Below are positions 1 through 63,892 of a stretch of 63,892 nucleotides of DNA, in pieces. The notes under the pieces were generated by a model. That model made no database searches. It had not been told where the DNA came from and saw only the letters and a program-made list of their open reading frames with translations. The DNA lies in assembly GCA_902386135.1 (NCBI GenBank), contig CABMIB010000055.1:1-63892 (forward strand), written 5' to 3'. Source of the DNA: an uncultured archaeon (GTDB lineage: Archaea; Halobacteriota; Methanosarcinia; Methanosarcinales; Methanoperedenaceae). Within the stretch, counting starts at the first letter, position 1; every line of letters begins with the position of its first letter. The translations under genes and the position numbers were made by a program.

Positions 1-194
1 TCCGTTTTCTGCCAGTTATTATAATCTTTCGGGAAATCCACTTCCACGATATGCCCGGACAGGCCCATGATAGTTTTGCCGTCGAACTTATACGCATCAA
101 CGCCGCTGATTCTCTCCTTCGCCGGCTTTTTTTCGGACAGTATAGCCGCGATCCTCTTTGCAGCATCATGTTTCTCTGTTATGATTAAATGCAT
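1..194 (-). CDS. topA: DNA topoisomerase I, N-terminal part (cut by window edge)
   Basis: The first 64 codons of a gene run off the left edge. The translation begins MHLIITEKHDAAKRIAAIL and continues with a stretch containing DGKTIMGLSGHIVEVDFP, which matches the start of the Toprim domain of archaeal type IA topoisomerases: the conserved acidic residue in TEKHDAAK and the GLSGH segment are visible. The enzyme relaxes negatively supercoiled DNA by transient single-strand cleavage. The ATG at 194-192 follows a GAGGAT-like ribosome-binding site. The catalytic tyrosine and zinc fingers lie outside the window, so completeness cannot be judged. Confidence 0.85.
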   Translation of the reverse strand, partial: MHLIITEKHDAAKRIAAILSEKKPAKERISGVDAYKFDGKTIMGLSGHIVEVDFPKDYNNWQKT

Positions 195-275
195 CGTATC
201 CTCAGAAGTATCTGGAATTGTCAATAACTTACATAAATAGATTTGGTTGCAAAGCGAAGCTGAGGTAAACCTGTA

Positions 276-289
276 AAGGGATATCCCTT
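276..289. promoter_or_regulatory. 14-bp perfect palindrome after the S-layer gene
   Basis: AAGGGATATCCCTT lies just beyond the stop codon of the S-layer gene and about 80 bp before the topA start. It may be a protein-binding site or part of a transcript end; nothing else in the 195-295 gap is recognisable. Confidence 0.3.
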
Positions 290-295
290 AAAGCT

Positions 296-2962
296 TCAAA
301 GCTTCTTGTTTTTAGGTCTTCTTGAAGCCATAAGGTAAACCAGGACAAGAACTCCTGTCCCGATCAATACCCCGTCTGCGGGCATTTTTTTGACCACTTC
401 CAACAAAGCCTTCTGCCCGAGGATTGCAACGCTATAATTGCCTTCCAGCAGGGTGACTTTGTACGTGAAATTGACCTCTTTCACCTCGCCCGGGGCAAGG
501 GTAACAGACCTGTTGTCCACCTCGGTGCTGTTAACTATGAGCACAACTGGAAGTGTGTCCTTTTTCGTGCCCGCATTCGTGATATTTGACCTGATAACAG
601 CCGTCCCCCCGGTGGAGACCACAGGAGGGGTTATATTGATGTCAAGAGCCCTGAAATCAGAGAACGGCAATATTACCTCGATGTCTCTGGTAGCAGTGAT
701 GTAACCAGCCTTTGATGCGGATATGGTATGCGTTCCGCCCGTTTCCAGCGTGTAGTTCAGAGTGCCGCGGCTGTCGGTCTGACCAATAGATACATTATCG
801 TAGGTTATATTTGCACTGCTGACAGGAGCACCGTTGAATGTAACTTTTATTGTTATGGTCTCGAACTGGTCAGCTTTCGCAGGTGCATCAATGGAAAGCA
901 TGCTCTGAATAAACCCTGCCACGTCTATGGTTCTTGTGGCTTTCTGGTAGCCCAGTTTGGTTGCAGTCATGTTATATGTCCCGTTAAGCGTTTTAGGCAG
1001 GGTATAGCTAAGAGTCCCTGTAATATCCGTCTGCCCTATACCCGAATCGATAGCTATGGATGCCCCTTCTATCGCAGCCCCACCCGCCGTAACCATTATC
1101 TTAATCGCATCTCCGGCATTGGCTTTAGCCGGAGCATCTATTACAAGCTGGTTTGCCAGCATCCCGGGCACTACGGTCACAACAGGATAGAACCTGACCT
1201 CACTGGAATCCGCTACTTTGAACTGGATATTACCCATCAGGTCAACCGTACTTGCAGGAGAGAGCCCTATAGAATTCGGATTATCCATCTCGATCCCTCC
1301 TGTGCTGACGCTGCTGATCCTCATCTGCCCGTACCTGTCCCCGCTCTTTACTGAGGTTGTGGCTTCAGATATCTGGAACATTCCTTTAATGAACGCTGCC
1401 TGCACCTCTGCCCCTGAGAACACATTGTCAAATCTCGCGATTATTATAGGAAGGTCCGATGTAGCACCCACTCTCTTCGTATACACGTATGTTTGACCTG
1501 CCGAAAGGGGAGTTGTATCCACCTCATTGCCATCCTTTAACAGGGAAAGCAGCATTGTCCTTGCGTTCAGATCTATGTCCTTGGCTTTCAGGACATACCC
1601 TTCTTTCAAAGTAAGAGTGCCTCCCACAGACACGGTACGCTGTGTCTCGTCGTCGATAAGTACCTTATGCAGCTGCCCCTGGGCAAGTGTGCTCATATCT
1701 GATATGCGCGTAGTTGGATTCGGAGGCCTGGTATTCGCTGTATATCCTGCAAAATACTTATCAGCCATAAAGCCGATTACCTGGTATGAGCCGAAGCCTG
1801 AATAATCAAAACCTATTTCCTGGGGCGATGTGGAGTATACTAACCCGCCCTCCGGGATAGACGCTCCGCTGGGGCTTACCGTGAGCTTTTCAGTCCCGAT
1901 ATCCTTATCCATGTCATAGAAAAAGCCTATGCTTGTGCTGCCGATATTCAAGCCAAAGTTCTGGGGAGTCCATTCACTGGTCACAGGATAAATCGTTCCC
2001 CTGACATCAAAGGTGCCGGTACTCTCGACAGATAAGGCAAAGCGAAGAACGCTGCTGTTGTCGGCAACGATGAGCTTCAAATTACCCATCAGGTCAGCTG
2101 TATTTCCCGGGGACAGGTCGATAGAATCCCTGTTATCCATTGTTATCTGGTCCGCGCCGGTTCCGGTTATTTCCATGACACCGTACCTGTCGCCGCTGCT
2201 TACCCTGGTGTAAGAGTCTGAAACCTGGAATACTCCTTTAATGAACGCCGCATTGGCTTCAGTTCCACGGAAGACGGAATCAATATGTATAGCTATAATA
2301 GGTAGATCGCTAACGCTCCCTACCTTTTTTATATAAAAGTAGGTATCGCCAGCAGCAACTACACTACTATCGACCTCGGTCCCGTCTTTTATCAGGGAAA
2401 CAAAGACCTGTCTCGGGCCGCCTCCGATATCAACTGCCTTCGCCTTGAGAACATAGCCCTCAGCCAGGGTCAAAGTTCCACCCTCGGATACAACGCGCTG
2501 ATCCTCATCATCAAGAAGCACTTTCTGCAACTGACCGCTTCCAATAGTACTTATTTTTTTGTTTTTCGAGATAGTACTGTTCGCCGTATATCCTGCAAAA
2601 TACTTGTCTGCCATGAAGCCGATTACCTGGTATGAGCCAAACGGCGAATAAACAAAACTGACCTCTATCGGGGAAGTCTTATAGGTCATATCGCCTTCCG
2701 CGATGGCTCTTCTAACAGGATTGATATTATCGATTGAAAGTTCCTCGGTACTCAGGTTATCATCGAGGTTGTAATAGAACCCGGAAAAGCTGTATGCATT
2801 CCAGGTATAATTCGTGCTCAAATTCTTGCTCTCATCCCACACGCGGTTGCCGGATTGATTGGAAGCCGCATCAGCCCCGGCTGCAAACAATAAGATTGCA
2901 AGCATTATTATTCCAATAGCGATCCCGAATGCACTCCATCTATATGTTTGATTATTGTTCAT
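296..2962 (-). CDS. Methanosarcinales-type S-layer protein with duplicated S-layer domain
   Basis: A secreted 888-residue surface protein. An N-terminal signal peptide (about residues 10-33) is followed by two copies of the S-layer (DUF1608) domain, about 45-290 and 330-590; both contain YQVIGFMADKYFAGYTAN, so the repeat is easy to see. Two Ig/carboxypeptidase-regulatory-like domains follow (each with a VIDAPAKA- or SIDAPAKA-like start), then a CARDB-like domain and a C-terminal membrane anchor ending in basic residues. This is the layout of the major S-layer protein of Methanosarcina plus extra stalk domains. I chose the ATG at 2962 because GGTGGT lies 4 bases before it; a TATA-like TTATATATTAG near 3020-3030 supports a short leader. 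Whether it is the main lattice protein is inferred. Confidence 0.85.
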   Translation of the reverse strand: MNNNQTYRWSAFGIAIGIIMLAILLFAAGADAASNQSGNRVWDESKNLSTNYTWNAYSFSGFYYNLDDNLSTEELSIDNINPVRRAIAEGDMTYKTSPIEVSFVYSPFGSYQVIGFMADKYFAGYTANSTISKNKKISTIGSGQLQKVLLDDEDQRVVSEGGTLTLAEGYVLKAKAVDIGGGPRQVFVSLIKDGTEVDSSVVAAGDTYFYIKKVGSVSDLPIIAIHIDSVFRGTEANAAFIKGVFQVSDSYTRVSSGDRYGVMEITGTGADQITMDNRDSIDLSPGNTADLMGNLKLIVADNSSVLRFALSVESTGTFDVRGTIYPVTSEWTPQNFGLNIGSTSIGFFYDMDKDIGTEKLTVSPSGASIPEGGLVYSTSPQEIGFDYSGFGSYQVIGFMADKYFAGYTANTRPPNPTTRISDMSTLAQGQLHKVLIDDETQRTVSVGGTLTLKEGYVLKAKDIDLNARTMLLSLLKDGNEVDTTPLSAGQTYVYTKRVGATSDLPIIIARFDNVFSGAEVQAAFIKGMFQISEATTSVKSGDRYGQMRISSVSTGGIEMDNPNSIGLSPASTVDLMGNIQFKVADSSEVRFYPVVTVVPGMLANQLVIDAPAKANAGDAIKIMVTAGGAAIEGASIAIDSGIGQTDITGTLSYTLPKTLNGTYNMTATKLGYQKATRTIDVAGFIQSMLSIDAPAKADQFETITIKVTFNGAPVSSANITYDNVSIGQTDSRGTLNYTLETGGTHTISASKAGYITATRDIEVILPFSDFRALDINITPPVVSTGGTAVIRSNITNAGTKKDTLPVVLIVNSTEVDNRSVTLAPGEVKEVNFTYKVTLLEGNYSVAILGQKALLEVVKKMPADGVLIGTGVLVLVYLMASRRPKNKKL

Positions 2963-3071
2963 GATACCACCAGTTTGGCATGGTCCGGGAACCCAGCCCA
3001 CTTTTCGGTTCCCTTACTTCTAATATATAACTGGGATTGTCGGAAAAGTATTTAAGTTTTATTAGGCAGTT

Positions 3072-3584
3072 TTACTTCCTGCGGTCCACTGTAAAATACA
3101 GCCATAGGAATGTAATTACAGCTATTAATATAATAAAACCTGCAATGATTGTATAGCTCTTCTCGTCCAGGATTATGGAGAATTTCTCACCGCTGAATGG
3201 ATAGAAGAGCATGATACCGTCGGCTGCTGTATATCTCGTTATGTTATCCTCGATGTATTGAGCTACGCTCTGATTCGCTACGACCTGGTTTGCCAGTGTT
3301 TGAATCGTATGGTTCGAGTTATCGAACAGGAAAATGTCCAGGGCAGAGTGCGACCAGAAGCCAATAAGCAACGGAGCAAAAAGAGCACGATTTCGAATTG
3401 CGAGCAGCAGTGCCAGTACAAGCAAGATCAGAGGCGAATGCAGTCCGCTGCGATGATGCCAGAGTATGTCCAGATCGGGAAATAAACTTGCAACCGCTAC
3501 AACTGCCATCGTTTCACGGTTCATCTCTTTCAATAGAATTGCGCCAAGTACAAAGCTAAACAGCAAATGTGAGATCCAGTCCAT
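3072..3584 (-). CDS. YdjM-like membrane-bound metal-dependent hydrolase family protein
   Basis: A 170-residue membrane protein whose N-terminus MDWISHLLFSF, FPDLDILWHH, RSGLHS and SHSALDIF carry the conserved His and Asp residues of the YdjM/DUF457 family of putative membrane-bound metal-dependent hydrolases. About four hydrophobic segments are visible, with the last near residues 145-165. The substrate is not known for this family. It is a single gene transcribed toward the S-layer gene, with no clear operon partner. Confidence 0.7.
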   Translation of the reverse strand: MDWISHLLFSFVLGAILLKEMNRETMAVVAVASLFPDLDILWHHRSGLHSPLILLVLALLLAIRNRALFAPLLIGFWSHSALDIFLFDNSNHTIQTLANQVVANQSVAQYIEDNITRYTAADGIMLFYPFSGEKFSIILDEKSYTIIAGFIILIAVITFLWLYFTVDRRK

Positions 3585-3636
3585 GTTTTATGACATACGC
3601 AGAGTAATCAATTTTTGTGCTTTAACATGAGTCTAT

Positions 3637-3867
3637 CTATTTCGTGCTTAGAATATCGTTCACAGTATTCAATAATTTTTCAGCGGTATAAGGTTTCGTT
3701 AAAAAAGCATCTACATGAGCTTTATCAACTTTCACAAGTTTGTCCTTTTCAGTTAATCCGCTGACCGCAATAACCTTGACCCCCGGATTAATTTCGCGCA
3801 GTTCTTTTATAAGTTGTACTTCAGTCTTATCTACATTTTTCACTAATTTGCCTCTCAGAATAGGCAC
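3637..3867 (-). pseudogene. Remnant of a response-regulator receiver domain
   Basis: The reading frame (GTG at 3867) gives 76 residues that match only the second half of a receiver domain: KELREINPGVKVIAVSGL, then VDAFLTKPYT with the conserved Lys, and a final amphipathic helix. The first half, including the phosphoacceptor Asp, is absent, and the frame is closed by a stop codon 11 codons upstream. It is most likely a truncated, inactive gene. Bases 3868-4120 upstream hold no other recognisable gene. Confidence 0.6.
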
Positions 3868-4126
3868 AGTAATCTTTGCTAACCCGTTCCATTATCTTGT
3901 TGAACTCGCCTTCATTGGTTGATTTTGATTCGCAGCCACAAATAACCCCACCCGTTATATAAACCTGGCGCTCCAGCGACATTCCTTAGACTCCGTAACA
4001 TATTGAACATGACCCCCTGATCTCCTTTTGGTTACGTTATTGGGCGGCGGTTATATCTTCTGGAAGGCTTTCAAATGGCCAATCTGCTGTACATCTCGCA
4101 AATATCAATATTTAGATAACTTTTTA

Positions 4127-4138
4127 TACCACGTGGTA
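4127..4138. promoter_or_regulatory. TACCACGTGGTA palindrome at the DUF1699 promoter
   Basis: A perfect 12-bp palindrome overlaps the end of the TATA-like element TTTTTATAC and lies about 50 bp before the DUF1699 start. The position over the promoter core suggests a repressor operator. Confidence 0.4.
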
Positions 4139-4186
4139 AAGTTATATAGTAAGGGAAAAAGTAAAATTAAAAGGGAGCAAAATAAT

Positions 4187-4591
4187 ATGAGAATAAGGGT
4201 TGTTAGTTCAAAAGAAGAAATTAATTCACTTGGTAGATGTGAAAAAATAGTCCATCTTGCATTCCGCCCGGCAAATAAAGATATTTTCGCATTGGTACGG
4301 TCATGTCCTGATGTGAAAGCCATACATATACCAAGTTCGTATATCAGGACAGTATCAAATTCCACCAAGATGTTCCTTGATATGCAGGGTATTGCGCTGC
4401 TGGAAGGCGATGTCTGGGGTCATAGAAAGGACATTAACGAATATTCTGAGATTAGACCCGAGGTCATAAACAGAATTCAGGAATTTAAGGCAGAGGGCTT
4501 ATCAGAACCTGATATGCTTGGCAGGCTTGGAAGAGAGACCCGGCTTAGCAGGGATTTATTGAAATTCCTGTTAAAAGAGAAAGCAAAATAA
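4187..4591 (+). CDS. DUF1699 family protein
   Basis: A 134-residue protein whose MRIRVVSSKEEI start, HLAFRPANKDIFAL, HIPSSYIRT and MQGIALLEGDVWGHRKDINEY segments are those of the DUF1699 family, which I know from Methanosarcina and relatives. The function is unknown. The start at 4187 is preferred over the longer frame from 4028 because it matches the family N-terminus and follows AAGGGAG. The C-terminal third is helical and could be a small helix-turn-helix, but that is a guess. A palindromic possible operator lies over its promoter. Confidence 0.8.
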   Translation: MRIRVVSSKEEINSLGRCEKIVHLAFRPANKDIFALVRSCPDVKAIHIPSSYIRTVSNSTKMFLDMQGIALLEGDVWGHRKDINEYSEIRPEVINRIQEFKAEGLSEPDMLGRLGRETRLSRDLLKFLLKEKAK

Positions 4592-4636
4592 ATAGTTGAA
4601 GTGTCCGCCTACATGCCGACTCTTCAAAAATGCGAT

Positions 4637-5677
4637 TCATATACTTATTTTTATTTTGCCGTCCATTAATGATACTTCTTCTGTTCCTATTTTTATAGGC
4701 AGGGTGTTTTTCAAGGTTATTGAATTATTGGCAATATCAGTGACCTGGAATTCTTCATACTTATCTCCAACCATGATCACTTTTTTATCCCCATACTGGA
4801 TTATGTCAAACACCAGTTCATCCTGGCTCATTTGCTTCGGGTTGATCATTATTATCTTGTATTTCTTATAATCATCTATTTCCTTCCAGTATACTATGGG
4901 TGAATTGCCTGCTGCCCTGATATCCCTTACAGTCCTGTTATTTTCCGAAATACTTAATTGTAAACTCTGGTTTGTGATTTTTTCCAAAGTAACTGTATAA
5001 CCTTTCAGGAGCTTAAAAGTCTCATTTATTTTTAATTTTTCATCTTTCAGATCCAGAATAACAGGATATAGAAAGTTTACCATAGTCGGAAGTATTTTTT
5101 CATACTTTTCTCCCAGAAAGATGATTTGGTTTTCTTGACCGGATGTCGTATATATCGCATCCTCCGGTTTCACACCATCTCCCAATATCTTTAACTCAAG
5201 CTGTTCTCCGGTATCGAATCTGTATAAAATAACATCCCCGTTTTTTTGGGGTGTACGGGTAACTGTTAAATTATGCCTGGGAATGACCTGGGATATAAGA
5301 GTTTTATAGATTTCATTATCTTTATAAAGTAAGAATTCAAGCCTTGGATAACCGTCCGTAAGACCGGGAATAAAAGAAATAGTCTGGTTGAAACTGCTGC
5401 CGCTGCCCAGTCTTATACTCTTATTATAGATATCCTTTCCGGACAATCGGACTTTCATCTCATAATCTATGGTCTTACCTTCCTGGTTTTCAAGTATTAT
5501 TCTGTAAGAAACCGGTTTTCCATAGAATATTTCACTTTCATTTACCGCGTAAAATCTCGTAGCTGGCTCCGGCTGGGATTGAGCTCCTTCTCCGGCAAGC
5601 TTTATTAAGGCAAAGCCGGCTCCTATTCCACCTATCACAGAGAGCATTATAAATAGTATGGGCAGAGATTTGCTCAG
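4637..5677 (-). CDS. Membrane-anchored extracellular protein with DUF1616-like and S-layer-like regions
   Basis: After a transmembrane segment (SLPILFIMLSVIGG) comes a region with RFYAVNESEIFYGKPVSY that resembles the exported C-terminal part of archaeal DUF1616 proteins, and then a region (KLLKGYTVTLEKI to QYGDKKVIMVGDKY) that resembles a single methanosarcinal S-layer domain. The product is probably an envelope protein. The start is unusual: GGGGGT lies 6 bases before an in-frame CTG at 5677, and a TATA-like TTATATATA at about 5711-5720 places transcription start near 5690. In-frame ATGs farther upstream (5761 and near 5724) lie in or before this TATA element. The next in-frame ATG downstream is inside the membrane segment. 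Confidence 0.6.
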   Translation of the reverse strand: MSKSLPILFIMLSVIGGIGAGFALIKLAGEGAQSQPEPATRFYAVNESEIFYGKPVSYRIILENQEGKTIDYEMKVRLSGKDIYNKSIRLGSGSSFNQTISFIPGLTDGYPRLEFLLYKDNEIYKTLISQVIPRHNLTVTRTPQKNGDVILYRFDTGEQLELKILGDGVKPEDAIYTTSGQENQIIFLGEKYEKILPTMVNFLYPVILDLKDEKLKINETFKLLKGYTVTLEKITNQSLQLSISENNRTVRDIRAAGNSPIVYWKEIDDYKKYKIIMINPKQMSQDELVFDIIQYGDKKVIMVGDKYEEFQVTDIANNSITLKNTLPIKIGTEEVSLMDGKIKISI

Positions 5678-5852
5678 TTTTTTACCCCCGTGGTAGATAT
5701 TAATTACCTGTATATATAAAACCATTGATTTTGTTGAGCAGCAGCCTGATACTAACTTCACGGACCCGCCAATCCGTGGCTATGAATGGATCTTCAGACA
5801 ATAATTGTGCGACGGTTTTCCGTTGCCAGGATGATCAAGTGAACTTTTAAAA

Positions 5853-6569
5853 TTAGAAAAGCAATTTTAAACGGATATAGCCCCATATAATATGCCAAAT
5901 CAGGTAATACACGAGCCTGAATGAATACATTGAGATGAAATCATACCGCTTAAAAATGACCATCTGGGACAAATTGAATAAAAATAAATTAAGCAAAAAA
6001 ATTGCTACGGCCCATAAGGGGAAATGGTTCGAAGAAACCATTGGTATAGTTTGATAAATAGGCTCCAATAGCGAGACAATGAGAATGCAAATTCAAATAA
6101 TATTTTTATGATTTGTATTCTTAAAAATCGAAGTCAGAGAAATCAAGAGTATCGAAAGAGGTAAGACATGAAAAAGAATCTCAACAAAAAACCCAATAGC
6201 CGGGTAAAACAACAGAGATTCAGGAAACAAAATGTTCAAATCAGCAGGAAAAACAAACTTAAGATCAATCAAGATTGTTATTAACACAAATACTGCTGCA
6301 AGAGCGGAACGGCGAAACAGCCCTTTTAGATTCTCCTTTTTAAAAATTGCGAACCAACCTTGGGAAAGAAGAAAAGATAAAAGAATAACACCCAAAAAGA
6401 TAATAAAAGAGGCGGCTACTAAAGGATTTATTCCGCCAATAAATCGCTGAAAAAGAAGATTGTTAGAAAAATAAAGTATTCCTGTCAGTCCTACAACTCC
6501 AATGGATAAGCCAATAAAGACTAGATATTGCGACCTTTCCTTAGAGATTAATTCTTTAATTTTTGTCAT
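5853..6569 (-). pseudogene. Multi-pass membrane protein gene interrupted by an in-frame TGA
   Basis: Two open frames, 6569-6093 (158 residues) and 6068-5853 (71 residues), are in the same frame, separated by one TGA (6095-6093) and eight sense codons. Read through, they give a 238-residue membrane protein with about seven hydrophobic segments. FVEILFHVLPL and RLVYYLIWHIIWGYIRL near the C-terminus recall CPBP-family intramembrane proteases, but the diagnostic EExxxR motif is not seen, so the family is unsure. Either a nonsense mutation has truncated it, or the TGA is an assembly error or a read-through codon. The second piece could only start at TTG 6068. Confidence 0.6.
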
Positions 6570-6596
6570 AATTGCCTCCTTAAAAAGTTAAAAGCA

Positions 6597-6621
6597 TGCG
6601 GAGGATGGAATTCGAACCCAT
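6597..6621 (-). tRNA. 3'-end remnant of a tRNA (T arm plus acceptor 3' strand)
   Basis: On the minus strand the 25 bases are a 5-bp T stem (ATGGG with TCCAT), the 7-base loop TTCGAAT, the acceptor strand CCTCCGC and discriminator A, followed by a T-rich stretch. The matching 5' acceptor GCGGAGG, D arm and anticodon arm are not present; the upstream sequence is the end of the ABC ATPase gene. This is the pattern left by an element that integrated into a tRNA gene (attachment-site copy), or a rearrangement scar. The parent is perhaps tRNA-Leu, judged only from the acceptor sequence. Confidence 0.55.
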
Positions 6622-6627
6622 TTTTTC

Positions 6628-7329
6628 TCATTTCCCCCGCTCGGCAAGTTCTCCATCCCTGAGCCAGACTACCGTGCTCACATACTTCATATCATCGGGT
6701 TCATGCGTTACCATCAGAATCGTGAGCCCGGTCTCCTTATTTAATTTCTGAAATAGCTCAATAATCTGTTTTGACGAGATACTATCCAGATTAGCTGTTG
6801 GCTCATCAGCAAACAATATATCTGGTTTGTTTATCAGTGCTCTTGCAATCGCCACACGTTGCTGCTCTCCTCCTGACATCTCACGGGGGCGGTGATGAAG
6901 CCTTGTGCCAAGTCCGACCTGTCCCAATACTTCGGTGCCGGCTTTTAAATACTCTTCCTTCTTCCTGCCGAGTGCCATTGCAGGCAGATAGACATTTTCA
7001 AGTGCAGTAAGCTCGGGCAGAAGCGCATACTCCTGAAAGACGTAACCGAATTTCAAAAGACGGAATCTTGCCTTTTCGGATTCAGACAGCCCTAAAATGT
7101 TATTTCCATTGAAAATAATCTCACCAGAGGTAGGCATATCGAGCAATCCGAGCTGATGCAACAGTGTTGATTTCCCGCTTCCGCTTTTGCCCATTATAGC
7201 TGCAAATTCACCGCGTTTAATATCGAACGTGACGTTATCCAGCGCTTTCACCTTCACCTCTCCCATGGTATAAATCCGGGAAAGGTCTTTTATCTCAATA
7301 AGGGATTCGTTAGCTTTATCCCAGGTCAT
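6628..7329 (-). CDS. ABC transporter ATP-binding protein, LolD/MacB type
   Basis: A 233-residue ATPase with Walker A GKSGSGKSTLL, Q-loop region FGYVFQEYALL, signature MSGGEQQRVAIARAL, Walker B ILFADEPT and the switch His in MVTHEPDD. It powers the FtsX-like permease encoded just upstream, a pairing usual for systems that move lipids, lipoproteins or peptides in the envelope rather than import solutes. I prefer ATG 7329 because GGGGTG lies 7 bases before it, inside the permease stop region; ATG 7338 is an alternative that would overlap the permease. It is the last gene of the operon starting at 10342. Confidence 0.9.
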   Translation of the reverse strand: MTWDKANESLIEIKDLSRIYTMGEVKVKALDNVTFDIKRGEFAAIMGKSGSGKSTLLHQLGLLDMPTSGEIIFNGNNILGLSESEKARFRLLKFGYVFQEYALLPELTALENVYLPAMALGRKKEEYLKAGTEVLGQVGLGTRLHHRPREMSGGEQQRVAIARALINKPDILFADEPTANLDSISSKQIIELFQKLNKETGLTILMVTHEPDDMKYVSTVVWLRDGELAERGK

Positions 7330-7330
7330 T

Positions 7331-8530
7331 TCATTCACCCCACATTGCGTCTATTATCGTCTTGCGGACTGCCAGCCATGAAGGTATGAACCCTGCAGCA
7401 AGGGCAGCTATGATCAGACTTATTGCATTAATTGAAACTTTTTCAGGAAGAATCAATAATGAAGCGAGCCCGATAGGAAATTTTAAAGGATGCTCGATGA
7501 ACCATGGTTTTATGGCAAAAAATATTATTATCAAGCCGATAAATATGCCGCTTATCACAATGAACATTGCCTGGAAGATATATGATTGTATGATTACGGA
7601 TTCCTCTATTCCAACAGCCCTTAAAATTCCTATCTGCCTCCGCTTGCTGATAGTACTGGTATAGACAATAATAAAAATAGTAATGACCGCAACAAACAAG
7701 CCGATCGCAGATATCATCATTGCTATCATGTCAAAGCTGTTTGTTATGTTTTTTACCATGCCGGCATAGACAGTCCATGGTTTTATTTTTTCTTTAATAC
7801 CCATCTCTAAAAGCTGTTTTATGTACCAGTCTTCATTTCCATTATCTCTGGTCTTGACCAGTATTTGTGAAGCTTTGTCTTCCAGACCGATTACGGATTC
7901 CATCTCTTTCTGGCTGATGTATGCCATCGTATTGGTTTGTATGAAATTCGCATCAAAAATTCCCTTTACCCTGTAGCTCTTTTTAACGCCATTATCGAAC
8001 AGCACATCTATGCTATCACCAACTTTAACTCCAAGTGAACTGTATTCAAGATCACCGCCATACCCTCCGGCAATCTCTTTTCCAAGTAAGATCTCGTTCT
8101 CGTCCAGCTTGCTCAGGTAATTGCCGGCGATCAGATAATTATGATTTGTAGTCACTTTCATCTCGTCATCCGGATTGACGGCGCGCACAGTCCAGGTTCC
8201 ATGTTTATCCTTATGTGAAAGTGTCGCGCCCGTTACGTATTGTGATGAGATGCCCACTACACCTGGAACGCCTTTTATCTTTTGTTCCAGGGAATAAACA
8301 TCGCTTATATATTTTTCATCCTCTTTGGGTTCGATCACTACGTTGCTATACAGCGAGTTGATTACCTGTTTGTTAGTTGCCTCAGTCACTCCAAGAAAAA
8401 TGGAACCTATAAATACTAAATTTACAAAGATCAAGGACATTATAAAGATTATTAAAAGCAATGTGCTTTTATTTCCTTTAATCATCGACCTGGATGCCAG
8501 AAACAACGATAGCTTAATATTATTGAACAT
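7331..8530 (-). CDS. FtsX-like ABC transporter permease
   Basis: A 399-residue protein with one N-terminal membrane segment (about 22-45), a large MacB-like extracytoplasmic domain (about 50-265) and three C-terminal membrane segments (about 270-390). RRQIGILRAVGIEESVI is the typical FtsX/MacB coupling region that contacts the ATPase. It lies directly before the LolD-type ATPase and 23 bases after a COG1361-type exported protein, which probably forms part of the same envelope complex. The exported or extracted substrate is unknown. Confidence 0.85.
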   Translation of the reverse strand: MFNNIKLSLFLASRSMIKGNKSTLLLIIFIMSLIFVNLVFIGSIFLGVTEATNKQVINSLYSNVVIEPKEDEKYISDVYSLEQKIKGVPGVVGISSQYVTGATLSHKDKHGTWTVRAVNPDDEMKVTTNHNYLIAGNYLSKLDENEILLGKEIAGGYGGDLEYSSLGVKVGDSIDVLFDNGVKKSYRVKGIFDANFIQTNTMAYISQKEMESVIGLEDKASQILVKTRDNGNEDWYIKQLLEMGIKEKIKPWTVYAGMVKNITNSFDMIAMMISAIGLFVAVITIFIIVYTSTISKRRQIGILRAVGIEESVIIQSYIFQAMFIVISGIFIGLIIIFFAIKPWFIEHPLKFPIGLASLLILPEKVSINAISLIIAALAAGFIPSWLAVRKTIIDAMWGE

Positions 8531-8553
8531 ATACCCTCTTCATATAGTATTAT

Positions 8554-9705
8554 CTATAGTTTTTTCCTGCGGTGAAGATAATATACGCCCACCGCTATGA
8601 TCGACAGAGTCACAATAGCCGGTGCCGCTATGCCATTTTTATTCGGGTTTCGCACATAGAGGTTTAATGGTTCAGTGACAGTTCGAACACCGATATCGTC
8701 TTCGAATTCGATATTAGCAGAATAAGGAATATCGCCTCCTTTCTCGGCGTAGAAGGTAAAAACGCCTGGCGCATCATCATCGGGTTTGATCTTGCCAAGG
8801 AAAGCGGTTCTTGTCCCTTTAAATGGGGCATCGAGGTTGACTTTCGCAGATTTCGCCTCACCAGTTCCTGAATTTTCAATGCGCATGTTCACAGTGACAA
8901 GGTCACCTTCTACCGGATTTTGTGGTTCGATCTTTATGTCTGAAATCGCAAGTTCTGCCTTTCCAAGGACCCGGATTCCCGCGAAACTTTTCGAACTTAT
9001 ATTTTCTCCGTTCTCATCCTTATAATCCATTTCAATGGGGATTGAGTATGATGAAATTTCGGTCTTGTCTTTAACCTGAATGGCGTAGCTCAATTGAATA
9101 GATTCCCCGGGATCGAGTCTCTTTATGATCTTTGTATCAGCATCCACCGATACAAAAGGCAGACTGCCCGTTGCAGCACTTACCTGTACTTCTCGTGCAA
9201 TACCGGTTCCTTCATTTGAGACTGAAAACGTAAGATCAAATTTATCCTTCGGGCTTATGCGCCCAGGATTTATTGTGATGTTAGAAATCATGAGCTGAGG
9301 CATTCCTCGTACCATTACCTTGAAGGTTTTGTTGGTTTCACGGAACATGTTGTTGCCAGACCAGTGCGTTCTGAATTCAATATCGTATGAACCGGAAGTA
9401 GCGAGAGGATCGACATGCAGCAGATAGGTTTCAGCGACAGCGCCATATTTGATAATACTGCCCTCATCAATAATGCGGTCATTTTCATTTTTAAGTTTAA
9501 TTGGCGAGTCCGGGAGAATCTCAAGCCTTACATTTTCTATATCGCTGAATTCATTTTCAAGCCTGACGGACAGCGTTAAATCCTTACCCGGTTCAACAGG
9601 CTGGGGTGAGAGCTGGTCCAGTACGATTTCAAGTTCAGCATTAGCAGGAGCAATTATGAATATGAGCGCAAACATTGCAACTATAGTTAATAATGGCTGT
9701 TTCAT
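8554..9705 (-). CDS. Exported COG1361-like protein with tandem CARDB/Ig-like domains
   Basis: A 383-residue protein with a signal peptide ending near ANAELE (about residue 23), three Ig-like or CARDB-like domains (about 25-130, 135-245, 250-350) and a C-terminal membrane anchor followed by RRKKL. ISNITINPGRISPKDKF and ISDIKIEPQNPVEGDLV mark the repeated domain starts. Such proteins often sit beside FtsX/LolD ABC genes in archaea, and I infer that it is the surface partner of this transporter. Its start overlaps the stop of the upstream monooxygenase-like gene by four bases (ATGA), implying coupled translation. Confidence 0.75.
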   Translation of the reverse strand: MKQPLLTIVAMFALIFIIAPANAELEIVLDQLSPQPVEPGKDLTLSVRLENEFSDIENVRLEILPDSPIKLKNENDRIIDEGSIIKYGAVAETYLLHVDPLATSGSYDIEFRTHWSGNNMFRETNKTFKVMVRGMPQLMISNITINPGRISPKDKFDLTFSVSNEGTGIAREVQVSAATGSLPFVSVDADTKIIKRLDPGESIQLSYAIQVKDKTEISSYSIPIEMDYKDENGENISSKSFAGIRVLGKAELAISDIKIEPQNPVEGDLVTVNMRIENSGTGEAKSAKVNLDAPFKGTRTAFLGKIKPDDDAPGVFTFYAEKGGDIPYSANIEFEDDIGVRTVTEPLNLYVRNPNKNGIAAPAIVTLSIIAVGVYYLHRRKKL

Positions 9706-10109
9706 TGCATATCACCCTTTAGATCTCTGCGAGCTTCTCGCCCTAACTCAAGTCCTTGAAGGAAGGAATACACCTTTATTTCAACATCCGGCATCATGAT
9801 CCTCGCCCCTTCCAGAAGTTGCGGCGACGGATCACCATACACAACCACATTATGATCATAGGCGAATTCCTCAAAGAGTCTTTTTAGAGGTTTGCGAAGG
9901 TTGTGCTTATGCTCTGCCAGAGCCTCAGAGCTCTCATAAATCTCGCGAATTTCGCACTCTGTCCGGTCGCTGCTAAGGAACCAGTCGTACTGGAGCGTTC
10001 CCGTGTCCTTCTCTTTCGTCTGCCTTATAATTTCGGCCGCTTGCTGCTTGAATCCCTCTAACTTACCCTCCCTGATTTTCATCCGGGCGCTTACGTGTAG
10101 TTTGTTCAT
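9702..10109 (-). CDS. Antibiotic-biosynthesis-monooxygenase (ABM) domain protein
   Basis: A 135-residue protein whose first 95 residues fit the ABM dimeric ferredoxin-like fold: KIREGKLEGFKQQAAEIIRQTKEKDTGTLQYDW, EIYESSEALAEHKH and a following strand. Members include quinol and haem-degrading monooxygenases, but many are uncharacterised, so no reaction is claimed. It overlaps both neighbours by four bases and is the second gene of the five-gene operon ending at 6628. A link with the ABC transporter is only contextual. Confidence 0.7.
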   Translation of the reverse strand: MNKLHVSARMKIREGKLEGFKQQAAEIIRQTKEKDTGTLQYDWFLSSDRTECEIREIYESSEALAEHKHNLRKPLKRLFEEFAYDHNVVVYGDPSPQLLEGARIMMPDVEIKVYSFLQGLELGREARRDLKGDMQ

Positions 10110-10342
10110 TTATTTTCACCTCTTTTTTTTACGATCTTCTTCAACTCAGACATTGATATGCCCAGGTCTATTACACCGAATTTGCCCGCGACCCTGAGGA
10201 TTTCGCCTTCGACCATCTTGATCTCATCGACGTCCAGAGTGCCTCCGAACTCAAATTCCTCCTTGTAGTCGCATCTGATTTTGAGGTCTTTTATCATGTT
10301 TGGCTTCAAGGTCACATAGAATGCAAATTCGTGTCCGACCAT
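10106..10342 (-). CDS. Small conserved hypothetical protein
   Basis: I do not recognise this 78-residue acidic protein. It looks like an alpha/beta domain (CDYKEEFEFGGTLDVDEIKMVEGEIL) with a basic C-terminal helix. GGTGAT lies 7 bases before its ATG. It heads the operon that continues with the ABM protein (ATGA overlap), the COG1361 protein and the ABC transporter. Confidence 0.6.
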   Translation of the reverse strand: MVGHEFAFYVTLKPNMIKDLKIRCDYKEEFEFGGTLDVDEIKMVEGEILRVAGKFGVIDLGISMSELKKIVKKRGENK

Positions 10343-10431
10343 TTTTTTATCACCAGGGGAAAAATGGATTTTGAAATGCTTAAAAAAAATCTGGCACGAA
10401 TGTGGAGTTAGGCAACAAGCTTATAACAAAG

Positions 10432-10447
10432 GTTACACCAATGTAAC
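10432..10447. promoter_or_regulatory. Inverted repeat GTTACA-N4-TGTAAC before the FilR1 gene
   Basis: The repeat ends 12 bases before the ATG at 10459 and is preceded by a further GTTA-like half site (ACAAAGGTTA). This is a likely autoregulatory operator of the winged-helix regulator. Confidence 0.5.
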
Positions 10448-10458
10448 AAGGAAACACG

Positions 10459-11199
10459 ATGAAAGTCTACGAGCTATTTACGGAACTGTCTTCAGAAAAC
10501 AGGCTTGGTATACTCCAAACCCTGGATGAAAAACCAATGACATTCACCAGTCTGATCAAAGAAATTGACATGAACTCGACAGAAGCATCACGACAATTAT
10601 CAAGATTAACAGAAGCCCGGTTAATCGAGAAAAAAGGGGACGGAAGATATTATAATACACTCTTCGGAAAATTGGTCATTTCTACCATATCAGATCTGAA
10701 CTTCATTTCAGAGAAATCAGGATACTTCCTCGAACATGACACTGCACATATCCCGCTCGATCTCCTGAGACAAATAGACGCCCTTTCTACAGGAGAGATA
10801 GTGACTGGTGTCTATAATATTTTAAATACCCATGAAAAATTGGGCGATTGTATAAAGAGCTACATGTGGTATATGTCCGATGATTTTCCCAGGCATCATC
10901 TGCCCTATATCGAAAAGAAATTGGAAGAGGGATTGGAAATAAGAGTGATACTTCCAAAAGACATATGTTCCACTTCGATGCTTAGCGAAAAAAACAGGAA
11001 AAAGATAGAGACTAAAGTATTGGACGAGATCAAAATATCAGTAATCGTAAGCGATAAATTTTCTATGCTCGAATTAACCGGACAGGATAGAAAGATCGAT
11101 CAAAATACTGCCATCTTCGGCTATGATGACAAATTCAGAGAGTGGTGCAAGAAGCTCTTCCAGTACTACTGGGAGAAAACCAAACTTTGTTCTCTATAA
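10459..11199 (+). CDS. Winged-helix regulator with FilR1-type C-terminal domain
   Basis: A 246-residue protein. Residues 1-75 form an ArsR-like winged helix (LLTEL-like start, STEASRQLSRLTEARLIEKK recognition region). Residues about 120-235 match the FilR1 middle/C-terminal domain of methanogenic regulators, with LGDCIKSYMWYMSDDFPRHHL and IEKKLEEGLEIRVILP. FilR1-type proteins act with histidine kinases in Methanosarcinales, but the ligand and targets here are unknown. It is a lone gene diverging from the 10342 operon, with an inverted repeat over its start. A paralogue lies at 43092-43874. Confidence 0.8.
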   Translation: MKVYELFTELSSENRLGILQTLDEKPMTFTSLIKEIDMNSTEASRQLSRLTEARLIEKKGDGRYYNTLFGKLVISTISDLNFISEKSGYFLEHDTAHIPLDLLRQIDALSTGEIVTGVYNILNTHEKLGDCIKSYMWYMSDDFPRHHLPYIEKKLEEGLEIRVILPKDICSTSMLSEKNRKKIETKVLDEIKISVIVSDKFSMLELTGQDRKIDQNTAIFGYDDKFREWCKKLFQYYWEKTKLCSL

Positions 11200-11350
11200 T
11201 TGATATAAAAATTCATGCCGATGAGGGTGGTACCAAACAAGTTGGATGTTAAAATAAACAGCAAAGTTTAGTAATTTGTTATAAACAAAATGGTGTCACT
11301 CCAATTTGTCTTACATTATAGAAGTTTGAGTAAATTTCGTTACACTCCCC

Positions 11351-11365
11351 GATTCGAGCCGAATC
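11351..11365. terminator. Hairpin GATTCG-agc-CGAATC in a convergent gap
   Basis: A perfect 6-bp stem with a 3-base loop lies between the convergent FilR1 and tusA genes and is followed by CTTTTTATAAG on the plus strand. It may end the FilR1 transcript. Confidence 0.4.
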
Positions 11366-11390
11366 CTGGCTTTTTATAAGATTTTTAACC

Positions 11391-11609
11391 TCAGTGTTTT
11401 CTTATAATTACTTTAAAATCGCTGCCCGATTCCTCGACCTTCACTATTTCATGCCCGTGTTCCCTGCTCCACTGCGGAATTGTGTTTTTTGCGGTAACAT
11501 CATCTGTTAATACTTCAAGCTCTTCGCCTGTTTTTAACTCGTCTATCTTCTTTTTGGTATAGAACAGGGGCAGCGGGCATACCCTGCCTCTGGCATCCAG
11601 TTTGTACAT
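11391..11609 (-). CDS. tusA: TusA/SirA-family sulfur carrier
   Basis: A 72-residue protein with the TusA motif RGRVCPLPLFYTKK: the Cys of the CPxP motif (about residue 11) carries persulfide sulfur. The rest is the small alpha/beta sandwich of the family, ending FKVIIRK. It receives sulfur from desulfurases or rhodaneses and passes it to DsrE-like or thiolation partners. It lies downstream of a damaged second tusA-like gene and a DsrE-family gene on the same strand, suggesting one sulfur-relay group. Length is normal for the family. Confidence 0.9.
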   Translation of the reverse strand: MYKLDARGRVCPLPLFYTKKKIDELKTGEELEVLTDDVTAKNTIPQWSREHGHEIVKVEESGSDFKVIIRKH

Positions 11610-11711
11610 GGGTGATACTTGAATTCCGGTTTTATTGTAACTTGGTATTCAGGCAAAAATTGCACTTAATCTTTCATCCTGAATATACGAGTCTCCTGAA
11701 TATAGGAAGTG

Positions 11712-11944
11712 TCAACTCTTCCGCACAAAGATATTATAGGTCCCGTCGTTCACTTCCACAGCAAGCAGCTCATTCCCTGATTTTTTCGCCCATGCATCGA
11801 TATTCTGCGGCGCCACCGGGTCGCTTGCCAAGATTTTGAGCACCATGCCTTTTTGAAGCTTATCAACCTGCTGTTTTGTCCTGATCAAAGGGTAAGGGGC
11901 TACTTGCCCCTTACATCCAGCTCTGAGTCATGAACTATTGCCAT
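11712..11944 (-). pseudogene. Frameshifted TusA-like gene lacking the sulfur-carrying Cys
   Basis: From ATG 11944 the frame reads MAIVHDSELDVRGK and meets TAG; shifting one base gives VAPYPLIRTKQQVDKLQKG and then a normal TusA ending YNIFVRKS before TGA at 11714-11712. A single missing base near 11903 therefore splits an otherwise complete gene. The motif at the active site is APYP rather than CPxP, so even the restored protein would lack the persulfide Cys. It lies 1 base downstream of the dsrE-like stop. Confidence 0.7.
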
Positions 11945-11945
11945 C

Positions 11946-12296
11946 TCAGAACACCAGTGTTACTTCGCTCTCAAGTATCCTGTTTGTCAGGTCGTCGATG
12001 TTCAGCTTCGAGATTCCTTCGATAACCTCGCTGTCTGCTATGCCCCTTTTCTTCAAATCAGCTTCAAGCGCATAGAACCTGACGCTCTCCTTCGCCTTGA
12101 TTATGGTAGCCTCAACGCTTGGAACGTCTTTCTGCCATACAGCGGCATCGCCGTACCCTGTTTTCTGTCCTTTGACCACGGAATGCACACCTCCGCTTAC
12201 GAACGTGATGGAAGGTGAACTCCCTGCAGCCGCCTGCGTCTCAGCAAGAGGTATTGCGCTGTAAGCATCTTCCTTGCCATATGGTGGCTGTGTCAC
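11946..12296 (-). CDS. DsrE-family sulfur-relay protein (probably 5'-truncated by a one-base deletion)
   Basis: Residues TQPPYGKEDAYSAIPLAETQAAAG and SGGVHSVVKGQKTGYG are typical of small DsrE/DsrF-like proteins, which bind TusA and hand on sulfur. The reading frame from GTG 12296 lacks the usual first strand. An ATG at 12316 begins MDTKAK, and adding one A to the run at 12298-12300 would join it to IVTQPPYG, the expected N-terminus; as read, the two parts are one base out of frame. The C-terminal part (DDLTNRILESEVTLVF) is complete. It precedes the two tusA-like genes. Confidence 0.7.
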   Translation of the reverse strand: MTQPPYGKEDAYSAIPLAETQAAAGSSPSITFVSGGVHSVVKGQKTGYGDAAVWQKDVPSVEATIIKAKESVRFYALEADLKKRGIADSEVIEGISKLNIDDLTNRILESEVTLVF

Positions 12297-12344
12297 GATT
12301 TAGCTTTAGTATCCATGATCAATTGCAACATACAGCGAACTCAC

Positions 12345-12371
12345 CGCAAAGAGCGCAAAGAACGCAAAGCG
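12345..12371. repeat. 9-bp tandem repeat CGCAAAGAG/CGCAAAGAA/CGCAAAGCG
   Basis: Three imperfect tandem units with a 9-bp period start at 12345, 12354 and 12363. They lie in the non-coding gap between the dsrE-like gene and the 58-residue gene. Confidence 0.5.
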
Positions 12372-12461
12372 TAGCAGCAAAAATAAGTTTGTATTAAGGA
12401 AAAATTTTTAAGCCAATTTAAGCTGTACCACTAAATTTGCGCTTAAACCCCAATTAGAGAA

Positions 12462-12511
12462 CCTCCTGACCATAATATTAGCAGGAGGGGAAGAAACTTT
12501 CGTCTCTTCCC
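12462..12511. other. Two adjacent hairpins in an intergenic gap
   Basis: CCTCCTG (12462-12468) pairs with CAGGAGG (12482-12488), and GGGAAGA (12488-12494) pairs with TCTTCCC (12505-12511). The perfect 7-bp stems abut at base 12488. They could be a structured transcript end or a small RNA; on either strand no long U tract follows directly. Confidence 0.4.
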
Positions 12512-12542
12512 GATAAAGTCCCACTCCCTCGTTAAATATTAT

Positions 12543-12722
12543 TCAATAACCGTTTATTCGAGATACAACGCTTTTTTCTGATATTTTGTATGCCCAGCCG
12601 CTGAAACTGTTTATGTAAAGAATATCCTCTTCACGACTCTTTTCAATGACCTGGACTTTCCCTTCATGTATCTCATTCGATCCGACTTTGAATCTTACAA
12701 CATCCCCTCTTGAATATCTCAT
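12543..12722 (-). CDS. Small hypothetical protein, SH3/KOW-like
   Basis: I do not recognise this 59-residue protein. RGDVVRFKVGSNEIHEGKVQVIEK followed by short strands resembles a small beta barrel of the SH3 or KOW type, which would suit nucleic-acid or protein binding. GGTG lies 9 bases before ATG 12722; a GTG at 12734 is an alternative start. It stands alone. Confidence 0.5.
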   Translation of the reverse strand: MRYSRGDVVRFKVGSNEIHEGKVQVIEKSREEDILYINSFSGWAYKISEKSVVSRINGY

Positions 12723-12904
12723 ATACTCACTCACCTGTTTATTTTTTAACTTCTTCTTTTGGCTTTATTAGCAAAGCCAGTCTATTTTTAGACAAGATTT
12801 AATATTTTACCTTCCGCTACTTAAATCTTTCTATTTATAAAAACTAAAATAAAAAATAAAATTAAAGTTACGAATATGGAAAATTATGGAAAATCCTGAA
12901 AAAT

Positions 12905-13198
12905 TTACTTCTCACCATACAATGCGCCCAAATCGCAGTAAAATTTTACGATCATCTTCACGATCTCATTTTCTTCGTTAAGGGTAAATGTCCTGATCTG
13001 CTTGCCCAGCCTTTTCTCGATCACGATATTGTTCTCGATAAGCGGCTCCAATACCCTTGCCACGCTTGAATGAGAAAGCCCGGTCTCCCTGGCAATTCCC
13101 GACAGGTGAATGAACTCACCCTGGTTTTTTAACAGGCTCTCCAGTACGGTTGTCTGGGCGCTATTTCCAAATATTTTCTCGAGAGGGCTTTTATCCAT
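12905..13198 (-). CDS. Small winged-helix transcriptional regulator
   Basis: A 97-residue protein made of a single winged-helix domain: LEKIFGNSAQTTVLESLLKN, then LSGIARETGLSHSSVARVLEPLIENNIVIEKR, where the second stretch is the helix-turn-helix and start of the wing. It resembles MarR/Rrf2-like archaeal regulators that act as dimers. There is no sensor domain. Targets are unknown. The ATG at 13198 is the only reasonable start. The region 13199-13468 between it and the stress protein gene shows nothing I can name. Confidence 0.75.
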   Translation of the reverse strand: MDKSPLEKIFGNSAQTTVLESLLKNQGEFIHLSGIARETGLSHSSVARVLEPLIENNIVIEKRLGKQIRTFTLNEENEIVKMIVKFYCDLGALYGEK

Positions 13199-13468
13199 AG
13201 GCTAATTATTATTGGATTGTTATATTCTTTATTACGTATAAACTTTTCTTTTTATGCCCTGATTTGACTAAAAATCAACGAAATTTATTATTAATAGGAA
13301 TATTCGAGGAGGGAGGATTCGTGCGTATATTTTCATAATAGGAACTGTCCATCGGATAAAAGAAATAAAAAAGAAGATATTGAGCAGTACCTTTCCTGCC
13401 CTGTGGATTCGCCGTTAAGTGGAGATATATCGGATTACATTCCCACTGTTCATCTCAAGTATTTTCTA

Positions 13469-13918
13469 TTATTTTCTCACAGTCAGCACCGGAATCCTTG
13501 AATTCCGTATTACTTTATCAGCCACACTTCCAAGTAAAAATTTTTCAATTCCGCTTCTTCCCAGTGTGCCCATTACAATCAGATCAACAGACTGCTCATT
13601 TGCAAGTTTCAAAATCTCTTCTGCCGGGTGTCCTTCCACGACCCATTTCTTAACATCAAGACCTTCTTTTGCTGCCATGTCCTCGACATATTTTACAGCC
13701 TCATCGCCCTCATATCTTAAAAAATTTCTGAGACCTTCGGTGGATATATCGGTCGAAAGGTATGATTTAGGACCGTAATCCGTCTTTATGTCCATCACAT
13801 AAACGGCATGAAGCTCTGCCCCGGAAAGCTTTGCAAGTTCAATCGCATGGGTTACAGCCTTTTTATTATGCTCTGATCCATCCGTAGCTATCAGGATTTT
13901 TTTATACGTATCGTTCAT
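13469..13918 (-). CDS. Universal stress protein, UspA family
   Basis: A 149-residue cytoplasmic protein with KKILIATDGSEHNKKAV at the N-terminus and the nucleotide-binding motif MGTLGRSGIEKFLLGSVADKV near residues 115-135, meaning the ATP-binding subclass. It ends SRIPVLTVRK, as is usual. It likely forms a dimer and acts in a stress response not identifiable here. It diverges from the DUF1646 transporter gene; USP and transporter genes are often neighbours, which may indicate a regulatory link. Confidence 0.9.
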   Translation of the reverse strand: MNDTYKKILIATDGSEHNKKAVTHAIELAKLSGAELHAVYVMDIKTDYGPKSYLSTDISTEGLRNFLRYEGDEAVKYVEDMAAKEGLDVKKWVVEGHPAEEILKLANEQSVDLIVMGTLGRSGIEKFLLGSVADKVIRNSRIPVLTVRK

Positions 13919-14101
13919 GGTTTTCTCCCCTGAAATTCATATTCTCTTCTTCAGGTAAATGTTTTTCTCTTTAAGTTTTTCAATGTAGAGAGGTTAAAGG
14001 GACTGACCAAAACCACAAATTATAAAAGAGTCGGTGTTAAATAGGAGGCAGAGTTCCCTGGCACTAAGCAGCCTGGAATTAAGTATGTATAGGAGGAAAC
14101 A

Positions 14102-15217
14102 ATGACACTTGATTTAGGAGTTACAATAGGACTTTTCATAATTTTTCTGGCCGTGTTGATTGGGCCGTTCAGGGTAAAGATTATTGAGCAAAATCTGGAA
14201 GTATTCTTGTTCATATGCGGCGTGGCTGCCCTGACAATCTCTGGTTTTGTTACTCTACCAGGTGAAGCGACTGGCTGGAGATTGGGGATAATCGAAGAAG
14301 CATTAGTTGCCCCGGTATATATACAAAATGCCAGTCATATCCCTATAGGCATCGTTCAGGTCGTACTTATCGTAGGGTTTATTATATACAAGTGGCATGG
14401 ACCTATACACGGGGCAATCAGGAGTATGGCCGAGAAGCTTTCGCTGAAGGTTATGGTTTTCATCCTTATCGCGGTTCTTGGTTTAGTTTCTAGTGTGATA
14501 TCTGCTATTCTTGCTGCGATAATACTCGTTGAAATGGCAAATGCCCTGCCTCTATCGAGGAAATCGAAAATAGATCTCGTTGTCATTGCATGCTTCTCTA
14601 TCGGTCTTGGTGCAGCGCTCACACCTCTTGGGGAACCACTATCAACTATTGCAATCCAGAAACTCTCGGGTGAGCCATATCACGCTACATTCAATTATTT
14701 ACTAAACCTACTGGGCAAATACATTATCCCAGGCATTATTGCATACGGCATAGTTGGGATGTTCTTCATTGGAAAAGCCGATGCAAAAGACCAGGGTTTG
14801 AAAGGTGAAGATTATAAAGAAACACTGAGAGATGTCATTATGAGGGCAGTCAAGGTCTATGTATTCATTATGGCACTGGTATTCCTTGGCGATGGTTTCA
14901 AACCCATTATCTTTGAGTATATTGCAAAAATGCCTTCTGAAGCACTCTACTGGATTAACATGGTCTCGGCTATTCTAGATAATGCCACCCTGACTGCAGC
15001 TGAGATAGGTCCCACCTTTACACCATTGCAGATAGAGGCTGCACTTATGGGACTTTTGATAGCAGGAGGCATGCTGATACCCGGGAACATACCCAACATC
15101 ATTTCAGCAGGGAAACTCGGCATCACAAGCAAAGAATGGGCAAGGCTTGGAGTACCGCTCGGACTGGTTACGATGGCTGTATATTTCGTGATCATCTTCG
15201 TACCAAGCTATATCTGA
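14102..15217 (+). CDS. DUF1646 family membrane protein, putative cation transporter
   Basis: A 371-residue membrane protein with about ten hydrophobic segments. TIGLFIIFLAVLIGPFRVKIIEQN at the start, ALTPLGEPLSTIA in the middle and the repeat-like ALMGLLIAGGMLIPGNIPNII near the end are features of DUF1646, which is related to the NhaD/arsenite-permease class of ion transporters. Helix-breaking GEP and GNIPN motifs in the two halves probably form the ion site. An AGGAGG site lies 6 bases before the ATG and a TATA-like ATTATAAAAG near 14015-14024. A strong terminator follows at 15256. Confidence 0.8.
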   Translation: MTLDLGVTIGLFIIFLAVLIGPFRVKIIEQNLEVFLFICGVAALTISGFVTLPGEATGWRLGIIEEALVAPVYIQNASHIPIGIVQVVLIVGFIIYKWHGPIHGAIRSMAEKLSLKVMVFILIAVLGLVSSVISAILAAIILVEMANALPLSRKSKIDLVVIACFSIGLGAALTPLGEPLSTIAIQKLSGEPYHATFNYLLNLLGKYIIPGIIAYGIVGMFFIGKADAKDQGLKGEDYKETLRDVIMRAVKVYVFIMALVFLGDGFKPIIFEYIAKMPSEALYWINMVSAILDNATLTAAEIGPTFTPLQIEAALMGLLIAGGMLIPGNIPNIISAGKLGITSKEWARLGVPLGLVTMAVYFVIIFVPSYI

Positions 15218-15255
15218 CAACGATAAAAGCCTAAAAAATATCAACTGGAATATTA

Positions 15256-15282
15256 AGACAGAACAGGGTTCTTGTTCTGTCT
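15256..15282 (+). terminator. Terminator hairpin after the DUF1646 gene
   Basis: AGACAGAACA pairs perfectly with TGTTCTGTCT over 10 bp around a 7-base loop and is followed by T-rich sequence. It lies 39 bases after the stop codon. Confidence 0.7.
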
Positions 15283-15401
15283 CTTCAATTTATTTTTAAC
15301 CGGTGCATCTTTCTTTTCAATATAATTTGAGATATACGGGTTTATCAAAAGGCAACTATTTTAAACCATAACAATATACTAAGTATTGTAGCAGGTGATT
15401 T

Positions 15402-15494
15402 ATGTCAGAGGGAAAACAGGATAAAAAATCGCAAATGAAAGAAAAATGCAAAAAATGCGGTATCTGCTATCCCAGGAGGAAAAGAAATGAGTAA
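15402..15494 (+). CDS. 30-residue CxxCxxC microprotein overlapping thioredoxin
   Basis: ATG 15402 opens a frame of 30 codons, rich in Lys, with CKKCGIC near residues 16-22, a motif that could bind Zn or an Fe-S cluster or act in thiol exchange. Its stop codon (15492-15494) overlaps the thioredoxin ATG (15487) by 8 bases, so the thioredoxin ribosome-binding site AGGAGG lies inside it and the two would be translationally coupled. GGTGAT lies 4 bases before its own ATG, and a TATA-like element AATATACT lies near 15372-15379. No family is recognised. Confidence 0.5.
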   Translation: MSEGKQDKKSQMKEKCKKCGICYPRRKRNE

Positions 15495-15759
15495 AGTCGT
15501 TCTAATGGATTTTTTTGCAGAATGGTGCGGTCCCTGCAAGATGCAGGACCCGATATTAGAAGAGCTGAAGAAGAAATTCGGAGATAAGGTAGAGTTCAAG
15601 AAAGTTGATGTTGATACAAATTATGAACTTGCTTCCAAGTTCACCATCCATGCCGTACCCACGCTGATCATCGAAAAGGACGGCTCGCTGTTCAAGCGGT
15701 ACACGGGTGTGACACGCGCTAACGTGCTTGAGGCTGATCTAAACGCTGCATTAAAATAA
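15487..15759 (+). CDS. Thioredoxin-family protein
   Basis: A 90-residue single-domain thioredoxin with the active site AEWCGPCKMQDP (the two Cys at about residues 14 and 17), the cis-proline segment HAVPTLIIEKDG and the usual C-terminal helix. It is shorter than E. coli thioredoxin because it starts just before the second strand, as many methanogen thioredoxins do. It reduces disulfides or forms part of a thiol-relay. It follows a CxxCxxC microprotein in the same transcript and precedes the MBL-fold gene by 7 bases. Confidence 0.92.
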   Translation: MSKVVLMDFFAEWCGPCKMQDPILEELKKKFGDKVEFKKVDVDTNYELASKFTIHAVPTLIIEKDGSLFKRYTGVTRANVLEADLNAALK

Positions 15760-15766
15760 GAGGTCT

Positions 15767-16753
15767 GTGAAACCCTTATTTGACCTCGGCGTACTGCCCA
15801 TCAGGCACAGGACCGGCAGGGGATGGAAACCTCATGTATCACTGGTTTTCAATGCCTGCAAAAGACTTACCTTTGCTATAGACACTACCAACTCACGCTC
15901 CCAGCAGCCTGATGCCTATCTGATAACCCATGCCCATTCTGACCACCACGGCAAATCGGCCATGCTTTCCGAAAGGGCGGTGTGCTCTGAAGAGACCGCA
16001 CGGGCGCTTGAGATCCTCTACGGCAGGGAATACGCCGGCAGGACTTTTAAGACTGGTGAGACCATTGATATCCGCGACGTTGATGTAAAGACATATCCTA
16101 CCTATCATACTATCGGTTCATGCGCTTTTTACTGGCAGAATGAAGTGGGAACAAGGATACTGGTAACTGGCGATGTCAAGGATGCAAAAGACCTGCCAAA
16201 GTGCGATTGCCTTATCACCGAGGCAAACTACGGTGACCCCGCCGATCCTAACTGCCATTTCAGGGACGATGTCGATGCGTTCAGGGAGGCAGCCGAAGCA
16301 TCGTTAGAAGAAAACACTGTTTTTGGCGCCTATGCGTTCGGGAAAGCCCAGCGCGCTGTGAAGCTCCTCCGTGAACTCGGTTATTCTGGGGAGATAGGGA
16401 TGGACGCCGTATCGCGTGCGCTTACCGAAGGACTGATGGATAACGCAGGTTCTCTTACCGGTCTGGACGGCGATTGCAGGATACGCATTGCATCGCTCGC
16501 TGAGATGACCGGAGTTGCCGCGGCAAAGAAATTCATCCTGACAGGAAGGCGCGATTACAGGTTCCCGACGATCAATATCAGCGACCACATGGATGCGGAA
16601 GGTCTTATCGAAATGGTGCATCAATGCTCGCCGCAGGCGGTTATTACATACCACCCTGGCGGGCACCGGCCACTCAAGCTTGCAGCGTACTTAAACAAAA
16701 TCGGGGTGTACGCGCGGGCGCTTGAGCAGATAAATAACGTTCTTGAAGCTTGA
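15767..16753 (+). CDS. MBL-fold metallohydrolase, RNA-processing exonuclease-like
   Basis: A 328-residue metallo-beta-lactamase-fold protein. THAHSDHHG (about 53-61) is the HxHxDH metal motif, YHTIGSCAFYW and VTGDVKD supply further ligands, and SDHMDAEGLIEM plus TYHPGGHR near the end resemble the last motifs of COG1236 mRNA-processing exonucleases. The beta-CASP insertion seems short. It probably hydrolyses a phosphodiester in RNA or DNA, but the substrate is unproven. The start is GTG at 15767, 7 bases after the thioredoxin stop, with AGAGGT before it. Confidence 0.75.
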   Translation: MKPLFDLGVLPIRHRTGRGWKPHVSLVFNACKRLTFAIDTTNSRSQQPDAYLITHAHSDHHGKSAMLSERAVCSEETARALEILYGREYAGRTFKTGETIDIRDVDVKTYPTYHTIGSCAFYWQNEVGTRILVTGDVKDAKDLPKCDCLITEANYGDPADPNCHFRDDVDAFREAAEASLEENTVFGAYAFGKAQRAVKLLRELGYSGEIGMDAVSRALTEGLMDNAGSLTGLDGDCRIRIASLAEMTGVAAAKKFILTGRRDYRFPTINISDHMDAEGLIEMVHQCSPQAVITYHPGGHRPLKLAAYLNKIGVYARALEQINNVLEA

Positions 16754-16859
16754 TTTAGCTGGCGTGCAGGATAAAATCATTAATTCAACCTTCTCAACAT
16801 CACATGTATTTCACACCGCACTTCATATACATCACATTATAAAACAAAACAAATATAAA

Positions 16860-17222
16860 ATGTTAGACATAACGACCTCCCTGAAACTCCTCAGTATAGT
16901 ATATGCAATATTATCTTCCGGAGGGATTGTTCTCGTAGCATATGCGGCATATGCAGGTAAAAAGAGGACGGACAGCACGCTGCTGAGAGCAAGAGCATTT
17001 CTCAATGAGTCTTTCATGAAAGATAGCTGGACGCTGCTCTTACTGGCATGTTTACTCTTTTTTATTGACTCTTTGTTAAGTCTGAACATGATGTTCGGAT
17101 CATTCATGGAGACGAACACATCAATTCTGATATCAATAGTGGTCGAGGCCGGAACAATGGTGTGCATTGTCATGCTGGCATATAAATGGTTCAGGCTGGT
17201 AAATCCTAAAAACCAGCTGTAG
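16860..17222 (+). CDS. Small three-helix membrane protein
   Basis: I do not recognise a family. From ATG 16860 the 120-residue protein has hydrophobic segments at about 8-30, 58-78 and 88-110, with a basic loop (GKKRTDSTLLRARAF) after the first. A TATA-like TTATAAAAC at about 16838-16846 lies so close to the ATG that the mRNA is probably leaderless. It resembles in size and layout the 106- and 155-residue membrane proteins at 38954-39734, but I could not establish homology by eye. Confidence 0.55.
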   Translation: MLDITTSLKLLSIVYAILSSGGIVLVAYAAYAGKKRTDSTLLRARAFLNESFMKDSWTLLLLACLLFFIDSLLSLNMMFGSFMETNTSILISIVVEAGTMVCIVMLAYKWFRLVNPKNQL

Positions 17223-17238
17223 ATGGCTTTGTGTATGA

Positions 17239-17313
17239 GCTGAAAAAACAGCATCTGAACATCGATATTTATAGATTTATTAAGATAGATTCATGCCATC
17301 AGTACTTATAGGG
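17239..17313. repeat. Dispersed repeat, copy 1
   Basis: GCTGAAAAAA at the left end, ATTTATAGATTTA in the middle and GCCATCAGTACTTATAGGG at the right match copy 2 at 18891-18969 in the same order and spacing. It lies just after the small membrane-protein gene. Confidence 0.5.
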
Positions 17314-17604
17314 TTTTTATCTTCTGAATTGCCAGATGTTGATTTTTCTATTTTTAGCTCCTGGAATCAGATGTAAAACCATTGACGGCATACAGAAAAT
17401 GCCCTGTATCGCGTCCTGATAAGCCGCTTCCGTTACGGAAATAATCTGAAAAATAGAGGTAAGGGTTAAACGCGGCTGACAATCATATTCACTAACCCCT
17501 TACCTTACTTTAATGATTATTAATGATAGAATAAATACTTTTCTATCCAGAGCTTAAACATATATAAACAGAATTTTGAAGTATGCATGAAATTGAGCGG
17601 CGAG

Positions 17605-17759
17605 TTATTTCCCGGAAAATAATATCATTGTCCTTTCTATCCTCTGGTGATCACCTGCAGGGCTCACTGGCTAGATCCTGCCGAGCTGCTCAGTACCCCC
17701 AGAGCAAATATTCCCAGGAAATAATTAGGTTGACGATGCGCAGAGGATATGCCCTGCAG
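17605..17759. ncRNA. Candidate structured element with three interleaved long-range pairings
   Basis: Three perfect complementary pairs are C TTATTTCC (17605-17612) with GGAAATAA (17717-17724), A TATCCTCTG (17638-17646) with CAGAGGATA (17741-17749), and B CTGCAGGGC (17655-17663) with GCCCTGCAG (17751-17759). They occur in the order C-A-B-C'-A'-B', so they cannot all nest; they would need pseudoknots or alternate folds. The palindrome GGTGATCACC (17646-17655) sits between A and B. No convincing gene covers this part of the 870-bp gap 17223-18095. It could be a structured RNA or the remains of a mobile element. Confidence 0.4.
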
Positions 17760-17856
17760 CTGCCCGGGTGAATGGGTCCCAAGATCGTGGCAATGTCTCA
17801 GCTGCAGGACTGGACCTGCCAGGGACTTTGATTATATTTCAGGGCGTGTGTGAAAA

Positions 17857-17911
17857 TGAGGTTGGCATAAAAAAGTCTCTTAAACGATGGGTGCTAAAAT
17901 AGCCAACCTCA
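17857..17911. repeat. 10-bp inverted repeat TGAGGTTGGC/GCCAACCTCA
   Basis: Perfect arms are separated by 35 bases of A+T-rich sequence. It lies in the same long gene-free gap as the interleaved element and may be a hairpin or the ends of a small mobile element. Confidence 0.45.
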
Positions 17912-18095
17912 CTAATAGAAAATTACTTACAAACAATAGCTTTTTCGACCATCTTCATTAATGAGAATGATTAAAATGTGAAATCTGGGGGTGTTTGACA
18001 TTTACTATTTTTATTTCCCGAGAAATAATCAGGAATACAAGGGATGATATTTGAATCCATAAACGCTTATGAGAATGGAAGATAACTGTTGCTAG

Positions 18096-18653
18096 TCACC
18101 TTTCTTCAAACTCTTTTAGATTCTCTTTCGGACGCATCGCAGCGACTATCGGGTACATGTTTAGGTACATCTTGGGGAATTCGCTATATCTATATTTTTC
18201 TACGACCTTAAAATTGTGTTTCTCATAAAAACCCATAGATTCAGGCTTGGAATCCACTGTAATATAACGGCATCCGATATCATTAGAAACATTAATGGCC
18301 TTACCTATAGCGGCTAATAATATGAATCTGCCAATCCCGTTTCTCTCAAGGCTATGATCCACTGCAAGCCTGGCTATCTTAATAGCTGGATACTTCCGAT
18401 AAAGATAACCTTCAATGGTATCGCTTTGATCCACAGCTTGAACCTCAAGAGTATCCGCAACCAGTGTGAAATATCCTGCTGTCTGTTTCTTCCAGCAACA
18501 TAAATAAGTCCTGCTTGTCATGTGCGCCTGATCCAATAACGCATTATTTTTCAAGAATTCGTTTAACTCGGCGTTAGTGCAGCAAAAAGAAGAGCAATCA
18601 TACCTTTGAGTTAGCGGTATGATTAGAATATCTTTATTAAGGCTTTTTTCCAT
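18096..18653 (-). CDS. GNAT acetyltransferase, probable toxin of a TA pair
   Basis: A 185-residue GNAT protein. The start with CSSFCCTNAELNEFLKNNA, then RTYLCC and GYFTLVADTLEV, and the acetyl-CoA region IARLAVDHSLERNGIGRFIL are the layout of TacT/AtaT-like toxins that acetylate charged tRNA and stop translation. Strand-loop residues RNGIGR form the CoA pyrophosphate loop, and MGFYEKHNFK carries the usual catalytic-side Tyr. It starts 7 bases after a 48-residue gene that fits as its antitoxin. The toxin role is inferred from this pairing and length; a metabolic GNAT is the alternative. Confidence 0.7.
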   Translation of the reverse strand: MEKSLNKDILIIPLTQRYDCSSFCCTNAELNEFLKNNALLDQAHMTSRTYLCCWKKQTAGYFTLVADTLEVQAVDQSDTIEGYLYRKYPAIKIARLAVDHSLERNGIGRFILLAAIGKAINVSNDIGCRYITVDSKPESMGFYEKHNFKVVEKYRYSEFPKMYLNMYPIVAAMRPKENLKEFEER

Positions 18654-18660
18654 TTATGAT

Positions 18661-18807
18661 TTAAAATGGATGGGATTTGTAGATGCGCATAGCCTCTTTG
18701 AACATCTCTATCTGTTCATCGGTGACTTTAGGGTTTTTTTCATTCTCCCAGAACTCCTTTGCATCTTCACCCTCTAAGACTAATCCCAACTCGATTGGTT
18801 TGGCCAT
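18661..18807 (-). CDS. 48-residue antitoxin-like protein before the GNAT gene
   Basis: ATG 18807 opens a frame of 48 codons, MAKPIELGLVLEGEDAKEF and onward to a C-terminal helix with TDEQIEMFKEAMRIYKSHPF. Its codon use is like neighbouring genes, and a GGTGAT site lies before the ATG. It ends 7 bases before the GNAT gene, as expected for an antitoxin-toxin operon. The protein is acidic and helical, which would suit masking the toxin; no DNA-binding motif is clear. It is too short for many gene callers. Confidence 0.6.
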   Translation of the reverse strand: MAKPIELGLVLEGEDAKEFWENEKNPKVTDEQIEMFKEAMRIYKSHPF

Positions 18808-18890
18808 TTTTATCACCTGTTTCAAACAACACCCTGATGTTCAGTATATATCCAGTATGATACAGTAAACCATATAGTTAACGGTAAAAA

Positions 18891-18969
18891 GCTGAAAAAA
18901 TAGTCATTTTGAAAATCGGTATCTATAGACTTAACTATATATGGATAGTCGCCATCAGTACTCATAGGG
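18891..18969. repeat. Dispersed repeat, copy 2
   Basis: It matches copy 1 at 17239-17313 in GCTGAAAAAA, CTATAGACTTAA-like and GCCATCAGTACTCATAGGG segments. It lies in the gap between pyrF and the antitoxin gene. The two copies bracket the non-coding stretch and the TA pair. Confidence 0.5.
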
Positions 18970-18997
18970 CTCATCACATCTCAGTGATATTTTATCA

Positions 18998-19648
18998 TCA
19001 TCGGCAACTCTCTATCTCTTTTGCTATTTTTTCAGCTTCTATAGCAGGGTTCTTTGAATTATAAATGCTCCGCCCCACTATAACATAATCAGCGCCAGCC
19101 CTGATCGCCTCTGCTGCGCTGCCGCCCTGCGCGCCCACGCCTGGCGAGATGATTGTCAGTTCCCCAACGACACTGCGTATTTCTTTCACCCTTTCCGGGC
19201 GCGTCGCAGGCGCGACGACACCCGAAGTGCCGGACTCAACAGCAAGGCGGGCGAGTTCCAATGCTTTTGCCTGCATAAAATCAACGGCTCCGGGATGGCT
19301 CATTTCTGTCACCACGTATATATCCCCGTTATATTCCCTGGCGGTCTTTACGCATTCTGAAAGGCTGTCGCGCCCTGTAAAAGCGTGAACGATAACAGCG
19401 CTGGAGCCAGCCTCGAACGCACCGGCGCATATCAACCTGCTGGTATTCGGGATATCCGCGACTTTGAAATCCGCGATTATGGGCGCAAATTCTGATAGGG
19501 TGTTGATTATCCCGATACCTGCGCCGAGCACAAGCGGATAGCCTATCTTGATGGCGTCCACATACTCAGCTACGTCCTTTGATATCGAGACAGCCTGGGT
19601 TCCATCTGTAACATCAAGAGCCAGGATAAGCCGGGTTTTTTTAAGCAT
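18998..19648 (-). CDS. pyrF: Orotidine 5'-phosphate decarboxylase
   Basis: A 216-residue TIM-barrel enzyme that makes UMP from [16 protein letters not shown] at the start, the catalytic [12 protein letters not shown] (Asp-Lys-Asp array near residues 62-70) and the phosphate-binding SPGVGAQGG and [12 protein letters not shown] are all present, so it should be active. I chose ATG 19648, preceded by GAGGAAG, rather than the longer frame, which would run through the end of the deoxyhypusine synthase gene. It is the last gene of the operon cfbA-cfbE-dys-pyrF and starts 2 bases after the dys stop. Confidence 0.93.
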
Positions 19649-19650
19649 AA

Positions 19651-20577
19651 CTACTTCCTCTTCCCGCTTTTCGCCGCAGCCACGATTACAGGCAGCGTGA
19701 TGGTAGCGTCGGAATATACAGTCACCGCGCGTGCATTCTCCCCGACCTTGCCCCATGAGCGCGCCTCATCCAGCGTGGCGCCTGAAAGACCACCGGGCTC
19801 GGGTCTGTCCATCGTAAGCTGGATTGCATAATCAAAGGATTTTGGCGTGACAAGCATGGACTGGAGGATGAAGTTCTTGGGTACGCCGCCGCCCACTATC
19901 AGGACGCCTGTGCGCTTTGCCTCGTAACACCGGTCGATCAGGCCTCTCATATCAGCAAAGACATCCACGTTAAGCGGCTTTGTCTGCCTGTACAGCCATG
20001 CCTGCAAGCCGATTATCGAATCCTGTATCGCAGGGCAGTACACCGGGACGCCCGTGTCGTACGCACTCTTTAAAATAGAATTATTATCATCAAGCTTTGA
20101 ACCGATATGGGACAGGAGTTCGGTTATCGAGAGCTTATCAGGAAGCTGCCTGAACATGGGCTGAAGCCTCTCCTCAAGCTTCGCAAAATGTTCCTCCGGC
20201 AGGAACACATCATAGATGCGGTTTATGGCCTGATGCTTTAGCTCGACATCATCGGTCACATCCGTTCCCTTGTAGTGATGAAGCCCGAGCGATTCAATAA
20301 TATCGTGAACGAGGTTGGCTCCTGTGGTGACCAGAATGTCAATATCCCTGTCCCTTATAAGGTCGCTCACTATCCTCCTCATACCTGCCGGCACCATGGC
20401 ACCCGCCAGGCCGAAGAATTTCGTACATTCCCTGTCATTTACCATTTCCCTGTATATGTCCGCAGCCTCGCTCAGGCGCCCTGCCCCGAACGCGCAGCCC
20501 GAGAACGAATCCACAAGCTGGCTTACGGTCATATCGTGTGTTATTTTTGCATGTTTGATCGGCTGCTGGAGTTCCAT
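19651..20577 (-). CDS. dys: Deoxyhypusine synthase
   Basis: A 308-residue enzyme that transfers the aminobutyl group of spermidine to a lysine of initiation factor aIF5[17 protein letters not shown] and [12 protein letters not shown] form the NAD site, and [12 protein letters not shown] contains the catalytic lysine; the family GGG-x-x-K spacing is intact. Length is normal. Its gene follows cfbE by 2 bases in the same operon; this is a housekeeping function and the link with F430 synthesis is probably only organisational. Confidence 0.9.
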
Positions 20578-20579
20578 AT

Positions 20580-21956
20580 TTATCTAAAGCACTTCACACA
20601 GGATAGAACGATATCCTTTTCGTGCGTCTGTTGTTTTGCAAGTTCAATCCCCTTAGATAGACTATCGGCATAATAAATATTTTTATTAATATTATTCTTT
20701 GTAAAGGACTTCATCCTTTCCCCGACAAGGATTAAAGCCAGAAGTTCGCTCATATGTTTATCCATAAACCTTTTAACCCCGGCCGGGTCAAGCCCTTCGC
20801 ACACCTCTTTTGCTTCTTCCCCCAGCACCATAACGATCCTGCCGCCCTCCGCCTTCGCATACGACAGCGCATTCTCGGCGCTCCGGATGTCCATCCCGGA
20901 ATTTGAGTTGTCTATGAGTATCCTCCCTTCAAGGAATGTCTTTCTCATGCGCCCCTCTGCGCCTTTAAATTCCCTGAAGACGCGCTCGATCGTACCTGCA
21001 TCAACATCCATCGCCAGCGCGACAGCCGCCGCGCCCACGAACGCTGTTTTATATGAGCTTATGTCATAATCAGGGGCCTCACGGATATGTATCCTTCCCT
21101 GCTTTTTTCCGATGTAATAGGCGATCACGCCCCCTTTACTGCTTATGTTCTCGTAATAGACATTACACGAGGCGTTTATAGAATCCAAGAACGAAACTAT
21201 ATTGACATCCCTCCTGCATGCCCCGAAAAACCTTAAAGCATCATTGTTTATCACAAGCGTACTGCCTGGTTTTGCGTTGAGTATCATCTGGCGCTTTGCT
21301 TCACTCGCCATTCGCGTGTTGTTTGCAATGGAATAGTCATTGACTACCGTGGTTATAACCCCTGTATCTGCGCATCCCGTACCGCCGAGTGAGACCTCAA
21401 ATATAAATACCTCAGGCTTTATCCCGGCTTCCCTGACAGCATCCAGCGCCACAAGTATACTGGCAGGTGTTATACTCAGTCCTCTCTTGATCATTGTCCC
21501 GGTACCCCAATCCTCCACGCCCCTGCTCGTGTGCGAAACGACCTTCTTTTCCCTGGAAAGTATCTCTGCTAAAAGGGTAGAAGTGCTTGTTTTCGCTTTA
21601 GTGCCTGTGATCTCGATAATGGTTTTATCATCCAGATCATAATCTTCCAGAAGCTGTCCGATCGCCTCATGATGCGACAGGACTGGTATGCTGTTCTCAG
21701 CCGCCTCGACCAGCATGGGATACTTTAAATCAAGATGCACGGGGGCGACAAGGACGTCAAAATCAGTTGCTTTCAGCGCATCCCGGGATGTGTTGATGCC
21801 TTCATTCTCAAGGGCGCCCAACTCCCCGGTATCCAGGGTCTTATACACATCTACAGCAGATATCGAGCTGACTGTTTTCTTTAGTTTCCGGGCTATTACA
21901 ATGCCGCCGTGGGTCAGGTCAAGTACACATGCCTTTGATGAGTTCTTTAATTGCAT
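20580..21956 (-). CDS. cfbE: Coenzyme F430 synthetase, Mur-ligase-like
   Basis: A 458-residue Mur-ligase-type protein: the P-loop ITGTKAKTSTSTLL (about 115-128), central EVSLGGTGCADTGVITTV and the C-terminal DNSNSGMDIRSAENAL are typical. In methanogens this group is CfbE, which uses ATP to close the last (carbocyclic six-membered) ring in the conversion of seco-F430 to F430, the nickel cofactor of methyl-coenzyme M reductase. Adjacency to cfbA strongly supports the name. I chose ATG 21956, which shares its A with the cfbA stop (TGATG); a TTG at 21959 is possible. cfbB, cfbC and cfbD are not in the window. Confidence 0.85.
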   Translation of the reverse strand: MQLKNSSKACVLDLTHGGIVIARKLKKTVSSISAVDVYKTLDTGELGALENEGINTSRDALKATDFDVLVAPVHLDLKYPMLVEAAENSIPVLSHHEAIGQLLEDYDLDDKTIIEITGTKAKTSTSTLLAEILSREKKVVSHTSRGVEDWGTGTMIKRGLSITPASILVALDAVREAGIKPEVFIFEVSLGGTGCADTGVITTVVNDYSIANNTRMASEAKRQMILNAKPGSTLVINNDALRFFGACRRDVNIVSFLDSINASCNVYYENISSKGGVIAYYIGKKQGRIHIREAPDYDISSYKTAFVGAAAVALAMDVDAGTIERVFREFKGAEGRMRKTFLEGRILIDNSNSGMDIRSAENALSYAKAEGGRIVMVLGEEAKEVCEGLDPAGVKRFMDKHMSELLALILVGERMKSFTKNNINKNIYYADSLSKGIELAKQQTHEKDIVLSCVKCFR

Positions 21957-22360
21957 CAATCTGATGATAGTGCCTCTTGGGCCCTCTTATAAGCCAGTTC
22001 CGCCACCAGCTCATCCACGCCGAGAGGCTCCGAATATATCAGTTTTACGTTTTTGCCGTCAAGCTTTATGGTTGTTTCCCTGGAATCCCTGCTGATGCCA
22101 AGTATCCTGGGAATGTCCTCCATCGTATGAACGCCGTGCGCCAGGAAAATAGGGACTGCCACTATCTTAGAAACCCCCGTGCCTTTAAAAGCCTCAAGAC
22201 CTTCTTTCATCGTTGGAGAGTTCATGTTCATGAAGCCTGTCCTGACCACAAGATTCTTGTATTTCTTTGCGATCAACTCCGCAACCCCGGTGACCACGTC
22301 TTTGTTATGCGGATGCTTGCTTCCGTGCCCGAGTGCCAGTATTCCGATCTTTTCGCTCAT
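21956..22360 (-). CDS. cfbA: Sirohydrochlorin nickelochelatase
   Basis: A 134-residue small CbiX-type chelatase. The metal-binding histidines lie in LALGHGSKHPHN and PIFLAHGVHTMEDIP. In methanogens the enzyme inserts nickel into sirohydrochlorin, the first step of F430 synthesis; in vitro such proteins also insert cobalt, so a cobalamin role is possible. The cfbE neighbour favours F430. ATG 22360 is preferred because GAGGAT lies 4 bases upstream; the upstream ATG at 22372 lies before this site. First gene of the cfbA-cfbE-dys-pyrF operon. Confidence 0.88.
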   Translation of the reverse strand: MSEKIGILALGHGSKHPHNKDVVTGVAELIAKKYKNLVVRTGFMNMNSPTMKEGLEAFKGTGVSKIVAVPIFLAHGVHTMEDIPRILGISRDSRETTIKLDGKNVKLIYSEPLGVDELVAELAYKRAQEALSSD

Positions 22361-22458
22361 AGAAATCCTCATTTAATCGTGATAGTTGATGGGCTTTTTA
22401 TGGCTGATGCGTCTTATAATCTTTTGGATACGGCGCAGAAAAAATAGTATGACCCTTA

Positions 22459-22932
22459 TTATATCTCCTTAACTCCACGGAACGCACTTTTCACAACCAG
22501 TAAGCCTGTCTCGACGTGGTATTCGATCGTCCTCCCGTAATTCCCCCCCGTATCCTTGGCCAGTATCGGGATTTTCATCTCCCCGAGCTTTCGGATCACA
22601 GCCACCACGTTCTTCTCCCCTATGTTCATATTATCCGCGAAGCTGAACATACTTGCCCCACCTGCTATTTTAGACTCAATCCTGCCCCTCAGGCATCCTC
22701 TCTCAAGCATTTTCTGGATTGCCATCTCTATCCCGGAATCTGCGAATTTTAACGGGTTACTCTTGTTTTTTGCTTCCTCTATAGTGGGGAGGACTATATG
22801 AGCCAAGGCGCCTACCCGTGCTACCGGGTCGCGGAGTGAAATACCCACGCAGGAACCCAGTCCTATGGTTACAAGTACAGCCGGATTGTGGACGACGACA
22901 AGGTCTGCAATCCCTACGATTAACTTCTCCAT
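22459..22932 (-). CDS. cheD: Chemoreceptor glutamine deamidase CheD
   Basis: A 157-residue protein with the CheD catalytic Cys in TIGLGSCVGISL (about residue 27) and His in GALAHIVLP (about residue 44); KIAGGASMF is also conserved. CheD deamidates glutamines of chemoreceptors and, with CheC, takes part in adaptation. It is the last gene of the che operon, 9 bases after cheC. Confidence 0.93.
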   Translation of the reverse strand: MEKLIVGIADLVVVHNPAVLVTIGLGSCVGISLRDPVARVGALAHIVLPTIEEAKNKSNPLKFADSGIEMAIQKMLERGCLRGRIESKIAGGASMFSFADNMNIGEKNVVAVIRKLGEMKIPILAKDTGGNYGRTIEYHVETGLLVVKSAFRGVKEI

Positions 22933-22941
22933 TTCCGATAC

Positions 22942-23559
22942 CTACTTGCCCAGTAACCTGTTTATCGCGTCCAGTATCTTTGTAAGCGAGACGGAATCCG
23001 TGAATATCAGTATCCTTCCCTCTATTTTTTCCGAATTCACAGTAAATTCCGTCCTCAGGAACAGCACATCCTCAACATCCAGGCTCATCATACCGACTAT
23101 CTGGTTGATTATCGCATCAGCCATATCATATACCTGGTTCGGAGGTGAAAGTCCAAGGGCTATCCCCAGGAAATTTGAAAGTGAAGTGATATACGTGCCG
23201 TTCATAATATTACCGAGTTCCAGCAGTACCGATTGCTCCATTTCATTGAACGTTGCGCTATCTTCTGCCTGGCCCAGCACAAGTTTTATCAGTAATTTCG
23301 CGCTGTCCTTTGATAGCAAGAGCACAAGAAAACCACTGGAGTCCCCTTTTAACTGCTGTATGATACCCACAACAGGAGCCGCATTCTTCACGATTATAGG
23401 TACTTGGATTATCGGGACTAATTTAAGGTCGGGAAGCGATATCTCCACTTTTTTATTCACCATCTGGGATAGGGAAGTAGTAGCGTTCCCGATTCCGATA
23501 TTGCCAACCTCTTTCAAAGCATCGTACTGGAAATCGGTCAGCGTTTTTATATCTTCCAT
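22942..23559 (-). CDS. cheC: CheY-phosphate phosphatase CheC
   Basis: A 205-residue protein with two pseudo-symmetric active-site helices, DALKEVGNIGIGNATTSL near residue 15 and LLELGNIMNGTYITSL near residue 112; each has the E-x2-N pair that positions water for attack on CheY-phosphate. Having both sites intact suggests an active phosphatase. It binds CheD, encoded next. It follows cheR by 4 bases in the che operon. Confidence 0.92.
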   Translation of the reverse strand: MEDIKTLTDFQYDALKEVGNIGIGNATTSLSQMVNKKVEISLPDLKLVPIIQVPIIVKNAAPVVGIIQQLKGDSSGFLVLLLSKDSAKLLIKLVLGQAEDSATFNEMEQSVLLELGNIMNGTYITSLSNFLGIALGLSPPNQVYDMADAIINQIVGMMSLDVEDVLFLRTEFTVNSEKIEGRILIFTDSVSLTKILDAINRLLGK

Positions 23560-23563
23560 AGTA

Positions 23564-24406
23564 TCACCTCTTCTTTTGATAGATTCGTTCTTTTACATCA
23601 ACAGGATGGAACAGCTCTTCTGCCGGACCGACGAGCGTTTCTGTTTTCCCCATCACGAAGTATCCTCCGTCGTTCAGGGCATTATAGAAATTCAGGTAAA
23701 GCTTTTCCTGCAGAGCCTGCTCGAAATATATCGTAACATTCCTGCAAAAAATGACATCGAACCCGAATAACCTTGGACCGGATATCATATCGTGATACCT
23801 GAACTTTACCAGGTTCCGGACCTCATCGATAACACTGTATGTGTAATCCTCATTCTGGACAAAAAACCGCTCGATCCGCTCCCTGCCTATTTTTTCAAGC
23901 TGCTTTAAATGATATATCCCTTTTTCTGCTTTTTTAAGGGAATCCTCGTCTATATCCGTGCCAAGTATTGAAATATCGTATCTTTTGATCGAAATCCCCA
24001 GGAATTCACGGAGCATTATCGCTATTGAATACGGCTCTTCACCATTGGAGCAGCCTGCGCTCCATACCCTTATCGTTTTATTAATTCCTTTTGATTTGAA
24101 TAGTTCGGGAAGAACATTTTTACTGAACGATTCGTATGTTTCCGGGTTCCTGAACAGTTCAGTGACATTAACCGTCAGTGTCTCTTTTAACCTCTGTGAT
24201 TCCGTCTCATTCGTTAAAAGAACCCCTGCATACTCCTTATAAGATCTTGAATGATTTGCCCGCAGCCTTACGGCAAGCCTTCGCTTAAGATGGGCCTGCT
24301 TATAGTCCTCACAGTTAAAACCGATTTTTCTCTTTATGAGGGTTTTTAATTCTGCGAACTCTTCATCGTCCTCATGCACCGGGAAATTATCTGGGATGGC
24401 TATCAT
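23564..24406 (-). CDS. cheR: Chemotaxis protein methyltransferase CheR
   Basis: A 280-residue enzyme that methylates glutamates of chemoreceptors with S-adenosylmethionine. The N-terminal helical CheR domain (about 10-80) is followed by the methyltransferase fold with VWSAGCSNGEEPYSIAI (SAM loop), ILGTDIDEDSL and VIFCRNVTIYFE. There is no TPR extension. It overlaps cheA by four bases (ATGA). Confidence 0.95.
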   Translation of the reverse strand: MIAIPDNFPVHEDDEEFAELKTLIKRKIGFNCEDYKQAHLKRRLAVRLRANHSRSYKEYAGVLLTNETESQRLKETLTVNVTELFRNPETYESFSKNVLPELFKSKGINKTIRVWSAGCSNGEEPYSIAIMLREFLGISIKRYDISILGTDIDEDSLKKAEKGIYHLKQLEKIGRERIERFFVQNEDYTYSVIDEVRNLVKFRYHDMISGPRLFGFDVIFCRNVTIYFEQALQEKLYLNFYNALNDGGYFVMGKTETLVGPAEELFHPVDVKERIYQKKR

Positions 24407-26400
24407 ATTAATGTCCCTACATCCAGTATCAGTGCAACATTCCCGTCGCCCAGTATGGTCGCACCCGCAAATCCCTTAACGCCTCTGAGAAGGCGGTTAT
24501 CAAGTTTCTTGATTATGACTTCCTGCTGCCCCAGGACATGGTCCACCACTATCCCGACATTGCTGCCCCCGCGCTCAACCACCACAACAATCATATCATC
24601 CGAACCGTTGCTTTTTACACTGAAAATATCATGGAGCCTGATGAGCGGGAGAACCTCACCCATCATCATTATTACTTCTTCGCCTTTGATTGTCTTTATC
24701 ATGTCTTTCTTGATGGCAAGGTCCCTCACCACGTTAGTTATGGGAACAGCATAGACATCTTTTCCGACTTTCACCATCAGAGAATGAATGATCGCCACCG
24801 TCAGGGGCAGTTTGAGCGTAATATCCGTCCCTTCGCCTGCTTTGGATTCAAGTCTTACGGAACCACCAAGTGCCTCTATCTTTGTCTTTACAACATCCAT
24901 ACCGACCCCGCGTCCCGAGACATCCGTTATTTTTTCAGCCGTGCTGAACCCGGGCAGGAACGAGAGATTGAGCACCTCGGTGTCTGTAAGTTTGGCTATG
25001 TCTTCCGCGGACATTACACCTTTAGTTACTGCCGCATCCCTGAACTTTTTGGGGTCCATCCCCTTGCCGTCATCCTGCGCCTCTATAACGACATAATTTT
25101 TCTCACGCCTTGCAGCCAGCTTGACCTTGCCTTTTCTGTTCTTACCCGCTTTCTCCCTTGCTTCCGGGGATTCTATACCGTGGTCAACGCAGTTCCTGAG
25201 AATATGGACCAGCGGGTCTCCTACTTCATCCAGCACAGTACGGTCAAGCTCGATGTCTCCGCCTTCAAGGATAAGTTCGATGTCTTTACCCTCTTTTTTA
25301 GCCAGGTCCCTTACCATCCTGGGGAACCGGTTAAATATCTGGTCAATCGGCACCATCCTTGTTGCCATTATCTCTTCCTGGAGGTCATTTGTCAGGCGGT
25401 TAAGGCTTGCGAGGGTCTCTTCAAGATAATCCAGTTTATGGTCGCTTACGATCTGCATTAATCGTATTTTGTTTATGACCAGTTCCCCGACAAGGTTCAT
25501 CAATGAATCAAGGCGCTCAATGCCGACACGCACGCTCTGGACATTCTTTACAGCCGCCCTGCCGGCATCGCTGCTGCACGCTTTATCCTCTGTTTTCTTT
25601 TTAGCAAGCGATTCGCTGCCTGCATTATCCATGGGTTTCACATCTACACTCAGGACTTCAGATGTGGTTTTTACAGCATCCTCTACCTTTTTTGCGTCTT
25701 CTTTAGTTGAGAACGTGACTGTGAATATCCTGTCGAATTTTTCATCCTCAATATCCTTAAGCGACGGTTTTGTCTCAATGATATCCCCGAGCTCCGAGAG
25801 GTTTCTGAGGGCTACGGCGGCACGTGCGGACTTGAGCACACAGGATTCATGGAGAGTAACTGTCACGTTGAAAATAGCGCATCCTTTTTCATCCGTTTTC
25901 TGGGTTCCGTCCTCTGCTGCATCGGAAACATTTACGGGCACAGTCTCTTCATGCGTTTCCTGTATAACCTCTTCATGTTTCTCCGCAGCAGGCGACTGTT
26001 CCTTTGGAGGAGATCCGGCTACTGCTCCATTAGATAACTGTACCATTTTATTAACAAGGACGGATATATCAAATTGCGAAGAGTTTTCCGGGACCTCTAC
26101 CATTTTTTCAAGAGTGTCCAGGACCTCAAAAAGCATATCGATCGCGGCCGTGTCAAGAACCATTTCGTTCTTGCGCACCCTGTCCATCAAGTTCTCCATA
26201 TCATGGGTAAGCTCCGCGATATTGGAATAACCCATAGTGGCTGACATGCCTTTCAGAGTATGGGCTGCCCTGAACATTACGTTTATCGTTTCACTGTTTT
26301 TCGGATCCTTCTCAAGGCTCAGAAGCGCGTCGTTCATCGACTGTAGATGTTCTGCCGCTTCAACCGCATACATTTCTTTATATTCAGACATGTCGTTCAT
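24403..26400 (-). CDS. cheA: Chemotaxis histidine kinase CheA
   Basis: A 665-residue kinase with all five CheA domains: P1 HPt (1-105) with phospho-His in FRAAHTLKG near residue 47; a variable linker and a P2-like domain (about 175-255); P3 dimerisation (about 280-345); P4 ATPase with ILRNCVDHGIES (N box), DDGKGMD and GRGVGMDVVKTKIE; and P5 CheW-like receptor-coupling domain (about 530-660). It phosphorylates CheY and CheB when receptors signal. ATG 26400 follows AGGGG. It lies 9 bases after cheB. Confidence 0.96.
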   Translation of the reverse strand: MNDMSEYKEMYAVEAAEHLQSMNDALLSLEKDPKNSETINVMFRAAHTLKGMSATMGYSNIAELTHDMENLMDRVRKNEMVLDTAAIDMLFEVLDTLEKMVEVPENSSQFDISVLVNKMVQLSNGAVAGSPPKEQSPAAEKHEEVIQETHEETVPVNVSDAAEDGTQKTDEKGCAIFNVTVTLHESCVLKSARAAVALRNLSELGDIIETKPSLKDIEDEKFDRIFTVTFSTKEDAKKVEDAVKTTSEVLSVDVKPMDNAGSESLAKKKTEDKACSSDAGRAAVKNVQSVRVGIERLDSLMNLVGELVINKIRLMQIVSDHKLDYLEETLASLNRLTNDLQEEIMATRMVPIDQIFNRFPRMVRDLAKKEGKDIELILEGGDIELDRTVLDEVGDPLVHILRNCVDHGIESPEAREKAGKNRKGKVKLAARREKNYVVIEAQDDGKGMDPKKFRDAAVTKGVMSAEDIAKLTDTEVLNLSFLPGFSTAEKITDVSGRGVGMDVVKTKIEALGGSVRLESKAGEGTDITLKLPLTVAIIHSLMVKVGKDVYAVPITNVVRDLAIKKDMIKTIKGEEVIMMMGEVLPLIRLHDIFSVKSNGSDDMIVVVVERGGSNVGIVVDHVLGQQEVIIKKLDNRLLRGVKGFAGATILGDGNVALILDVGTLI

Positions 26401-26409
26401 AAATTTCCC

Positions 26410-27516
26410 CTATGCAATCTGCATAATACTTTCCGCTATTTTGTTTATGGGTAAAATGAAATCGGCCAGTTTTCTTTCTATTACCGATTTGGGCATGCCG
26501 TAGACCACACAGGTGGACTCATCCTCGGCTATTACCCTGCCGCCCGCAGATTTGAGGTTCCTGACACCGTCAGAGCCATCAGAACCCATACCTGTGAGTA
26601 TCACGCCAACCGCTTTCTGCCCGTAGATAGGCACAACTGAATTAAGAAGAACATCAACCGAGGGTCGTACACCCTGTACCCTTTCACCCTTTGTCAGAGC
26701 GATAACTTCTCTCACCTCACCGTTCTTTTTCTGCTGTTTTACTATCATATGAAAATCCCCGGGCGCAATAAGGACTTTCCCGGGCTCGATGATATCCCCG
26801 TCCACTGCCTCTCTTACTTCAACCCTGGACTGGGCATTCAGGCGCTCAGCCAGGGATTTCGTAAATCCCGGCGGCATGTGCTGTACCACAAGGACTGCCG
26901 CATCAAGCGTTGGTGAAAGTAAAGGTATTACCTGCTGCAATGCCCTTGGTCCCCCTGTAGAAGAGCCGATTACGACAATTTTCTGGGATTTTGTTTTTTT
27001 GCGAGGTTCTACTTTTTGCTTTTTATCATCTTCAATTGAACGGCGGAAGAAATCGAACAGCATCTCCTTGCCTACTTCTTCTTTTTTCTTCTGTTCTTCG
27101 ATAAAACCAAGTTTTTGGACACCGACAGTGGCAGCAGTCTTTACTTTCCTGATAAGTTCATCTTTTATATTGATCATATCCCGGCTTATCTCCCCTGAGG
27201 GTTTGAGCATGAAATCAACCGCCCCGTACTGGAAGGCCGTGATAGTGACATCAGTCGAATTTGCGGCCGAAAGCATGATGACCGGTGTCGGACACTCGCT
27301 CATGATATAACCGAGCGCCTGTATCCCGTCAAGGACAGGCATTTCTATGTCCATGGTCACGACATCTGGCTTTAACCTGGCTGTCTTTTCTATCGCATCC
27401 AGTCCGTTTTTCGCCCTTCCTATCACTTCTATATCAGGACTTGATGCCAGAATGTCGCTGGTGATTTTTCGCATAAAAGCGGAGTCATCAACAACAAGCA
27501 CTTTTATTCGGGACAT
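26410..27516 (-). CDS. cheB: Protein-glutamate methylesterase CheB
   Basis: A 368-residue protein. An N-terminal receiver (1-120) with the phosphoacceptor in VTMDIEMPVLDG is joined by a charged linker to the methylesterase domain, whose catalytic Ser, His and Asp are in IGSSTGGPRAL, VQHMPPGFT and LTGMGSDGSDG. It removes receptor methyl groups and thus resets sensitivity, opposing CheR. The linker (about 140-175) is unusually Lys/Glu rich. It lies 11 bases after cheY. Confidence 0.95.
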   Translation of the reverse strand: MSRIKVLVVDDSAFMRKITSDILASSPDIEVIGRAKNGLDAIEKTARLKPDVVTMDIEMPVLDGIQALGYIMSECPTPVIMLSAANSTDVTITAFQYGAVDFMLKPSGEISRDMINIKDELIRKVKTAATVGVQKLGFIEEQKKKEEVGKEMLFDFFRRSIEDDKKQKVEPRKKTKSQKIVVIGSSTGGPRALQQVIPLLSPTLDAAVLVVQHMPPGFTKSLAERLNAQSRVEVREAVDGDIIEPGKVLIAPGDFHMIVKQQKKNGEVREVIALTKGERVQGVRPSVDVLLNSVVPIYGQKAVGVILTGMGSDGSDGVRNLKSAGGRVIAEDESTCVVYGMPKSVIERKLADFILPINKIAESIMQIA

Positions 27517-27527
27517 CTAAAGACCAA

Positions 27528-27884
27528 TTACATATTCTTTGAGACTACTTCCATTACTTTTGTAGCATCAAACGGCTTGACAATAAAATCCCTGGCACCG
27601 ATTTTAATGGCGTCATTCACTACGGTCTGCTGGCCTATCGAGCTGCACATCACCACTTTCGCATCTTTATCGAACGAAATGATCTGTTTCAGGCACTCGA
27701 TCCCATCGATATTGGGCATTACTATGTCCAGCAACACAAGGTTCGGTTTATGCTCCTTGTACTTGGATACCCCGTCCGACCCGTCAACAGCCTCTATTAA
27801 ATCGTTCCCTGTCGGCGCAAGAATCTTTTTGAGCATCATTCGCATGAACGCTGCATCATCGACTATTAATATTTTACCTGGCAT
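27528..27884 (-). CDS. cheY: Chemotaxis response regulator CheY
   Basis: A 118-residue single receiver domain: acidic pair in IVDDAAFMR, phosphoacceptor Asp in VLLDIVMPNIDG, switch residue in MCSSIGQQ and Lys in FIVKPFD. In archaea phospho-CheY acts on the archaellar motor through CheF and the ArlCDE switch rather than FliM. It is the first gene of the che operon; GGGAGG lies 5 bases upstream and a doubled TCACA element with TATA box precedes it at 27958-27987. Confidence 0.93.
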   Translation of the reverse strand: MPGKILIVDDAAFMRMMLKKILAPTGNDLIEAVDGSDGVSKYKEHKPNLVLLDIVMPNIDGIECLKQIISFDKDAKVVMCSSIGQQTVVNDAIKIGARDFIVKPFDATKVMEVVSKNM

Positions 27885-27957
27885 TTTTCCTCCCTTTTTT
27901 ATTCATTTATTATTATAATTCATATTGCTTTTGATATACTTTTATTTTTACCACATA

Positions 27958-27987
27958 TGTATATACAAGTGTGTGATACTTGTGTGA
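27958..27987 (-). promoter_or_regulatory. Motility promoter element upstream of cheY
   Basis: On the minus strand: TCACAC, AAGTA, TCACAC, ACTTG, TATATACA. Boxes are 11 bp apart and 5 bp separates the proximal box from the TATA box. It lies 74 bp before cheY and thus heads the whole che operon. Confidence 0.75.
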
Positions 27988-27996
27988 TTCAAGCCG

Positions 27997-29652
27997 TCAG
28001 GCCACCCCTAACAGCGGACCCATGGCCCTGACAGTGAGTTCTGCAGTTATAGCAGAGACCCATACAAGCCCCACAAAGTGGGTATAAGTGTTAAAATGAT
28101 GACCGCCGTCGACTATCCTGATAAGCATTGCCGAAAGCAGGGAATGGCCGACCATCATAGACATCACCATGGTGGACATCATGCCGACATCGCTGTGGGC
28201 AATGCTGCCTACCGATATACCGATATCAACATCTGGAACTGTAATGCCTGAAAAAAGCTTACCGAGCATTGAAATTATGGAAATTGAAAGGAACATGGTG
28301 GCGCCTATGCCTGCTGTCAGCCCATAAAGGACGCCTGTCAGGCTTGTGGCGCTGCTGTATCTTAATTTCCGCATCGAAAGTATATACATGAAATTATGGT
28401 TAATGATTTCGCCAATGACCCCCGGCTTTCCGCCCACATCGGTCCCTTCAACGAACATCGTCGCAAACCGCTCTATCAGGTTGCTTCCCGCGCCTGCTGC
28501 AAAATGTTCCCATGCTCCCCTTTTATTGACACGGGACTTCAGTCGTTTGTACAGGTTTGTTATATTGACAGAGAGAGGACCAAAATCGTGTGCACGCAGC
28601 TCTTTTAGGGATTCCACGATAAGGCCGCTCCTTGAGCCTGCCGCGCCGCCCAGTGAGCGTATAAAAGCACCGAAGTTATCGTCATATCGTTTGATTTTAT
28701 TTTCTTCCTGCCTTGCGATCAGTCCTGTGATTAACAGCGGTGATAAAGAGACCGCAAACATAATGGTTATGGGAAGATCGGCAAATGTGATCAGCAGGCC
28801 TGTGACTAATAGGCATAGTGCCAGGGATATGGGCATTGACCATTTGATCCGCCGGTCGGATATAGTCTCGATCTCAAGCGTATGCCATATCTGGTCGGTG
28901 GGAACCTTTGACTTCGCATAGATCAACAGGCAAATTTCAGAGCCAAGGAATATAGCTATGGCGCCTGCAAGCAGCATGTTGGCATCCGTACCCGTGATTA
29001 GAGGCATTATAACGGCGAAAGAGACCAACATGATAAGGGACATACCCATAGAAAGGAATATTTCTTTTATCATCTCGATGCCGTTTAGCGAATCTTTATA
29101 CATGGTCATGAAATCGTTCATTACTACCGTTTGCTCGGATACCACGAACTTTTCGAAATCCTCGCCTGACTGCACCGCATGGGCCATCCTGTCGAGAAAA
29201 TCAGAGAACAATATTGAAGGCGTGCGCTTTCCAATGAAGCGGCAGGCTGCAGGGAAATTCAAATGCCAGTAGCGGATAAGTGCATATATCCTTCCAGTTT
29301 CCTTGGCTAAATAGCCGTATGCTTCGTTCTTCGACAGCAGAAGAAGGATATCTATTCTTGTCATCTGTGATGTGGCAAGGACGCCCATATGTGTGATATA
29401 ATAGTGGATAGTGTTGTCAATCTCTTTTTTTTTAGTCTCCATGCTCATGATCGGATATAAGAAAACCACTGTCATCAGGAAAAATGGGACAAGTATGACC
29501 CCGAGCAGCGTGTATCCCTGCATGACGGATGGAGCCAGCAGTATCATAATAAAAGGGAAAACGACCGCCAGTGCAAATACCGGGAGTACGAACTTCCTGA
29601 GATAAACCATTTTTGGTATACCGAGGCAGTGAAATACGACCTTTGAGTCCAT
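27997..29652 (-). CDS. arlJ: Archaellum membrane platform protein ArlJ
   Basis: A 551-residue polytopic membrane protein of the FlaJ/T2SF family. It has groups of hydrophobic segments near 20-60, 205-255, 275-310 and 430-545, separated by two cytoplasmic helical domains (about 75-195 and 325-425) that dock on ArlI. It is the membrane base for archaellum assembly and rotation. Its ATG at 29652 overlaps the arlI stop by one base. Last gene of the arl operon; the next promoter (che operon) starts right after it. Confidence 0.93.
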   Translation of the reverse strand: MDSKVVFHCLGIPKMVYLRKFVLPVFALAVVFPFIMILLAPSVMQGYTLLGVILVPFFLMTVVFLYPIMSMETKKKEIDNTIHYYITHMGVLATSQMTRIDILLLLSKNEAYGYLAKETGRIYALIRYWHLNFPAACRFIGKRTPSILFSDFLDRMAHAVQSGEDFEKFVVSEQTVVMNDFMTMYKDSLNGIEMIKEIFLSMGMSLIMLVSFAVIMPLITGTDANMLLAGAIAIFLGSEICLLIYAKSKVPTDQIWHTLEIETISDRRIKWSMPISLALCLLVTGLLITFADLPITIMFAVSLSPLLITGLIARQEENKIKRYDDNFGAFIRSLGGAAGSRSGLIVESLKELRAHDFGPLSVNITNLYKRLKSRVNKRGAWEHFAAGAGSNLIERFATMFVEGTDVGGKPGVIGEIINHNFMYILSMRKLRYSSATSLTGVLYGLTAGIGATMFLSISIISMLGKLFSGITVPDVDIGISVGSIAHSDVGMMSTMVMSMMVGHSLLSAMLIRIVDGGHHFNTYTHFVGLVWVSAITAELTVRAMGPLLGVA

Positions 29653-31283
29653 TATACCTCGAACGGTATACCATCAAGACCTTTGGCCTGGTAATTCCAG
29701 ATGATATCCCGTACCTTATAATAATCAAGGATGTTCTCTTCCACCAGCCTGTTAAGGATCTTCGCGCGAAGCGATAGTTCATCATATACCATGCGCTTAT
29801 CATCGTATCCAAGCCTGATCGCCACTTTGTCAAGGATAAAGCTATTATTCATGCCCCTGAAACGATGCTTATCAAGGGTAAAATCCCACTCAAAGACAGC
29901 GCGCGTTATTACGCCTCCGGCCTCCTCAAGGTACCCTTCTATCTCTTCTACAGAGGTGCATCGCCTCAGGAATTTCCCTTTCCTGTATATTGCCTGGAGG
30001 ATCAGGGCGGCGTTCAGGTTATCAGCGAACGTGGGAGGGATGTTGATAGGCTCACCCGTCAGGCGCTGGATAAGCTTCTTGACAGAAGATGCATGGAATG
30101 TAGCAAGCACTGCATGCCCGGTCTGCATCGCCTGGAAAGCTACCGCACCCTCTTCACCCCTGATCTCACCTACTATGATGTAGTTTGGTCTTGACCGCAG
30201 TGCGACCTTAAGCAGGGTAAATGTATCCACCTGGGACTCTTTCGGACCCTCTTCACGTGTGATTAACTGCTGCCAGGCAGCCTGTGGAGGGGACACTTCC
30301 GCAGTATTCTCTACTGAGTACATCTTGGCTTTGCGGCTTATGAATGGCAGCGCAGCGTTAAGCATTGTCGTCTTACCGCTTGCAGTTTCGCCGCTAAAGA
30401 AGATGCTCATCTGGTTCTCAAGCAGCAGCCACAGGTATGAGGCTAAATTCGCATCTATACTGCCCCATTTGATAAGCTGGGAAATACTGGCAGGAATTTC
30501 CATGAACTTTCTCAATGTGAAACTTGAGCCTTTTCTGCTTATATCGGTACTGTAAATGGCATTGATTCGAGTACCATCAGGCAATGTGCCGTCCATAATA
30601 GGGCGGGCATCGCTGACAGGTCTTCCTATCCTCTCACCTATCGTGTGGATCCAGTGGCTCAGGTTATCCTGGGTCCCGAATGTTATATTGGTATGGAGCA
30701 TACCCAGGATCTTGTGTACGACATATACGCCACTTACGCCGATACTGTGGATATCTTCAAGATACGGGTCCCTTATGACCGGTTCGATAGCTCCCTGTCC
30801 GCTAATATTCCTTTCAACATAATAAGAAATCTTATCGTATTCTTCAGATGTTATATCAACAAGCTTTTCACCGAGCAATTTATCCAGGAAGTTTGTTGAA
30901 AGTATCTTCCCCTCGATATGCACCGAGTCATTTAAAAGTTTCATCATGAGCTTTTTAAGCTGTTCTTCAGTCTCAGGTACTATTTCATCCGCCGCTTTTT
31001 CCAGTATAGAGTCCATTATCTGGCCATACTTTTTCTGCTCCCCCTCCGTCATCATCGGCTCGATTGCTATATACTGGATTTCCCTGGTTGTTTTATCACC
31101 TTTAAGATAAATGAATATCGGGTCGCCTACCGGGTATATGATAGACGGTACGGGGATATCTACAATATCCTTGGATAGTTTCGGGAAGAAGTCCGGGACT
31201 ACCCCGGTCTCTTTTTTGCAGTTCTCAACAAATTCCTTTAGATGCGGGTTTCTTGCAATGGCTTCTTCAAACTTGTCATCCAG
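29652..31283 (-). CDS. arlI: Archaellum motor ATPase ArlI (apparent CTG start)
   Basis: A type IV-filament ATPase with Walker A FSGETASGKTTML, Asp box VENTAE, Walker B NYIIVGEIRGEEG and His box MQTGHAVLATFHA. It drives both assembly and rotation with ArlJ and ArlH. From the first in-frame ATG (31055) the protein is only 467 residues. The homologous N-terminal domain continues in frame upstream (DKFEEAIARNPHLKEFVEN, VPSIIYPVGDPIFIYL) to CTG 31283, giving 543 residues, the normal size. Between there and the upstream TGA no ATG, GTG or TTG is in frame. GGAGAG lies 11 bases before CTG. A nearby ATG (31294) would fit only with a frameshift. Confidence 0.88.
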   Translation of the reverse strand: MDDKFEEAIARNPHLKEFVENCKKETGVVPDFFPKLSKDIVDIPVPSIIYPVGDPIFIYLKGDKTTREIQYIAIEPMMTEGEQKKYGQIMDSILEKAADEIVPETEEQLKKLMMKLLNDSVHIEGKILSTNFLDKLLGEKLVDITSEEYDKISYYVERNISGQGAIEPVIRDPYLEDIHSIGVSGVYVVHKILGMLHTNITFGTQDNLSHWIHTIGERIGRPVSDARPIMDGTLPDGTRINAIYSTDISRKGSSFTLRKFMEIPASISQLIKWGSIDANLASYLWLLLENQMSIFFSGETASGKTTMLNAALPFISRKAKMYSVENTAEVSPPQAAWQQLITREEGPKESQVDTFTLLKVALRSRPNYIIVGEIRGEEGAVAFQAMQTGHAVLATFHASSVKKLIQRLTGEPINIPPTFADNLNAALILQAIYRKGKFLRRCTSVEEIEGYLEEAGGVITRAVFEWDFTLDKHRFRGMNNSFILDKVAIRLGYDDKRMVYDELSLRAKILNRLVEENILDYYKVRDIIWNYQAKGLDGIPFEV

Positions 31284-31298
31284 AACTCATCACTCTCC

Positions 31299-31991
31299 TC
31301 ATGAAACTCCGGATATGTCTATCATTACGCCGGCCTTAGCCTCGACCTTGAAACCGAACATGCTCCCGACCTGGAACTCGGGACGGGCGTATTTATTTAT
31401 TACAACCGTCCTTCGGATTTCCGTACCTATCTGGCGGACTTTCAGGGTAAGGAACACCTCGGCCGCGTCCTTGAACTCGGTGCTTATGCCTGCGGGCAGC
31501 TCAGTGCTGTCCATAGTAAGGATAATCGTTTTCTGAACTCCTGTTAATTTCTTGAAAAACGAGATAAGCTGCAGGCTCTTTTCCGCTTCGGTGCTATAAC
31601 GTATGAGCGCGGAGAGCGTGTCTATTATAATTAAATCTTTTTCAAAAAGACCTGCTGCGCCCATAAGTCTCTGGATAAAATCTATCCTTGGCTTGGACTC
31701 CTTAAGCAGGGGATAAGCGGGGATATAAAGAAGTTCTCCTTTTAATAGTTTGATACCTATGGGATCATCCAGGGAATTCATCTGGCGGATGAAATTTTTC
31801 GTGGTCAACTGCGTTGAAACGTAGGTTACCGTGTTCTTATTATCCAGGAGACCGAAAGCGAACCTCTGGCAAAGGGCACTCTTCCCGCTGCCGTTAGGAC
31901 CATCGATCACGACCAGCGCACCTTTGGGGAAGCCTCCTCCGAGCATCTGGTTCATCTCATCCCTGTCCAGCGCAAATGAATATACTACCAT
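31299..31991 (-). CDS. arlH: Archaellum ATP-binding regulator ArlH
   Basis: A 230-residue RecA/KaiC-like protein with Walker A IDGPNGSGKSALC and Walker B DLIIIDTLSALI, but without the catalytic features of the motor ATPase. ArlH binds ATP, forms a ring and regulates ArlI and ArlJ in the motor complex. ArlG and ArlI genes flank it directly. A second KaiC-like gene (61650-62405) has the motility promoter element. Confidence 0.92.
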   Translation of the reverse strand: MVVYSFALDRDEMNQMLGGGFPKGALVVIDGPNGSGKSALCQRFAFGLLDNKNTVTYVSTQLTTKNFIRQMNSLDDPIGIKLLKGELLYIPAYPLLKESKPRIDFIQRLMGAAGLFEKDLIIIDTLSALIRYSTEAEKSLQLISFFKKLTGVQKTIILTMDSTELPAGISTEFKDAAEVFLTLKVRQIGTEIRRTVVINKYARPEFQVGSMFGFKVEAKAGVMIDISGVS

Positions 31992-31994
31992 AGT

Positions 31995-32441
31995 TTATAT
32001 CCTGAATTCGAATTCATCTTCAACCCCGTTATCTGTCATCACTCTTATTTTATGGCTGCCCGGTGCAATTATCACAGTGGCATTTATTTTCAGAACATCG
32101 CCCGTTTGCCACATCGTATCCCCTTCTATTATGGTTTTGCTGAGACTCCCGCTCGGCACGAAAGTCCCGTCGATAAGAACTGTTACATGAGCGGCAGAGA
32201 GGTCTTCTTGCCCTGTGTTTTTTACGTAGAATGTATAAATCCCGCCGGAATACGGAATTGCAGCCGGATCATTTATCACTGTGATATCGGTCTTTAACTG
32301 TTCAGATAGTGTTTTGCTGCCTGCGGTCGCTGCATTTGAAATTGACTGGACGTTCATGAACAGTGCCCCCGCCACCCCCAGGGAAATAACGACAGATACG
32401 ATAAAGAAAATAATATGAGTTGCAGACGTACCCGCTCCCAT
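31995..32441 (-). CDS. arlG: Archaellum stator protein ArlG
   Basis: A 148-residue protein with one N-terminal membrane helix (IIFFIVSVVISLGVAGALF) and an extracytoplasmic beta-sandwich domain. The start MGAGTSATHIIFF is typical of FlaG/ArlG. ArlG forms a filament with ArlF that anchors the motor to the S-layer. It lies between arlF and arlH. Confidence 0.88.
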   Translation of the reverse strand: MGAGTSATHIIFFIVSVVISLGVAGALFMNVQSISNAATAGSKTLSEQLKTDITVINDPAAIPYSGGIYTFYVKNTGQEDLSAAHVTVLIDGTFVPSGSLSKTIIEGDTMWQTGDVLKINATVIIAPGSHKIRVMTDNGVEDEFEFRI

Positions 32442-32450
32442 GAGAACCTC

Positions 32451-32861
32451 CTATGTGACCGCGTAGTCGGCGATACCGTTGGACGTTATTATTTTTGTCC
32501 TTCCGCTGGTTATCCCGTTAAGGGTCACATCGATGAAGTCCCTGGGCGTCCAGACGCCCTCTTGCGATACGCTAAAAGATGATGCTGATAACAGCATCCC
32601 GTTATGAATAACGTTCAACTTGCTTGCGTTGAGCGTCACCGAGCCGTTATTAGATACTGTGATTTTCAAATTGCCTCCGTCATTCTGGGTATTCATTATT
32701 ACGATTTTCGTGTTCAGTTTATCAAACTGCATATCATTAAGATTTTTTTTGGCATCCAGTACCCTGTGGTATGACAGGTTTGCAAAAGGGTAAAATATCG
32801 CTGCCATGTACATTAAAGAAGCGGCGAGAATAACAACGGAAGCAGAGGTTGAGAATCCCAT
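32451..32861 (-). CDS. arlF: Archaellum stator protein ArlF
   Basis: A 136-residue protein with an N-terminal membrane segment (MGFSTSASVVILAASLMYMAA) and a beta-rich extracytoplasmic domain with NLKITVSNNGSVTL. This matches FlaF/ArlF, which binds the S-layer and forms the stator with ArlG. It lies 14 bases after the third archaellin gene and 9 before arlG. Confidence 0.88.
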   Translation of the reverse strand: MGFSTSASVVILAASLMYMAAIFYPFANLSYHRVLDAKKNLNDMQFDKLNTKIVIMNTQNDGGNLKITVSNNGSVTLNASKLNVIHNGMLLSASSFSVSQEGVWTPRDFIDVTLNGITSGRTKIITSNGIADYAVT

Positions 32862-32875
32862 GCATACCTCCGCTG

Positions 32876-33478
32876 TTACGGATATAACTGAACGTACCTG
32901 TAAACACCGTAAGAGTTGGGTGTGGTTATCTCAAGGTTTACAGCCTGCCCGGTCTCCTGGTTCAGGGACAGCCAGAAAGTTTTCCTGGGTTGCAGGCTGA
33001 TAGTACCTAAACCCGTAGCACTGTTGTTTATCTGGACTTCAATTAGGGATCCAGCGGTGAGCACGGGTGTACTTGCATTAAATGCCAGTTCTTCATCCCG
33101 CACAGCTATGGCTGAATAGTTAGTGCCATAATTAAGATCATAGCGATTGGAGCTATCCATCACGGTTACGATAACCTGCCTTAAGTCTATAGACGTGGTG
33201 CCTACATCCGGTTTAATTCTGATTAACAGGGTATCTATAGTATTATTAAGTCCTGCTCCCCTGTCTCCCATTACCTTTTCAACGATCATGTTGGATGATA
33301 TCTGATTTGTTGCGTCCTTGCTGGTCTTCGTGGCTTTCTGCTGGAGCGCTCCTGTTGTGTATATTAAAACTGCCGCAGCAACTGCAGCTACTAGTACCAT
33401 TGATATGAATATTATAAGTGTGCCTACACCTACATCGCCACTGTCATTGTGGTTGAGTCATTTCCTGTTTGCTTTCAT
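32876..33478 (-). pseudogene. arlB: Third archaellin gene with in-frame TGA in the signal peptide
   Basis: ATG 33478 begins MKANRK, then TGA (33460-33458), then LNHNDSGDVGVGTLIIFISMVLVAA in the same frame, and an intact archaellin to 32876. Without the TGA the product would be 200 residues, the same as the other two archaellins (201), and the class III signal peptide and cleavage site before VGVG would be normal. The only ATG after the TGA (33400) is inside the membrane helix and would give no working prepilin. It is thus either inactive, recoded, or an assembly error. The mature part is diverged from ArlB1 and ArlB2 but shows no other damage. Confidence 0.75.
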
Positions 33479-33494
33479 ATTGTATCATCCTTCT

Positions 33495-33533
33495 TAAAAA
33501 GAAAGAAAAAAATTCCCCTTTTTTCAGGGGAAT
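33495..33533 (-). terminator. Terminator overlapping the archaellin 1 stop
   Basis: On the minus strand ATTCCCC (33533-33527) pairs with GGGGAAT (33518-33512), with the stop codon TGA in the loop, followed by a run of T. It should limit read-through from the archaellin into arlF-J. Confidence 0.65.
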
Positions 33534-34129
33534 AGCTGTACCTGGGTACTGTCACCAAAGGTTGCAGGAGCCACCACATCCTTAATCACCATTGTTCCTG
33601 ATTCAGGGATTATCTGAATAGTGCCTTTCTTCCTTGCGTATAAATCCTGGCTCATCGCATCCAGGTTCAATGTAACGATTGCAAGGTCTCCTGATTGCAG
33701 GACATAGTTGGGATTTCCGGAGCCGGTTCTCACTTCTGTGTAGTTGAACAGCGACGCAGTAGCTGCCTGAGTAACATCGGTTTGCAGGTTCAATACTTTT
33801 GTGGAACTTTCATTTATGTATTTTATAACTACTTTGCTGAAGTCAATGGATGAACCACCTGCAGCAAGTTCCAATGTGATATTTAATTCCTTTGTGTAGA
33901 CATTGTTAGTATCTGTTGTACCCACAACTGAAGAGATTTTCATGTTAGAAGCCACTTCACTTGTAGCCTCTTTACCCGTCTGCTGTGCTTTCTGTTGCAG
34001 TACACCTGACGTCTGAATCAACACTGCTGCCGCCACCGCTGCGACAAGTATCATCGCAATGAAGACGATCAGCGTGCCGATACCGACATCAGCTTGGTTA
34101 TCTTTCAATATACTGATTCTGGTTTTCAT
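33524..34129 (-). CDS. arlB: Archaellin 1
   Basis: A 201-residue archaellin. The class III signal peptide [14 protein letters not shown] is followed by the cleavage region [24 protein letters not shown], the hydrophobic filament-core helix, and then a beta-rich outer domain ending in QLFP. PibD/FlaK peptidase would cut before VGIG. GGAGG lies 5 bases before ATG 34129. It has its own motility promoter (34218-34247) and a terminator at its stop. Near-identical to archaellin 2 at the N-terminus ([20 protein letters not shown]), implying duplication. Confidence 0.93.
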
Positions 34130-34217
34130 AACGCCTCCATTAAATTTTTTGTCTTCGAAACTCAGGTGGCGGTATTACGCCATTCCCTGCTTCTAATCAT
34201 TATGAGCATAATACTTG

Positions 34218-34247
34218 GATATAAATAGAGTTGTGAAAAAAGTGTGA
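34218..34247 (-). promoter_or_regulatory. Motility promoter element upstream of archaellin 1
   Basis: On the minus strand: TCACAC, TTTTT, TCACAA, CTCTA, TTTATATC. It lies 89 bp before the start. The rest of the 350-bp gap 34130-34479 holds the leader of this gene and, at its other end, the archaellin 2 terminator; I see no gene there. Confidence 0.8.
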
Positions 34248-34464
34248 AAAATGCGGAGAACCAGATGTCCGGCGATTAAGGATAATTTTTAATTCATGTT
34301 TGATATATAAATAAATATGTAAAAAGTAAGCTCTTGATACTATAAAGCGATGGTCAATGGCAACATGTTGCAGCTTCCTTTGTAAACCCGGGTAGCCTCG
34401 ATGATTATATTTTCCTCTGGCTGGTAGTAATAAAAACCAGCGCATCAGGGGACCTCTTTTATAG

Positions 34465-34489
34465 AAAATTCCCCTGTTTTCAGGGGAAT
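34465..34489 (-). terminator. Terminator overlapping the archaellin 2 stop
   Basis: ATTCCCCTG (minus strand 34489-34481) pairs with CAGGGGAAT (34476-34468) around a 4-base loop, followed by TTTTC. The stop TGA (34482-34480) begins at the top of the stem, the same design as at archaellin 1. Confidence 0.65.
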
Positions 34490-35085
34490 AACTGCACAAT
34501 GTCATTGTCAGAAAAGGTCGGGGGCGCTACTACATCTTTTATTACCATCGTTCCTGTTTCAGGTATGATCTGAAGAATGCCTTTCTTCCTTGGATATAAC
34601 TGCTGGTTCATTTGGCTCAAGTCCATAGTAACGACTGCCAGGTCCGCTGACTGCAGAACAAAATTGGGATTGCCGATACCTACCCTTTCTTCAGAGTAGT
34701 TAAACAGTTTATCAGTAGCTGCCCCAGTAACGTCTGTTTGCAGGTTCAATGTCGTTGAGGTCGTTTCGTTTATATATTTGATAACAACCTTCGAAAAGTC
34801 TATGGCCGTACCTCCTGCTGCCAGTTCCATGGTGATATTAAGCCGCTGGATATAAGTATGAGTACCATCCGTTTGTCCCATTAATGACGTGACCTTAAGG
34901 TTGGAAGCAACTTCAGCGGTTGCTTCTTTACCCGTCTGCTGTGCTTTCTGTTGCAGTACACCTGACGTCTGAATCAACACCGCTGCCGCCACTGCTGCGA
35001 CAAGTATCATCGCAATGAAAATGATCAGCGTGCCGATACCGACATCAGCCTGATTATCTTTCAATATACTGATTCTGGTTTTCAT
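34480..35085 (-). CDS. arlB: Archaellin 2
   Basis: A 201-residue archaellin starting [20 protein letters not shown], with the class III signal peptide, the filament-core helix and a beta-rich outer domain ending QLFP. It is the closest paralogue of archaellin 1; the differences lie mainly in residues 60-180, the exposed part of the filament. I chose ATG 35085 to match archaellin 1, not the longer frame from 35112. It has its own motility promoter element at 35161-35190 and a terminator at its stop. It may be a major or minor filament subunit. Confidence 0.93.
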   Translation of the reverse strand: MKTRISILKDNQADVGIGTLIIFIAMILVAAVAAAVLIQTSGVLQQKAQQTGKEATAEVASNLKVTSLMGQTDGTHTYIQRLNITMELAAGGTAIDFSKVVIKYINETTSTTLNLQTDVTGAATDKLFNYSEERVGIGNPNFVLQSADLAVVTMDLSQMNQQLYPRKKGILQIIPETGTMVIKDVVAPPTFSDNDIVQLFP

Positions 35086-35160
35086 AATGCCTTCACTAAA
35101 TTTTAGTTTCAAACCCTGCGGCAGTAAACGCCTTCTCTTAATCTATGAGAACAATACCTG

Positions 35161-35190
35161 GATATAAATGAAGTTGTGAAAAATGTGTGA
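35161..35190 (-). promoter_or_regulatory. Motility promoter element upstream of archaellin 2
   Basis: On the minus strand: TCACAC, ATTTT, TCACAA, CTTCA, TTTATATC. It lies 76 bp before the start and is nearly the same as the archaellin 1 copy. Confidence 0.8.
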
Positions 35191-35204
35191 AAATTCCAAG
35201 GAGC

Positions 35205-35843
35205 TTACGCGAATAAATATCCTTTTTTGAATTCCTCTATTTCACTATGCTCCCTATCGATCTTTATTCTCAAGCCTTCAAGTAAAAGCCCGGTATTTGA
35301 GCCGTCTTCGAGTTCTTTATCCGGGTGGAGCTGCCGCATGATAATGAAGAATTTCCTGTCACTTATGCTCTGCTTAAGCAGCAGGATCTTTTTCTCTAAA
35401 ATGTACAGGCTCTCCTCCTTATCTTCGAGGGTCTTCACGGTCTCAATGCAGGTCTCAAGAAGAGAAGGGACTTCAAGCGCATCCCTGATAGACATATGGA
35501 GGCAGTCTAAAGTAACAGGTCTCATCAGATAATCCGATACCATATGGAACCGGGAATAATCATCCATTGTCGGGGGTTTTGCGGTTATTATAACAACAGG
35601 CATATCGGGTTCCTGTTCTTTTACTCTCTTGATTAACTCCCATCCGTCAATGTCAGGAAGCTCGATATCCATTAATATTATATCAGGCATATCGCGCTTA
35701 AAGGACAACAGGCAATCTTTTCCTGTATACGCTATGTTGAATCTGTACTTTTCTACGTCCATTAACAGCATTTCTGCGTAAAGATCTGCCATCTCTGGTT
35801 CGCCGTTGACTATCAACACATAATTTGGCTTTTTGCGTATCAT
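35205..35843 (-). CDS. Response regulator with helical C-terminal domain
   Basis: A 212-residue protein: a receiver domain (8-125) with the phosphoacceptor in IILMDIELPDIDG and the switch region VVIITAKPPT, although the first acidic pair is changed (LIVNGEPEM instead of VDDxP), and the conserved Lys is replaced by Arg in YLMRPVT. These changes may weaken phosphorylation. The remaining 85 residues are helical, probably coiled coil, with no known output domain. It lies just upstream of the archaellin genes and may take part in their control or in motor switching. Confidence 0.8.
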   Translation of the reverse strand: MIRKKPNYVLIVNGEPEMADLYAEMLLMDVEKYRFNIAYTGKDCLLSFKRDMPDIILMDIELPDIDGWELIKRVKEQEPDMPVVIITAKPPTMDDYSRFHMVSDYLMRPVTLDCLHMSIRDALEVPSLLETCIETVKTLEDKEESLYILEKKILLLKQSISDRKFFIIMRQLHPDKELEDGSNTGLLLEGLRIKIDREHSEIEEFKKGYLFA

Positions 35844-36001
35844 ACGGTTTATACAAGAAAATCACACAAATATAAGGTTAAGTGGGATTAACTTTCACAT
35901 AATTGTGCTGTTCTGTGAGATGATTGTTCAAAAACCGGGAAAACCGTAAGATTCAAAAAATTATGGCACTCTGTGCACTATAATCCCTTTTTTTATCTCA
36001 C

Positions 36002-36703
36002 TTATTGTGCTTTTATAAATATCATATCGTTCTGCAGGGGTAATCTATTTTCCTGTATTTTATCTTCCGGTATCTTATCTTCCGCATGCTCGCAGAAGTG
36101 TGAATATATCGATTGCATAGCCTCTTCATGGCTTGCTGCGGCCGATAGCAGTATATGTATCGATGAAGGATAGACTGTCATCCTGTTCACTTTCTGGGGT
36201 GTTTTATTATTTGCCAGGAACATCACTATCAGGGCTGCATTGAAACTGTTGATCTCAGAATCCATACCTGTTATCTGGAGTGAGAGCTGGCTCTCAATGC
36301 TGTTGATCGATACCGTGACAGGCCAGTTGAGGATCGATAGCTCCTCGTTGATGATCTTATTCAGGCTGCTGACGTCATATACGTTAATATCACTGTGCAT
36401 CGAGAAGAGCTGGTTCGCTTCGCTCAATGGGGGAAGAGGGTTTTTTCTCTTGCTCAGCATCCACTTGAACATCGTCAACGGGATCGTTACGCCGAATATG
36501 CGGTTCCTTATCTGTTCGCTGAAGTGGTTTTTTTCCTTCAAAAGATCCTTTGCCGTCTCCAGGCTTCCCATGTTCTCAGTTACGAAACCTGTGAAATCTA
36601 TGATGTCTCTCATCGCCGCTGACAGATTCCCCTGATGTTTTTTCAGCAACGGTTCAAGCAGTTTCAAATGTGCATCGCTTATTGATACATTTTTTCTCAG
36701 CAT
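36002..36703 (-). CDS. Large ribbon-helix-helix-like regulator, paralogue A
   Basis: A 233-residue protein of no family I can name. The first 40 residues fit a ribbon-helix-helix domain: strand RKNVSIS, helix A DAHLKLLEPLLKKHQ, turn GN, helix B LSAAMRDIIDF. The rest is alpha/beta with repeated VSINSIESQLSLQI-like strands and could be a sensor domain. The N-terminus is clearly shared with paralogue B (36906-37952). A TATA-like ATATATAAATTT at about 36825-36838 and an inverted repeat ATCATTA-gg-TTAATGAT near 36761-36777 precede it. DNA binding and a role in archaellum control are inferred from the fold and location. Confidence 0.6.
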   Translation of the reverse strand: MLRKNVSISDAHLKLLEPLLKKHQGNLSAAMRDIIDFTGFVTENMGSLETAKDLLKEKNHFSEQIRNRIFGVTIPLTMFKWMLSKRKNPLPPLSEANQLFSMHSDINVYDVSSLNKIINEELSILNWPVTVSINSIESQLSLQITGMDSEINSFNAALIVMFLANNKTPQKVNRMTVYPSSIHILLSAAASHEEAMQSIYSHFCEHAEDKIPEDKIQENRLPLQNDMIFIKAQ

Positions 36704-36905
36704 TTATTCACACCTTTTAACAATGTCTTTAGGGGCATTTACCACTGTTGTTATTATCCCATCATTAGGTTAATGATGATTATAACAATTATGATGATTA
36801 AAAGTATTTAATACTTACCCGTTAAATTTATATATATGTGATTAAAATTCCTTGGGAATTCAGAAATTTAATGATTTATAAAATTAAAAACTCATAATTT
36901 TACTG

Positions 36906-37952
36906 CTAAATATTTTTCGTAACCTGTAAAACCAGCATATCTTCATCATGCGATACCACGGGACTCATTACTATCAAGTTCTCCGAGCAGGCGGACCTAT
37001 ATTTTGCACCATTGGCATTGAGCACATTCAACAGTATTTTCTCAATGGCATTTATCGCGCGCGCATCCGTGTAACCGTGGTATATCTTCAGTGTAGTCTC
37101 ATCCACGTCGATCCTCTCTACTATGCCCATGTATTCATACACGGATTTCATGGTTGAAATAAGAGTCCCAAGCGGGATATCCCTGATAGGGACTTTATGT
37201 ATCGCCTCTATCGGCGCTGTAAGATAACTTGGCGCCTCTTTCCCCATTATTAATTCGTTATAGTAATTTTTCGGTATGGTAACCATATTGTAATTGGTCT
37301 GCTTGTACAGGTTGACAATGCAGTTCCAGAATTCCTCTTTTTTTGATATCTCGGAGGTAATATCTTCTATTTGCCCGAAATGCTCAACAAGGGACTGCCT
37401 CGAAAGATTCGCATTCACCTGTTTTCTGAAATTAATAGTAATTGCACTGGACATCCTTTTTAATGACGCTATCTCTTGCTTTTTCTGCGCGACAAGGAAT
37501 GATGATATCATCCCGCCGAGAAATTCCATTTTAGATATGCTATTCCCCACAAGGGTTACTTTTAGATGTGACGGGCTAATGGCATCGTCATAATCATATA
37601 TTCTTATCTTTGTCTGCCACCCCGTACCGGCTGTCATCTCATCCAGGTATTTTTCAAGTTCCGGCAGCTGTACCGTCTTTGCAGGATCAAGAATGCTATT
37701 CAGGATATCCTGCTCAATAAGCCTGCCGCGCGCCTGTTTGATAAGCCAGTCCAGGACAGTTTCAGTGAGATTGCTGTCTGTTTTTAACCCGCCTATAAGC
37801 CTGTTTGCTGCATCAGGGTCCTTTGTTATCGTATCTATAAGGTCTATTATCTCGCGCATAGCCGCGCTGAAGTTCCCCTTATGCTTTAATACAAGCGGCT
37901 CCAGCTTCTTAATATGCCCTGTTTCCAATGATATATTTTTCCTGATAGACAT
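36906..37952 (-). CDS. Large ribbon-helix-helix-like regulator, paralogue B
   Basis: A 348-residue paralogue of the 36002-36703 product. The N-terminal domain RKNISLETGHIKKLEPLVLKHKGNFSAAMREIIDLID again fits strand-helix-helix, with GNFSAAMR at the turn. A middle region (about 95-190) matches the alpha/beta part of paralogue A, and the C-terminal part (250-345, with LKIYHGYTDARAINAIEKIL) is extra. It carries the motility promoter element itself (38008-38037), so it is either a target or a self-regulated activator of the set. Confidence 0.6.
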   Translation of the reverse strand: MSIRKNISLETGHIKKLEPLVLKHKGNFSAAMREIIDLIDTITKDPDAANRLIGGLKTDSNLTETVLDWLIKQARGRLIEQDILNSILDPAKTVQLPELEKYLDEMTAGTGWQTKIRIYDYDDAISPSHLKVTLVGNSISKMEFLGGMISSFLVAQKKQEIASLKRMSSAITINFRKQVNANLSRQSLVEHFGQIEDITSEISKKEEFWNCIVNLYKQTNYNMVTIPKNYYNELIMGKEAPSYLTAPIEAIHKVPIRDIPLGTLISTMKSVYEYMGIVERIDVDETTLKIYHGYTDARAINAIEKILLNVLNANGAKYRSACSENLIVMSPVVSHDEDMLVLQVTKNI

Positions 37953-38007
37953 ATAGTCATCCTGTTTGATAGACCTCTTAGCGCTAAAGCATCGTATGGT
38001 TTACCTG

Positions 38008-38037
38008 AATATAAACAAAATTGTGAGAAATGTGTGA
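38008..38037 (-). promoter_or_regulatory. Motility promoter element upstream of RHH-like paralogue B
   Basis: On the minus strand: TCACAC, ATTTC, TCACAA, TTTTG, TTTATATT. It lies 56 bp before the start at 37952. Confidence 0.75.
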
Positions 38038-38101
38038 AGTACCATCATTTTTCTCAAAAAAGGTTTTATCAGTGAGAAACATATTATATATGTGAATATA
38101 A

Positions 38102-38290
38102 ATGGTTTCAAAAAGTGTTACTGTTTTGAGTCTATTGCTCCCAATAGCTGTAGTAATCGGCACGAGCATTGCTATATTTTCCTATAAATATTTTTCATTG
38201 ACCTTGTTATTCCTGTATTCAGGCGGAGGGTTACTGATCTGTTTGTATGTACTGATAATAAGGTCTGAGCATCATAAATCCATGAGATAA
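38102..38290 (+). CDS. Small two-helix membrane protein
   Basis: A possible 62-residue protein with two hydrophobic segments (about 8-28 and 32-52) and a basic end (RSEHHKSMR). It diverges from RHH-like paralogue B. A/T-rich promoter-like sequence lies directly before it, and no ribosome-binding site is seen, so a leaderless mRNA would be needed. No family is recognised and it could be spurious. Confidence 0.4.
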   Translation: MVSKSVTVLSLLLPIAVVIGTSIAIFSYKYFSLTLLFLYSGGGLLICLYVLIIRSEHHKSMR

Positions 38291-38370
38291 TCCGGAATGG
38301 ATTTTTCATAATTCTTTTATTATGTGGGGTCAAGGGGCAGAGAAGACAAACCGACTTGCAGGGTGGTAGT

Positions 38371-38952
38371 TCACGTGCCCTGGCCGGGAATTGAAAGCTT
38401 GAGCTTGGAGCCGCAGAAAGGACACATCATCCAGTTCGGGTCTATGTTCTTCTTGCAGAACGGGCAGATCTTGGCAACCTCTACTTTCTTTATGAGCAAA
38501 TTACCGCAGTTCGAGCAATTGTTCCATTTCGGATCGATAGGGCTCTGACATTTCTCGCATGGCTTATAGGTGGCAGCCCATTTTTGCTCTTTCAAACCAA
38601 CCCCGCATTTGGTACAGAACTTGTATGAGACCACAAGCCGCTCACCGCATGAAGTACATACAGGTACATCCTGCCTGAGCGTGGGATTTAGTTTCTTTTT
38701 AAGGTTCTCGATGCAAACGCCTGCTTCGCGTTTGACCATCTCCTCGGGATCTTTCTCAGCCAGGAATTCGATTATTCTTACAAGGCTCTTGCTGAATTCC
38801 GGTATCTCTATATCCATCTTTGCAAAATCAACTTTATCCGTGTTTATTGAGGAGGTTATATATTTCAGGGTCATGAAGCGCGTTGCGACTATCTTGCTTT
38901 CCAGCTTCTCAAGCATATGCCGCCGTTCTTCATCTGATAATATCTTACCCAT
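38371..38952 (-). CDS. Zinc-ribbon protein of a motility-regulated operon
   Basis: A 193-residue protein. The first 95 residues are helical, and the rest holds four CxxC knuckle pairs forming two double zinc ribbons: CTSCGERL with CTKCGVGL, CEKCQSPI with CSNCGNLL, and CPFCKKNI with CPFCGSKL. Such double zinc ribbons often bind proteins or nucleic acid. It is the third gene of an operon with two small membrane proteins (start 39734), and the operon begins with the motility promoter element. Its function is not known to me. Confidence 0.7.
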   Translation of the reverse strand: MGKILSDEERRHMLEKLESKIVATRFMTLKYITSSINTDKVDFAKMDIEIPEFSKSLVRIIEFLAEKDPEEMVKREAGVCIENLKKKLNPTLRQDVPVCTSCGERLVVSYKFCTKCGVGLKEQKWAATYKPCEKCQSPIDPKWNNCSNCGNLLIKKVEVAKICPFCKKNIDPNWMMCPFCGSKLKLSIPGQGT

Positions 38953-38953
38953 A

Positions 38954-39274
38954 CTATTCTGTTATCTCCTCTATCGATATGGATAGGAGTATAGAGAATA
39001 CGAAATATAATATCAGTATTATGGACAGCAACGCCTCGAAAACAGGCGTAAAGCTTTCAAAGATGACCGCCCCCATAGTACCTACGGCCCTTACGATACC
39101 CAGCAGGATGAACAGACTTATCATACTGATGAAATATTCCCACATCAGGTCCATCGTCTTTAAGCCTTTTAATTCCCTGGATATGCCCGCCAGCAGGTTA
39201 AATGACAGAACACTGCATATTATTACAATAATAGAGGCTACAGTGTTCAATATTACAAAGAATGCGTCATTCAT
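38954..39274 (-). CDS. Small membrane protein of a motility-regulated operon
   Basis: A 106-residue protein with three hydrophobic segments at about 6-27, 47-68 and 78-100 and a charged loop (SRELKGLKTMDLMWEY). No family is recognised. It overlaps the 155-residue membrane protein gene by 8 bases and is followed one base later by the zinc-ribbon gene, so the three are surely co-translated. Confidence 0.65.
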   Translation of the reverse strand: MNDAFFVILNTVASIIVIICSVLSFNLLAGISRELKGLKTMDLMWEYFISMISLFILLGIVRAVGTMGAVIFESFTPVFEALLSIILILYFVFSILLSISIEEITE

Positions 39275-39734
39275 CTGATTCCTCCCTGCTGAACACGGTC
39301 CATGGCTCCTCTCTCATTGCTTTTATGATCTTCTTCAAGCCGAAGAACAGTATCAAGAATACAATGACCTCTATCACGGGGTCAAGAACGTTCAGGATAA
39401 TGAGAGCATGATCGATAACTTCCGGCGATTTTAAGGCATTCTCGAACTTGAGCGCGTTCAATAAAACCCCGAAAGTCATAATAATGTTCCAGAATATCAT
39501 CATCATCATGGAAATAGACAGGTATTTCCATGTCTCCGTACCTTTTTCTGCTCTCTGCCAGAGACCGGCTGCCAGATATGTGGAGCCGCACATGCCGAGC
39601 AGGAAGGATATCAACCGTACTACCGTACCGCTTGTATCGATCCTGTCTTCAGTTATGGCCTGGGCTGCGCCAGCCATTGGCAGGATTAACAGAAAGAAGA
39701 ACAACAATGAGACCATTTTGGTTTTTGTGTGCAT
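39267..39734 (-). CDS. Signal-peptide-bearing membrane protein of a motility-regulated operon
   Basis: A 155-residue protein with an N-terminal signal peptide or first helix (about 7-26), then hydrophobic segments at about 38-58, 72-93 and 110-135, ending with acidic residues. No family is recognised. It is the first gene of the three-gene operon and has the motility promoter element 42 bp upstream. I infer that it forms a membrane complex with the 106-residue protein and the zinc-ribbon protein, perhaps linked to the motor or to signal transfer. Confidence 0.65.
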   Translation of the reverse strand: MHTKTKMVSLLFFFLLILPMAGAAQAITEDRIDTSGTVVRLISFLLGMCGSTYLAAGLWQRAEKGTETWKYLSISMMMMIFWNIIMTFGVLLNALKFENALKSPEVIDHALIILNVLDPVIEVIVFLILFFGLKKIIKAMREEPWTVFSREESDE

Positions 39735-39775
39735 AATGTTCCCCGGTATTTTTTAAAACAGAATTGTTCTATAAG

Positions 39776-39805
39776 AATATAAATAAATTTGTGAAAAACG
39801 TGTGA
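39776..39805 (-). promoter_or_regulatory. Motility promoter element of the membrane/zinc-ribbon operon
   Basis: On the minus strand: TCACAC, GTTTT, TCACAA, ATTTA, TTTATATT. It lies 42 bp before the start at 39734. Confidence 0.75.
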
Positions 39806-39874
39806 TAAAATACAAAAGTGAATATGCCCTAAAAATAATAAATATTTAAAATAAGTATAAATAAATTCTTGGAT

Positions 39875-40099
39875 TTATACAATTCCTTTTACTGCTTTAT
39901 ACCATTCACATGTCATGCACGTGCCTCGTTTCTGGGCAAAAGTCCCCTGGACCTTGCCTCCGCAGAATGTCCCTGCTACCATCCAGCAGTCTCTGCCGTG
40001 ATCAGGAGACGCCGGACATATGCCCATTTCGACTACTTTGGTTCCGCCTTTTTCTCTTCCGCATTTCTTAAGTTCCCAGCAATTTTTTGGTGTTGCCAT
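39875..40099 (-). CDS. Stand-alone two-CW domain protein
   Basis: A 74-residue protein with eight or so Cys/Trp landmarks: [38 protein letters not shown], and TCMTCEWYK. It is almost the same as the last 65 residues of the chemoreceptor encoded just upstream (40167-42065), and related to the tails of two others. The paired C-W motifs suggest a metal or cofactor site. As a free domain it may be a soluble partner, competitor or sensor for those receptors. It has its own motility promoter element. Confidence 0.75.
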   Translation of the reverse strand: MATPKNCWELKKCGREKGGTKVVEMGICPASPDHGRDCWMVAGTFCGGKVQGTFAQKRGTCMTCEWYKAVKGIV

Positions 40100-40129
40100 A
40101 TGTATCTTAAATTCCTATGTATTAGTAAT

Positions 40130-40159
40130 TATTTAAATAAAAGTGTGAAAAAAGTGTGA
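40130..40159 (-). promoter_or_regulatory. Motility promoter element of the two-CW gene
   Basis: On the minus strand: TCACAC, TTTTT, TCACAC, TTTTA, TTTAAATA. It fills the gap between the receptor stop at 40167 and the two-CW start at 40099. Confidence 0.75.
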
Positions 40160-40166
40160 AAAAGAC

Positions 40167-42065
40167 TTATTCCCGGACTATCTTATACCAGTTACACGTC
40201 AGGCATGTACTCTTCTTCTGGGCTACCGTTCCCTGGACCTTGCCCCCGCAGAACGTTCCTGCCAGGTTCCAGCAATCTCTGCCGTCATCAGGATAAGCAG
40301 GACATATTCCAAGTTCGTCTGCTTTGTTCCCGCCATTTTCTCTTCCGCACTTCATAAATTCCCAGCAGTTCTTAAGAAGCGTTGTTTTCGTATCAGCAGT
40401 ATTGTTTTCGTTTTGGGGGTTATTTCCTTTCTCCGGGATATTTTGCCTGATAACTGGTTTCACTTCATCTGAATCGGATTGCTTTGTAGCCACTGCTGTT
40501 GATTTTGCCATATTGAACCTGGCTACTTCTACCCGTAGATCATCTGATAACGTAGCCAGTTCCTGAGCCGCTTTTACAAGCTGTGCCATTGACGATGCCT
40601 GTTCTTCAGCCGCCGCCGAGGTCTGCTGGGTGGCGGAAGCGGATTCTTCGCTAATTGCAGATACATCCTCAATAGAAGCCGATATCTCTTCAATAGAGAC
40701 CGACTGCTCCTCTGCTGCTGCAGCGATTTCATGCATCATACTAGCAACATTTCCAGTAGCTTTGACGATCCGATCAATTGCAGAAACCGTATTCTCAATC
40801 GTCCCTGCTCCCTCGTTGACCGCTTTCGTGCCTCTGTCCATGCTCTCAACAGCTTTCTTGGTTCCCTGCTGGATTTCCTTTATGAGTTCTGTAATATTAC
40901 CTGCAGCGGTCCTTGACCCTTCAGCAAGTTTTCTTACCTCATCAGCAACTACGGCAAAGCCCCTGCCGTGCTCGCCAGCGCGAGCAGCCTCAATGGCTGC
41001 ATTCAGCGCAAGGAGATTTGTCTGGTCAGCGATACTGGTAATTACGCCGATAATTTCGCCTATTTTTTGAGATTTGGTATCAAGTTCCTTTATTACAACC
41101 GACGAGTTGTCTACAGTTGCATGGATTTCTTCCATCTTCTGTGCAACCCCGCTGGACATTTTTCCTACTTCCTGCGCGGTCTTATCTGTATCCTTTGCAC
41201 CTTCAGCCGCTTTCTGGGAATTGGCTGCGACCTGCTGCACGCTCTCGGACATCTCTTTCATAGCCCTGCTGATTTCCACTATTTTCGAAGCCTGCTCAGT
41301 CACGCCCTCGGAGATGCTCTGAGTACTGGTAGAAATCTGCTCAGTCGAGGCTTTAATCTCATCGCTTGATACCGCAAGTCCCTGTGCCACACTGGTAATC
41401 TTGTCAGAAGCACGAAGCATGCTGCCTATGGGTTTGATTATTGATCTGGAACTGTACAGGCTGAGAACTATTCCGAAGAGCGCTGCGATCGCACCGGTTA
41501 CTATAACCATTCTTGAAGATGATTCCCTGGAAGCATTTGCTGCCGCTTCTGCCTGTTTTATTTCATCTTCGCTATACATGGCGATCTTATCAAGCACATC
41601 CATCTGTACCTTAACCGTGGAATCGAACTTATCCATGGCGCGGTTGCCTGCATCCGTATCACCTTTCACGAACATGCCCGCCATTTCCATGCCGGAAGAT
41701 TCAAAATCTTTATGAGTGACCTGCAATTCATCCACGAGCTTCTTTTGCTCATCGGGCAGAAGAGAGCGCAGTTTTCCAGCCTGGTCCTTGAATCTGGCAC
41801 TTAATTCTGCTATTTTTTCCTGACCTGTACTGCTTTTTGTCAGTGCATAACCCGTAATAGCGTCCTGCTGTTCTACCGCCAGGGAATACAAAGCCATGCT
41901 GCTGTATCTTATATCCTCAGCATCATGCACTTTCATAAGATGTTCGTTAGCAGTTCCTATACCGCTGCAGCCCGTATATACGATCAGCGCCATTAAAAGG
42001 ATTAACAGCCCAAATGAACCCATCAGTTTCTTGTCCAGGGACATATTTGTTATAATCGGAATCAA
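40167..42065 (-). CDS. Chemoreceptor A with C-terminal two-CW domain
   Basis: A 632-residue methyl-accepting chemotaxis protein. Membrane helices near 14-35 and 188-208 enclose a four-helix-bundle-like sensor (about 36-187). A short HAMP-like link leads to the signalling domain, whose hairpin tip has [22 protein letters not shown] Gln/Asn/Ser-rich part follows, and the two-CW domain closes the protein (about 565-632: [35 protein letters not shown]). The TTG start at 42065 aligns with the N-termini of the other receptors; the ATG at 42044 is the alternative. It has the motility promoter element. Confidence 0.92.
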
Positions 42066-42126
42066 CTCCTCAAATTTTCTTTCTTAATATAACTCTGGTT
42101 AGTCAGTTAATGATGAATCCTACTTT

Positions 42127-42156
42127 CATATATACGGATTTGTGAAAAAAGTGTGA
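42127..42156 (-). promoter_or_regulatory. Motility promoter element of chemoreceptor A
   Basis: On the minus strand: TCACAC, TTTTT, TCACAA, ATCCG, TATATATG. It lies 62 bp before the receptor start. Confidence 0.8.
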
Positions 42157-42253
42157 AAATTTTGGAGATTTCAAATCCATTAAAATATTACAACGGCGTT
42201 TGAATTTTCCAAACCGTTTGAAATATTTATGAGTTATAAATTTTTATTGGAGT

Positions 42254-43105
42254 ATGGCGTTCCATACACCAACTTTAAAGCTATTAAGTTCTTCCGTACT
42301 TATAGCCATATCTGGAGTTTTCAGACTACGTATAGCTTCCCTTTTCCTGGGGATATCACCTGGTATTTTTATTTACCTTGCAGTATTTCTGATTATATAT
42401 GCTACCTACACCTTTGACCGCACCCTGGAAAGTAAAGAAGATAAAATTAACAAAAAGGAATTAATATCATCAAGAAAAGATATTGCTCTTGCCCTGTGCC
42501 TTATTTCCTTAGCAACCGGTTGTTTGATCCTTTCCCTAGAAAATCTGCTCTTAATTGCGCTTCTGCCCGTTATTATAGGGTACATCTACGGCAAAGGATT
42601 GCGCATAGGACAACGTGTGCTGAAACTTAAAGGGAACTTTGGTATGAAGAATCTAACAGTTTCCATCACCTGGGGCATATTTCTCTCGGGAATTGTCCAG
42701 CATTGGGCTGATAGCAGCTATATTGTACCGTTATTTATTCTTCCCTTTATTACTGTTAAAAGTTTCATAAATACAGTAATTTGGGATTTCAGGGATGTTA
42801 AAGGTGATGCTGCAGCCGGGATAAAAACGCTTCCCATCTATCTAGGAGAAAAAAAGGCGAGCAGATTGCTTCAGGTTATGCATGTCGTTTTACATCTATG
42901 GATGGCAGCCGGCATATATATGAACCTTATAAATACCGAATGGACTATAATCTTTACACTCGCACTTGCTGGTATGATTAATACCATCCTTTATACGAAA
43001 CCGTCTACCGGAAATGAATCCAGGAGCTGGAAAACCACACGTAATATCCTGATGCATGGCGAATTTATACTTGCAGTAGTTCTCAGAGAGGTCACACACT
43101 TTTAA
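42254..43105 (+). CDS. UbiA-family prenyltransferase
   Basis: A 283-residue membrane enzyme with about eight hydrophobic segments. The two Asp-rich motifs of the family are YATYTFDRTLESKED (first) and IWDFRDVKGDAAAGIKTLP (second). The first motif deviates from the usual NDxxD. Such enzymes attach isoprenoid chains to lipid, quinone or porphyrin acceptors; in these archaea ether-lipid or methanophenazine synthesis is possible, but the substrate cannot be read. It has no ribosome-binding site at proper distance and may be leaderless. It overlaps the FilR1-like gene on the other strand by 14 bases. Confidence 0.8.
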   Translation: MAFHTPTLKLLSSSVLIAISGVFRLRIASLFLGISPGIFIYLAVFLIIYATYTFDRTLESKEDKINKKELISSRKDIALALCLISLATGCLILSLENLLLIALLPVIIGYIYGKGLRIGQRVLKLKGNFGMKNLTVSITWGIFLSGIVQHWADSSYIVPLFILPFITVKSFINTVIWDFRDVKGDAAAGIKTLPIYLGEKKASRLLQVMHVVLHLWMAAGIYMNLINTEWTIIFTLALAGMINTILYTKPSTGNESRSWKTTRNILMHGEFILAVVLREVTHF

Positions 43106-43874
43106 TCTTATTTGATTTTTTTATAAAATAATCACACAGCTCCTCTCCCCATTTTATTGCAGTATTTTCTGAGCTCACAAGCTCACTCTGGGAATCATAA
43201 CCGTTATTTTTAAAGAAAAACGATATGGAGAAGAAACTATCTGTTACTGCGCTTGCAAGCCTGATATCATAATTGGATACGAATAACTGCGCGTTCTCAA
43301 AGCTAATGAATTTTTCGATCATATCGGCATGACCTTTTACAGTCTTTTCATAGATGTCTTTTGTAAGAATGATAGAAACATCGGCTCCGCTCTCTGCTAA
43401 TTGCATGAATAGCTGAGGATATAACTGATGAAATATTGGCGCGATTCCCATAAATTTTTTAGCGCCTGCGATATATTTCATGAATTCTTTATGGGGCTCG
43501 TATATATCACTTATTTTGCTTTCGACCAGCCTGCAATCCCCCAACTCATAGAGCCTTTTTAACAGGTGAAACGGGATTGCGTTGACATCGTGGAATGCCC
43601 AGAAATCCTCATATTTTTCGATTATATCTATAGTTTTAATAAACGAGTTGAACATTTCCGCTATTATCATTCCCGTATCCGTGAGCAAATACTTTTTACC
43701 CTCCCGCTGCACCAGATTCTGCTCCTCCAGCTTTCTTATCTGGGGTATCATCCCCGAAGAAGTCACATTAAGGGAACTCCTGATATCTTCTAATGTTTTT
43801 GGACCGTCTATCAGGAATAATAACAGATTTTCTCTCTTTTTGGAGAATGTGATGGTGCTTACCAGTTTACTCAT
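43092..43874 (-). CDS. Winged-helix regulator with FilR1-type domain, second copy
   Basis: A 260-residue paralogue of the 10459-11199 regulator. The N-terminal winged helix (KTLEDIRSSLNVTSSGMIPQIRKLEEQNLVQREG) is followed by a FilR1-type domain with LGDCRLVESKISDIYEPHKEFMKYI, GADVSIILTKDIYEKT and a C-terminal WGEELCDYFI helix. It lies inside the chemoreceptor cluster and converges on the UbiA gene. It may regulate motility genes, but no operator shared with the TCACA element is seen at its own start. Confidence 0.8.
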   Translation of the reverse strand: MSKLVSTITFSKKRENLLLFLIDGPKTLEDIRSSLNVTSSGMIPQIRKLEEQNLVQREGKKYLLTDTGMIIAEMFNSFIKTIDIIEKYEDFWAFHDVNAIPFHLLKRLYELGDCRLVESKISDIYEPHKEFMKYIAGAKKFMGIAPIFHQLYPQLFMQLAESGADVSIILTKDIYEKTVKGHADMIEKFISFENAQLFVSNYDIRLASAVTDSFFSISFFFKNNGYDSQSELVSSENTAIKWGEELCDYFIKKSNKIKSV

Positions 43875-43994
43875 CGTTTTAATTCCTCTACAAAAATTCT
43901 CTATATTCGTATGATGACGAACGGCAATAAATCTTTCTGGGATAACTTTTGCACAATCAAATATAAATACCTGCTGCTCTTTTTACACAGGCAT

Positions 43995-45500
43995 TCATAT
44001 ATTTTTCTTGAAGACTTCACAGTTCATGCAGTTATGCATCTTTGCTTTTGAATCACCCTGCCTGGCTCCGCCGCACCATGTGCCCTCTATCAGCCAGCAT
44101 CTTGGTTCTTTCGAGCTATACGCCGGACACTTATGCCGGACCTCATCGTTGCATTTCTTGATATCCCAGCAGCGCGTATGCGTCTCTGCGGATTTCAACA
44201 TGAAACGCGATGCGGCTAACTGCAATTCCTCGGATAATTCAGCCAGTTCCTGGGATGCCTTCACCAGTTGTTCCATCGATGCTGCCTGTTCCTGTGCAGC
44301 GGCTGAGGCTTCCTGGGTGCCTGCCGCAGATTCCTGGCTGGTGGCGGATACGTCCTCGACCGAGGCTGTGACTTCTTCAACAGACGCAGACTGTTCCTGT
44401 GCCGCGGCCGCGATTTCCTGAATCATGGTAGCCATTTCACCTGCTGCATGTACTATACTATTTATGTCCGACACGGTTTCATGAATGTTCTTTGCACCTT
44501 CACCCACTTCTTTAGTACCTTTTTCCATGCTTTCAACTGCTCTCTTCGTACCCTGCTGGACTTCTTTTATGAGTTCGGTTATCTGGTTTGCTGCTGCCCT
44601 TGATTCCCCGGCAAGTTTCCTGACCTCATCTGCAACTACTGCAAAACCCCTGCCATGCTCTCCCGCACGCGCAGCTTCTATGGCCGCGTTCAACGCAAGG
44701 AGGTTTGTCTGGTCAGCGATATTGGTTATCACGCCGATGATCTCACCAATCTTCTGGGACTTGCTATCAAGCTCTTTTATTACAACTGCCGAATTATCCA
44801 CAGTTGATCGTATCCCGATAATTTTCTTTGAGACCTCATTTGACTTGTTCCCTACTTGCTGTGCAGTACTGTTGGCAACGTTTGCGTTTTCAGCAGCTTT
44901 CTGGGAATTGGCCGCGACCCGCTGCACGCTCTCTGCCATATCTTTCATAGCCCTGCTGATCTCTGCCAGCTTCGCTGCCTGCTGGCTTACCCCTTTGGCT
45001 ATATCCTGTGATGTATTGGATATCTGGTCTGTGGCGGCTTTCATCTCCTCGCTTGATTCTGAGAGATTCCCGGCGGTTTGGGCAACTTTTAATGCTGACT
45101 TCTGCGTATCTCCAATGATACTTCTCAGGTTTGATGTCATTTCCCTGAAATGGTCCGCAAGCTGTCCGAGTTCATCCTTTGATGTGACCACCACTTCTAC
45201 AGTCAAATCTTTTTTAGAGATCCGCTTAGCCGCCGCTTCAAACTCATTGAGTGGTTTTAAAATTGAACGGGTCAGCCCCATGCACATCAGGAAAGAAGAC
45301 ACTATTGCAAAAATTATGAACATTATTAGAACCTGTTTCGGGTCTATAACCGTGTTGAATCCATCGCCGTAAAGCCCAAGGTATCCGACGATAAGCATCA
45401 ATATATCGACAACAATAAAACTGTATGCTACCTTCATCCCGATTTTGAACTTATTTATGGTCAGGTCATTTGCCTTATCTATAATCCCTGTTAAATTCAT
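43995..45500 (-). CDS. Chemoreceptor B, no large sensor domain, two-CW tail
   Basis: A 501-residue receptor in which two membrane helices (about 24-45 and 57-78) are joined by only some ten residues, so it lacks an external sensor and probably senses energy state or an internal signal. HAMP (about 80-132) and signalling domain (tip [21 protein letters not shown]) follow. The tail has the two-CW domain [31 protein letters not shown] and [13 protein letters not shown] lies 6 bases before its ATG. It starts 47 bases after receptor C and should share its transcript. Confidence 0.92.
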
Positions 45501-45547
45501 ATCAGCCTCTAAGATATTCGATAATGCGGCGCTTTGTATTCTCCCTT

Positions 45548-47521
45548 CTACACATTTCTCTTGAATGCCTCGCAGGTCATGCAGTTATGCATCTTGGCTC
45601 TGGCATCACCCTGTTTTGCCCCGCCGCACCACGTTCCTTCTATAAGCCAGCAGCGCGGTTCTTTAGCATCGTACCCGGGGAACTTATGCCTGACCTCATC
45701 GTTACATTTCTTGATGTCCCAGCATCGAATAAATTCCTCATTGGGTTTCAGCCTGAAACGCGATGCAGCCATCTGCAGTTCCTCAGATAACCCTGCCAGT
45801 TGCTGGGCTGCTTTTGCAAGCTGTTCCATCGATGCTGCCTGTTCCTGCGCAGCGGCTGAGGCTTCCTGGGTGCCTGCCGCAGATTCCTGGCTGATGGCGG
45901 ATACTTCCTCAATAGAGGCTGCGACCATTTCAACAGACACAGATTGTTTTTCTGCCGTAGCTGCGATTTCCTGGATCATATTTGAAACGTTACCTGCTGC
46001 TTTTACAACACGATCAATAGCAGAGACCGTGTTTTCTATAGTCACCGCCCCCTCATTGACTGTTTTAATGCCACCGTCCATACTTTCTACAGCTCTCTTA
46101 GTACCCTGCTGGATTTCTTTTATGAGTTCTGTTATCTGGTTTGCCGCTGCCCTTGATTCCTCAGCGAGCTTACGGACTTCATCAGCAACTACTGCAAAGC
46201 CTCTTCCTTGCTCACCTGCACGGGCTGCTTCTATGGCAGCGTTCAGGGCAAGAAGGTTCGTCTGGTCAGCGATATTGGTTATCACGGCTATGATGTCTCC
46301 TATTCTCTGGGATTTGCCATCAAGTTCCTTTATTACAACAGCTGAATTATCGACGGTTGCCTGTATTTCCATCATCCTCTTTGCGATCTCATTGGACATG
46401 CCTCCCACTTCCTGGGCAGTCTTATTGGCATCCTGCGCACCTTCAGCCGCTTTCTGGGAATTAGTCGCGACCTGCTGTACGCTCTCTGCCATTTCTTTCA
46501 TAGTCCTGCTGATATCTACAATCTTCGATGCCTGCTGGTTTACTCCTTTGGCAATATCCTGCGATGAACTGGATACCTGATCTGTTGCTGCTCTCATCTC
46601 CTCACTTGATTCTGAAAGATCCTGAGCTGTAGAGGCTACCTGGAGCACCGAACCCTGCACTTTCCCGATGATTTCTTTCAGGTTCCCGGTCATGGTCTGA
46701 ATTGCCCCGAACAGCTGTCCGATCTCATCTTTAGATGTACTTTTCACTTTGACTGTCAGGTCGCCTGCTGCGACTTTATTGGAGATACGGAGCATCTTGC
46801 GTATTGGCTTGGTAACGAAGCCGGAGATATAGATACCAATGCCAAATCCAAGGAGCGCTGTAAAGATACTTACAGAGATTATCATAAAAATTGAATTTTT
46901 ACCTGTCGCCGCAGCCGTTTCTTCAGCTCCCTTCATCTGGGCTGCCTGCATGCCCTCAAATTCTCCAAGAGCTATATCCAGCTTGGCTCTTGATTCATCA
47001 TATCTATCCATGGCAGTAAGCACTTCGGCTCTCTGCCTGTGGCAAAATGAATGGCCGCAATCCTCTATATTGTATTTGGTCATAGAGGCAAGCACGTCAG
47101 GGTTCTTTTTAAGATCAGCTTTGGTGGCGGCTTCCCAGAGTTTGTCTCCGTTCTGGACAAAGTCAATATGTAATTGTTCAATATTAGCTATCTTCTGTTT
47201 CTCATCTTCATTCAAGTCCATAGCTTTTATCCGGGACATCAAATCATCATAATTCTTGTAGGCCGGATTGAGTTCATCCTTTGATCTCGTGTATCTGACC
47301 GCCTGTTCATCAACAATGATACTGGCATTCAGGTTAGAGGTTTTCATATCCTTAACAGCAGTTGCCATTACAAAGTGGTCCTGAGTGATCGTATTAAGTT
47401 CTGTGTTTATTTTAGTGATACCGCTGTATCCCACGAATCCCACTATCCCAAGAAGTATCACGACAACGATAAATCCGCCAATAAGCTTCTTACTTAACGG
47501 AATGTCTTTCAGACTAATCAT
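45548..47521 (-). CDS. Chemoreceptor C with possible haem c motif, two-CW tail
   Basis: A 657-residue receptor: membrane helices near 13-33 and 209-230, and an external domain of about 175 residues between them. That domain has CGHSFCH (about residue 157), a C-x4-C-H sequence that could bind haem c as in some cytochromes. HAMP and the usual signalling domain with [21 protein letters not shown] follow. The C-terminal two-CW domain resembles that of receptor B, but the third Cys is Phe here (HKFPGY instead of HKCPAY). The gene has the motility promoter element and leads receptor B. Confidence 0.92.
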
Positions 47522-47605
47522 AGTTCCTCAAATTTTATACCAATACCTATCTACAAACAGATCGGGTACGTTTTTACCTTTCTTAACGAAAAAGAGATTC
47601 ACCTG

Positions 47606-47635
47606 AATAAATATAGATTTGTGAAAAAAGTGTGA
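47606..47635 (-). promoter_or_regulatory. Motility promoter element of chemoreceptors C and B
   Basis: On the minus strand: TCACAC, TTTTT, TCACAA, ATCTA, TATTTATT. It lies 85 bp before receptor C. The neighbouring 47637-47770 is A/T-rich with repeated TTATAATGTT and AAAGCGAAA-like units and no gene. Confidence 0.75.
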
Positions 47636-47780
47636 ATGTTATAATGTTATTAATTTATAATGTTGCTAAGTTGTGATGTCCTAAAGTTATAATGTTTTAA
47701 AGTTATTAAGTGAGGAAGCGAAAAAAGCGATAAAATGGAAAAAGTGAAAAAAGCGAAACTGAAAAAAAAAGCAATGACCG

Positions 47781-48302
47781 TTAGGTGGTGACTGCTTCCT
47801 CAGCCGTATCTGCGGATATGCTCTGGACTTTGTGCAGTTCTTTAGCACCGAGCACCTTCGCAAGGTTGAGAAGTATCAGGAGCCGGTTATCAAGCTTGCC
47901 CACACCCATGACATACTCGGTGCCCAGCTTGTCTGCAATTACAGGCGGCGCAGGTTCAACGCTCTTCTCCGGAAGACGGATGACCTCGCTTACCGCATCC
48001 ACAACGAATCCCATAACGGTATCGCCTATACTCGCTACTACGATGCGTGTGTTCTCATCCTGCTCTTTGCTCTGCATGCCAAGTACCACGTTCAGGTTGA
48101 TCACCACAATTATCTTGCCGCGCAGGTTGATTATCCCCTTTATGTAATCAGGGGCCTGCGGGATCCTGGTGATACTGGTCATACGGATGATCTCCTGCAC
48201 GTTCATTATCTCAACACCGAACTCTTCGCTGCCGATGCTGAAGACAACGAGCTGGAGCTCGCTGTCCGATGCTGTTTTCGTATCCTGGTGTAATTCTGCC
48301 AT
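47781..48302 (-). CDS. cheW: Chemotaxis coupling protein CheW 1
   Basis: A 173-residue CheW: LVVFSIGSEEFGVEIMNVQEIIR, PQAPDYIKGIINLRGKIIVVINL and VMGFVVDAVSEVIRLP are all present over the normal double beta barrel. It couples receptors to CheA. Its gene follows receptor D by 9 bases. It is almost identical to the CheW encoded at 50514-51032 and 53261-53782, differing mostly in the last 20 residues. Confidence 0.95.
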   Translation of the reverse strand: MAELHQDTKTASDSELQLVVFSIGSEEFGVEIMNVQEIIRMTSITRIPQAPDYIKGIINLRGKIIVVINLNVVLGMQSKEQDENTRIVVASIGDTVMGFVVDAVSEVIRLPEKSVEPAPPVIADKLGTEYVMGVGKLDNRLLILLNLAKVLGAKELHKVQSISADTAEEAVTT

Positions 48303-48311
48303 GATCTTCTC

Positions 48312-50378
48312 CTATTTCAGTACGATGTCATCGAACATGGATGCTGCCGCTTTTTCCGATTCTTCAGCCGAACCCTGTTCCTGAGGTTGTTCTTCATGCT
48401 GGGTTTTTTCTTCATGCTTCTTTGCCATCTTACTCTTTGCTTCAGGTTTCGGTTCACGCGGTTCCGGAGCCTCATGTCCGTTCATCATCTTCTTTTCATG
48501 CGTTTTTGGTTTTTCGTGTTCAATTGCATGCACATTATCATGCTTTAAGATCTCATCCACATGCTTCATTGCAGATGCTGCCTTCTGTTCGTGCTTTTCG
48601 AATGACTTATGTTCGATGCCGTGTTTCTGCTCACGCTTCGCACGTTCGTCTATCTGTTGTACGGTCGATGCCGCACCAATGTTGAACTTTGCGACTTCCG
48701 TCTGCAACTCCTCTGCCAGTTGGGCCAGTTCCTGCGCCGCAGTCACAAGCTGATCCATCGATGCTGCCTGTTCCTCAGCCGCGGCCGAGGCTTCCTGTGT
48801 GCCTGCCGAGGATTCTTCGCTGATAGCGGATACATCCTCGACTGAGGCAGTGACCTCTTCGATAGATGCAGATTGTTCTTGAGCCGAAGCTGCAATTTCC
48901 TGGACCATGCTATCTACGTCACCAACAGCCTTCACAATGCGGCTGATGGATGATACGGTTTCTTCAATAGTCTTAGCTCCCTCGCCGACAGATCTTGTAC
49001 CCTGCTCCATGCTTTCAACTGCTTTCTTTGTCCCGAGCTGGACTTCTTTTATGAGTTCGGTTATCTGGGTAGCAGCTCCTCTTGATTCCTCAGCGAGCTT
49101 CCTGACCTCGTCTGCTACCACTGCAAAGCCCCTGCCGTGTTCGCCTGCACGGGCTGCTTCAATGGCTGCGTTCAGGGCAAGGAGGTTTGTCTGGTCTGCG
49201 ATGTTGGTTATCACGCCGATAATCTCGCCTATCTTCTGGGACTTGGAGTCAAGATCTTTTATTACAATGCCTGAGTTATCCACAGTTGCCTTGATCTCGG
49301 TCATCTTCTGTGCAACTTCGCTGGATCTCTTCCCGACTTCCTGGGCAGTCTTATTGGCATCACCTGCACCCTCTGCTGCTTTCTGGGAGTTGGCTGCGAC
49401 CTGCTGGACGCTCTCTGCCATCTCTTTCATAGCCCTGCTGACCTCTACCAGCTTGGATGCCTGCTGGCTTACGCCCTGGGCGATATCCTGCGAGGTGCTG
49501 GATATCTGCTCCGTCGAGGCTTTCATCTCTTCGCTTGAGGCTGAAAGTTCCTGGGCTGTTGAAGAGACCATCATTGCAGAGTTCTGCACCTTTCCGAGTA
49601 CGCCTTTTAAGCTTTCTGTCATGCTCTGGATAGCCTGGGATAGCTGTCCCACTTCATCCCTGGAATCGCTCTTCACCTCTACTGTGAGGTCGCCGGCTGC
49701 GACTTTATTGGATGCCTGGAGCATCGTATCAACAGGTTTTGTGATGGAACGGGAGATATAGAAACCGATGCCAAATCCAATTATAGCGGCGATAATGCTT
49801 ATTGAGGTTATCATTAAAACAGCATTTTTCTCTGTCGTTTTAGCCGTTTCCTCAGATGCCTTCATCGAGTCGCTTTGCAATGTTTGAAGTTCTTCAAGTA
49901 CTTTATCTATATTTTTCAAGTCTTGGTCAAACTTATCCATGGCGGCTACAACGTTGCTGTTTTTTGCAAGCTTTGCAGCATCGATTTCCTGTATAAGCTT
50001 GTCACCGGAGTCTGAAAGTTGCAATTCAAGCTTTTCAATATCCGCCACATACTGTTTTTCCTCAGCGGATAAATCCATGCCAGCCAATGTGGTTTTGGCT
50101 TTTTCATAATTTTTTTTCGCCGTTGCATAATCGTCTTTACCGTTAGCCTGTCCAAGACCATATGAATTGACTGAATCCGACATGCTAAGAATTGCCATTT
50201 GCATATCAGCTATAGCATTTGCCGTAGGCACATCGCTACCCAAAATACTGCCAAGTTCTGAATTTATAGTAGCGATACCGTTGTATCCTACAATCCCTAC
50301 AATCCCAAGAAGTATCACGACAAAGGTAAACCCTCCGATTAACTTCTTGCTTAACGACATATCTTTTATACTGACCAT
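48312..50378 (-). CDS. Chemoreceptor D with His/Lys/Glu-rich tail
   Basis: A 688-residue receptor. Membrane helices near 13-33 and 186-207 enclose a four-helix-bundle-like sensor rich in Gly-Gln-Ala ([12 protein letters not shown]). HAMP and the signalling domain with [21 protein letters not shown] follow. The last about 115 residues are a low-complexity tail rich in His, Lys and Glu ([21 protein letters not shown]) ending [11 protein letters not shown] chose ATG 50378 because GGAGGA lies 4 bases before it. It heads the first of three receptor-cheW units and has the motility promoter element. Confidence 0.93.
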
Positions 50379-50447
50379 ATAATCCTCCATTTTGCAGGTT
50401 TCTTCAAAAATCGTTTTTGGTTTTATAAATAAAAAGAAATCTACCTA

Positions 50448-50477
50448 CATATATATAAAATTGTGAAAAATGTGTGA
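50448..50477 (-). promoter_or_regulatory. Motility promoter element of chemoreceptor D
   Basis: On the minus strand: TCACAC, ATTTT, TCACAA, TTTTA, TATATATG. It lies 70 bp before the start at 50378. Confidence 0.8.
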
Positions 50478-50513
50478 AATAATAAAATAAAAAAGATAAA
50501 AAAATATCAATTG

Positions 50514-51032
50514 TTATGTGGCTGCTGTCTCCATAGCTTCTGTCGATATGCTCTGGATGTTGTGGAGTTCTTTTGTGCCAAGTATCTTATCCAGGTTGAG
50601 AAGTATCAGCAGCCTGTTATCCAGCTTGCCCACGCCCATGACGTATTCCGTGCCTATCTTATCAGCAATTACTGCAGGTGCAGGCTCAACGCTCTTCTGC
50701 GGGAGACGGATGACCTCGCTCACCGAATCAACCACGAAACCCATCACAGTATCGCCTATGTTCGCAACTATGATGCGTGTGTTCTCATCCTGCTCTTTGG
50801 TTTCCATTCCCAGTACGACATTCAGGTTTATCACAACAATGATCCTGCCGCGAAGGTTGATTATGCCCCTTATATAATCAGGAGCCTGAGGGATCTTTGT
50901 GATACTCGTCATGCGGATGATCTCCTGCACGTTCATTATCTCTACGCCGAACTCTTCACTGCCGATATTGAAGGCGACGAGCTGGAGCTCGCCGTCTGAT
51001 ATTGTTTTTGCATCTTGATGTTGGTCTGCCAT
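50514..51032 (-). CDS. cheW: Chemotaxis coupling protein CheW 2
   Basis: A 172-residue CheW paired with chemoreceptor E, whose stop is 9 bases upstream. It differs from CheW 1 in a few positions, such as METKEQDENTRIIVA and IRLPQKSVEPAP, and in its C-terminal residues (STEAMETAAT). Having three CheW proteins in one locus may let separate receptor groups share or compete for one CheA. No differences are seen in the core CheA-binding loops. Confidence 0.95.
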   Translation of the reverse strand: MADQHQDAKTISDGELQLVAFNIGSEEFGVEIMNVQEIIRMTSITKIPQAPDYIRGIINLRGRIIVVINLNVVLGMETKEQDENTRIIVANIGDTVMGFVVDSVSEVIRLPQKSVEPAPAVIADKIGTEYVMGVGKLDNRLLILLNLDKILGTKELHNIQSISTEAMETAAT

Positions 51033-51041
51033 AATTCCCTC

Positions 51042-53051
51042 CTATTTATTCGGCATATCATCGAACAGGGATGCTGCCGCTTTCTCAGTTCCCCCGGCAG
51101 AACCCGGTTTGACCTCGGGTTTCTCTTCATGCTTGCCGGGAATATTACTTTCGGCTTCCGGTTTCTGGTTATGCATCTTTGGCGTCTTATGTTCAATAAC
51201 AGGTTTCTTTTCATGCTTCAAAATCTCATCCACATGTTTCATTGCAGATGCCGCTTTCTTTTCATGTTTTTCAAACTCCTTATGTTCGATGTGAGGTTTC
51301 TGTTCACGCCTTATTTGTTCTTCTACATGTTTCACGGTTGATGCCGCACCAATATTGAACTTTCCGACTTCCGTCTGCAATTCCTCTGCCAGTTGAGCCA
51401 GTTCCTGGGCTGCCTTCGCGAGCTGCTCCATCGACGCTGCCTGTTCTTCAGCAGCGGCGGAAGCTTCCTCTGTACCCGCTGAGGATTCTTCGCTGATAGC
51501 GGAGACGTCCTCGACTGAGGCAGTGACCTCTTCGATAGACGCTGACTGTTCCTGGGCTGAGGCTGCAATTTCCTGGACCATGCTATCTACGTCACCAACA
51601 GCCTTCACAATTCGGTTGATGGAAGATACGGTTTCTTCAATAGTCCTGGCTCCCTCGCCGACTGATTTTGTACCCTGCTCCATGCTTTCAACAGCTTTCT
51701 TTGTCCCAAGCTGGACTTCCTTTATGAGTTCGGTTATCTGGGTGGCGGCTCCTCTTGATTCCTCAGCCAGTTTCCTGACCTCATCGGCTACCACTGCAAA
51801 GCCCCTGCCGTGTTCGCCTGCTCTTGCCGCTTCAATGGCCGCATTCAGCGCAAGGAGGTTTGTCTGGTCAGCGATGTTGGTTATAACGCCGATGATCTCG
51901 CCTATCTTCTGGGACTTGGAGTCAAGATCTTTTATTACAACACCTGAGTTATCCACGGTTGCCTTGATCTCGGTCATCTTTTGTGCAACTTCGCTGGACT
52001 TCTTCCCGACTTCCTGGGCAGTTTTATTGGCATCTCCTGCACCCTCTGCTGCTTTCTGGGAGTTGGCTGCGACCTGCTGAACGCTCTCTGCCATCTCCTT
52101 CATAGCCCTGCTGACCTCTAACAGCTTGGATGCCTGCTGGCTTACGCCCTGAGCGATATCCTGTGTTGTACTGGATATCTGGTCTGTGGAGGCTTTCATT
52201 TCCTCACTCGATGCCGAGAGTTCCTGGGCTGTTGAAGAGACCATCATTGCAGAGTTCTGCACCTTCCCGAGTACGCCTTTTAAGCTTTCTGTCATGCTCT
52301 GGATAGCCTGGGAAAGCTGTCCCACCTCATCCTTTGAATCGCTCTTTATCTCTACAGTGAGATCGCCTGCTGCGACCTTATTGGAGGCTTGGAGCATACT
52401 ATCTACCGGCTTTGTGATGGAACGGGAGATATATAAGCCGGTGCCTAATCCAATGATTGCAGCAATAATACTAATTACGACCATCATCAAAATTGCGCTT
52501 TTTTCTGTTGCTTTTGCCGTTTCTTCAGATGCCTTCATCTGGGTATTTTGCGCAGTTTGAAGCTCTTCAAGTGCTTTATCCAGATTTGTTCGATCTTGAT
52601 CAAACTTATCCATGGCGGCTACAACGTTGCTGTTTTTCGTGAGTTTTGCAGCGTCGATTTCCTGTATAAGCTTGTCACCGGAGTCCGAAAGTATTAATTC
52701 AAGCTTTTCAATATCCGACACACGCTGTTTTTCTTCAGCACTTAGTTCCATACCAAGCAGCGAGCTCTTAGCTGTTTCATAATTCTTTTTCGCTTTTTCA
52801 TAATCGTCTTTACCACTGGCTTGTCCAAGACCATATGAATTCACCGAATCTGACATGGTAAGAATCGCTGTCTGCATATCACCGATAGTATTTGCTGTAG
52901 GCACATCGCTACTTAAAATACTGCCAAGTTCTGAATTTATCGTGCTGATACCGTTATATCCTATAATTCCTACAACCGCAAGAAGTATCACGACAAAGGT
53001 AAACCCTCCGATTAACTTCTTGCTTAAAGAGATATCTTTTATGTTGACCAT
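51042..53051 (-). CDS. Chemoreceptor E with His/Lys/Glu-rich tail
   Basis: A 669-residue close paralogue of receptor D: same sensor ([12 protein letters not shown]), membrane helices, HAMP and signalling domain, and a shorter charged tail ([26 protein letters not shown]) ending [13 protein letters not shown] 53051 is chosen by alignment with receptor D; ATG 53060 is an alternative. It has both the motility promoter element (53200-53229) and a TTGTTTC array (53140-53170). It heads the second receptor-cheW unit. Confidence 0.93.
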
Positions 53052-53060
53052 ACAATGCAC

Positions 53061-53107
53061 CGTTTTATCCTTTTTTTCGTTTTATCCTTTTTTCGTTTTA
53101 TCGTTTT
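53061..53107. repeat. Short tandem repeat CGTTTTATCCTTTTTT
   Basis: About two and a half copies with a 16-17-bp period lie directly upstream of receptor E in its leader. Confidence 0.5.
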
Positions 53108-53139
53108 GCAAGCAGCTATAAAACTACTTCCATTGTAAT

Positions 53140-53170
53140 TTGTTTCGATTCTTGTTTCAAAAATTGAAAC
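53140..53170. promoter_or_regulatory. 12-bp-phased TTGTTTC array at receptor E
   Basis: TTGTTTC starts at 53140 and 53152, and the inverted TTGAAAC at 53164, with an exact 12-bp period. The last two make the palindrome GTTTCAAAAATTGAAAC. It lies about 20 bp downstream of a second TATA-like element (TATATAAATAG on the minus strand), over the expected transcription start, so it probably binds a repressor. Confidence 0.55.
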
Positions 53171-53199
53171 ATGATTCTATTTATATAGAAATGCCGATA

Positions 53200-53229
53200 C
53201 TTATATACGGATTTGTGAAAAAAGTGTGA
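53200..53229 (-). promoter_or_regulatory. Motility promoter element of chemoreceptor E
   Basis: On the minus strand: TCACAC, TTTTT, TCACAA, ATCCG, TATATAAG. It lies 149 bp before the start, farther than the other copies, because the TTGTTTC array and the tandem repeat lie between. Confidence 0.75.
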
Positions 53230-53260
53230 AGAAAAGGAGAGATAAGACAAGATGCGGCTA

Positions 53261-53782
53261 TTACATTGTCTCTACTTCTCCTGCCGCCTCATCTGATATG
53301 CTTTGAACACTATGAATCTCTTTAGCCCCAAGTACCTTCGCAATGTTGAGGAGTATCAGCAGCCTGTTATCGAACTTGCCCACGCCCATGACGTATTCCG
53401 TGCCTATCTTATCAGCAATTACAGCAGGTGCAGGCTCAACGTTCTTTTCAGGGAGGCGGATGACCTCGCTTACCGAATCCACTACGAATCCCATCACAGT
53501 ATCACCTATGCCTGCCACTACGATGCGTGTGTTCTCATCTTGCTCTTTGGTCTGCATGCCAAGTACGACATTCAGGTTTATCACAACGATGATCCTGCCG
53601 CGCAGGTTGATTATGCCCTTTATGTAATCAGGGGCCTGCGGGATCCTGGTGACACTGGTCATACGGATGATTTCCTGCACGTTTATTATCTCAACACCGA
53701 ACTCTTCTGCACCGATACTGAAGACGACGAGTTGCAGCTCATCGTTCGATATTGTTTTAGCATCCTTTGGTAGTTCTGCCAT
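53261..53782 (-). CDS. cheW: Chemotaxis coupling protein CheW 3
   Basis: A 173-residue CheW paired with chemoreceptor F, whose stop is 9 bases upstream. It has the same motifs as the other two (FGVEIINVQEIIRMTS, GIINLRGRIIVVINL, GFVVDSVSEVIRLPEK) and ends AAGEVETM. The 9-base spacing after the receptor is the same in all three pairs, which points to duplication of a whole receptor-cheW unit. Confidence 0.95.
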   Translation of the reverse strand: MAELPKDAKTISNDELQLVVFSIGAEEFGVEIINVQEIIRMTSVTRIPQAPDYIKGIINLRGRIIVVINLNVVLGMQTKEQDENTRIVVAGIGDTVMGFVVDSVSEVIRLPEKNVEPAPAVIADKIGTEYVMGVGKFDNRLLILLNIAKVLGAKEIHSVQSISDEAAGEVETM

Positions 53783-53791
53783 GTTCTCCTC

Positions 53792-55918
53792 CTATTTTAG
53801 CACGATGTCATCGAACATGGAGCCTGCTGCAGTCTCTTTTTCTTCTGGAGGGCCCTGCCTGGTTTCGGGTTTCTGCTCATGCTTCTCAGGCACCTTATGC
53901 CTGATGGCATGCTCTTGCGGTGCATCATGCCCGACTGCAGGTTTCTTTTCATGCTTTGACGGATTGTCAGCATGTTTTACTGCCGACGCGGTCTTTACTT
54001 CATGCTTCTCAGGCCCCTTATGCTTGATATCATTCTTCGGTTCGTGCATCTCATGCTGTTTTACAGCATCCGATGACTCTCCGATATTGAATTTTGCAAC
54101 ATCGGCTTTCAAGCTGTCTGCAAGTTGTGCCAGTTCCTGCGCTGCCTGAACGAGCTGCTCCATTGATGCTGCCTGTTCTTCCGCAGCAGATGAAGCTTCC
54201 TCGGTGGAAGCTGCCGTTTGTTCGCTTATTGTGGACACATCTTCAACAGAGGAAGTAACTTCTTCAATAGACGATGATTGTTCCTGCGCTGCGGCTGCGA
54301 TTTCCTGCACCATCGAAGCCACGTCTGCAGCAGCTTTGACAATGCTGTTGATGGCAGATACGGTTTCCTGGATACTCTTGGTACCCTCACCAACTGTTTT
54401 TGTACCCTGCTCCATGCTCTCAACAGCATTTTTTGTTCCCTGCTGGATTTCTTTTATCAATCCGGTGATCTGGTTTGCGGCAGTCCTTGATTCTTCAGCG
54501 AGTTTCCTGACCTCGTCGGCTACTACGGCAAAGCCCCTGCCATGCTCTCCTGCCCGTGCTGCTTCTATGGCTGCGTTCAGGGCAAGAAGGTTCGTCTGGT
54601 CTGCTATGTTTGTTATCGCACCTATGATCTCGCCTATCTTCAGTGACTTGCTATCAAGATCTTTTATCACGACGGATGAATTTTCGACAGTTCTCTGGAT
54701 CTCGCCCATCTTCTGTGCCATCTCGTTAGATATCTTGCCGACATCCTGAGCCGTCTTGTTGGCATTATCTGCACCTGCAGCCGCTTTCTGGGCGTTTATC
54801 GCCACTTCCTGCACTGTCGATGCCATCTCCTTCATAGCCCTGCTGATCTCTTGCATCTTTGAGGCCTGCTGGTTTCCTCCCTGGGCAATATCCTGTGCGG
54901 TATTGGATATCTGCTCGGTCGAAGCCCTCATTTCTTCGCTTGATGCGGTGAGTTCCTCGGCTGCAGATGCCACCTGGTCGGCGCTGCCCTTCATGGATAT
55001 TATGAGCTTCTTCAGGCTCTTTTGCATATCCTTTATCCCGCCTGTTATCTTCTCAAAATCTCCTTTGGCCTCTACCTTGATGTCCTTTGTCAGATCACCT
55101 TGTGACAGTGCTTCCAGAACATTGTTAGCATCCCCGATAACCGCCTGAAGGTCGTTTGCCATGGTCTGGAACGTGTTGGAAAGTACGCCGATTTCATCTC
55201 TGGATTTATTAAGCAGCTTAACCTGCAGGTTTCCATTTGCAATTTCTTTTGCACCAGAGAGCACTTCATCTACCGGCTTGGTGACTAAACGAGCGATATA
55301 GAGCCCAACACCCAATCCAATGATTGCTGCAACAATACTTATTATGACCATCAACAAAATCGCGGTTTTTTCTGTTGCTTTAGCCGTTTCCTCAGATGCC
55401 TTCATCGAGTCGCTTTGCAAAGTTTGAAGTTCTTCAAGTGCTTTATCCAGATTTGTTCTATCCTGGTCAAACTTATCCATGGCGGCTACAACGTTGCTGT
55501 TTTTCGCAAGTTTTGCAGCGTCGATTTCCTGTATAAGCTTGTCACCGGAGTCTGAAAGTTGCAATTCAAGCTTTTCGATATCCGCCACATACTGTTTTTC
55601 CTCAGCGGATAAATCCATGCCAGTCAATGTGGTTTTGGCTTTTTCATAATTTTTTTTCGCCGTTGCATAATCGTCTTTACCGTTAGCCTGTCCAAGACCA
55701 TATGAATTCACCGAATCTGACATGGTAAGAATTGCTGTCTGCATATCACTGATAGCATTTGCCGTAGGCACATCGCTACCCAAAATACTACCAAGTTCTG
55801 CATTTATCGTAGTGATACCATTGTATCCCACAAATCCTACAATCGCAAGAAGTAACACGACAATGGTAAATCCACCGACTAACTTCTTACTTAATGACAT
55901 ATCTTTTATATATAACAA
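53792..55918 (-). CDS. Chemoreceptor F, extended HAMP region, charged tail
   Basis: A 708-residue receptor with the same sensor and first membrane helix as receptor D, but with a longer HAMP region: a first HAMP (about 207-260) is followed by a second one ([22 protein letters not shown], about 265-320) before the signalling domain. The signalling tip is [21 protein letters not shown]. The tail is again His/Lys/Glu rich ([20 protein letters not shown]) and ends [10 protein letters not shown] as in receptor D. It starts at TTG 55918, with GAGG 8 bases upstream. It lacks the TCACA element but has the TTGTTTC array. Confidence 0.92.
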
Positions 55919-56055
55919 TAAAATCGCCTCTTTCTGCTCTCAGCATGGTTTTTCACTTACAGTAAGGTTGTTTGTACTCTCTCAGGTTATCCCATCGGTA
56001 CAATTAATGGTCACTTTGTTTTTTTATATAAAAATAACTTTCTAACTTTTGAATC

Positions 56056-56110
56056 TTGTTTCAAAACTTGTTTTTGATTTTGTTTCGTATTTTGTTTCAA
56101 AAATTGAAAC
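56056..56110. promoter_or_regulatory. 12-bp-phased TTGTTTC array at receptor F
   Basis: TTGTTTC or TTGTTTT starts at 56056, 56068, 56080 and 56092, and the inverted TTGAAAC at 56104, an exact 12-bp period over five units. The final pair is the same palindrome as at receptor E. A TATA-like TTTATATATTT lies about 20 bp beyond on the minus-strand upstream side. The rest of the gap 55919-56572 has this array, the palindrome at 56263 and a long sensor-kinase leader. Confidence 0.55.
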
Positions 56111-56262
56111 TTGGAAATATATAAATAAAATCTCATCGACCATTGGCTGTAATGTCCAATGACATATTGCCGGAAGTTTGATATGTAGATATTTCAACTT
56201 ACTTTATACGACAATACTTAGCAGGACAAAGTTATCGGTATGTTACCTGGCGTTCGGTTAAA

Positions 56263-56280
56263 ACACGCAAATGTGCGTGT
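56263..56280. promoter_or_regulatory. Palindrome ACACGCA-aatg-TGCGTGT upstream of the sensor kinase
   Basis: Perfect 7-bp arms lie about 20 bp before the TATA-like TTTTATATAG (near 56299-56308). TTACC/GGTAA half sites flank it. It is a likely activator or repressor site for the kinase-receiver operon. Confidence 0.5.
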
Positions 56281-56572
56281 CATTTTACCGGGTAATGGTT
56301 TTATATAGAAACAGCTAATACCTTAGCTAAACGAGAGGCTAAAAACGTATCGAAAGGAGCGTGAGATTGTTCAAGGTTGATTCTGTTGTTAATGCATCAG
56401 ATAGTGTCTCATTTTCAGGTGATGCTCTCATCGCCAGCTTGTGTCCGGAGAAATCCTTCACTGTACCTGATAAGTCCCTGTCACAGCCTATCTCCATATC
56501 GCGACACCCGCTAACTCTTTTTAAAACCTGCAAATTCTTTGTAATATATTCAGGGTCCGGGGGTATTAAATT

Positions 56573-59500
56573 ATGAAAAACAGCGAGAAATTAAAACTAA
56601 AAGCACTGTCAGATATTGCATCGATTGATATCACCCTTGAATTTGATAAAATCCTGCAAAATATCCTGAAAATCACATGCGAAACGATGAAGGCGCACGC
56701 GGGTACTATTATGCTTGTCGATGAAACTGCCGATGAACTCAGGATGGCAGCCTCGTATGGATTAGGACAGGATTATCCTGAAAGGGTTCACGAAGCAGCA
56801 AAAAAAGCGGGTGTGTCGCTAACATACAGTCCTTCCGGCATTGTATTAAGAAGCGGGAAACCCTACATCGTTCCAAATGTATTTGAAGAACCCAAAGGTA
56901 AGCCCTGGTTGCATCTATCGAAAGAGCTTGGATTTTCATCCATAATCTTTACTCCCATGAAAAGTGGGTCGAAAGTCATAGGGCTGTTAAACATTTACAT
57001 GGCAAAGCCGTACCAGTTCAAAGAAGAGGAGATTAACTTTGCAGCTATTGCTGCATCCCAGGCGGCATCTGTGGTTCACAATGCCAGAATCAGCAAGATG
57101 CTGGAAAATAAAATTAACGAGCTTGAGGAGTCCGAGCAAAAACTGAATCAACGGGCTTGCCTGTCGGATCTGGGAGCAGAAGTCGGATTTGCGCTCAACC
57201 AGGGTGATACTTTGCAGGAAATCCTGAGCAGGTGCGCCGGATCCATTGCAAGGAACCTTGATGCGGCTTTAGCACGCATCTGGACGATCAATAAAGGGGA
57301 GAACATACTGGAGCTACGGGCAAGCGCAGGGATGTACACCCATACAAATGGATTTCAAAGCCGCATACCTGTCGGCAAGTCCAATATCGGTCTCATTGCC
57401 AGAGAGCGCATACCGAAACTGATCAATGAGGTCAGCGGCGATCCTGACATCCATGAACATGAGTGGACAAAGCGGGAGGGAATCACAGCCTTTGCCGGAT
57501 ATCCCCTGATTATCGAAGAAGAGCTGGTGGGGGTCATGGCGATATTCGCCCGCCAGCCGCTGACGGATTTCACTGTCTCCACGCTGGCATCCGTGGCTGA
57601 TAATATTGCCCTGTGTATTGAGCGCAAGTTATCTGAGGAGAAACTTCGTGAGTCCGAAGAAAAATATCGTGTTTTGTTTGATGCCGCTCCGATGGGGATT
57701 GGAATTGCAGATATTGGGGGCAATATACTGGATGGCAACCTGGGCATGCAGGAGATGACTGGCTTCACTCTGGAAGAATTAAAATCTATAGGTGTTGGTT
57801 CTATTTATGCTGATCCAAATGAGCGCAAGTTTTTACTTAAATCGTTGGAGGAAACAGGCAGGATGCGTGATTGGGAGATCAGACTGAAGCGTAAGGACGA
57901 AACAACCTATTATGCACTGCTGAATGTAGATTTACTGGAACTTGATGGGTATAAAGTTCTCCTTACTACTGCACGCGACATCACAGAGCGTAAGCGGGCA
58001 GAGAGAGAAAAGGATAGGTTCCTTAAAGCCTTTGCCAGCAGTACAGATGGCATCACCATAGCAGATGAGAACGACCGGTTTATTTATGTAAATGAAGCAT
58101 ATGTTAAAATTTTCAGCTACTGCCAAGAGGATCTTATTGGAAATACCTGGCGTAAAATCACGCCACCTGAGATGATAGCTCCAACTGAAAAGAGCTTATC
58201 CAGCACCATGCATAACAAGGATATAGGTATTTTCTACGGTGAGGTTCCGGGTTTGAGGAAGGATGGCATGATAATTCCCACAGAGGTCAGGGGTAAGGGT
58301 CTTTGGGATGAGAATGGCAACTATCAGGGACATATATGCGTCGTAAGAGATATCACGGAACGCAAGCACGTTGAGGAGGCACTGCAGAAAAGCAATCGCC
58401 AGCAAAATGCCATTCTCAATAATATACCTGATATCGCCTGGTTAAAAGATAAAGAAAGTAGATTTATAGCAGTAAATGAACCTTTTGCAAAAGCATGCGG
58501 TGTGAGCGCTGAGGAACTTGTCGGTAAAACAGACCTGGATATCTGGCCACAACAATTAGCGGAGATATACAGGGTTGACGATGGGGAAGTTATGGCAACC
58601 GGTAAACGAAAACAGGTTGAAGAGCCATTGGTAAATACAAAAGGAGAACGAAGGTGGATAGAGACTATCAAAACGCCGATTTACAATAATAGCTGTGAGG
58701 TCATCGGCACGACAGGGATCGCCAGAGATATTACAGAACGTAAGCGGATGGAAGAAGTTTTGATGCTTTTTTCCGAAGCTGTTGAGAATGCACCCGATGG
58801 CGTTCAAATAGCCGACCTCAGTGGTCATATAATCTACTCCAACAAGGCCACTGAAGAGATATACGGCTTCTCTCAGGAAGTGTTCAGGGGAAAGCATGTC
58901 GATGAAATGAATGCTGATCCTGGGCTTGCCAGCAAAGTGATACTGCCGGCTATAAAAGAGAGTGGACGGTGGGTCGGAGAACTTACGGTCAAACATAAAG
59001 ATGGGAAGACATGCCCAGTATGGTTAAATGCTTCTATGATCAAAAACAGTAAGGGTGAGCCCATAGCTATGATGGGTATCATTCGCGATATTACCGAACG
59101 CAAGAGAGCCGAGGAATTACATCTTGAGAACATGCGCCTTGAGTATGCAAGCAAAGCCAAAAGTGAATTCCTGGCGAACATGAGCCATGAGCTGCGAACA
59201 CCCCTGAATGCCATCATCGGTTTTTCGGAACTCATGACGCGTGGTATAGGGGGAAAATTGAATGAAAAACAGGAGAGTTATGCGGTGGATATTTTTAACG
59301 CAGGCAAACACCTGCTCAGGCTTATCAACGATATTCTCGACCTCAGCAAGGTAGAGGCAGGAAAGATAGAATTGATTATTGAGGATTTCTCTGTGCCTGA
59401 AGCCATAAATGAGACCCTCGTCCTGATAAAGGAACAGGCTGCAAAGAATAATGTGCTCATTAAAAAAGAACTTGACCCGCAGCTTGAGTTTATTGAAGCG

Positions 59501-59860
59501 GACAAGCAGAGGCTCAAGCAGGTACTCTTCAATCTGCTCAGCAATGCTGTAAAATTCAACAGGAAAGGAGGAACATTAACAATTACAACTAATAAAGAAG
59601 GTGACATGGCGAGAATTTCGGTCTCTGATACAGGCATAGGAATCAGGGAAGAAGATATTGGAAAACTATTCGAAGATTTCGTGCAGCTCGATTCGGGATT
59701 CAACAGAAAATACGGAGGTACGGGACTCGGGCTTGCTATTACAAAGAAATTAGTTGAGTTGCATGAAGGGAAAATCATGGCAAAGAGTAAATACGGTGAA
59801 GGCAGCACCTTTACATTTCTACTGCCGCTGAAAGGGAAAGGAGGTAAAACCGAATGCTGA
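56573..59860 (+). CDS. Cytoplasmic sensor histidine kinase with two GAF and four PAS domains
   Basis: A 1095-residue kinase with no membrane helix. Rough order: GAF (20-168), GAF (200-345), PAS (360-478), PAS (485-608), PAS (615-730), PAS (735-855), HisKA (868-935) with the phospho-His in MSHELRTPLNAIIGF, and HATPase (980-1090) with LFNLLSNAVKFN, VSDTGIGIREED and GGTGLGLAI. Each PAS ends with a DITERK-type PAC motif. It senses internal ligands or redox state. The adjacent receiver gene overlaps its end by 7 bases, so they form a pair. The leader from the TATA box is about 250 bases. Confidence 0.93.
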   Translation: MKNSEKLKLKALSDIASIDITLEFDKILQNILKITCETMKAHAGTIMLVDETADELRMAASYGLGQDYPERVHEAAKKAGVSLTYSPSGIVLRSGKPYIVPNVFEEPKGKPWLHLSKELGFSSIIFTPMKSGSKVIGLLNIYMAKPYQFKEEEINFAAIAASQAASVVHNARISKMLENKINELEESEQKLNQRACLSDLGAEVGFALNQGDTLQEILSRCAGSIARNLDAALARIWTINKGENILELRASAGMYTHTNGFQSRIPVGKSNIGLIARERIPKLINEVSGDPDIHEHEWTKREGITAFAGYPLIIEEELVGVMAIFARQPLTDFTVSTLASVADNIALCIERKLSEEKLRESEEKYRVLFDAAPMGIGIADIGGNILDGNLGMQEMTGFTLEELKSIGVGSIYADPNERKFLLKSLEETGRMRDWEIRLKRKDETTYYALLNVDLLELDGYKVLLTTARDITERKRAEREKDRFLKAFASSTDGITIADENDRFIYVNEAYVKIFSYCQEDLIGNTWRKITPPEMIAPTEKSLSSTMHNKDIGIFYGEVPGLRKDGMIIPTEVRGKGLWDENGNYQGHICVVRDITERKHVEEALQKSNRQQNAILNNIPDIAWLKDKESRFIAVNEPFAKACGVSAEELVGKTDLDIWPQQLAEIYRVDDGEVMATGKRKQVEEPLVNTKGERRWIETIKTPIYNNSCEVIGTTGIARDITERKRMEEVLMLFSEAVENAPDGVQIADLSGHIIYSNKATEEIYGFSQEVFRGKHVDEMNADPGLASKVILPAIKESGRWVGELTVKHKDGKTCPVWLNASMIKNSKGEPIAMMGIIRDITERKRAEELHLENMRLEYASKAKSEFLANMSHELRTPLNAIIGFSELMTRGIGGKLNEKQESYAVDIFNAGKHLLRLINDILDLSKVEAGKIELIIEDFSVPEAINETLVLIKEQAAKNNVLIKKELDPQLEFIEADKQRLKQVLFNLLSNAVKFNRKGGTLTITTNKEGDMARISVSDTGIGIREEDIGKLFEDFVQLDSGFNRKYGGTGLGLAITKKLVELHEGKIMAKSKYGEGSTFTFLLPLKGKGGKTEC

Positions 59861-60237
59861 AAGTACTTGTGGTAGAGGACGATCCTCTTAATATGAAATT
59901 GGCGTGTGAGATATTAACTGCTCAGGGGTTTATGGTTCACAGGGCAAAGGATGGAGTTGAGGCAATTAAAATGACTGAAAAAGAGTTCTACGACTTGATA
60001 CTCATGGACATAGCATTGCCAGACATGGATGGCATCGAAGCGACAAGAATAATAAAAAATAAGCTTCAATATGCAGATGTGCCGGTAATAGCTTTGACAG
60101 CATATGCTATGAAGGGGGATAAAGAAAGAATCCTCAAAGCCGGATTGAGTGATTATATACCAAAACCCATAGAAGTGTCCAACTTCATGGAAAGAATGGA
60201 AAGATACATGAAATTAGAAAAAGCTAATAACAATTAA
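59854..60237 (+). CDS. Single-domain response regulator, partner of the sensor kinase
   Basis: A 127-residue receiver domain with VVEDDPLNMKLA, phosphoacceptor in LILMDIALPDMDG, ALTAYAMKGDKE and the conserved Lys in YIPKPIEV. This sequence style is that of receivers paired with hybrid-like kinases, not CheY. It overlaps the kinase gene by 7 bases and is translationally coupled. It has no output domain, so it may pass phosphate on or act by binding another protein. Confidence 0.92.
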   Translation: MLKVLVVEDDPLNMKLACEILTAQGFMVHRAKDGVEAIKMTEKEFYDLILMDIALPDMDGIEATRIIKNKLQYADVPVIALTAYAMKGDKERILKAGLSDYIPKPIEVSNFMERMERYMKLEKANNN

Positions 60238-60265
60238 TGAGTCTGGAAAGTTTCAGCAAATTATG

Positions 60266-61123
60266 TTACACTCCCTTACACTCCCGTTTACCTTCTCTGG
60301 TCTTGATCGAATTTAAAATAAATTCTTCTGCGTTGATAAATTCATTAATTCTTCTTTCGATTATCTGCTTTCCCTCTGGAGTGACTAAGTATATTTTCGT
60401 TCTCATGTTACCCTTCATAAACCCGATATGCACGATCCCATCTTTTTTCAGGGAATACAAAAACGGATAAACTGTTCCCTGGCTTAGCAAAACATTATAT
60501 TTTTCAAAAATTTCCTTTATTAGGTCATATCCGCACATCGGTCTATCAGATAGAAGTTTAAGTATGATAATCTCCAGATGATTCTTAACAATGTCCTCCG
60601 TAGGTGGATAGATATCTAATAAAGGCGAACCTGCATTTAATACTCCTCTAATATTTCCATTATCAATCATTGAATCCTGAGGGCTTAGCAGAAGATGGTT
60701 CATATTAATCAAATGCTTCGGTTTATGCACAGGTATTATTGTGTCGTAATACTGTTTGACCTTGAGCAGCGATTTCACTCTTGCACTTAGTATATCGATA
60801 TCAATAGGTTTTATAAGAAAATCATCCGCTCCTGCCTTTATGGCTTTTATCCTCTCCTCCTTCTCTTTCAGGACAGTTAACATTACTATAGGTATAGCCA
60901 TAGTCTTATTATTTTCTTTAATATGCATACATACATCGTAACCATTCATATCTGTCAGCAATATATCTAAAAGTATCAGATCAGGAGATGCCTTTTCCAC
61001 CTTGCTTAATGCTTCATTCCCATCGTACGCTCTCACGACCTCATAATCCTCTGATAGGATTCCCTCAAGTAATTCGACGTTTAGTGGTTCATCATCCACT
61101 ACAAGTATTTTAGATTTTTCCAT
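60266..61123 (-). CDS. Response regulator with PadR-like DNA-binding output
   Basis: A 285-residue fusion: a receiver (1-120) with VVDDEPLNVELL, phosphoacceptor in LILLDILLTDMNG and FLIKPIDI, then a linker, and a C-terminal winged helix of PadR type (about 180-265) with LKLLSDRPMCGYDLIKEI and SQGTVYPFLYSLKKDGIV. PadR output domains on receivers are unusual. It carries the motility promoter element itself, which makes it a good candidate for the activator of this set. It converges on the kinase-receiver pair at 56573-60237, whose product may phosphorylate it. Confidence 0.85.
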   Translation of the reverse strand: MEKSKILVVDDEPLNVELLEGILSEDYEVVRAYDGNEALSKVEKASPDLILLDILLTDMNGYDVCMHIKENNKTMAIPIVMLTVLKEKEERIKAIKAGADDFLIKPIDIDILSARVKSLLKVKQYYDTIIPVHKPKHLINMNHLLLSPQDSMIDNGNIRGVLNAGSPLLDIYPPTEDIVKNHLEIIILKLLSDRPMCGYDLIKEIFEKYNVLLSQGTVYPFLYSLKKDGIVHIGFMKGNMRTKIYLVTPEGKQIIERRINEFINAEEFILNSIKTREGKRECKGV

Positions 61124-61171
61124 ACTCTCACGTTTTTAGTAATCAGACAAAAAGGATAGAAGAATGACCTG

Positions 61172-61201
61172 TTTATATAAATAGTTGTGAAAAAAGTGTG
61201 A
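61172..61201 (-). promoter_or_regulatory. Motility promoter element of the receiver-PadR gene
   Basis: On the minus strand: TCACAC, TTTTT, TCACAA, CTATT, TATATAAA. It lies 49 bp before the start and just after the stop of the 143-residue gene. Confidence 0.8.
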
Positions 61202-61206
61202 ACTAA

Positions 61207-61638
61207 TTATTTATGGAAAAGCTTGAACCCATGTAGAAACCTGGGGAGCTCAACCATATTGATTTTTTTGACCAGGCGCGGAATGTCGCCAAATGAAGGT
61301 CTTTTCAGAAAATTATCCTCTTCGCCCTCATCACGCGGGGCATCTAAATCGGCTGCTGCACCGGGTGTACGGCTGGTGCCTGCCTCTTGCTGTACTTTCT
61401 TCCCCGAAGACTCCGTTATACCCTTATCCCTGTTTGACCTGCCTTTTATCTTACCATTGTTGTAGTAATTCTCAGGCATCGGTATCCCCAGTTTCTGCGC
61501 CTCGCTAATAAGCTGGTTATATTCTCTGAGCACCCAGCCTATCTCTGAGTGGTTCTTATACCCTACCTCGAACCCCAGTTCATATATTTTGTTTATAAGC
61601 TGTTCCTTATCCGTTGTTTTGCCGCTAATAACCTTCAA
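61207..61638 (-). CDS. Hypothetical protein downstream of the KaiC-like ATPase
   Basis: I do not recognise this 143-residue protein. The first 60 residues are helical (LINKIYELGFEVGYKNHSEI and LREYNQLISEAQKLG), the middle (65-110) is low complexity and charged, and the end is GDIPRLVKKINMVELPRFLHG. It starts 11 bases after the KaiC-like gene and is in its transcript, so it may be a partner of that ATPase. Confidence 0.6.
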   Translation of the reverse strand: MKVISGKTTDKEQLINKIYELGFEVGYKNHSEIGWVLREYNQLISEAQKLGIPMPENYYNNGKIKGRSNRDKGITESSGKKVQQEAGTSRTPGAAADLDAPRDEGEEDNFLKRPSFGDIPRLVKKINMVELPRFLHGFKLFHK

Positions 61639-61649
61639 ACCCCCTCATC

Positions 61650-62405
61650 CTATTTCTTCAGCGATTTCGCCGCTCTTAGTCCTTTGTCCGTGAACTCAAC
61701 AACATGCATATCGCAATTGTGCTTTGTTCCTCGCATTTTAATGATCTGCAGCGCTCTTGTCATATTGCCCTGCTTGTCCATGTAATTATGCAGAAAGATG
61801 ACACCATGGGAAGCGAACTGTTCTATAGTGTACGCATCGGGTTTCAGGAGTTCGGATAACAGCAGTGTGGTACATCCGAGATTTTTCAGGTTGCGGATGA
61901 ACCTTCCTACGGATCTCTCCTCCAGCGCAGGATGTTGCGACGTGAACCTGATGGCAGACAGCGAGTCAATTACAAGTCTCTTGATGCTGTACTGCTTGAC
62001 CAGCGTTTCCACGTTCTTGAACACTGTGTATGGCGAGGGAGGTGCGTTCTCGGGGGATTCTGTCGATACGGTCTGCTCATAGCTGGATGTGATAAGTGTT
62101 GAAACTTCATCGTACTGGCCATAGTCCTTGGTAGGACCGATGTCCAGGAAAAATAATTTATTCTTCTTGATCAGCTCTTCGACATGCAGATTATACCGCG
62201 ACATATCCTCGATGATCGTACCGATACTCTCGGAAATCGCTATATATGCACCTGCTTCCCCTTCCATTGCCCCGGTAACAAGAAATTGCACCCCGAATGT
62301 GGTTTTCCCGCTGCCCGGGGACCCGCTGAGTAGATACTGCCTTCCCTGAAGCAGGCCTCCTTCAACGAGTTCATCAAATCCTTCAATTCCAGTTTTTATT
62401 CTCAT
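61650..62405 (-). CDS. KaiC-like RecA-fold ATPase
   Basis: A 251-residue single-domain KaiC-family protein: IKTGIEGFDELVEGGLLQGR, Walker A LSGSPGSGKTTFGVQF, Walker B LVIDSLSAIRF and EFTDKGLR near the end. The family includes ArlH and many archaeal signalling ATPases; this copy has the catalytic Glu region (AISES) typical of KaiC rather than ArlH. It is under the motility promoter element and diverges from the arlCDE-type gene, so it may act with the motor or switch complex. The exact role is unknown. Confidence 0.82.
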   Translation of the reverse strand: MRIKTGIEGFDELVEGGLLQGRQYLLSGSPGSGKTTFGVQFLVTGAMEGEAGAYIAISESIGTIIEDMSRYNLHVEELIKKNKLFFLDIGPTKDYGQYDEVSTLITSSYEQTVSTESPENAPPSPYTVFKNVETLVKQYSIKRLVIDSLSAIRFTSQHPALEERSVGRFIRNLKNLGCTTLLLSELLKPDAYTIEQFASHGVIFLHNYMDKQGNMTRALQIIKMRGTKHNCDMHVVEFTDKGLRAAKSLKK

Positions 62406-62450
62406 AATATCTAAGCCTCACATTATTTGAATATGGGATTTGATGTACTC

Positions 62451-62480
62451 TATATAAACAAAGTTGTGAAATGAGTGTGA
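62451..62480 (-). promoter_or_regulatory. Motility promoter element of the KaiC-like gene
   Basis: On the minus strand: TCACAC, TCATT, TCACAA, CTTTG, TTTATATA. It lies 46 bp before the start at 62405. The divergent arlCDE-type gene has its own TATA-like AAATATAAATAA at about 62521-62532. Confidence 0.8.
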
Positions 62481-62592
62481 AATAATTGGCACGCGCGTTC
62501 CGGGGGGATAAAACGGTACAAAAATATAAATAACTTGAAATGACATTAACGTTATAACATATTGATGATAATGATGATTCGAAGGAGAACAT

Positions 62593-63678
62593 ATGTTTGA
62601 GGGCTTATCGGAGAAATTCAAAAAATTAAAGATGCCTGAAGAGTCCCTTATAAAAAAAATCGAAAAAATAAAAAAGACATCCGAAACTAAAGCCCGGCAG
62701 GCTAATGCTCCACCTGCCCCGGATATCACCGAACAGCTCAAGAAGAGCCAGGAAGAGACTGCTAAAAAGATCGAAGAGATGATAAATGCAAAATCCGAGC
62801 AGATAACCGCTAATAGTGATACAATAAAAGAGTTCGATGTCAAATTAAATAAAATGGAAAGCACGGTCTCCGGCTCAAAGCAGCGCCTTGATGAATTCAA
62901 GGACAGGCTGGATAAGATCGATGAAAGTCTCCTCGAATTATTATCGTTGTATGAAGTCGTTTCAAGCACCGTGAATCCTTTCGTGGGTGAAAAGGATACA
63001 GCACCACTGGAAAAAATCGAGCAGATAGAGAAAAAGATCGAAACTTTAAGCCAGAGAGTCCCTGAGATCCCCCCGGACCTGAGGCAGGAGTTCGATGGTA
63101 AGTTCAAAGCTATAGAAGAGAGACTGGAGGAATTGTCACAGGTAATGGAGGCGAACGTGACCCATCCCGATGTCCTGGTAGAACAGGTCATGGAACACCT
63201 CAAACCTATACTGGAACAGCAGCAAAAACAAAAGGAGACACCTGCGCCTGATGGGGAGGAACAGCCTGGGCAGACTGCAGGAGCTGAGCCTGCAAATACA
63301 CAGAAGCAATATAAGCCGGGCGCTAATGATGTAAGGCTGCCTTACCTGGACGGCAGGGCCGAGACCTCTATTATTGTCCTGAACTGGATAGAATTCTTAC
63401 TGGAAAAGGTGGGAAGGAACAACCTGGCTGAGATCCTTGAGTACTATATCGAGATCGGGTGGATAAGCGAGGAAGTTTACTCAAAAATGATGACCTATGC
63501 CAACGGAATAGATTACTATGTGGAAAGGCCCACATGGAAACTGCTCCCGGAAGACCATGCCAAATCCCTGATGTTCATAAACCAGCTGACAGGGAAGAAG
63601 TTAGATAAAAACATCGTCTCAAGGCTTGAGAGGGATGCTGAAAGGGTGGTCAGGGGCAATGAAGTGTATACTACCTGA
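62593..63678 (+). CDS. arlCDE: Archaellum switch-complex protein, fused ArlC/D/E type
   Basis: A 361-residue protein. About 250 residues of coiled coil and charged linker (SLIKKIEKIKKTSETKA, LDKIDESLLELLSLYE) precede a C-terminal FlaD/E domain (about 258-355) with LPYLDGRAETSIIVLNWIEFLLEKVG and ILEYYIEIGWISEEV. In Euryarchaeota ArlC, ArlD and ArlE, often fused, form the ring that receives CheY-P signals through CheF. GAAGGAG lies 5 bases before the ATG. It is 27 kb away from the arlB-J operon and lies across the receptor cluster from it. The promoter does not carry the TCACA element. Confidence 0.88.
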   Translation: MFEGLSEKFKKLKMPEESLIKKIEKIKKTSETKARQANAPPAPDITEQLKKSQEETAKKIEEMINAKSEQITANSDTIKEFDVKLNKMESTVSGSKQRLDEFKDRLDKIDESLLELLSLYEVVSSTVNPFVGEKDTAPLEKIEQIEKKIETLSQRVPEIPPDLRQEFDGKFKAIEERLEELSQVMEANVTHPDVLVEQVMEHLKPILEQQQKQKETPAPDGEEQPGQTAGAEPANTQKQYKPGANDVRLPYLDGRAETSIIVLNWIEFLLEKVGRNNLAEILEYYIEIGWISEEVYSKMMTYANGIDYYVERPTWKLLPEDHAKSLMFINQLTGKKLDKNIVSRLERDAERVVRGNEVYTT

Positions 63679-63774
63679 ACTGATTGTCCGGCCTGTATTA
63701 ATATTAGGTTAACAGTATCATTGTTCCGGCCCGGGAGTTAATTGACAGGCTACTATACAATATTCGGCATTGTC

Positions 63775-63892
63775 CTAATTTAGAATACTTAATTTACAAT
63801 TAAAAAACTCCTCCCAACTCCATTGATGATGCTCTAAACCTTCAATCATCGCAGGAGTTTCACTTTTTGTCAACTTATCCATAAAATTCCAA
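63775..63892 (-). mobile_element. C-terminal end of a transposase (cut by window edge)
   Basis: The last 38 codons of an open frame run to TAG at 63777-63775. The motif SETPAMIEGLEHHQWSWEEFF resembles the C-terminus common in DDE transposases (TPAM-x2-GL-x-x-H-x-W-x-x-EE). The rest lies outside the window, so the insertion-sequence family and its ends cannot be judged. Confidence 0.5.

Follow-up and report, generated by a model that had tools for sequence, protein, structure and literature searches.

CheF is regarded as the route by which archaeal chemotaxis acts on the motor, linking CheY-P to the ArlCDE switch. In Halobacterium salinarum, CheY, CheD, CheC2, and FlaCE/FlaD are bound by a group of proteins that includes a HEAT_PBS protein and CheF, and losing the HEAT_PBS protein or one CheF stops switching (Schlesner 2009, PMC2666748). 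The same study left open the matter of HEAT-type taxis proteins outside the haloarchaea and the workings of che regions that have no CheF (PMC2666748). How ArlCDE, which has no transmembrane domain, is anchored has also been left open (PMC8978795). Our literature search found no paper combining Methanoperedens, the archaellum, and chemotaxis.

A profile search for CheF (PF04283) gave no match in any of 34 Methanoperedenaceae genomes and was positive in three control genomes. The family is thus without detected CheF, though most members carry ArlD/E and many carry che genes. The window studied here, a stretch of 63,892 nucleotides from an uncultured archaeon of this family, is a motility island with cheD-C-R-A-B-Y, arlJ-I-H, ArlF/G-type proteins, archaellins, response regulators, several MCPs and CheWs, and an ArlCDE-like fusion (Table 1). 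A whole family therefore has che and arl genes with CheF undetected, and a conserved, uncharacterised trio of genes, TM155, TM106, and ZR193, follows its che-bearing archaellum.

Table 1. Features of the window discussed in the text (positions are those of the whole stretch)
Feature	Positions	Strand	Remarks
cheD-cheC-cheR-cheA-cheB-cheY	22459-27884	-	Trio genomes carry the set beside arlJ
arlJ-I-H-G/F-... archaellins (archaellum cluster)	27997-35112	-	
p233	36002-36703	-	Shorter; N-terminus in common with p348
p348	36906-37952	-	Conserved neighbour with its own element; N-terminus reminiscent of ribbon-helix-helix
o62	38102-38290	+	62 aa, hydrophobic, apparently two TM helices; convergent with ZR193
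ZR193	38371-38952	-	193 aa; starts 1 bp beyond TM106
TM106	38954-39274	-	106 aa; overlaps TM155 by 8 bp
TM155	39267-39734	-	155 aa
TCACACGTTTTTCACA element	39790-39805	-	71 bp ahead of TM155 start; a TATA-like box then follows
Cys74	39875-40099	-	Free-standing two-CW protein (NF045718); own element at 40144-40159
MCP632	40167-42065	-	Chemoreceptor with two-CW domain at its C-terminus
ArlCDE-like fusion	62593-63678	+	FlaC_arch + Arch_fla_DE; presumed motor switch; far end of window

The initial annotation had picked out three coupled ORFs, the first two of 155 and 106 residues with an 8-bp overlap, and all of this is borne out. Gene order is constant in 22 orthologous loci, with an overlap of 8 or 1 bp and a gap of 0 to 2 bp, and dN/dS values of 0.035 to 0.153 indicate strong purifying selection; on both grounds these ORFs are real genes. 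The trio is a tight operon in Ca. Methanoperedens. Homologues of all three proteins occur in the same 21 of the 186 genomes of the order, TM155 and TM106 in Methanoperedenaceae only, and TM106 was not found outside this family among 393 genomes sampled from the phylum. As a set, the three genes are new. The libraries searched contain no family to which either membrane protein could be assigned, Pfam and NCBIfam giving nothing above chance for them, while ZR193 matched generic zinc ribbons only; this confirms the earlier view that none of the three belongs to a known arl or che family.

TM155 and TM106 are predicted to be small polytopic membrane proteins, as first described. TM155 appears to begin with a signal peptide or first helix (the signal peptide is our own reading of the sequence), followed by three predicted transmembrane helices, an Asp-Pro that is invariant in the alignment where the last helix begins, and a conserved cytoplasmic tail (PWTVFS). 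TM106 has three predicted transmembrane helices and a conserved charged loop, ISRELKGLKTMDxMW. The two are alike in their three-helix layout, with Pro where the last helix starts. Homology between them was considered and is not established, profile comparison giving a probability of 6% and an E value of 0.006 over 35 columns. Sequence searches of the PDB with TM106, TM155, and the N-terminal domain of ZR193 returned nothing convincing. A similar layout to that of TM106 is also seen in a hydrophobic protein of 118 to 120 aa with a TCACA element upstream, present in two genomes (G000:C15, L106:160-516; G046:C12, L097:149-511).

The third protein had been described as having a helical N-terminus and double zinc ribbons; the ribbons stand, and their number is three, because ZR193 has six CxxC pairs whose 12 Cys are all invariant in an alignment of 24 homologues (C99/102/113/116, C132/135/146/149, and C163/166/177/180). 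These pairs, with a Pfam DZR match at 52.7 bits against a cut-off of 27.3, place ZR193 among the double/triple zinc ribbon proteins (PF12773, PF13248). The N-terminal domain, at about residues 1 to 90, was modeled by AF2 with pLDDT values of 85 to 98 over most of its length and is predicted to be HEAT/ARM-like. Foldseek returned many HEAT/ARM matches to it at a probability near 1 and an rmsd of about 2 to 3.6 A, the best structural neighbors being CAND1, APC, CLASP TOG, and archaeal TON_1937, with E values of only 0.03 and weaker.

ZR193 is more widespread than TM106, having relatives beyond the Methanoperedenaceae. One, in Argoarchaeum (L083), lies just upstream of archaellins. Both genomes of family f34 also have one, at the end of an arl cluster in G374 and on a 5-kb contig in G365, and a further relative, in G207, has no arl genes nearby. 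In the arl clusters of other families that contain such relatives (L081, L083), no che match was seen nearby, and an older role of ZR193, independent of che, is therefore possible. In both f34 genomes a conserved protein of about 170 aa, with no convincing family match, is encoded directly upstream of the ZR193 relative (L081:9426-9941, L080:4162-4671).

Set against described systems, the closest counterpart of ZR193 is OE2401F, the HEAT_PBS protein of Halobacterium salinarum, a short helical-repeat protein tied to che and arl genes and proposed as an adaptor between Che proteins and FlaCE/FlaD (PMC2666748). ZR193 differs in having three zinc ribbons, two membrane partner genes, and no HEAT family among its Pfam matches. 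The job that we propose for the trio, linking CheY-P to ArlCDE, is that of CheF (PF04283/DUF439), but CheF contains two PH-like domains plus a C-terminal domain that binds CheY (PMC9126983), whereas the trio shows neither and none of its proteins matches PF04283. ArlX and ArlCDE are likewise accessory motor or switch parts outside the ArlHIJ core, and ArlX is membrane-bound; no sequence relation to them was detected, and the ArlCDE fusion is present as a separate gene. Like ArnA/ArnB and ArnR of Sulfolobus, the trio combines zinc-finger and membrane proteins linked to archaella, but no FHA, von Willebrand, or HTH domain was recognised in it, and ZR193, having no FHA domain beside its zinc ribbons, is not of the ArnA type. 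The trio proteins also stand apart from the two-CW proteins (NF045718), a group that includes Cys74 and the tail of MCP632. In the window the two-CW domain occurs both free-standing and fused to a chemoreceptor, in adjoining genes.

The TCACA promoter claimed for the operon proved to be part of a larger pattern. The window contains 13 copies of the motif TCACA-N6-TCACA, where Markov-1 shuffles predict 0.08, and the whole 3.24-Mb genome contains 27, compared with 2 for the reversed control; the spacer between paired TCACA motifs is almost only 6. All but one of the 13 sit 60 to 169 bp ahead of taxis or motility genes, and the genes that bear them encode CheY, archaellins, p348, TM155, Cys74, MCPs, a response regulator, and a KaiC-like protein. 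In G046, where the trio and arl are on separate contigs, one element precedes the trio and most precede MCPs, cheY, archaellins, p348, Cys74, response regulators, and kinases. Most loci have an element directly ahead of TM155, also where the trio is not linked to arl. Two exceptions are G041, where the trio starts 22 bp after an MCP and lacks an element of its own, and G066, where an MCP gene and a two-CW gene precede it with no element between. Genomes with the trio average 10.1 elements (212 in 21 genomes) versus 1.2 in those without it (16 in 13 genomes). This sharp element probably delimits a motility and taxis regulon in an environmentally important methane oxidiser, and the trio would belong to that regulon by the element upstream of it. 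Since its three genes are always found together and carry a control signal common to swimming and chemotaxis genes, the trio is probably a taxis-linked accessory module.

Not every archaellum of the family is accompanied by the trio. Measured against the window protein, ArlJ falls into two types, one of 63 to 100% identity and a divergent one of 51 to 55%. Of the 20 genomes with the first type, 19 carry the trio; of the 10 with the second, one does (Fisher p = 7e-6, kinship ignored). In a tree built from a pair of type IV pilus genes, the two arl types are intermingled, and the presence of the trio changes along with them; with two well-supported independent contrasts and an underpowered sign test, this co-change is suggestive, not conclusive. 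In every first-type trio genome examined, arlJ has cheY-B-A-R-C-D next to it, in full or as far as the contig extends, and G066, the one trio genome with divergent ArlJ, has cheD beside arlJ. Ten genomes of the family with full-length ArlJ are without the trio (G048, G049, G051, G054-G057, G062-G064). One of them, G054, is an exception, a 93%-complete metagenome-assembled genome (MAG) with che and the first arl type. For the other nine, all with divergent ArlJ, no che genes were seen near arl on the arl-bearing contigs searched, some of them short or partly read, and che genes elsewhere in these genomes are possible. The divergent loci of these nine often have two ArlI-like genes in tandem, and several divergent loci adjoin the same DHS/OMPdc genes as the che-bearing type.

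These patterns divide the role first suggested for the trio. The link to motility stands, in that the trio belongs with motility and taxis genes, and it is not common in non-motile archaea without arl genes: TM106 was detected in no family but the Methanoperedenaceae, and 20 of the 21 trio genomes have full-length ArlJ, the exception being an 84%-complete MAG. The trio is not present wherever an archaellum is, however, and a role in the motor core was rejected on account of the genomes with divergent arl genes and no trio. Because it follows the che-bearing arl type and not archaella generally, a core function in anchoring the motor is unlikely; the trio more likely connects taxis with the motor or the receptors.

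How such a link might work is a matter on which we offer a tentative proposal, the one we favor most while holding it to be possible at less than even chances: the trio would be an accessory module of the chemotaxis-controlled archaellum of the Methanoperedenaceae, with ZR193 as a HEAT-type adaptor between Che proteins and ArlCDE that is tethered by TM155 and TM106. The two membrane proteins would form a small platform, and cytosolic ZR193, with its HEAT-like domain and triple zinc ribbon, would dock on it and bridge the Che proteins and the switch, doing the job split in haloarchaea between CheF and the HEAT_PBS protein. The proposal draws on the operon structure, the co-inheritance of the genes, their common TCACA element, and the association with che-bearing arl, and such an adaptor would fit two gaps, since CheF was not found and ArlCDE has no membrane domain. 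ArlCDE orthologues adjoin the trio or lie within about 2 kb of it in G066, G071, and G072 and 5 to 6 kb away in G041 and G043. The HEAT/ARM resemblance of the ZR193 N-terminal domain and the ZR193 relatives in arl clusters of Argoarchaeum and G374 also speak for the proposal. The failure of Pfam to find HEAT repeats in ZR193, the Foldseek E value of 0.03, the absence of the trio from G054, the lack of che matches near the ZR193 relatives in arl clusters of other families, and the small number of independent phylogenetic contrasts all count against the adaptor. The stricter version, in which a HEAT/zinc-ribbon adaptor on a two-protein membrane anchor carries the Che signal to ArlCDE independently of CheF, we regard as unlikely; if true, it would explain how the signal could get to the motor in archaea whose che systems have no CheF. 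Named genes are now available for the questions raised by Schlesner et al. about CheF-less che regions and HEAT-type taxis proteins.

The trio might instead act on the receptor side, working with chemoreceptors and the two-CW protein, for example by anchoring, assembling, or tuning MCP arrays or by adding a membrane-potential or redox input. In 13 of 22 loci the first gene upstream on the same strand encodes a two-CW protein or an MCP, and the Cys74 type is the same-strand neighbor of TM155 in 11; several of these upstream neighbors are the free-standing two-CW protein and not MCP632. The loci of G041 and G066, in which the trio comes after an MCP gene, and in G066 a two-CW gene too, fit the same explanation, as do the many TCACA elements that precede MCPs. 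Several loci (L023, L033, L035-L037, and L043) have neither an MCP nor a two-CW gene directly upstream, however, the neighbors of the trio in genus g2 are a KaiC-like gene and ArlCDE, and the relatives of ZR193 elsewhere accompany arl, not MCPs. We consider a receptor-side role somewhat unlikely.

Regulation of archaellum expression is an improbable alternative, in which TM155 and TM106 would keep ZR193, as a zinc-ribbon regulator, at the membrane or set it free from there. It has precedents in Sulfolobus, in the zinc-finger protein ArnA and membrane-bound ArnR (PMC4307647), and relatives of ZR193 occur near archaellin genes or an HTH-like gene. ZR193 also lies near the candidate regulators p348 and p233, both of which could read the TCACA element; the ribbon-helix-helix reading of p348 rests on its sequence pattern, as its fold was predicted at low confidence and its PDB matches are meaningless. 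Against such control, Pfam recognised no FHA, HTH, or other DNA-binding domain in ZR193 besides the zinc ribbons, and the trio is not needed for the TCACA element, which exists in trio-less G054. It is also rather improbable that the trio serves some other membrane task, such as surface sensing, pole positioning, or redox or metal handling, and is merely coexpressed with motility. No functional domain identifies it, and in many genomes it lies away from arl and che; yet it is closely tied to one arl/che type and is found inside the motility island in several lineages, including genus g2.

Convergent with ZR193 in the window is o62, whose homologues (36 to 59% identity) are encoded immediately 3' of arlJ where the arl cluster is of the divergent type (L147, L148, L150, L152). 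From this position o62 looks like a small archaellum-linked protein that had gone unrecognised.
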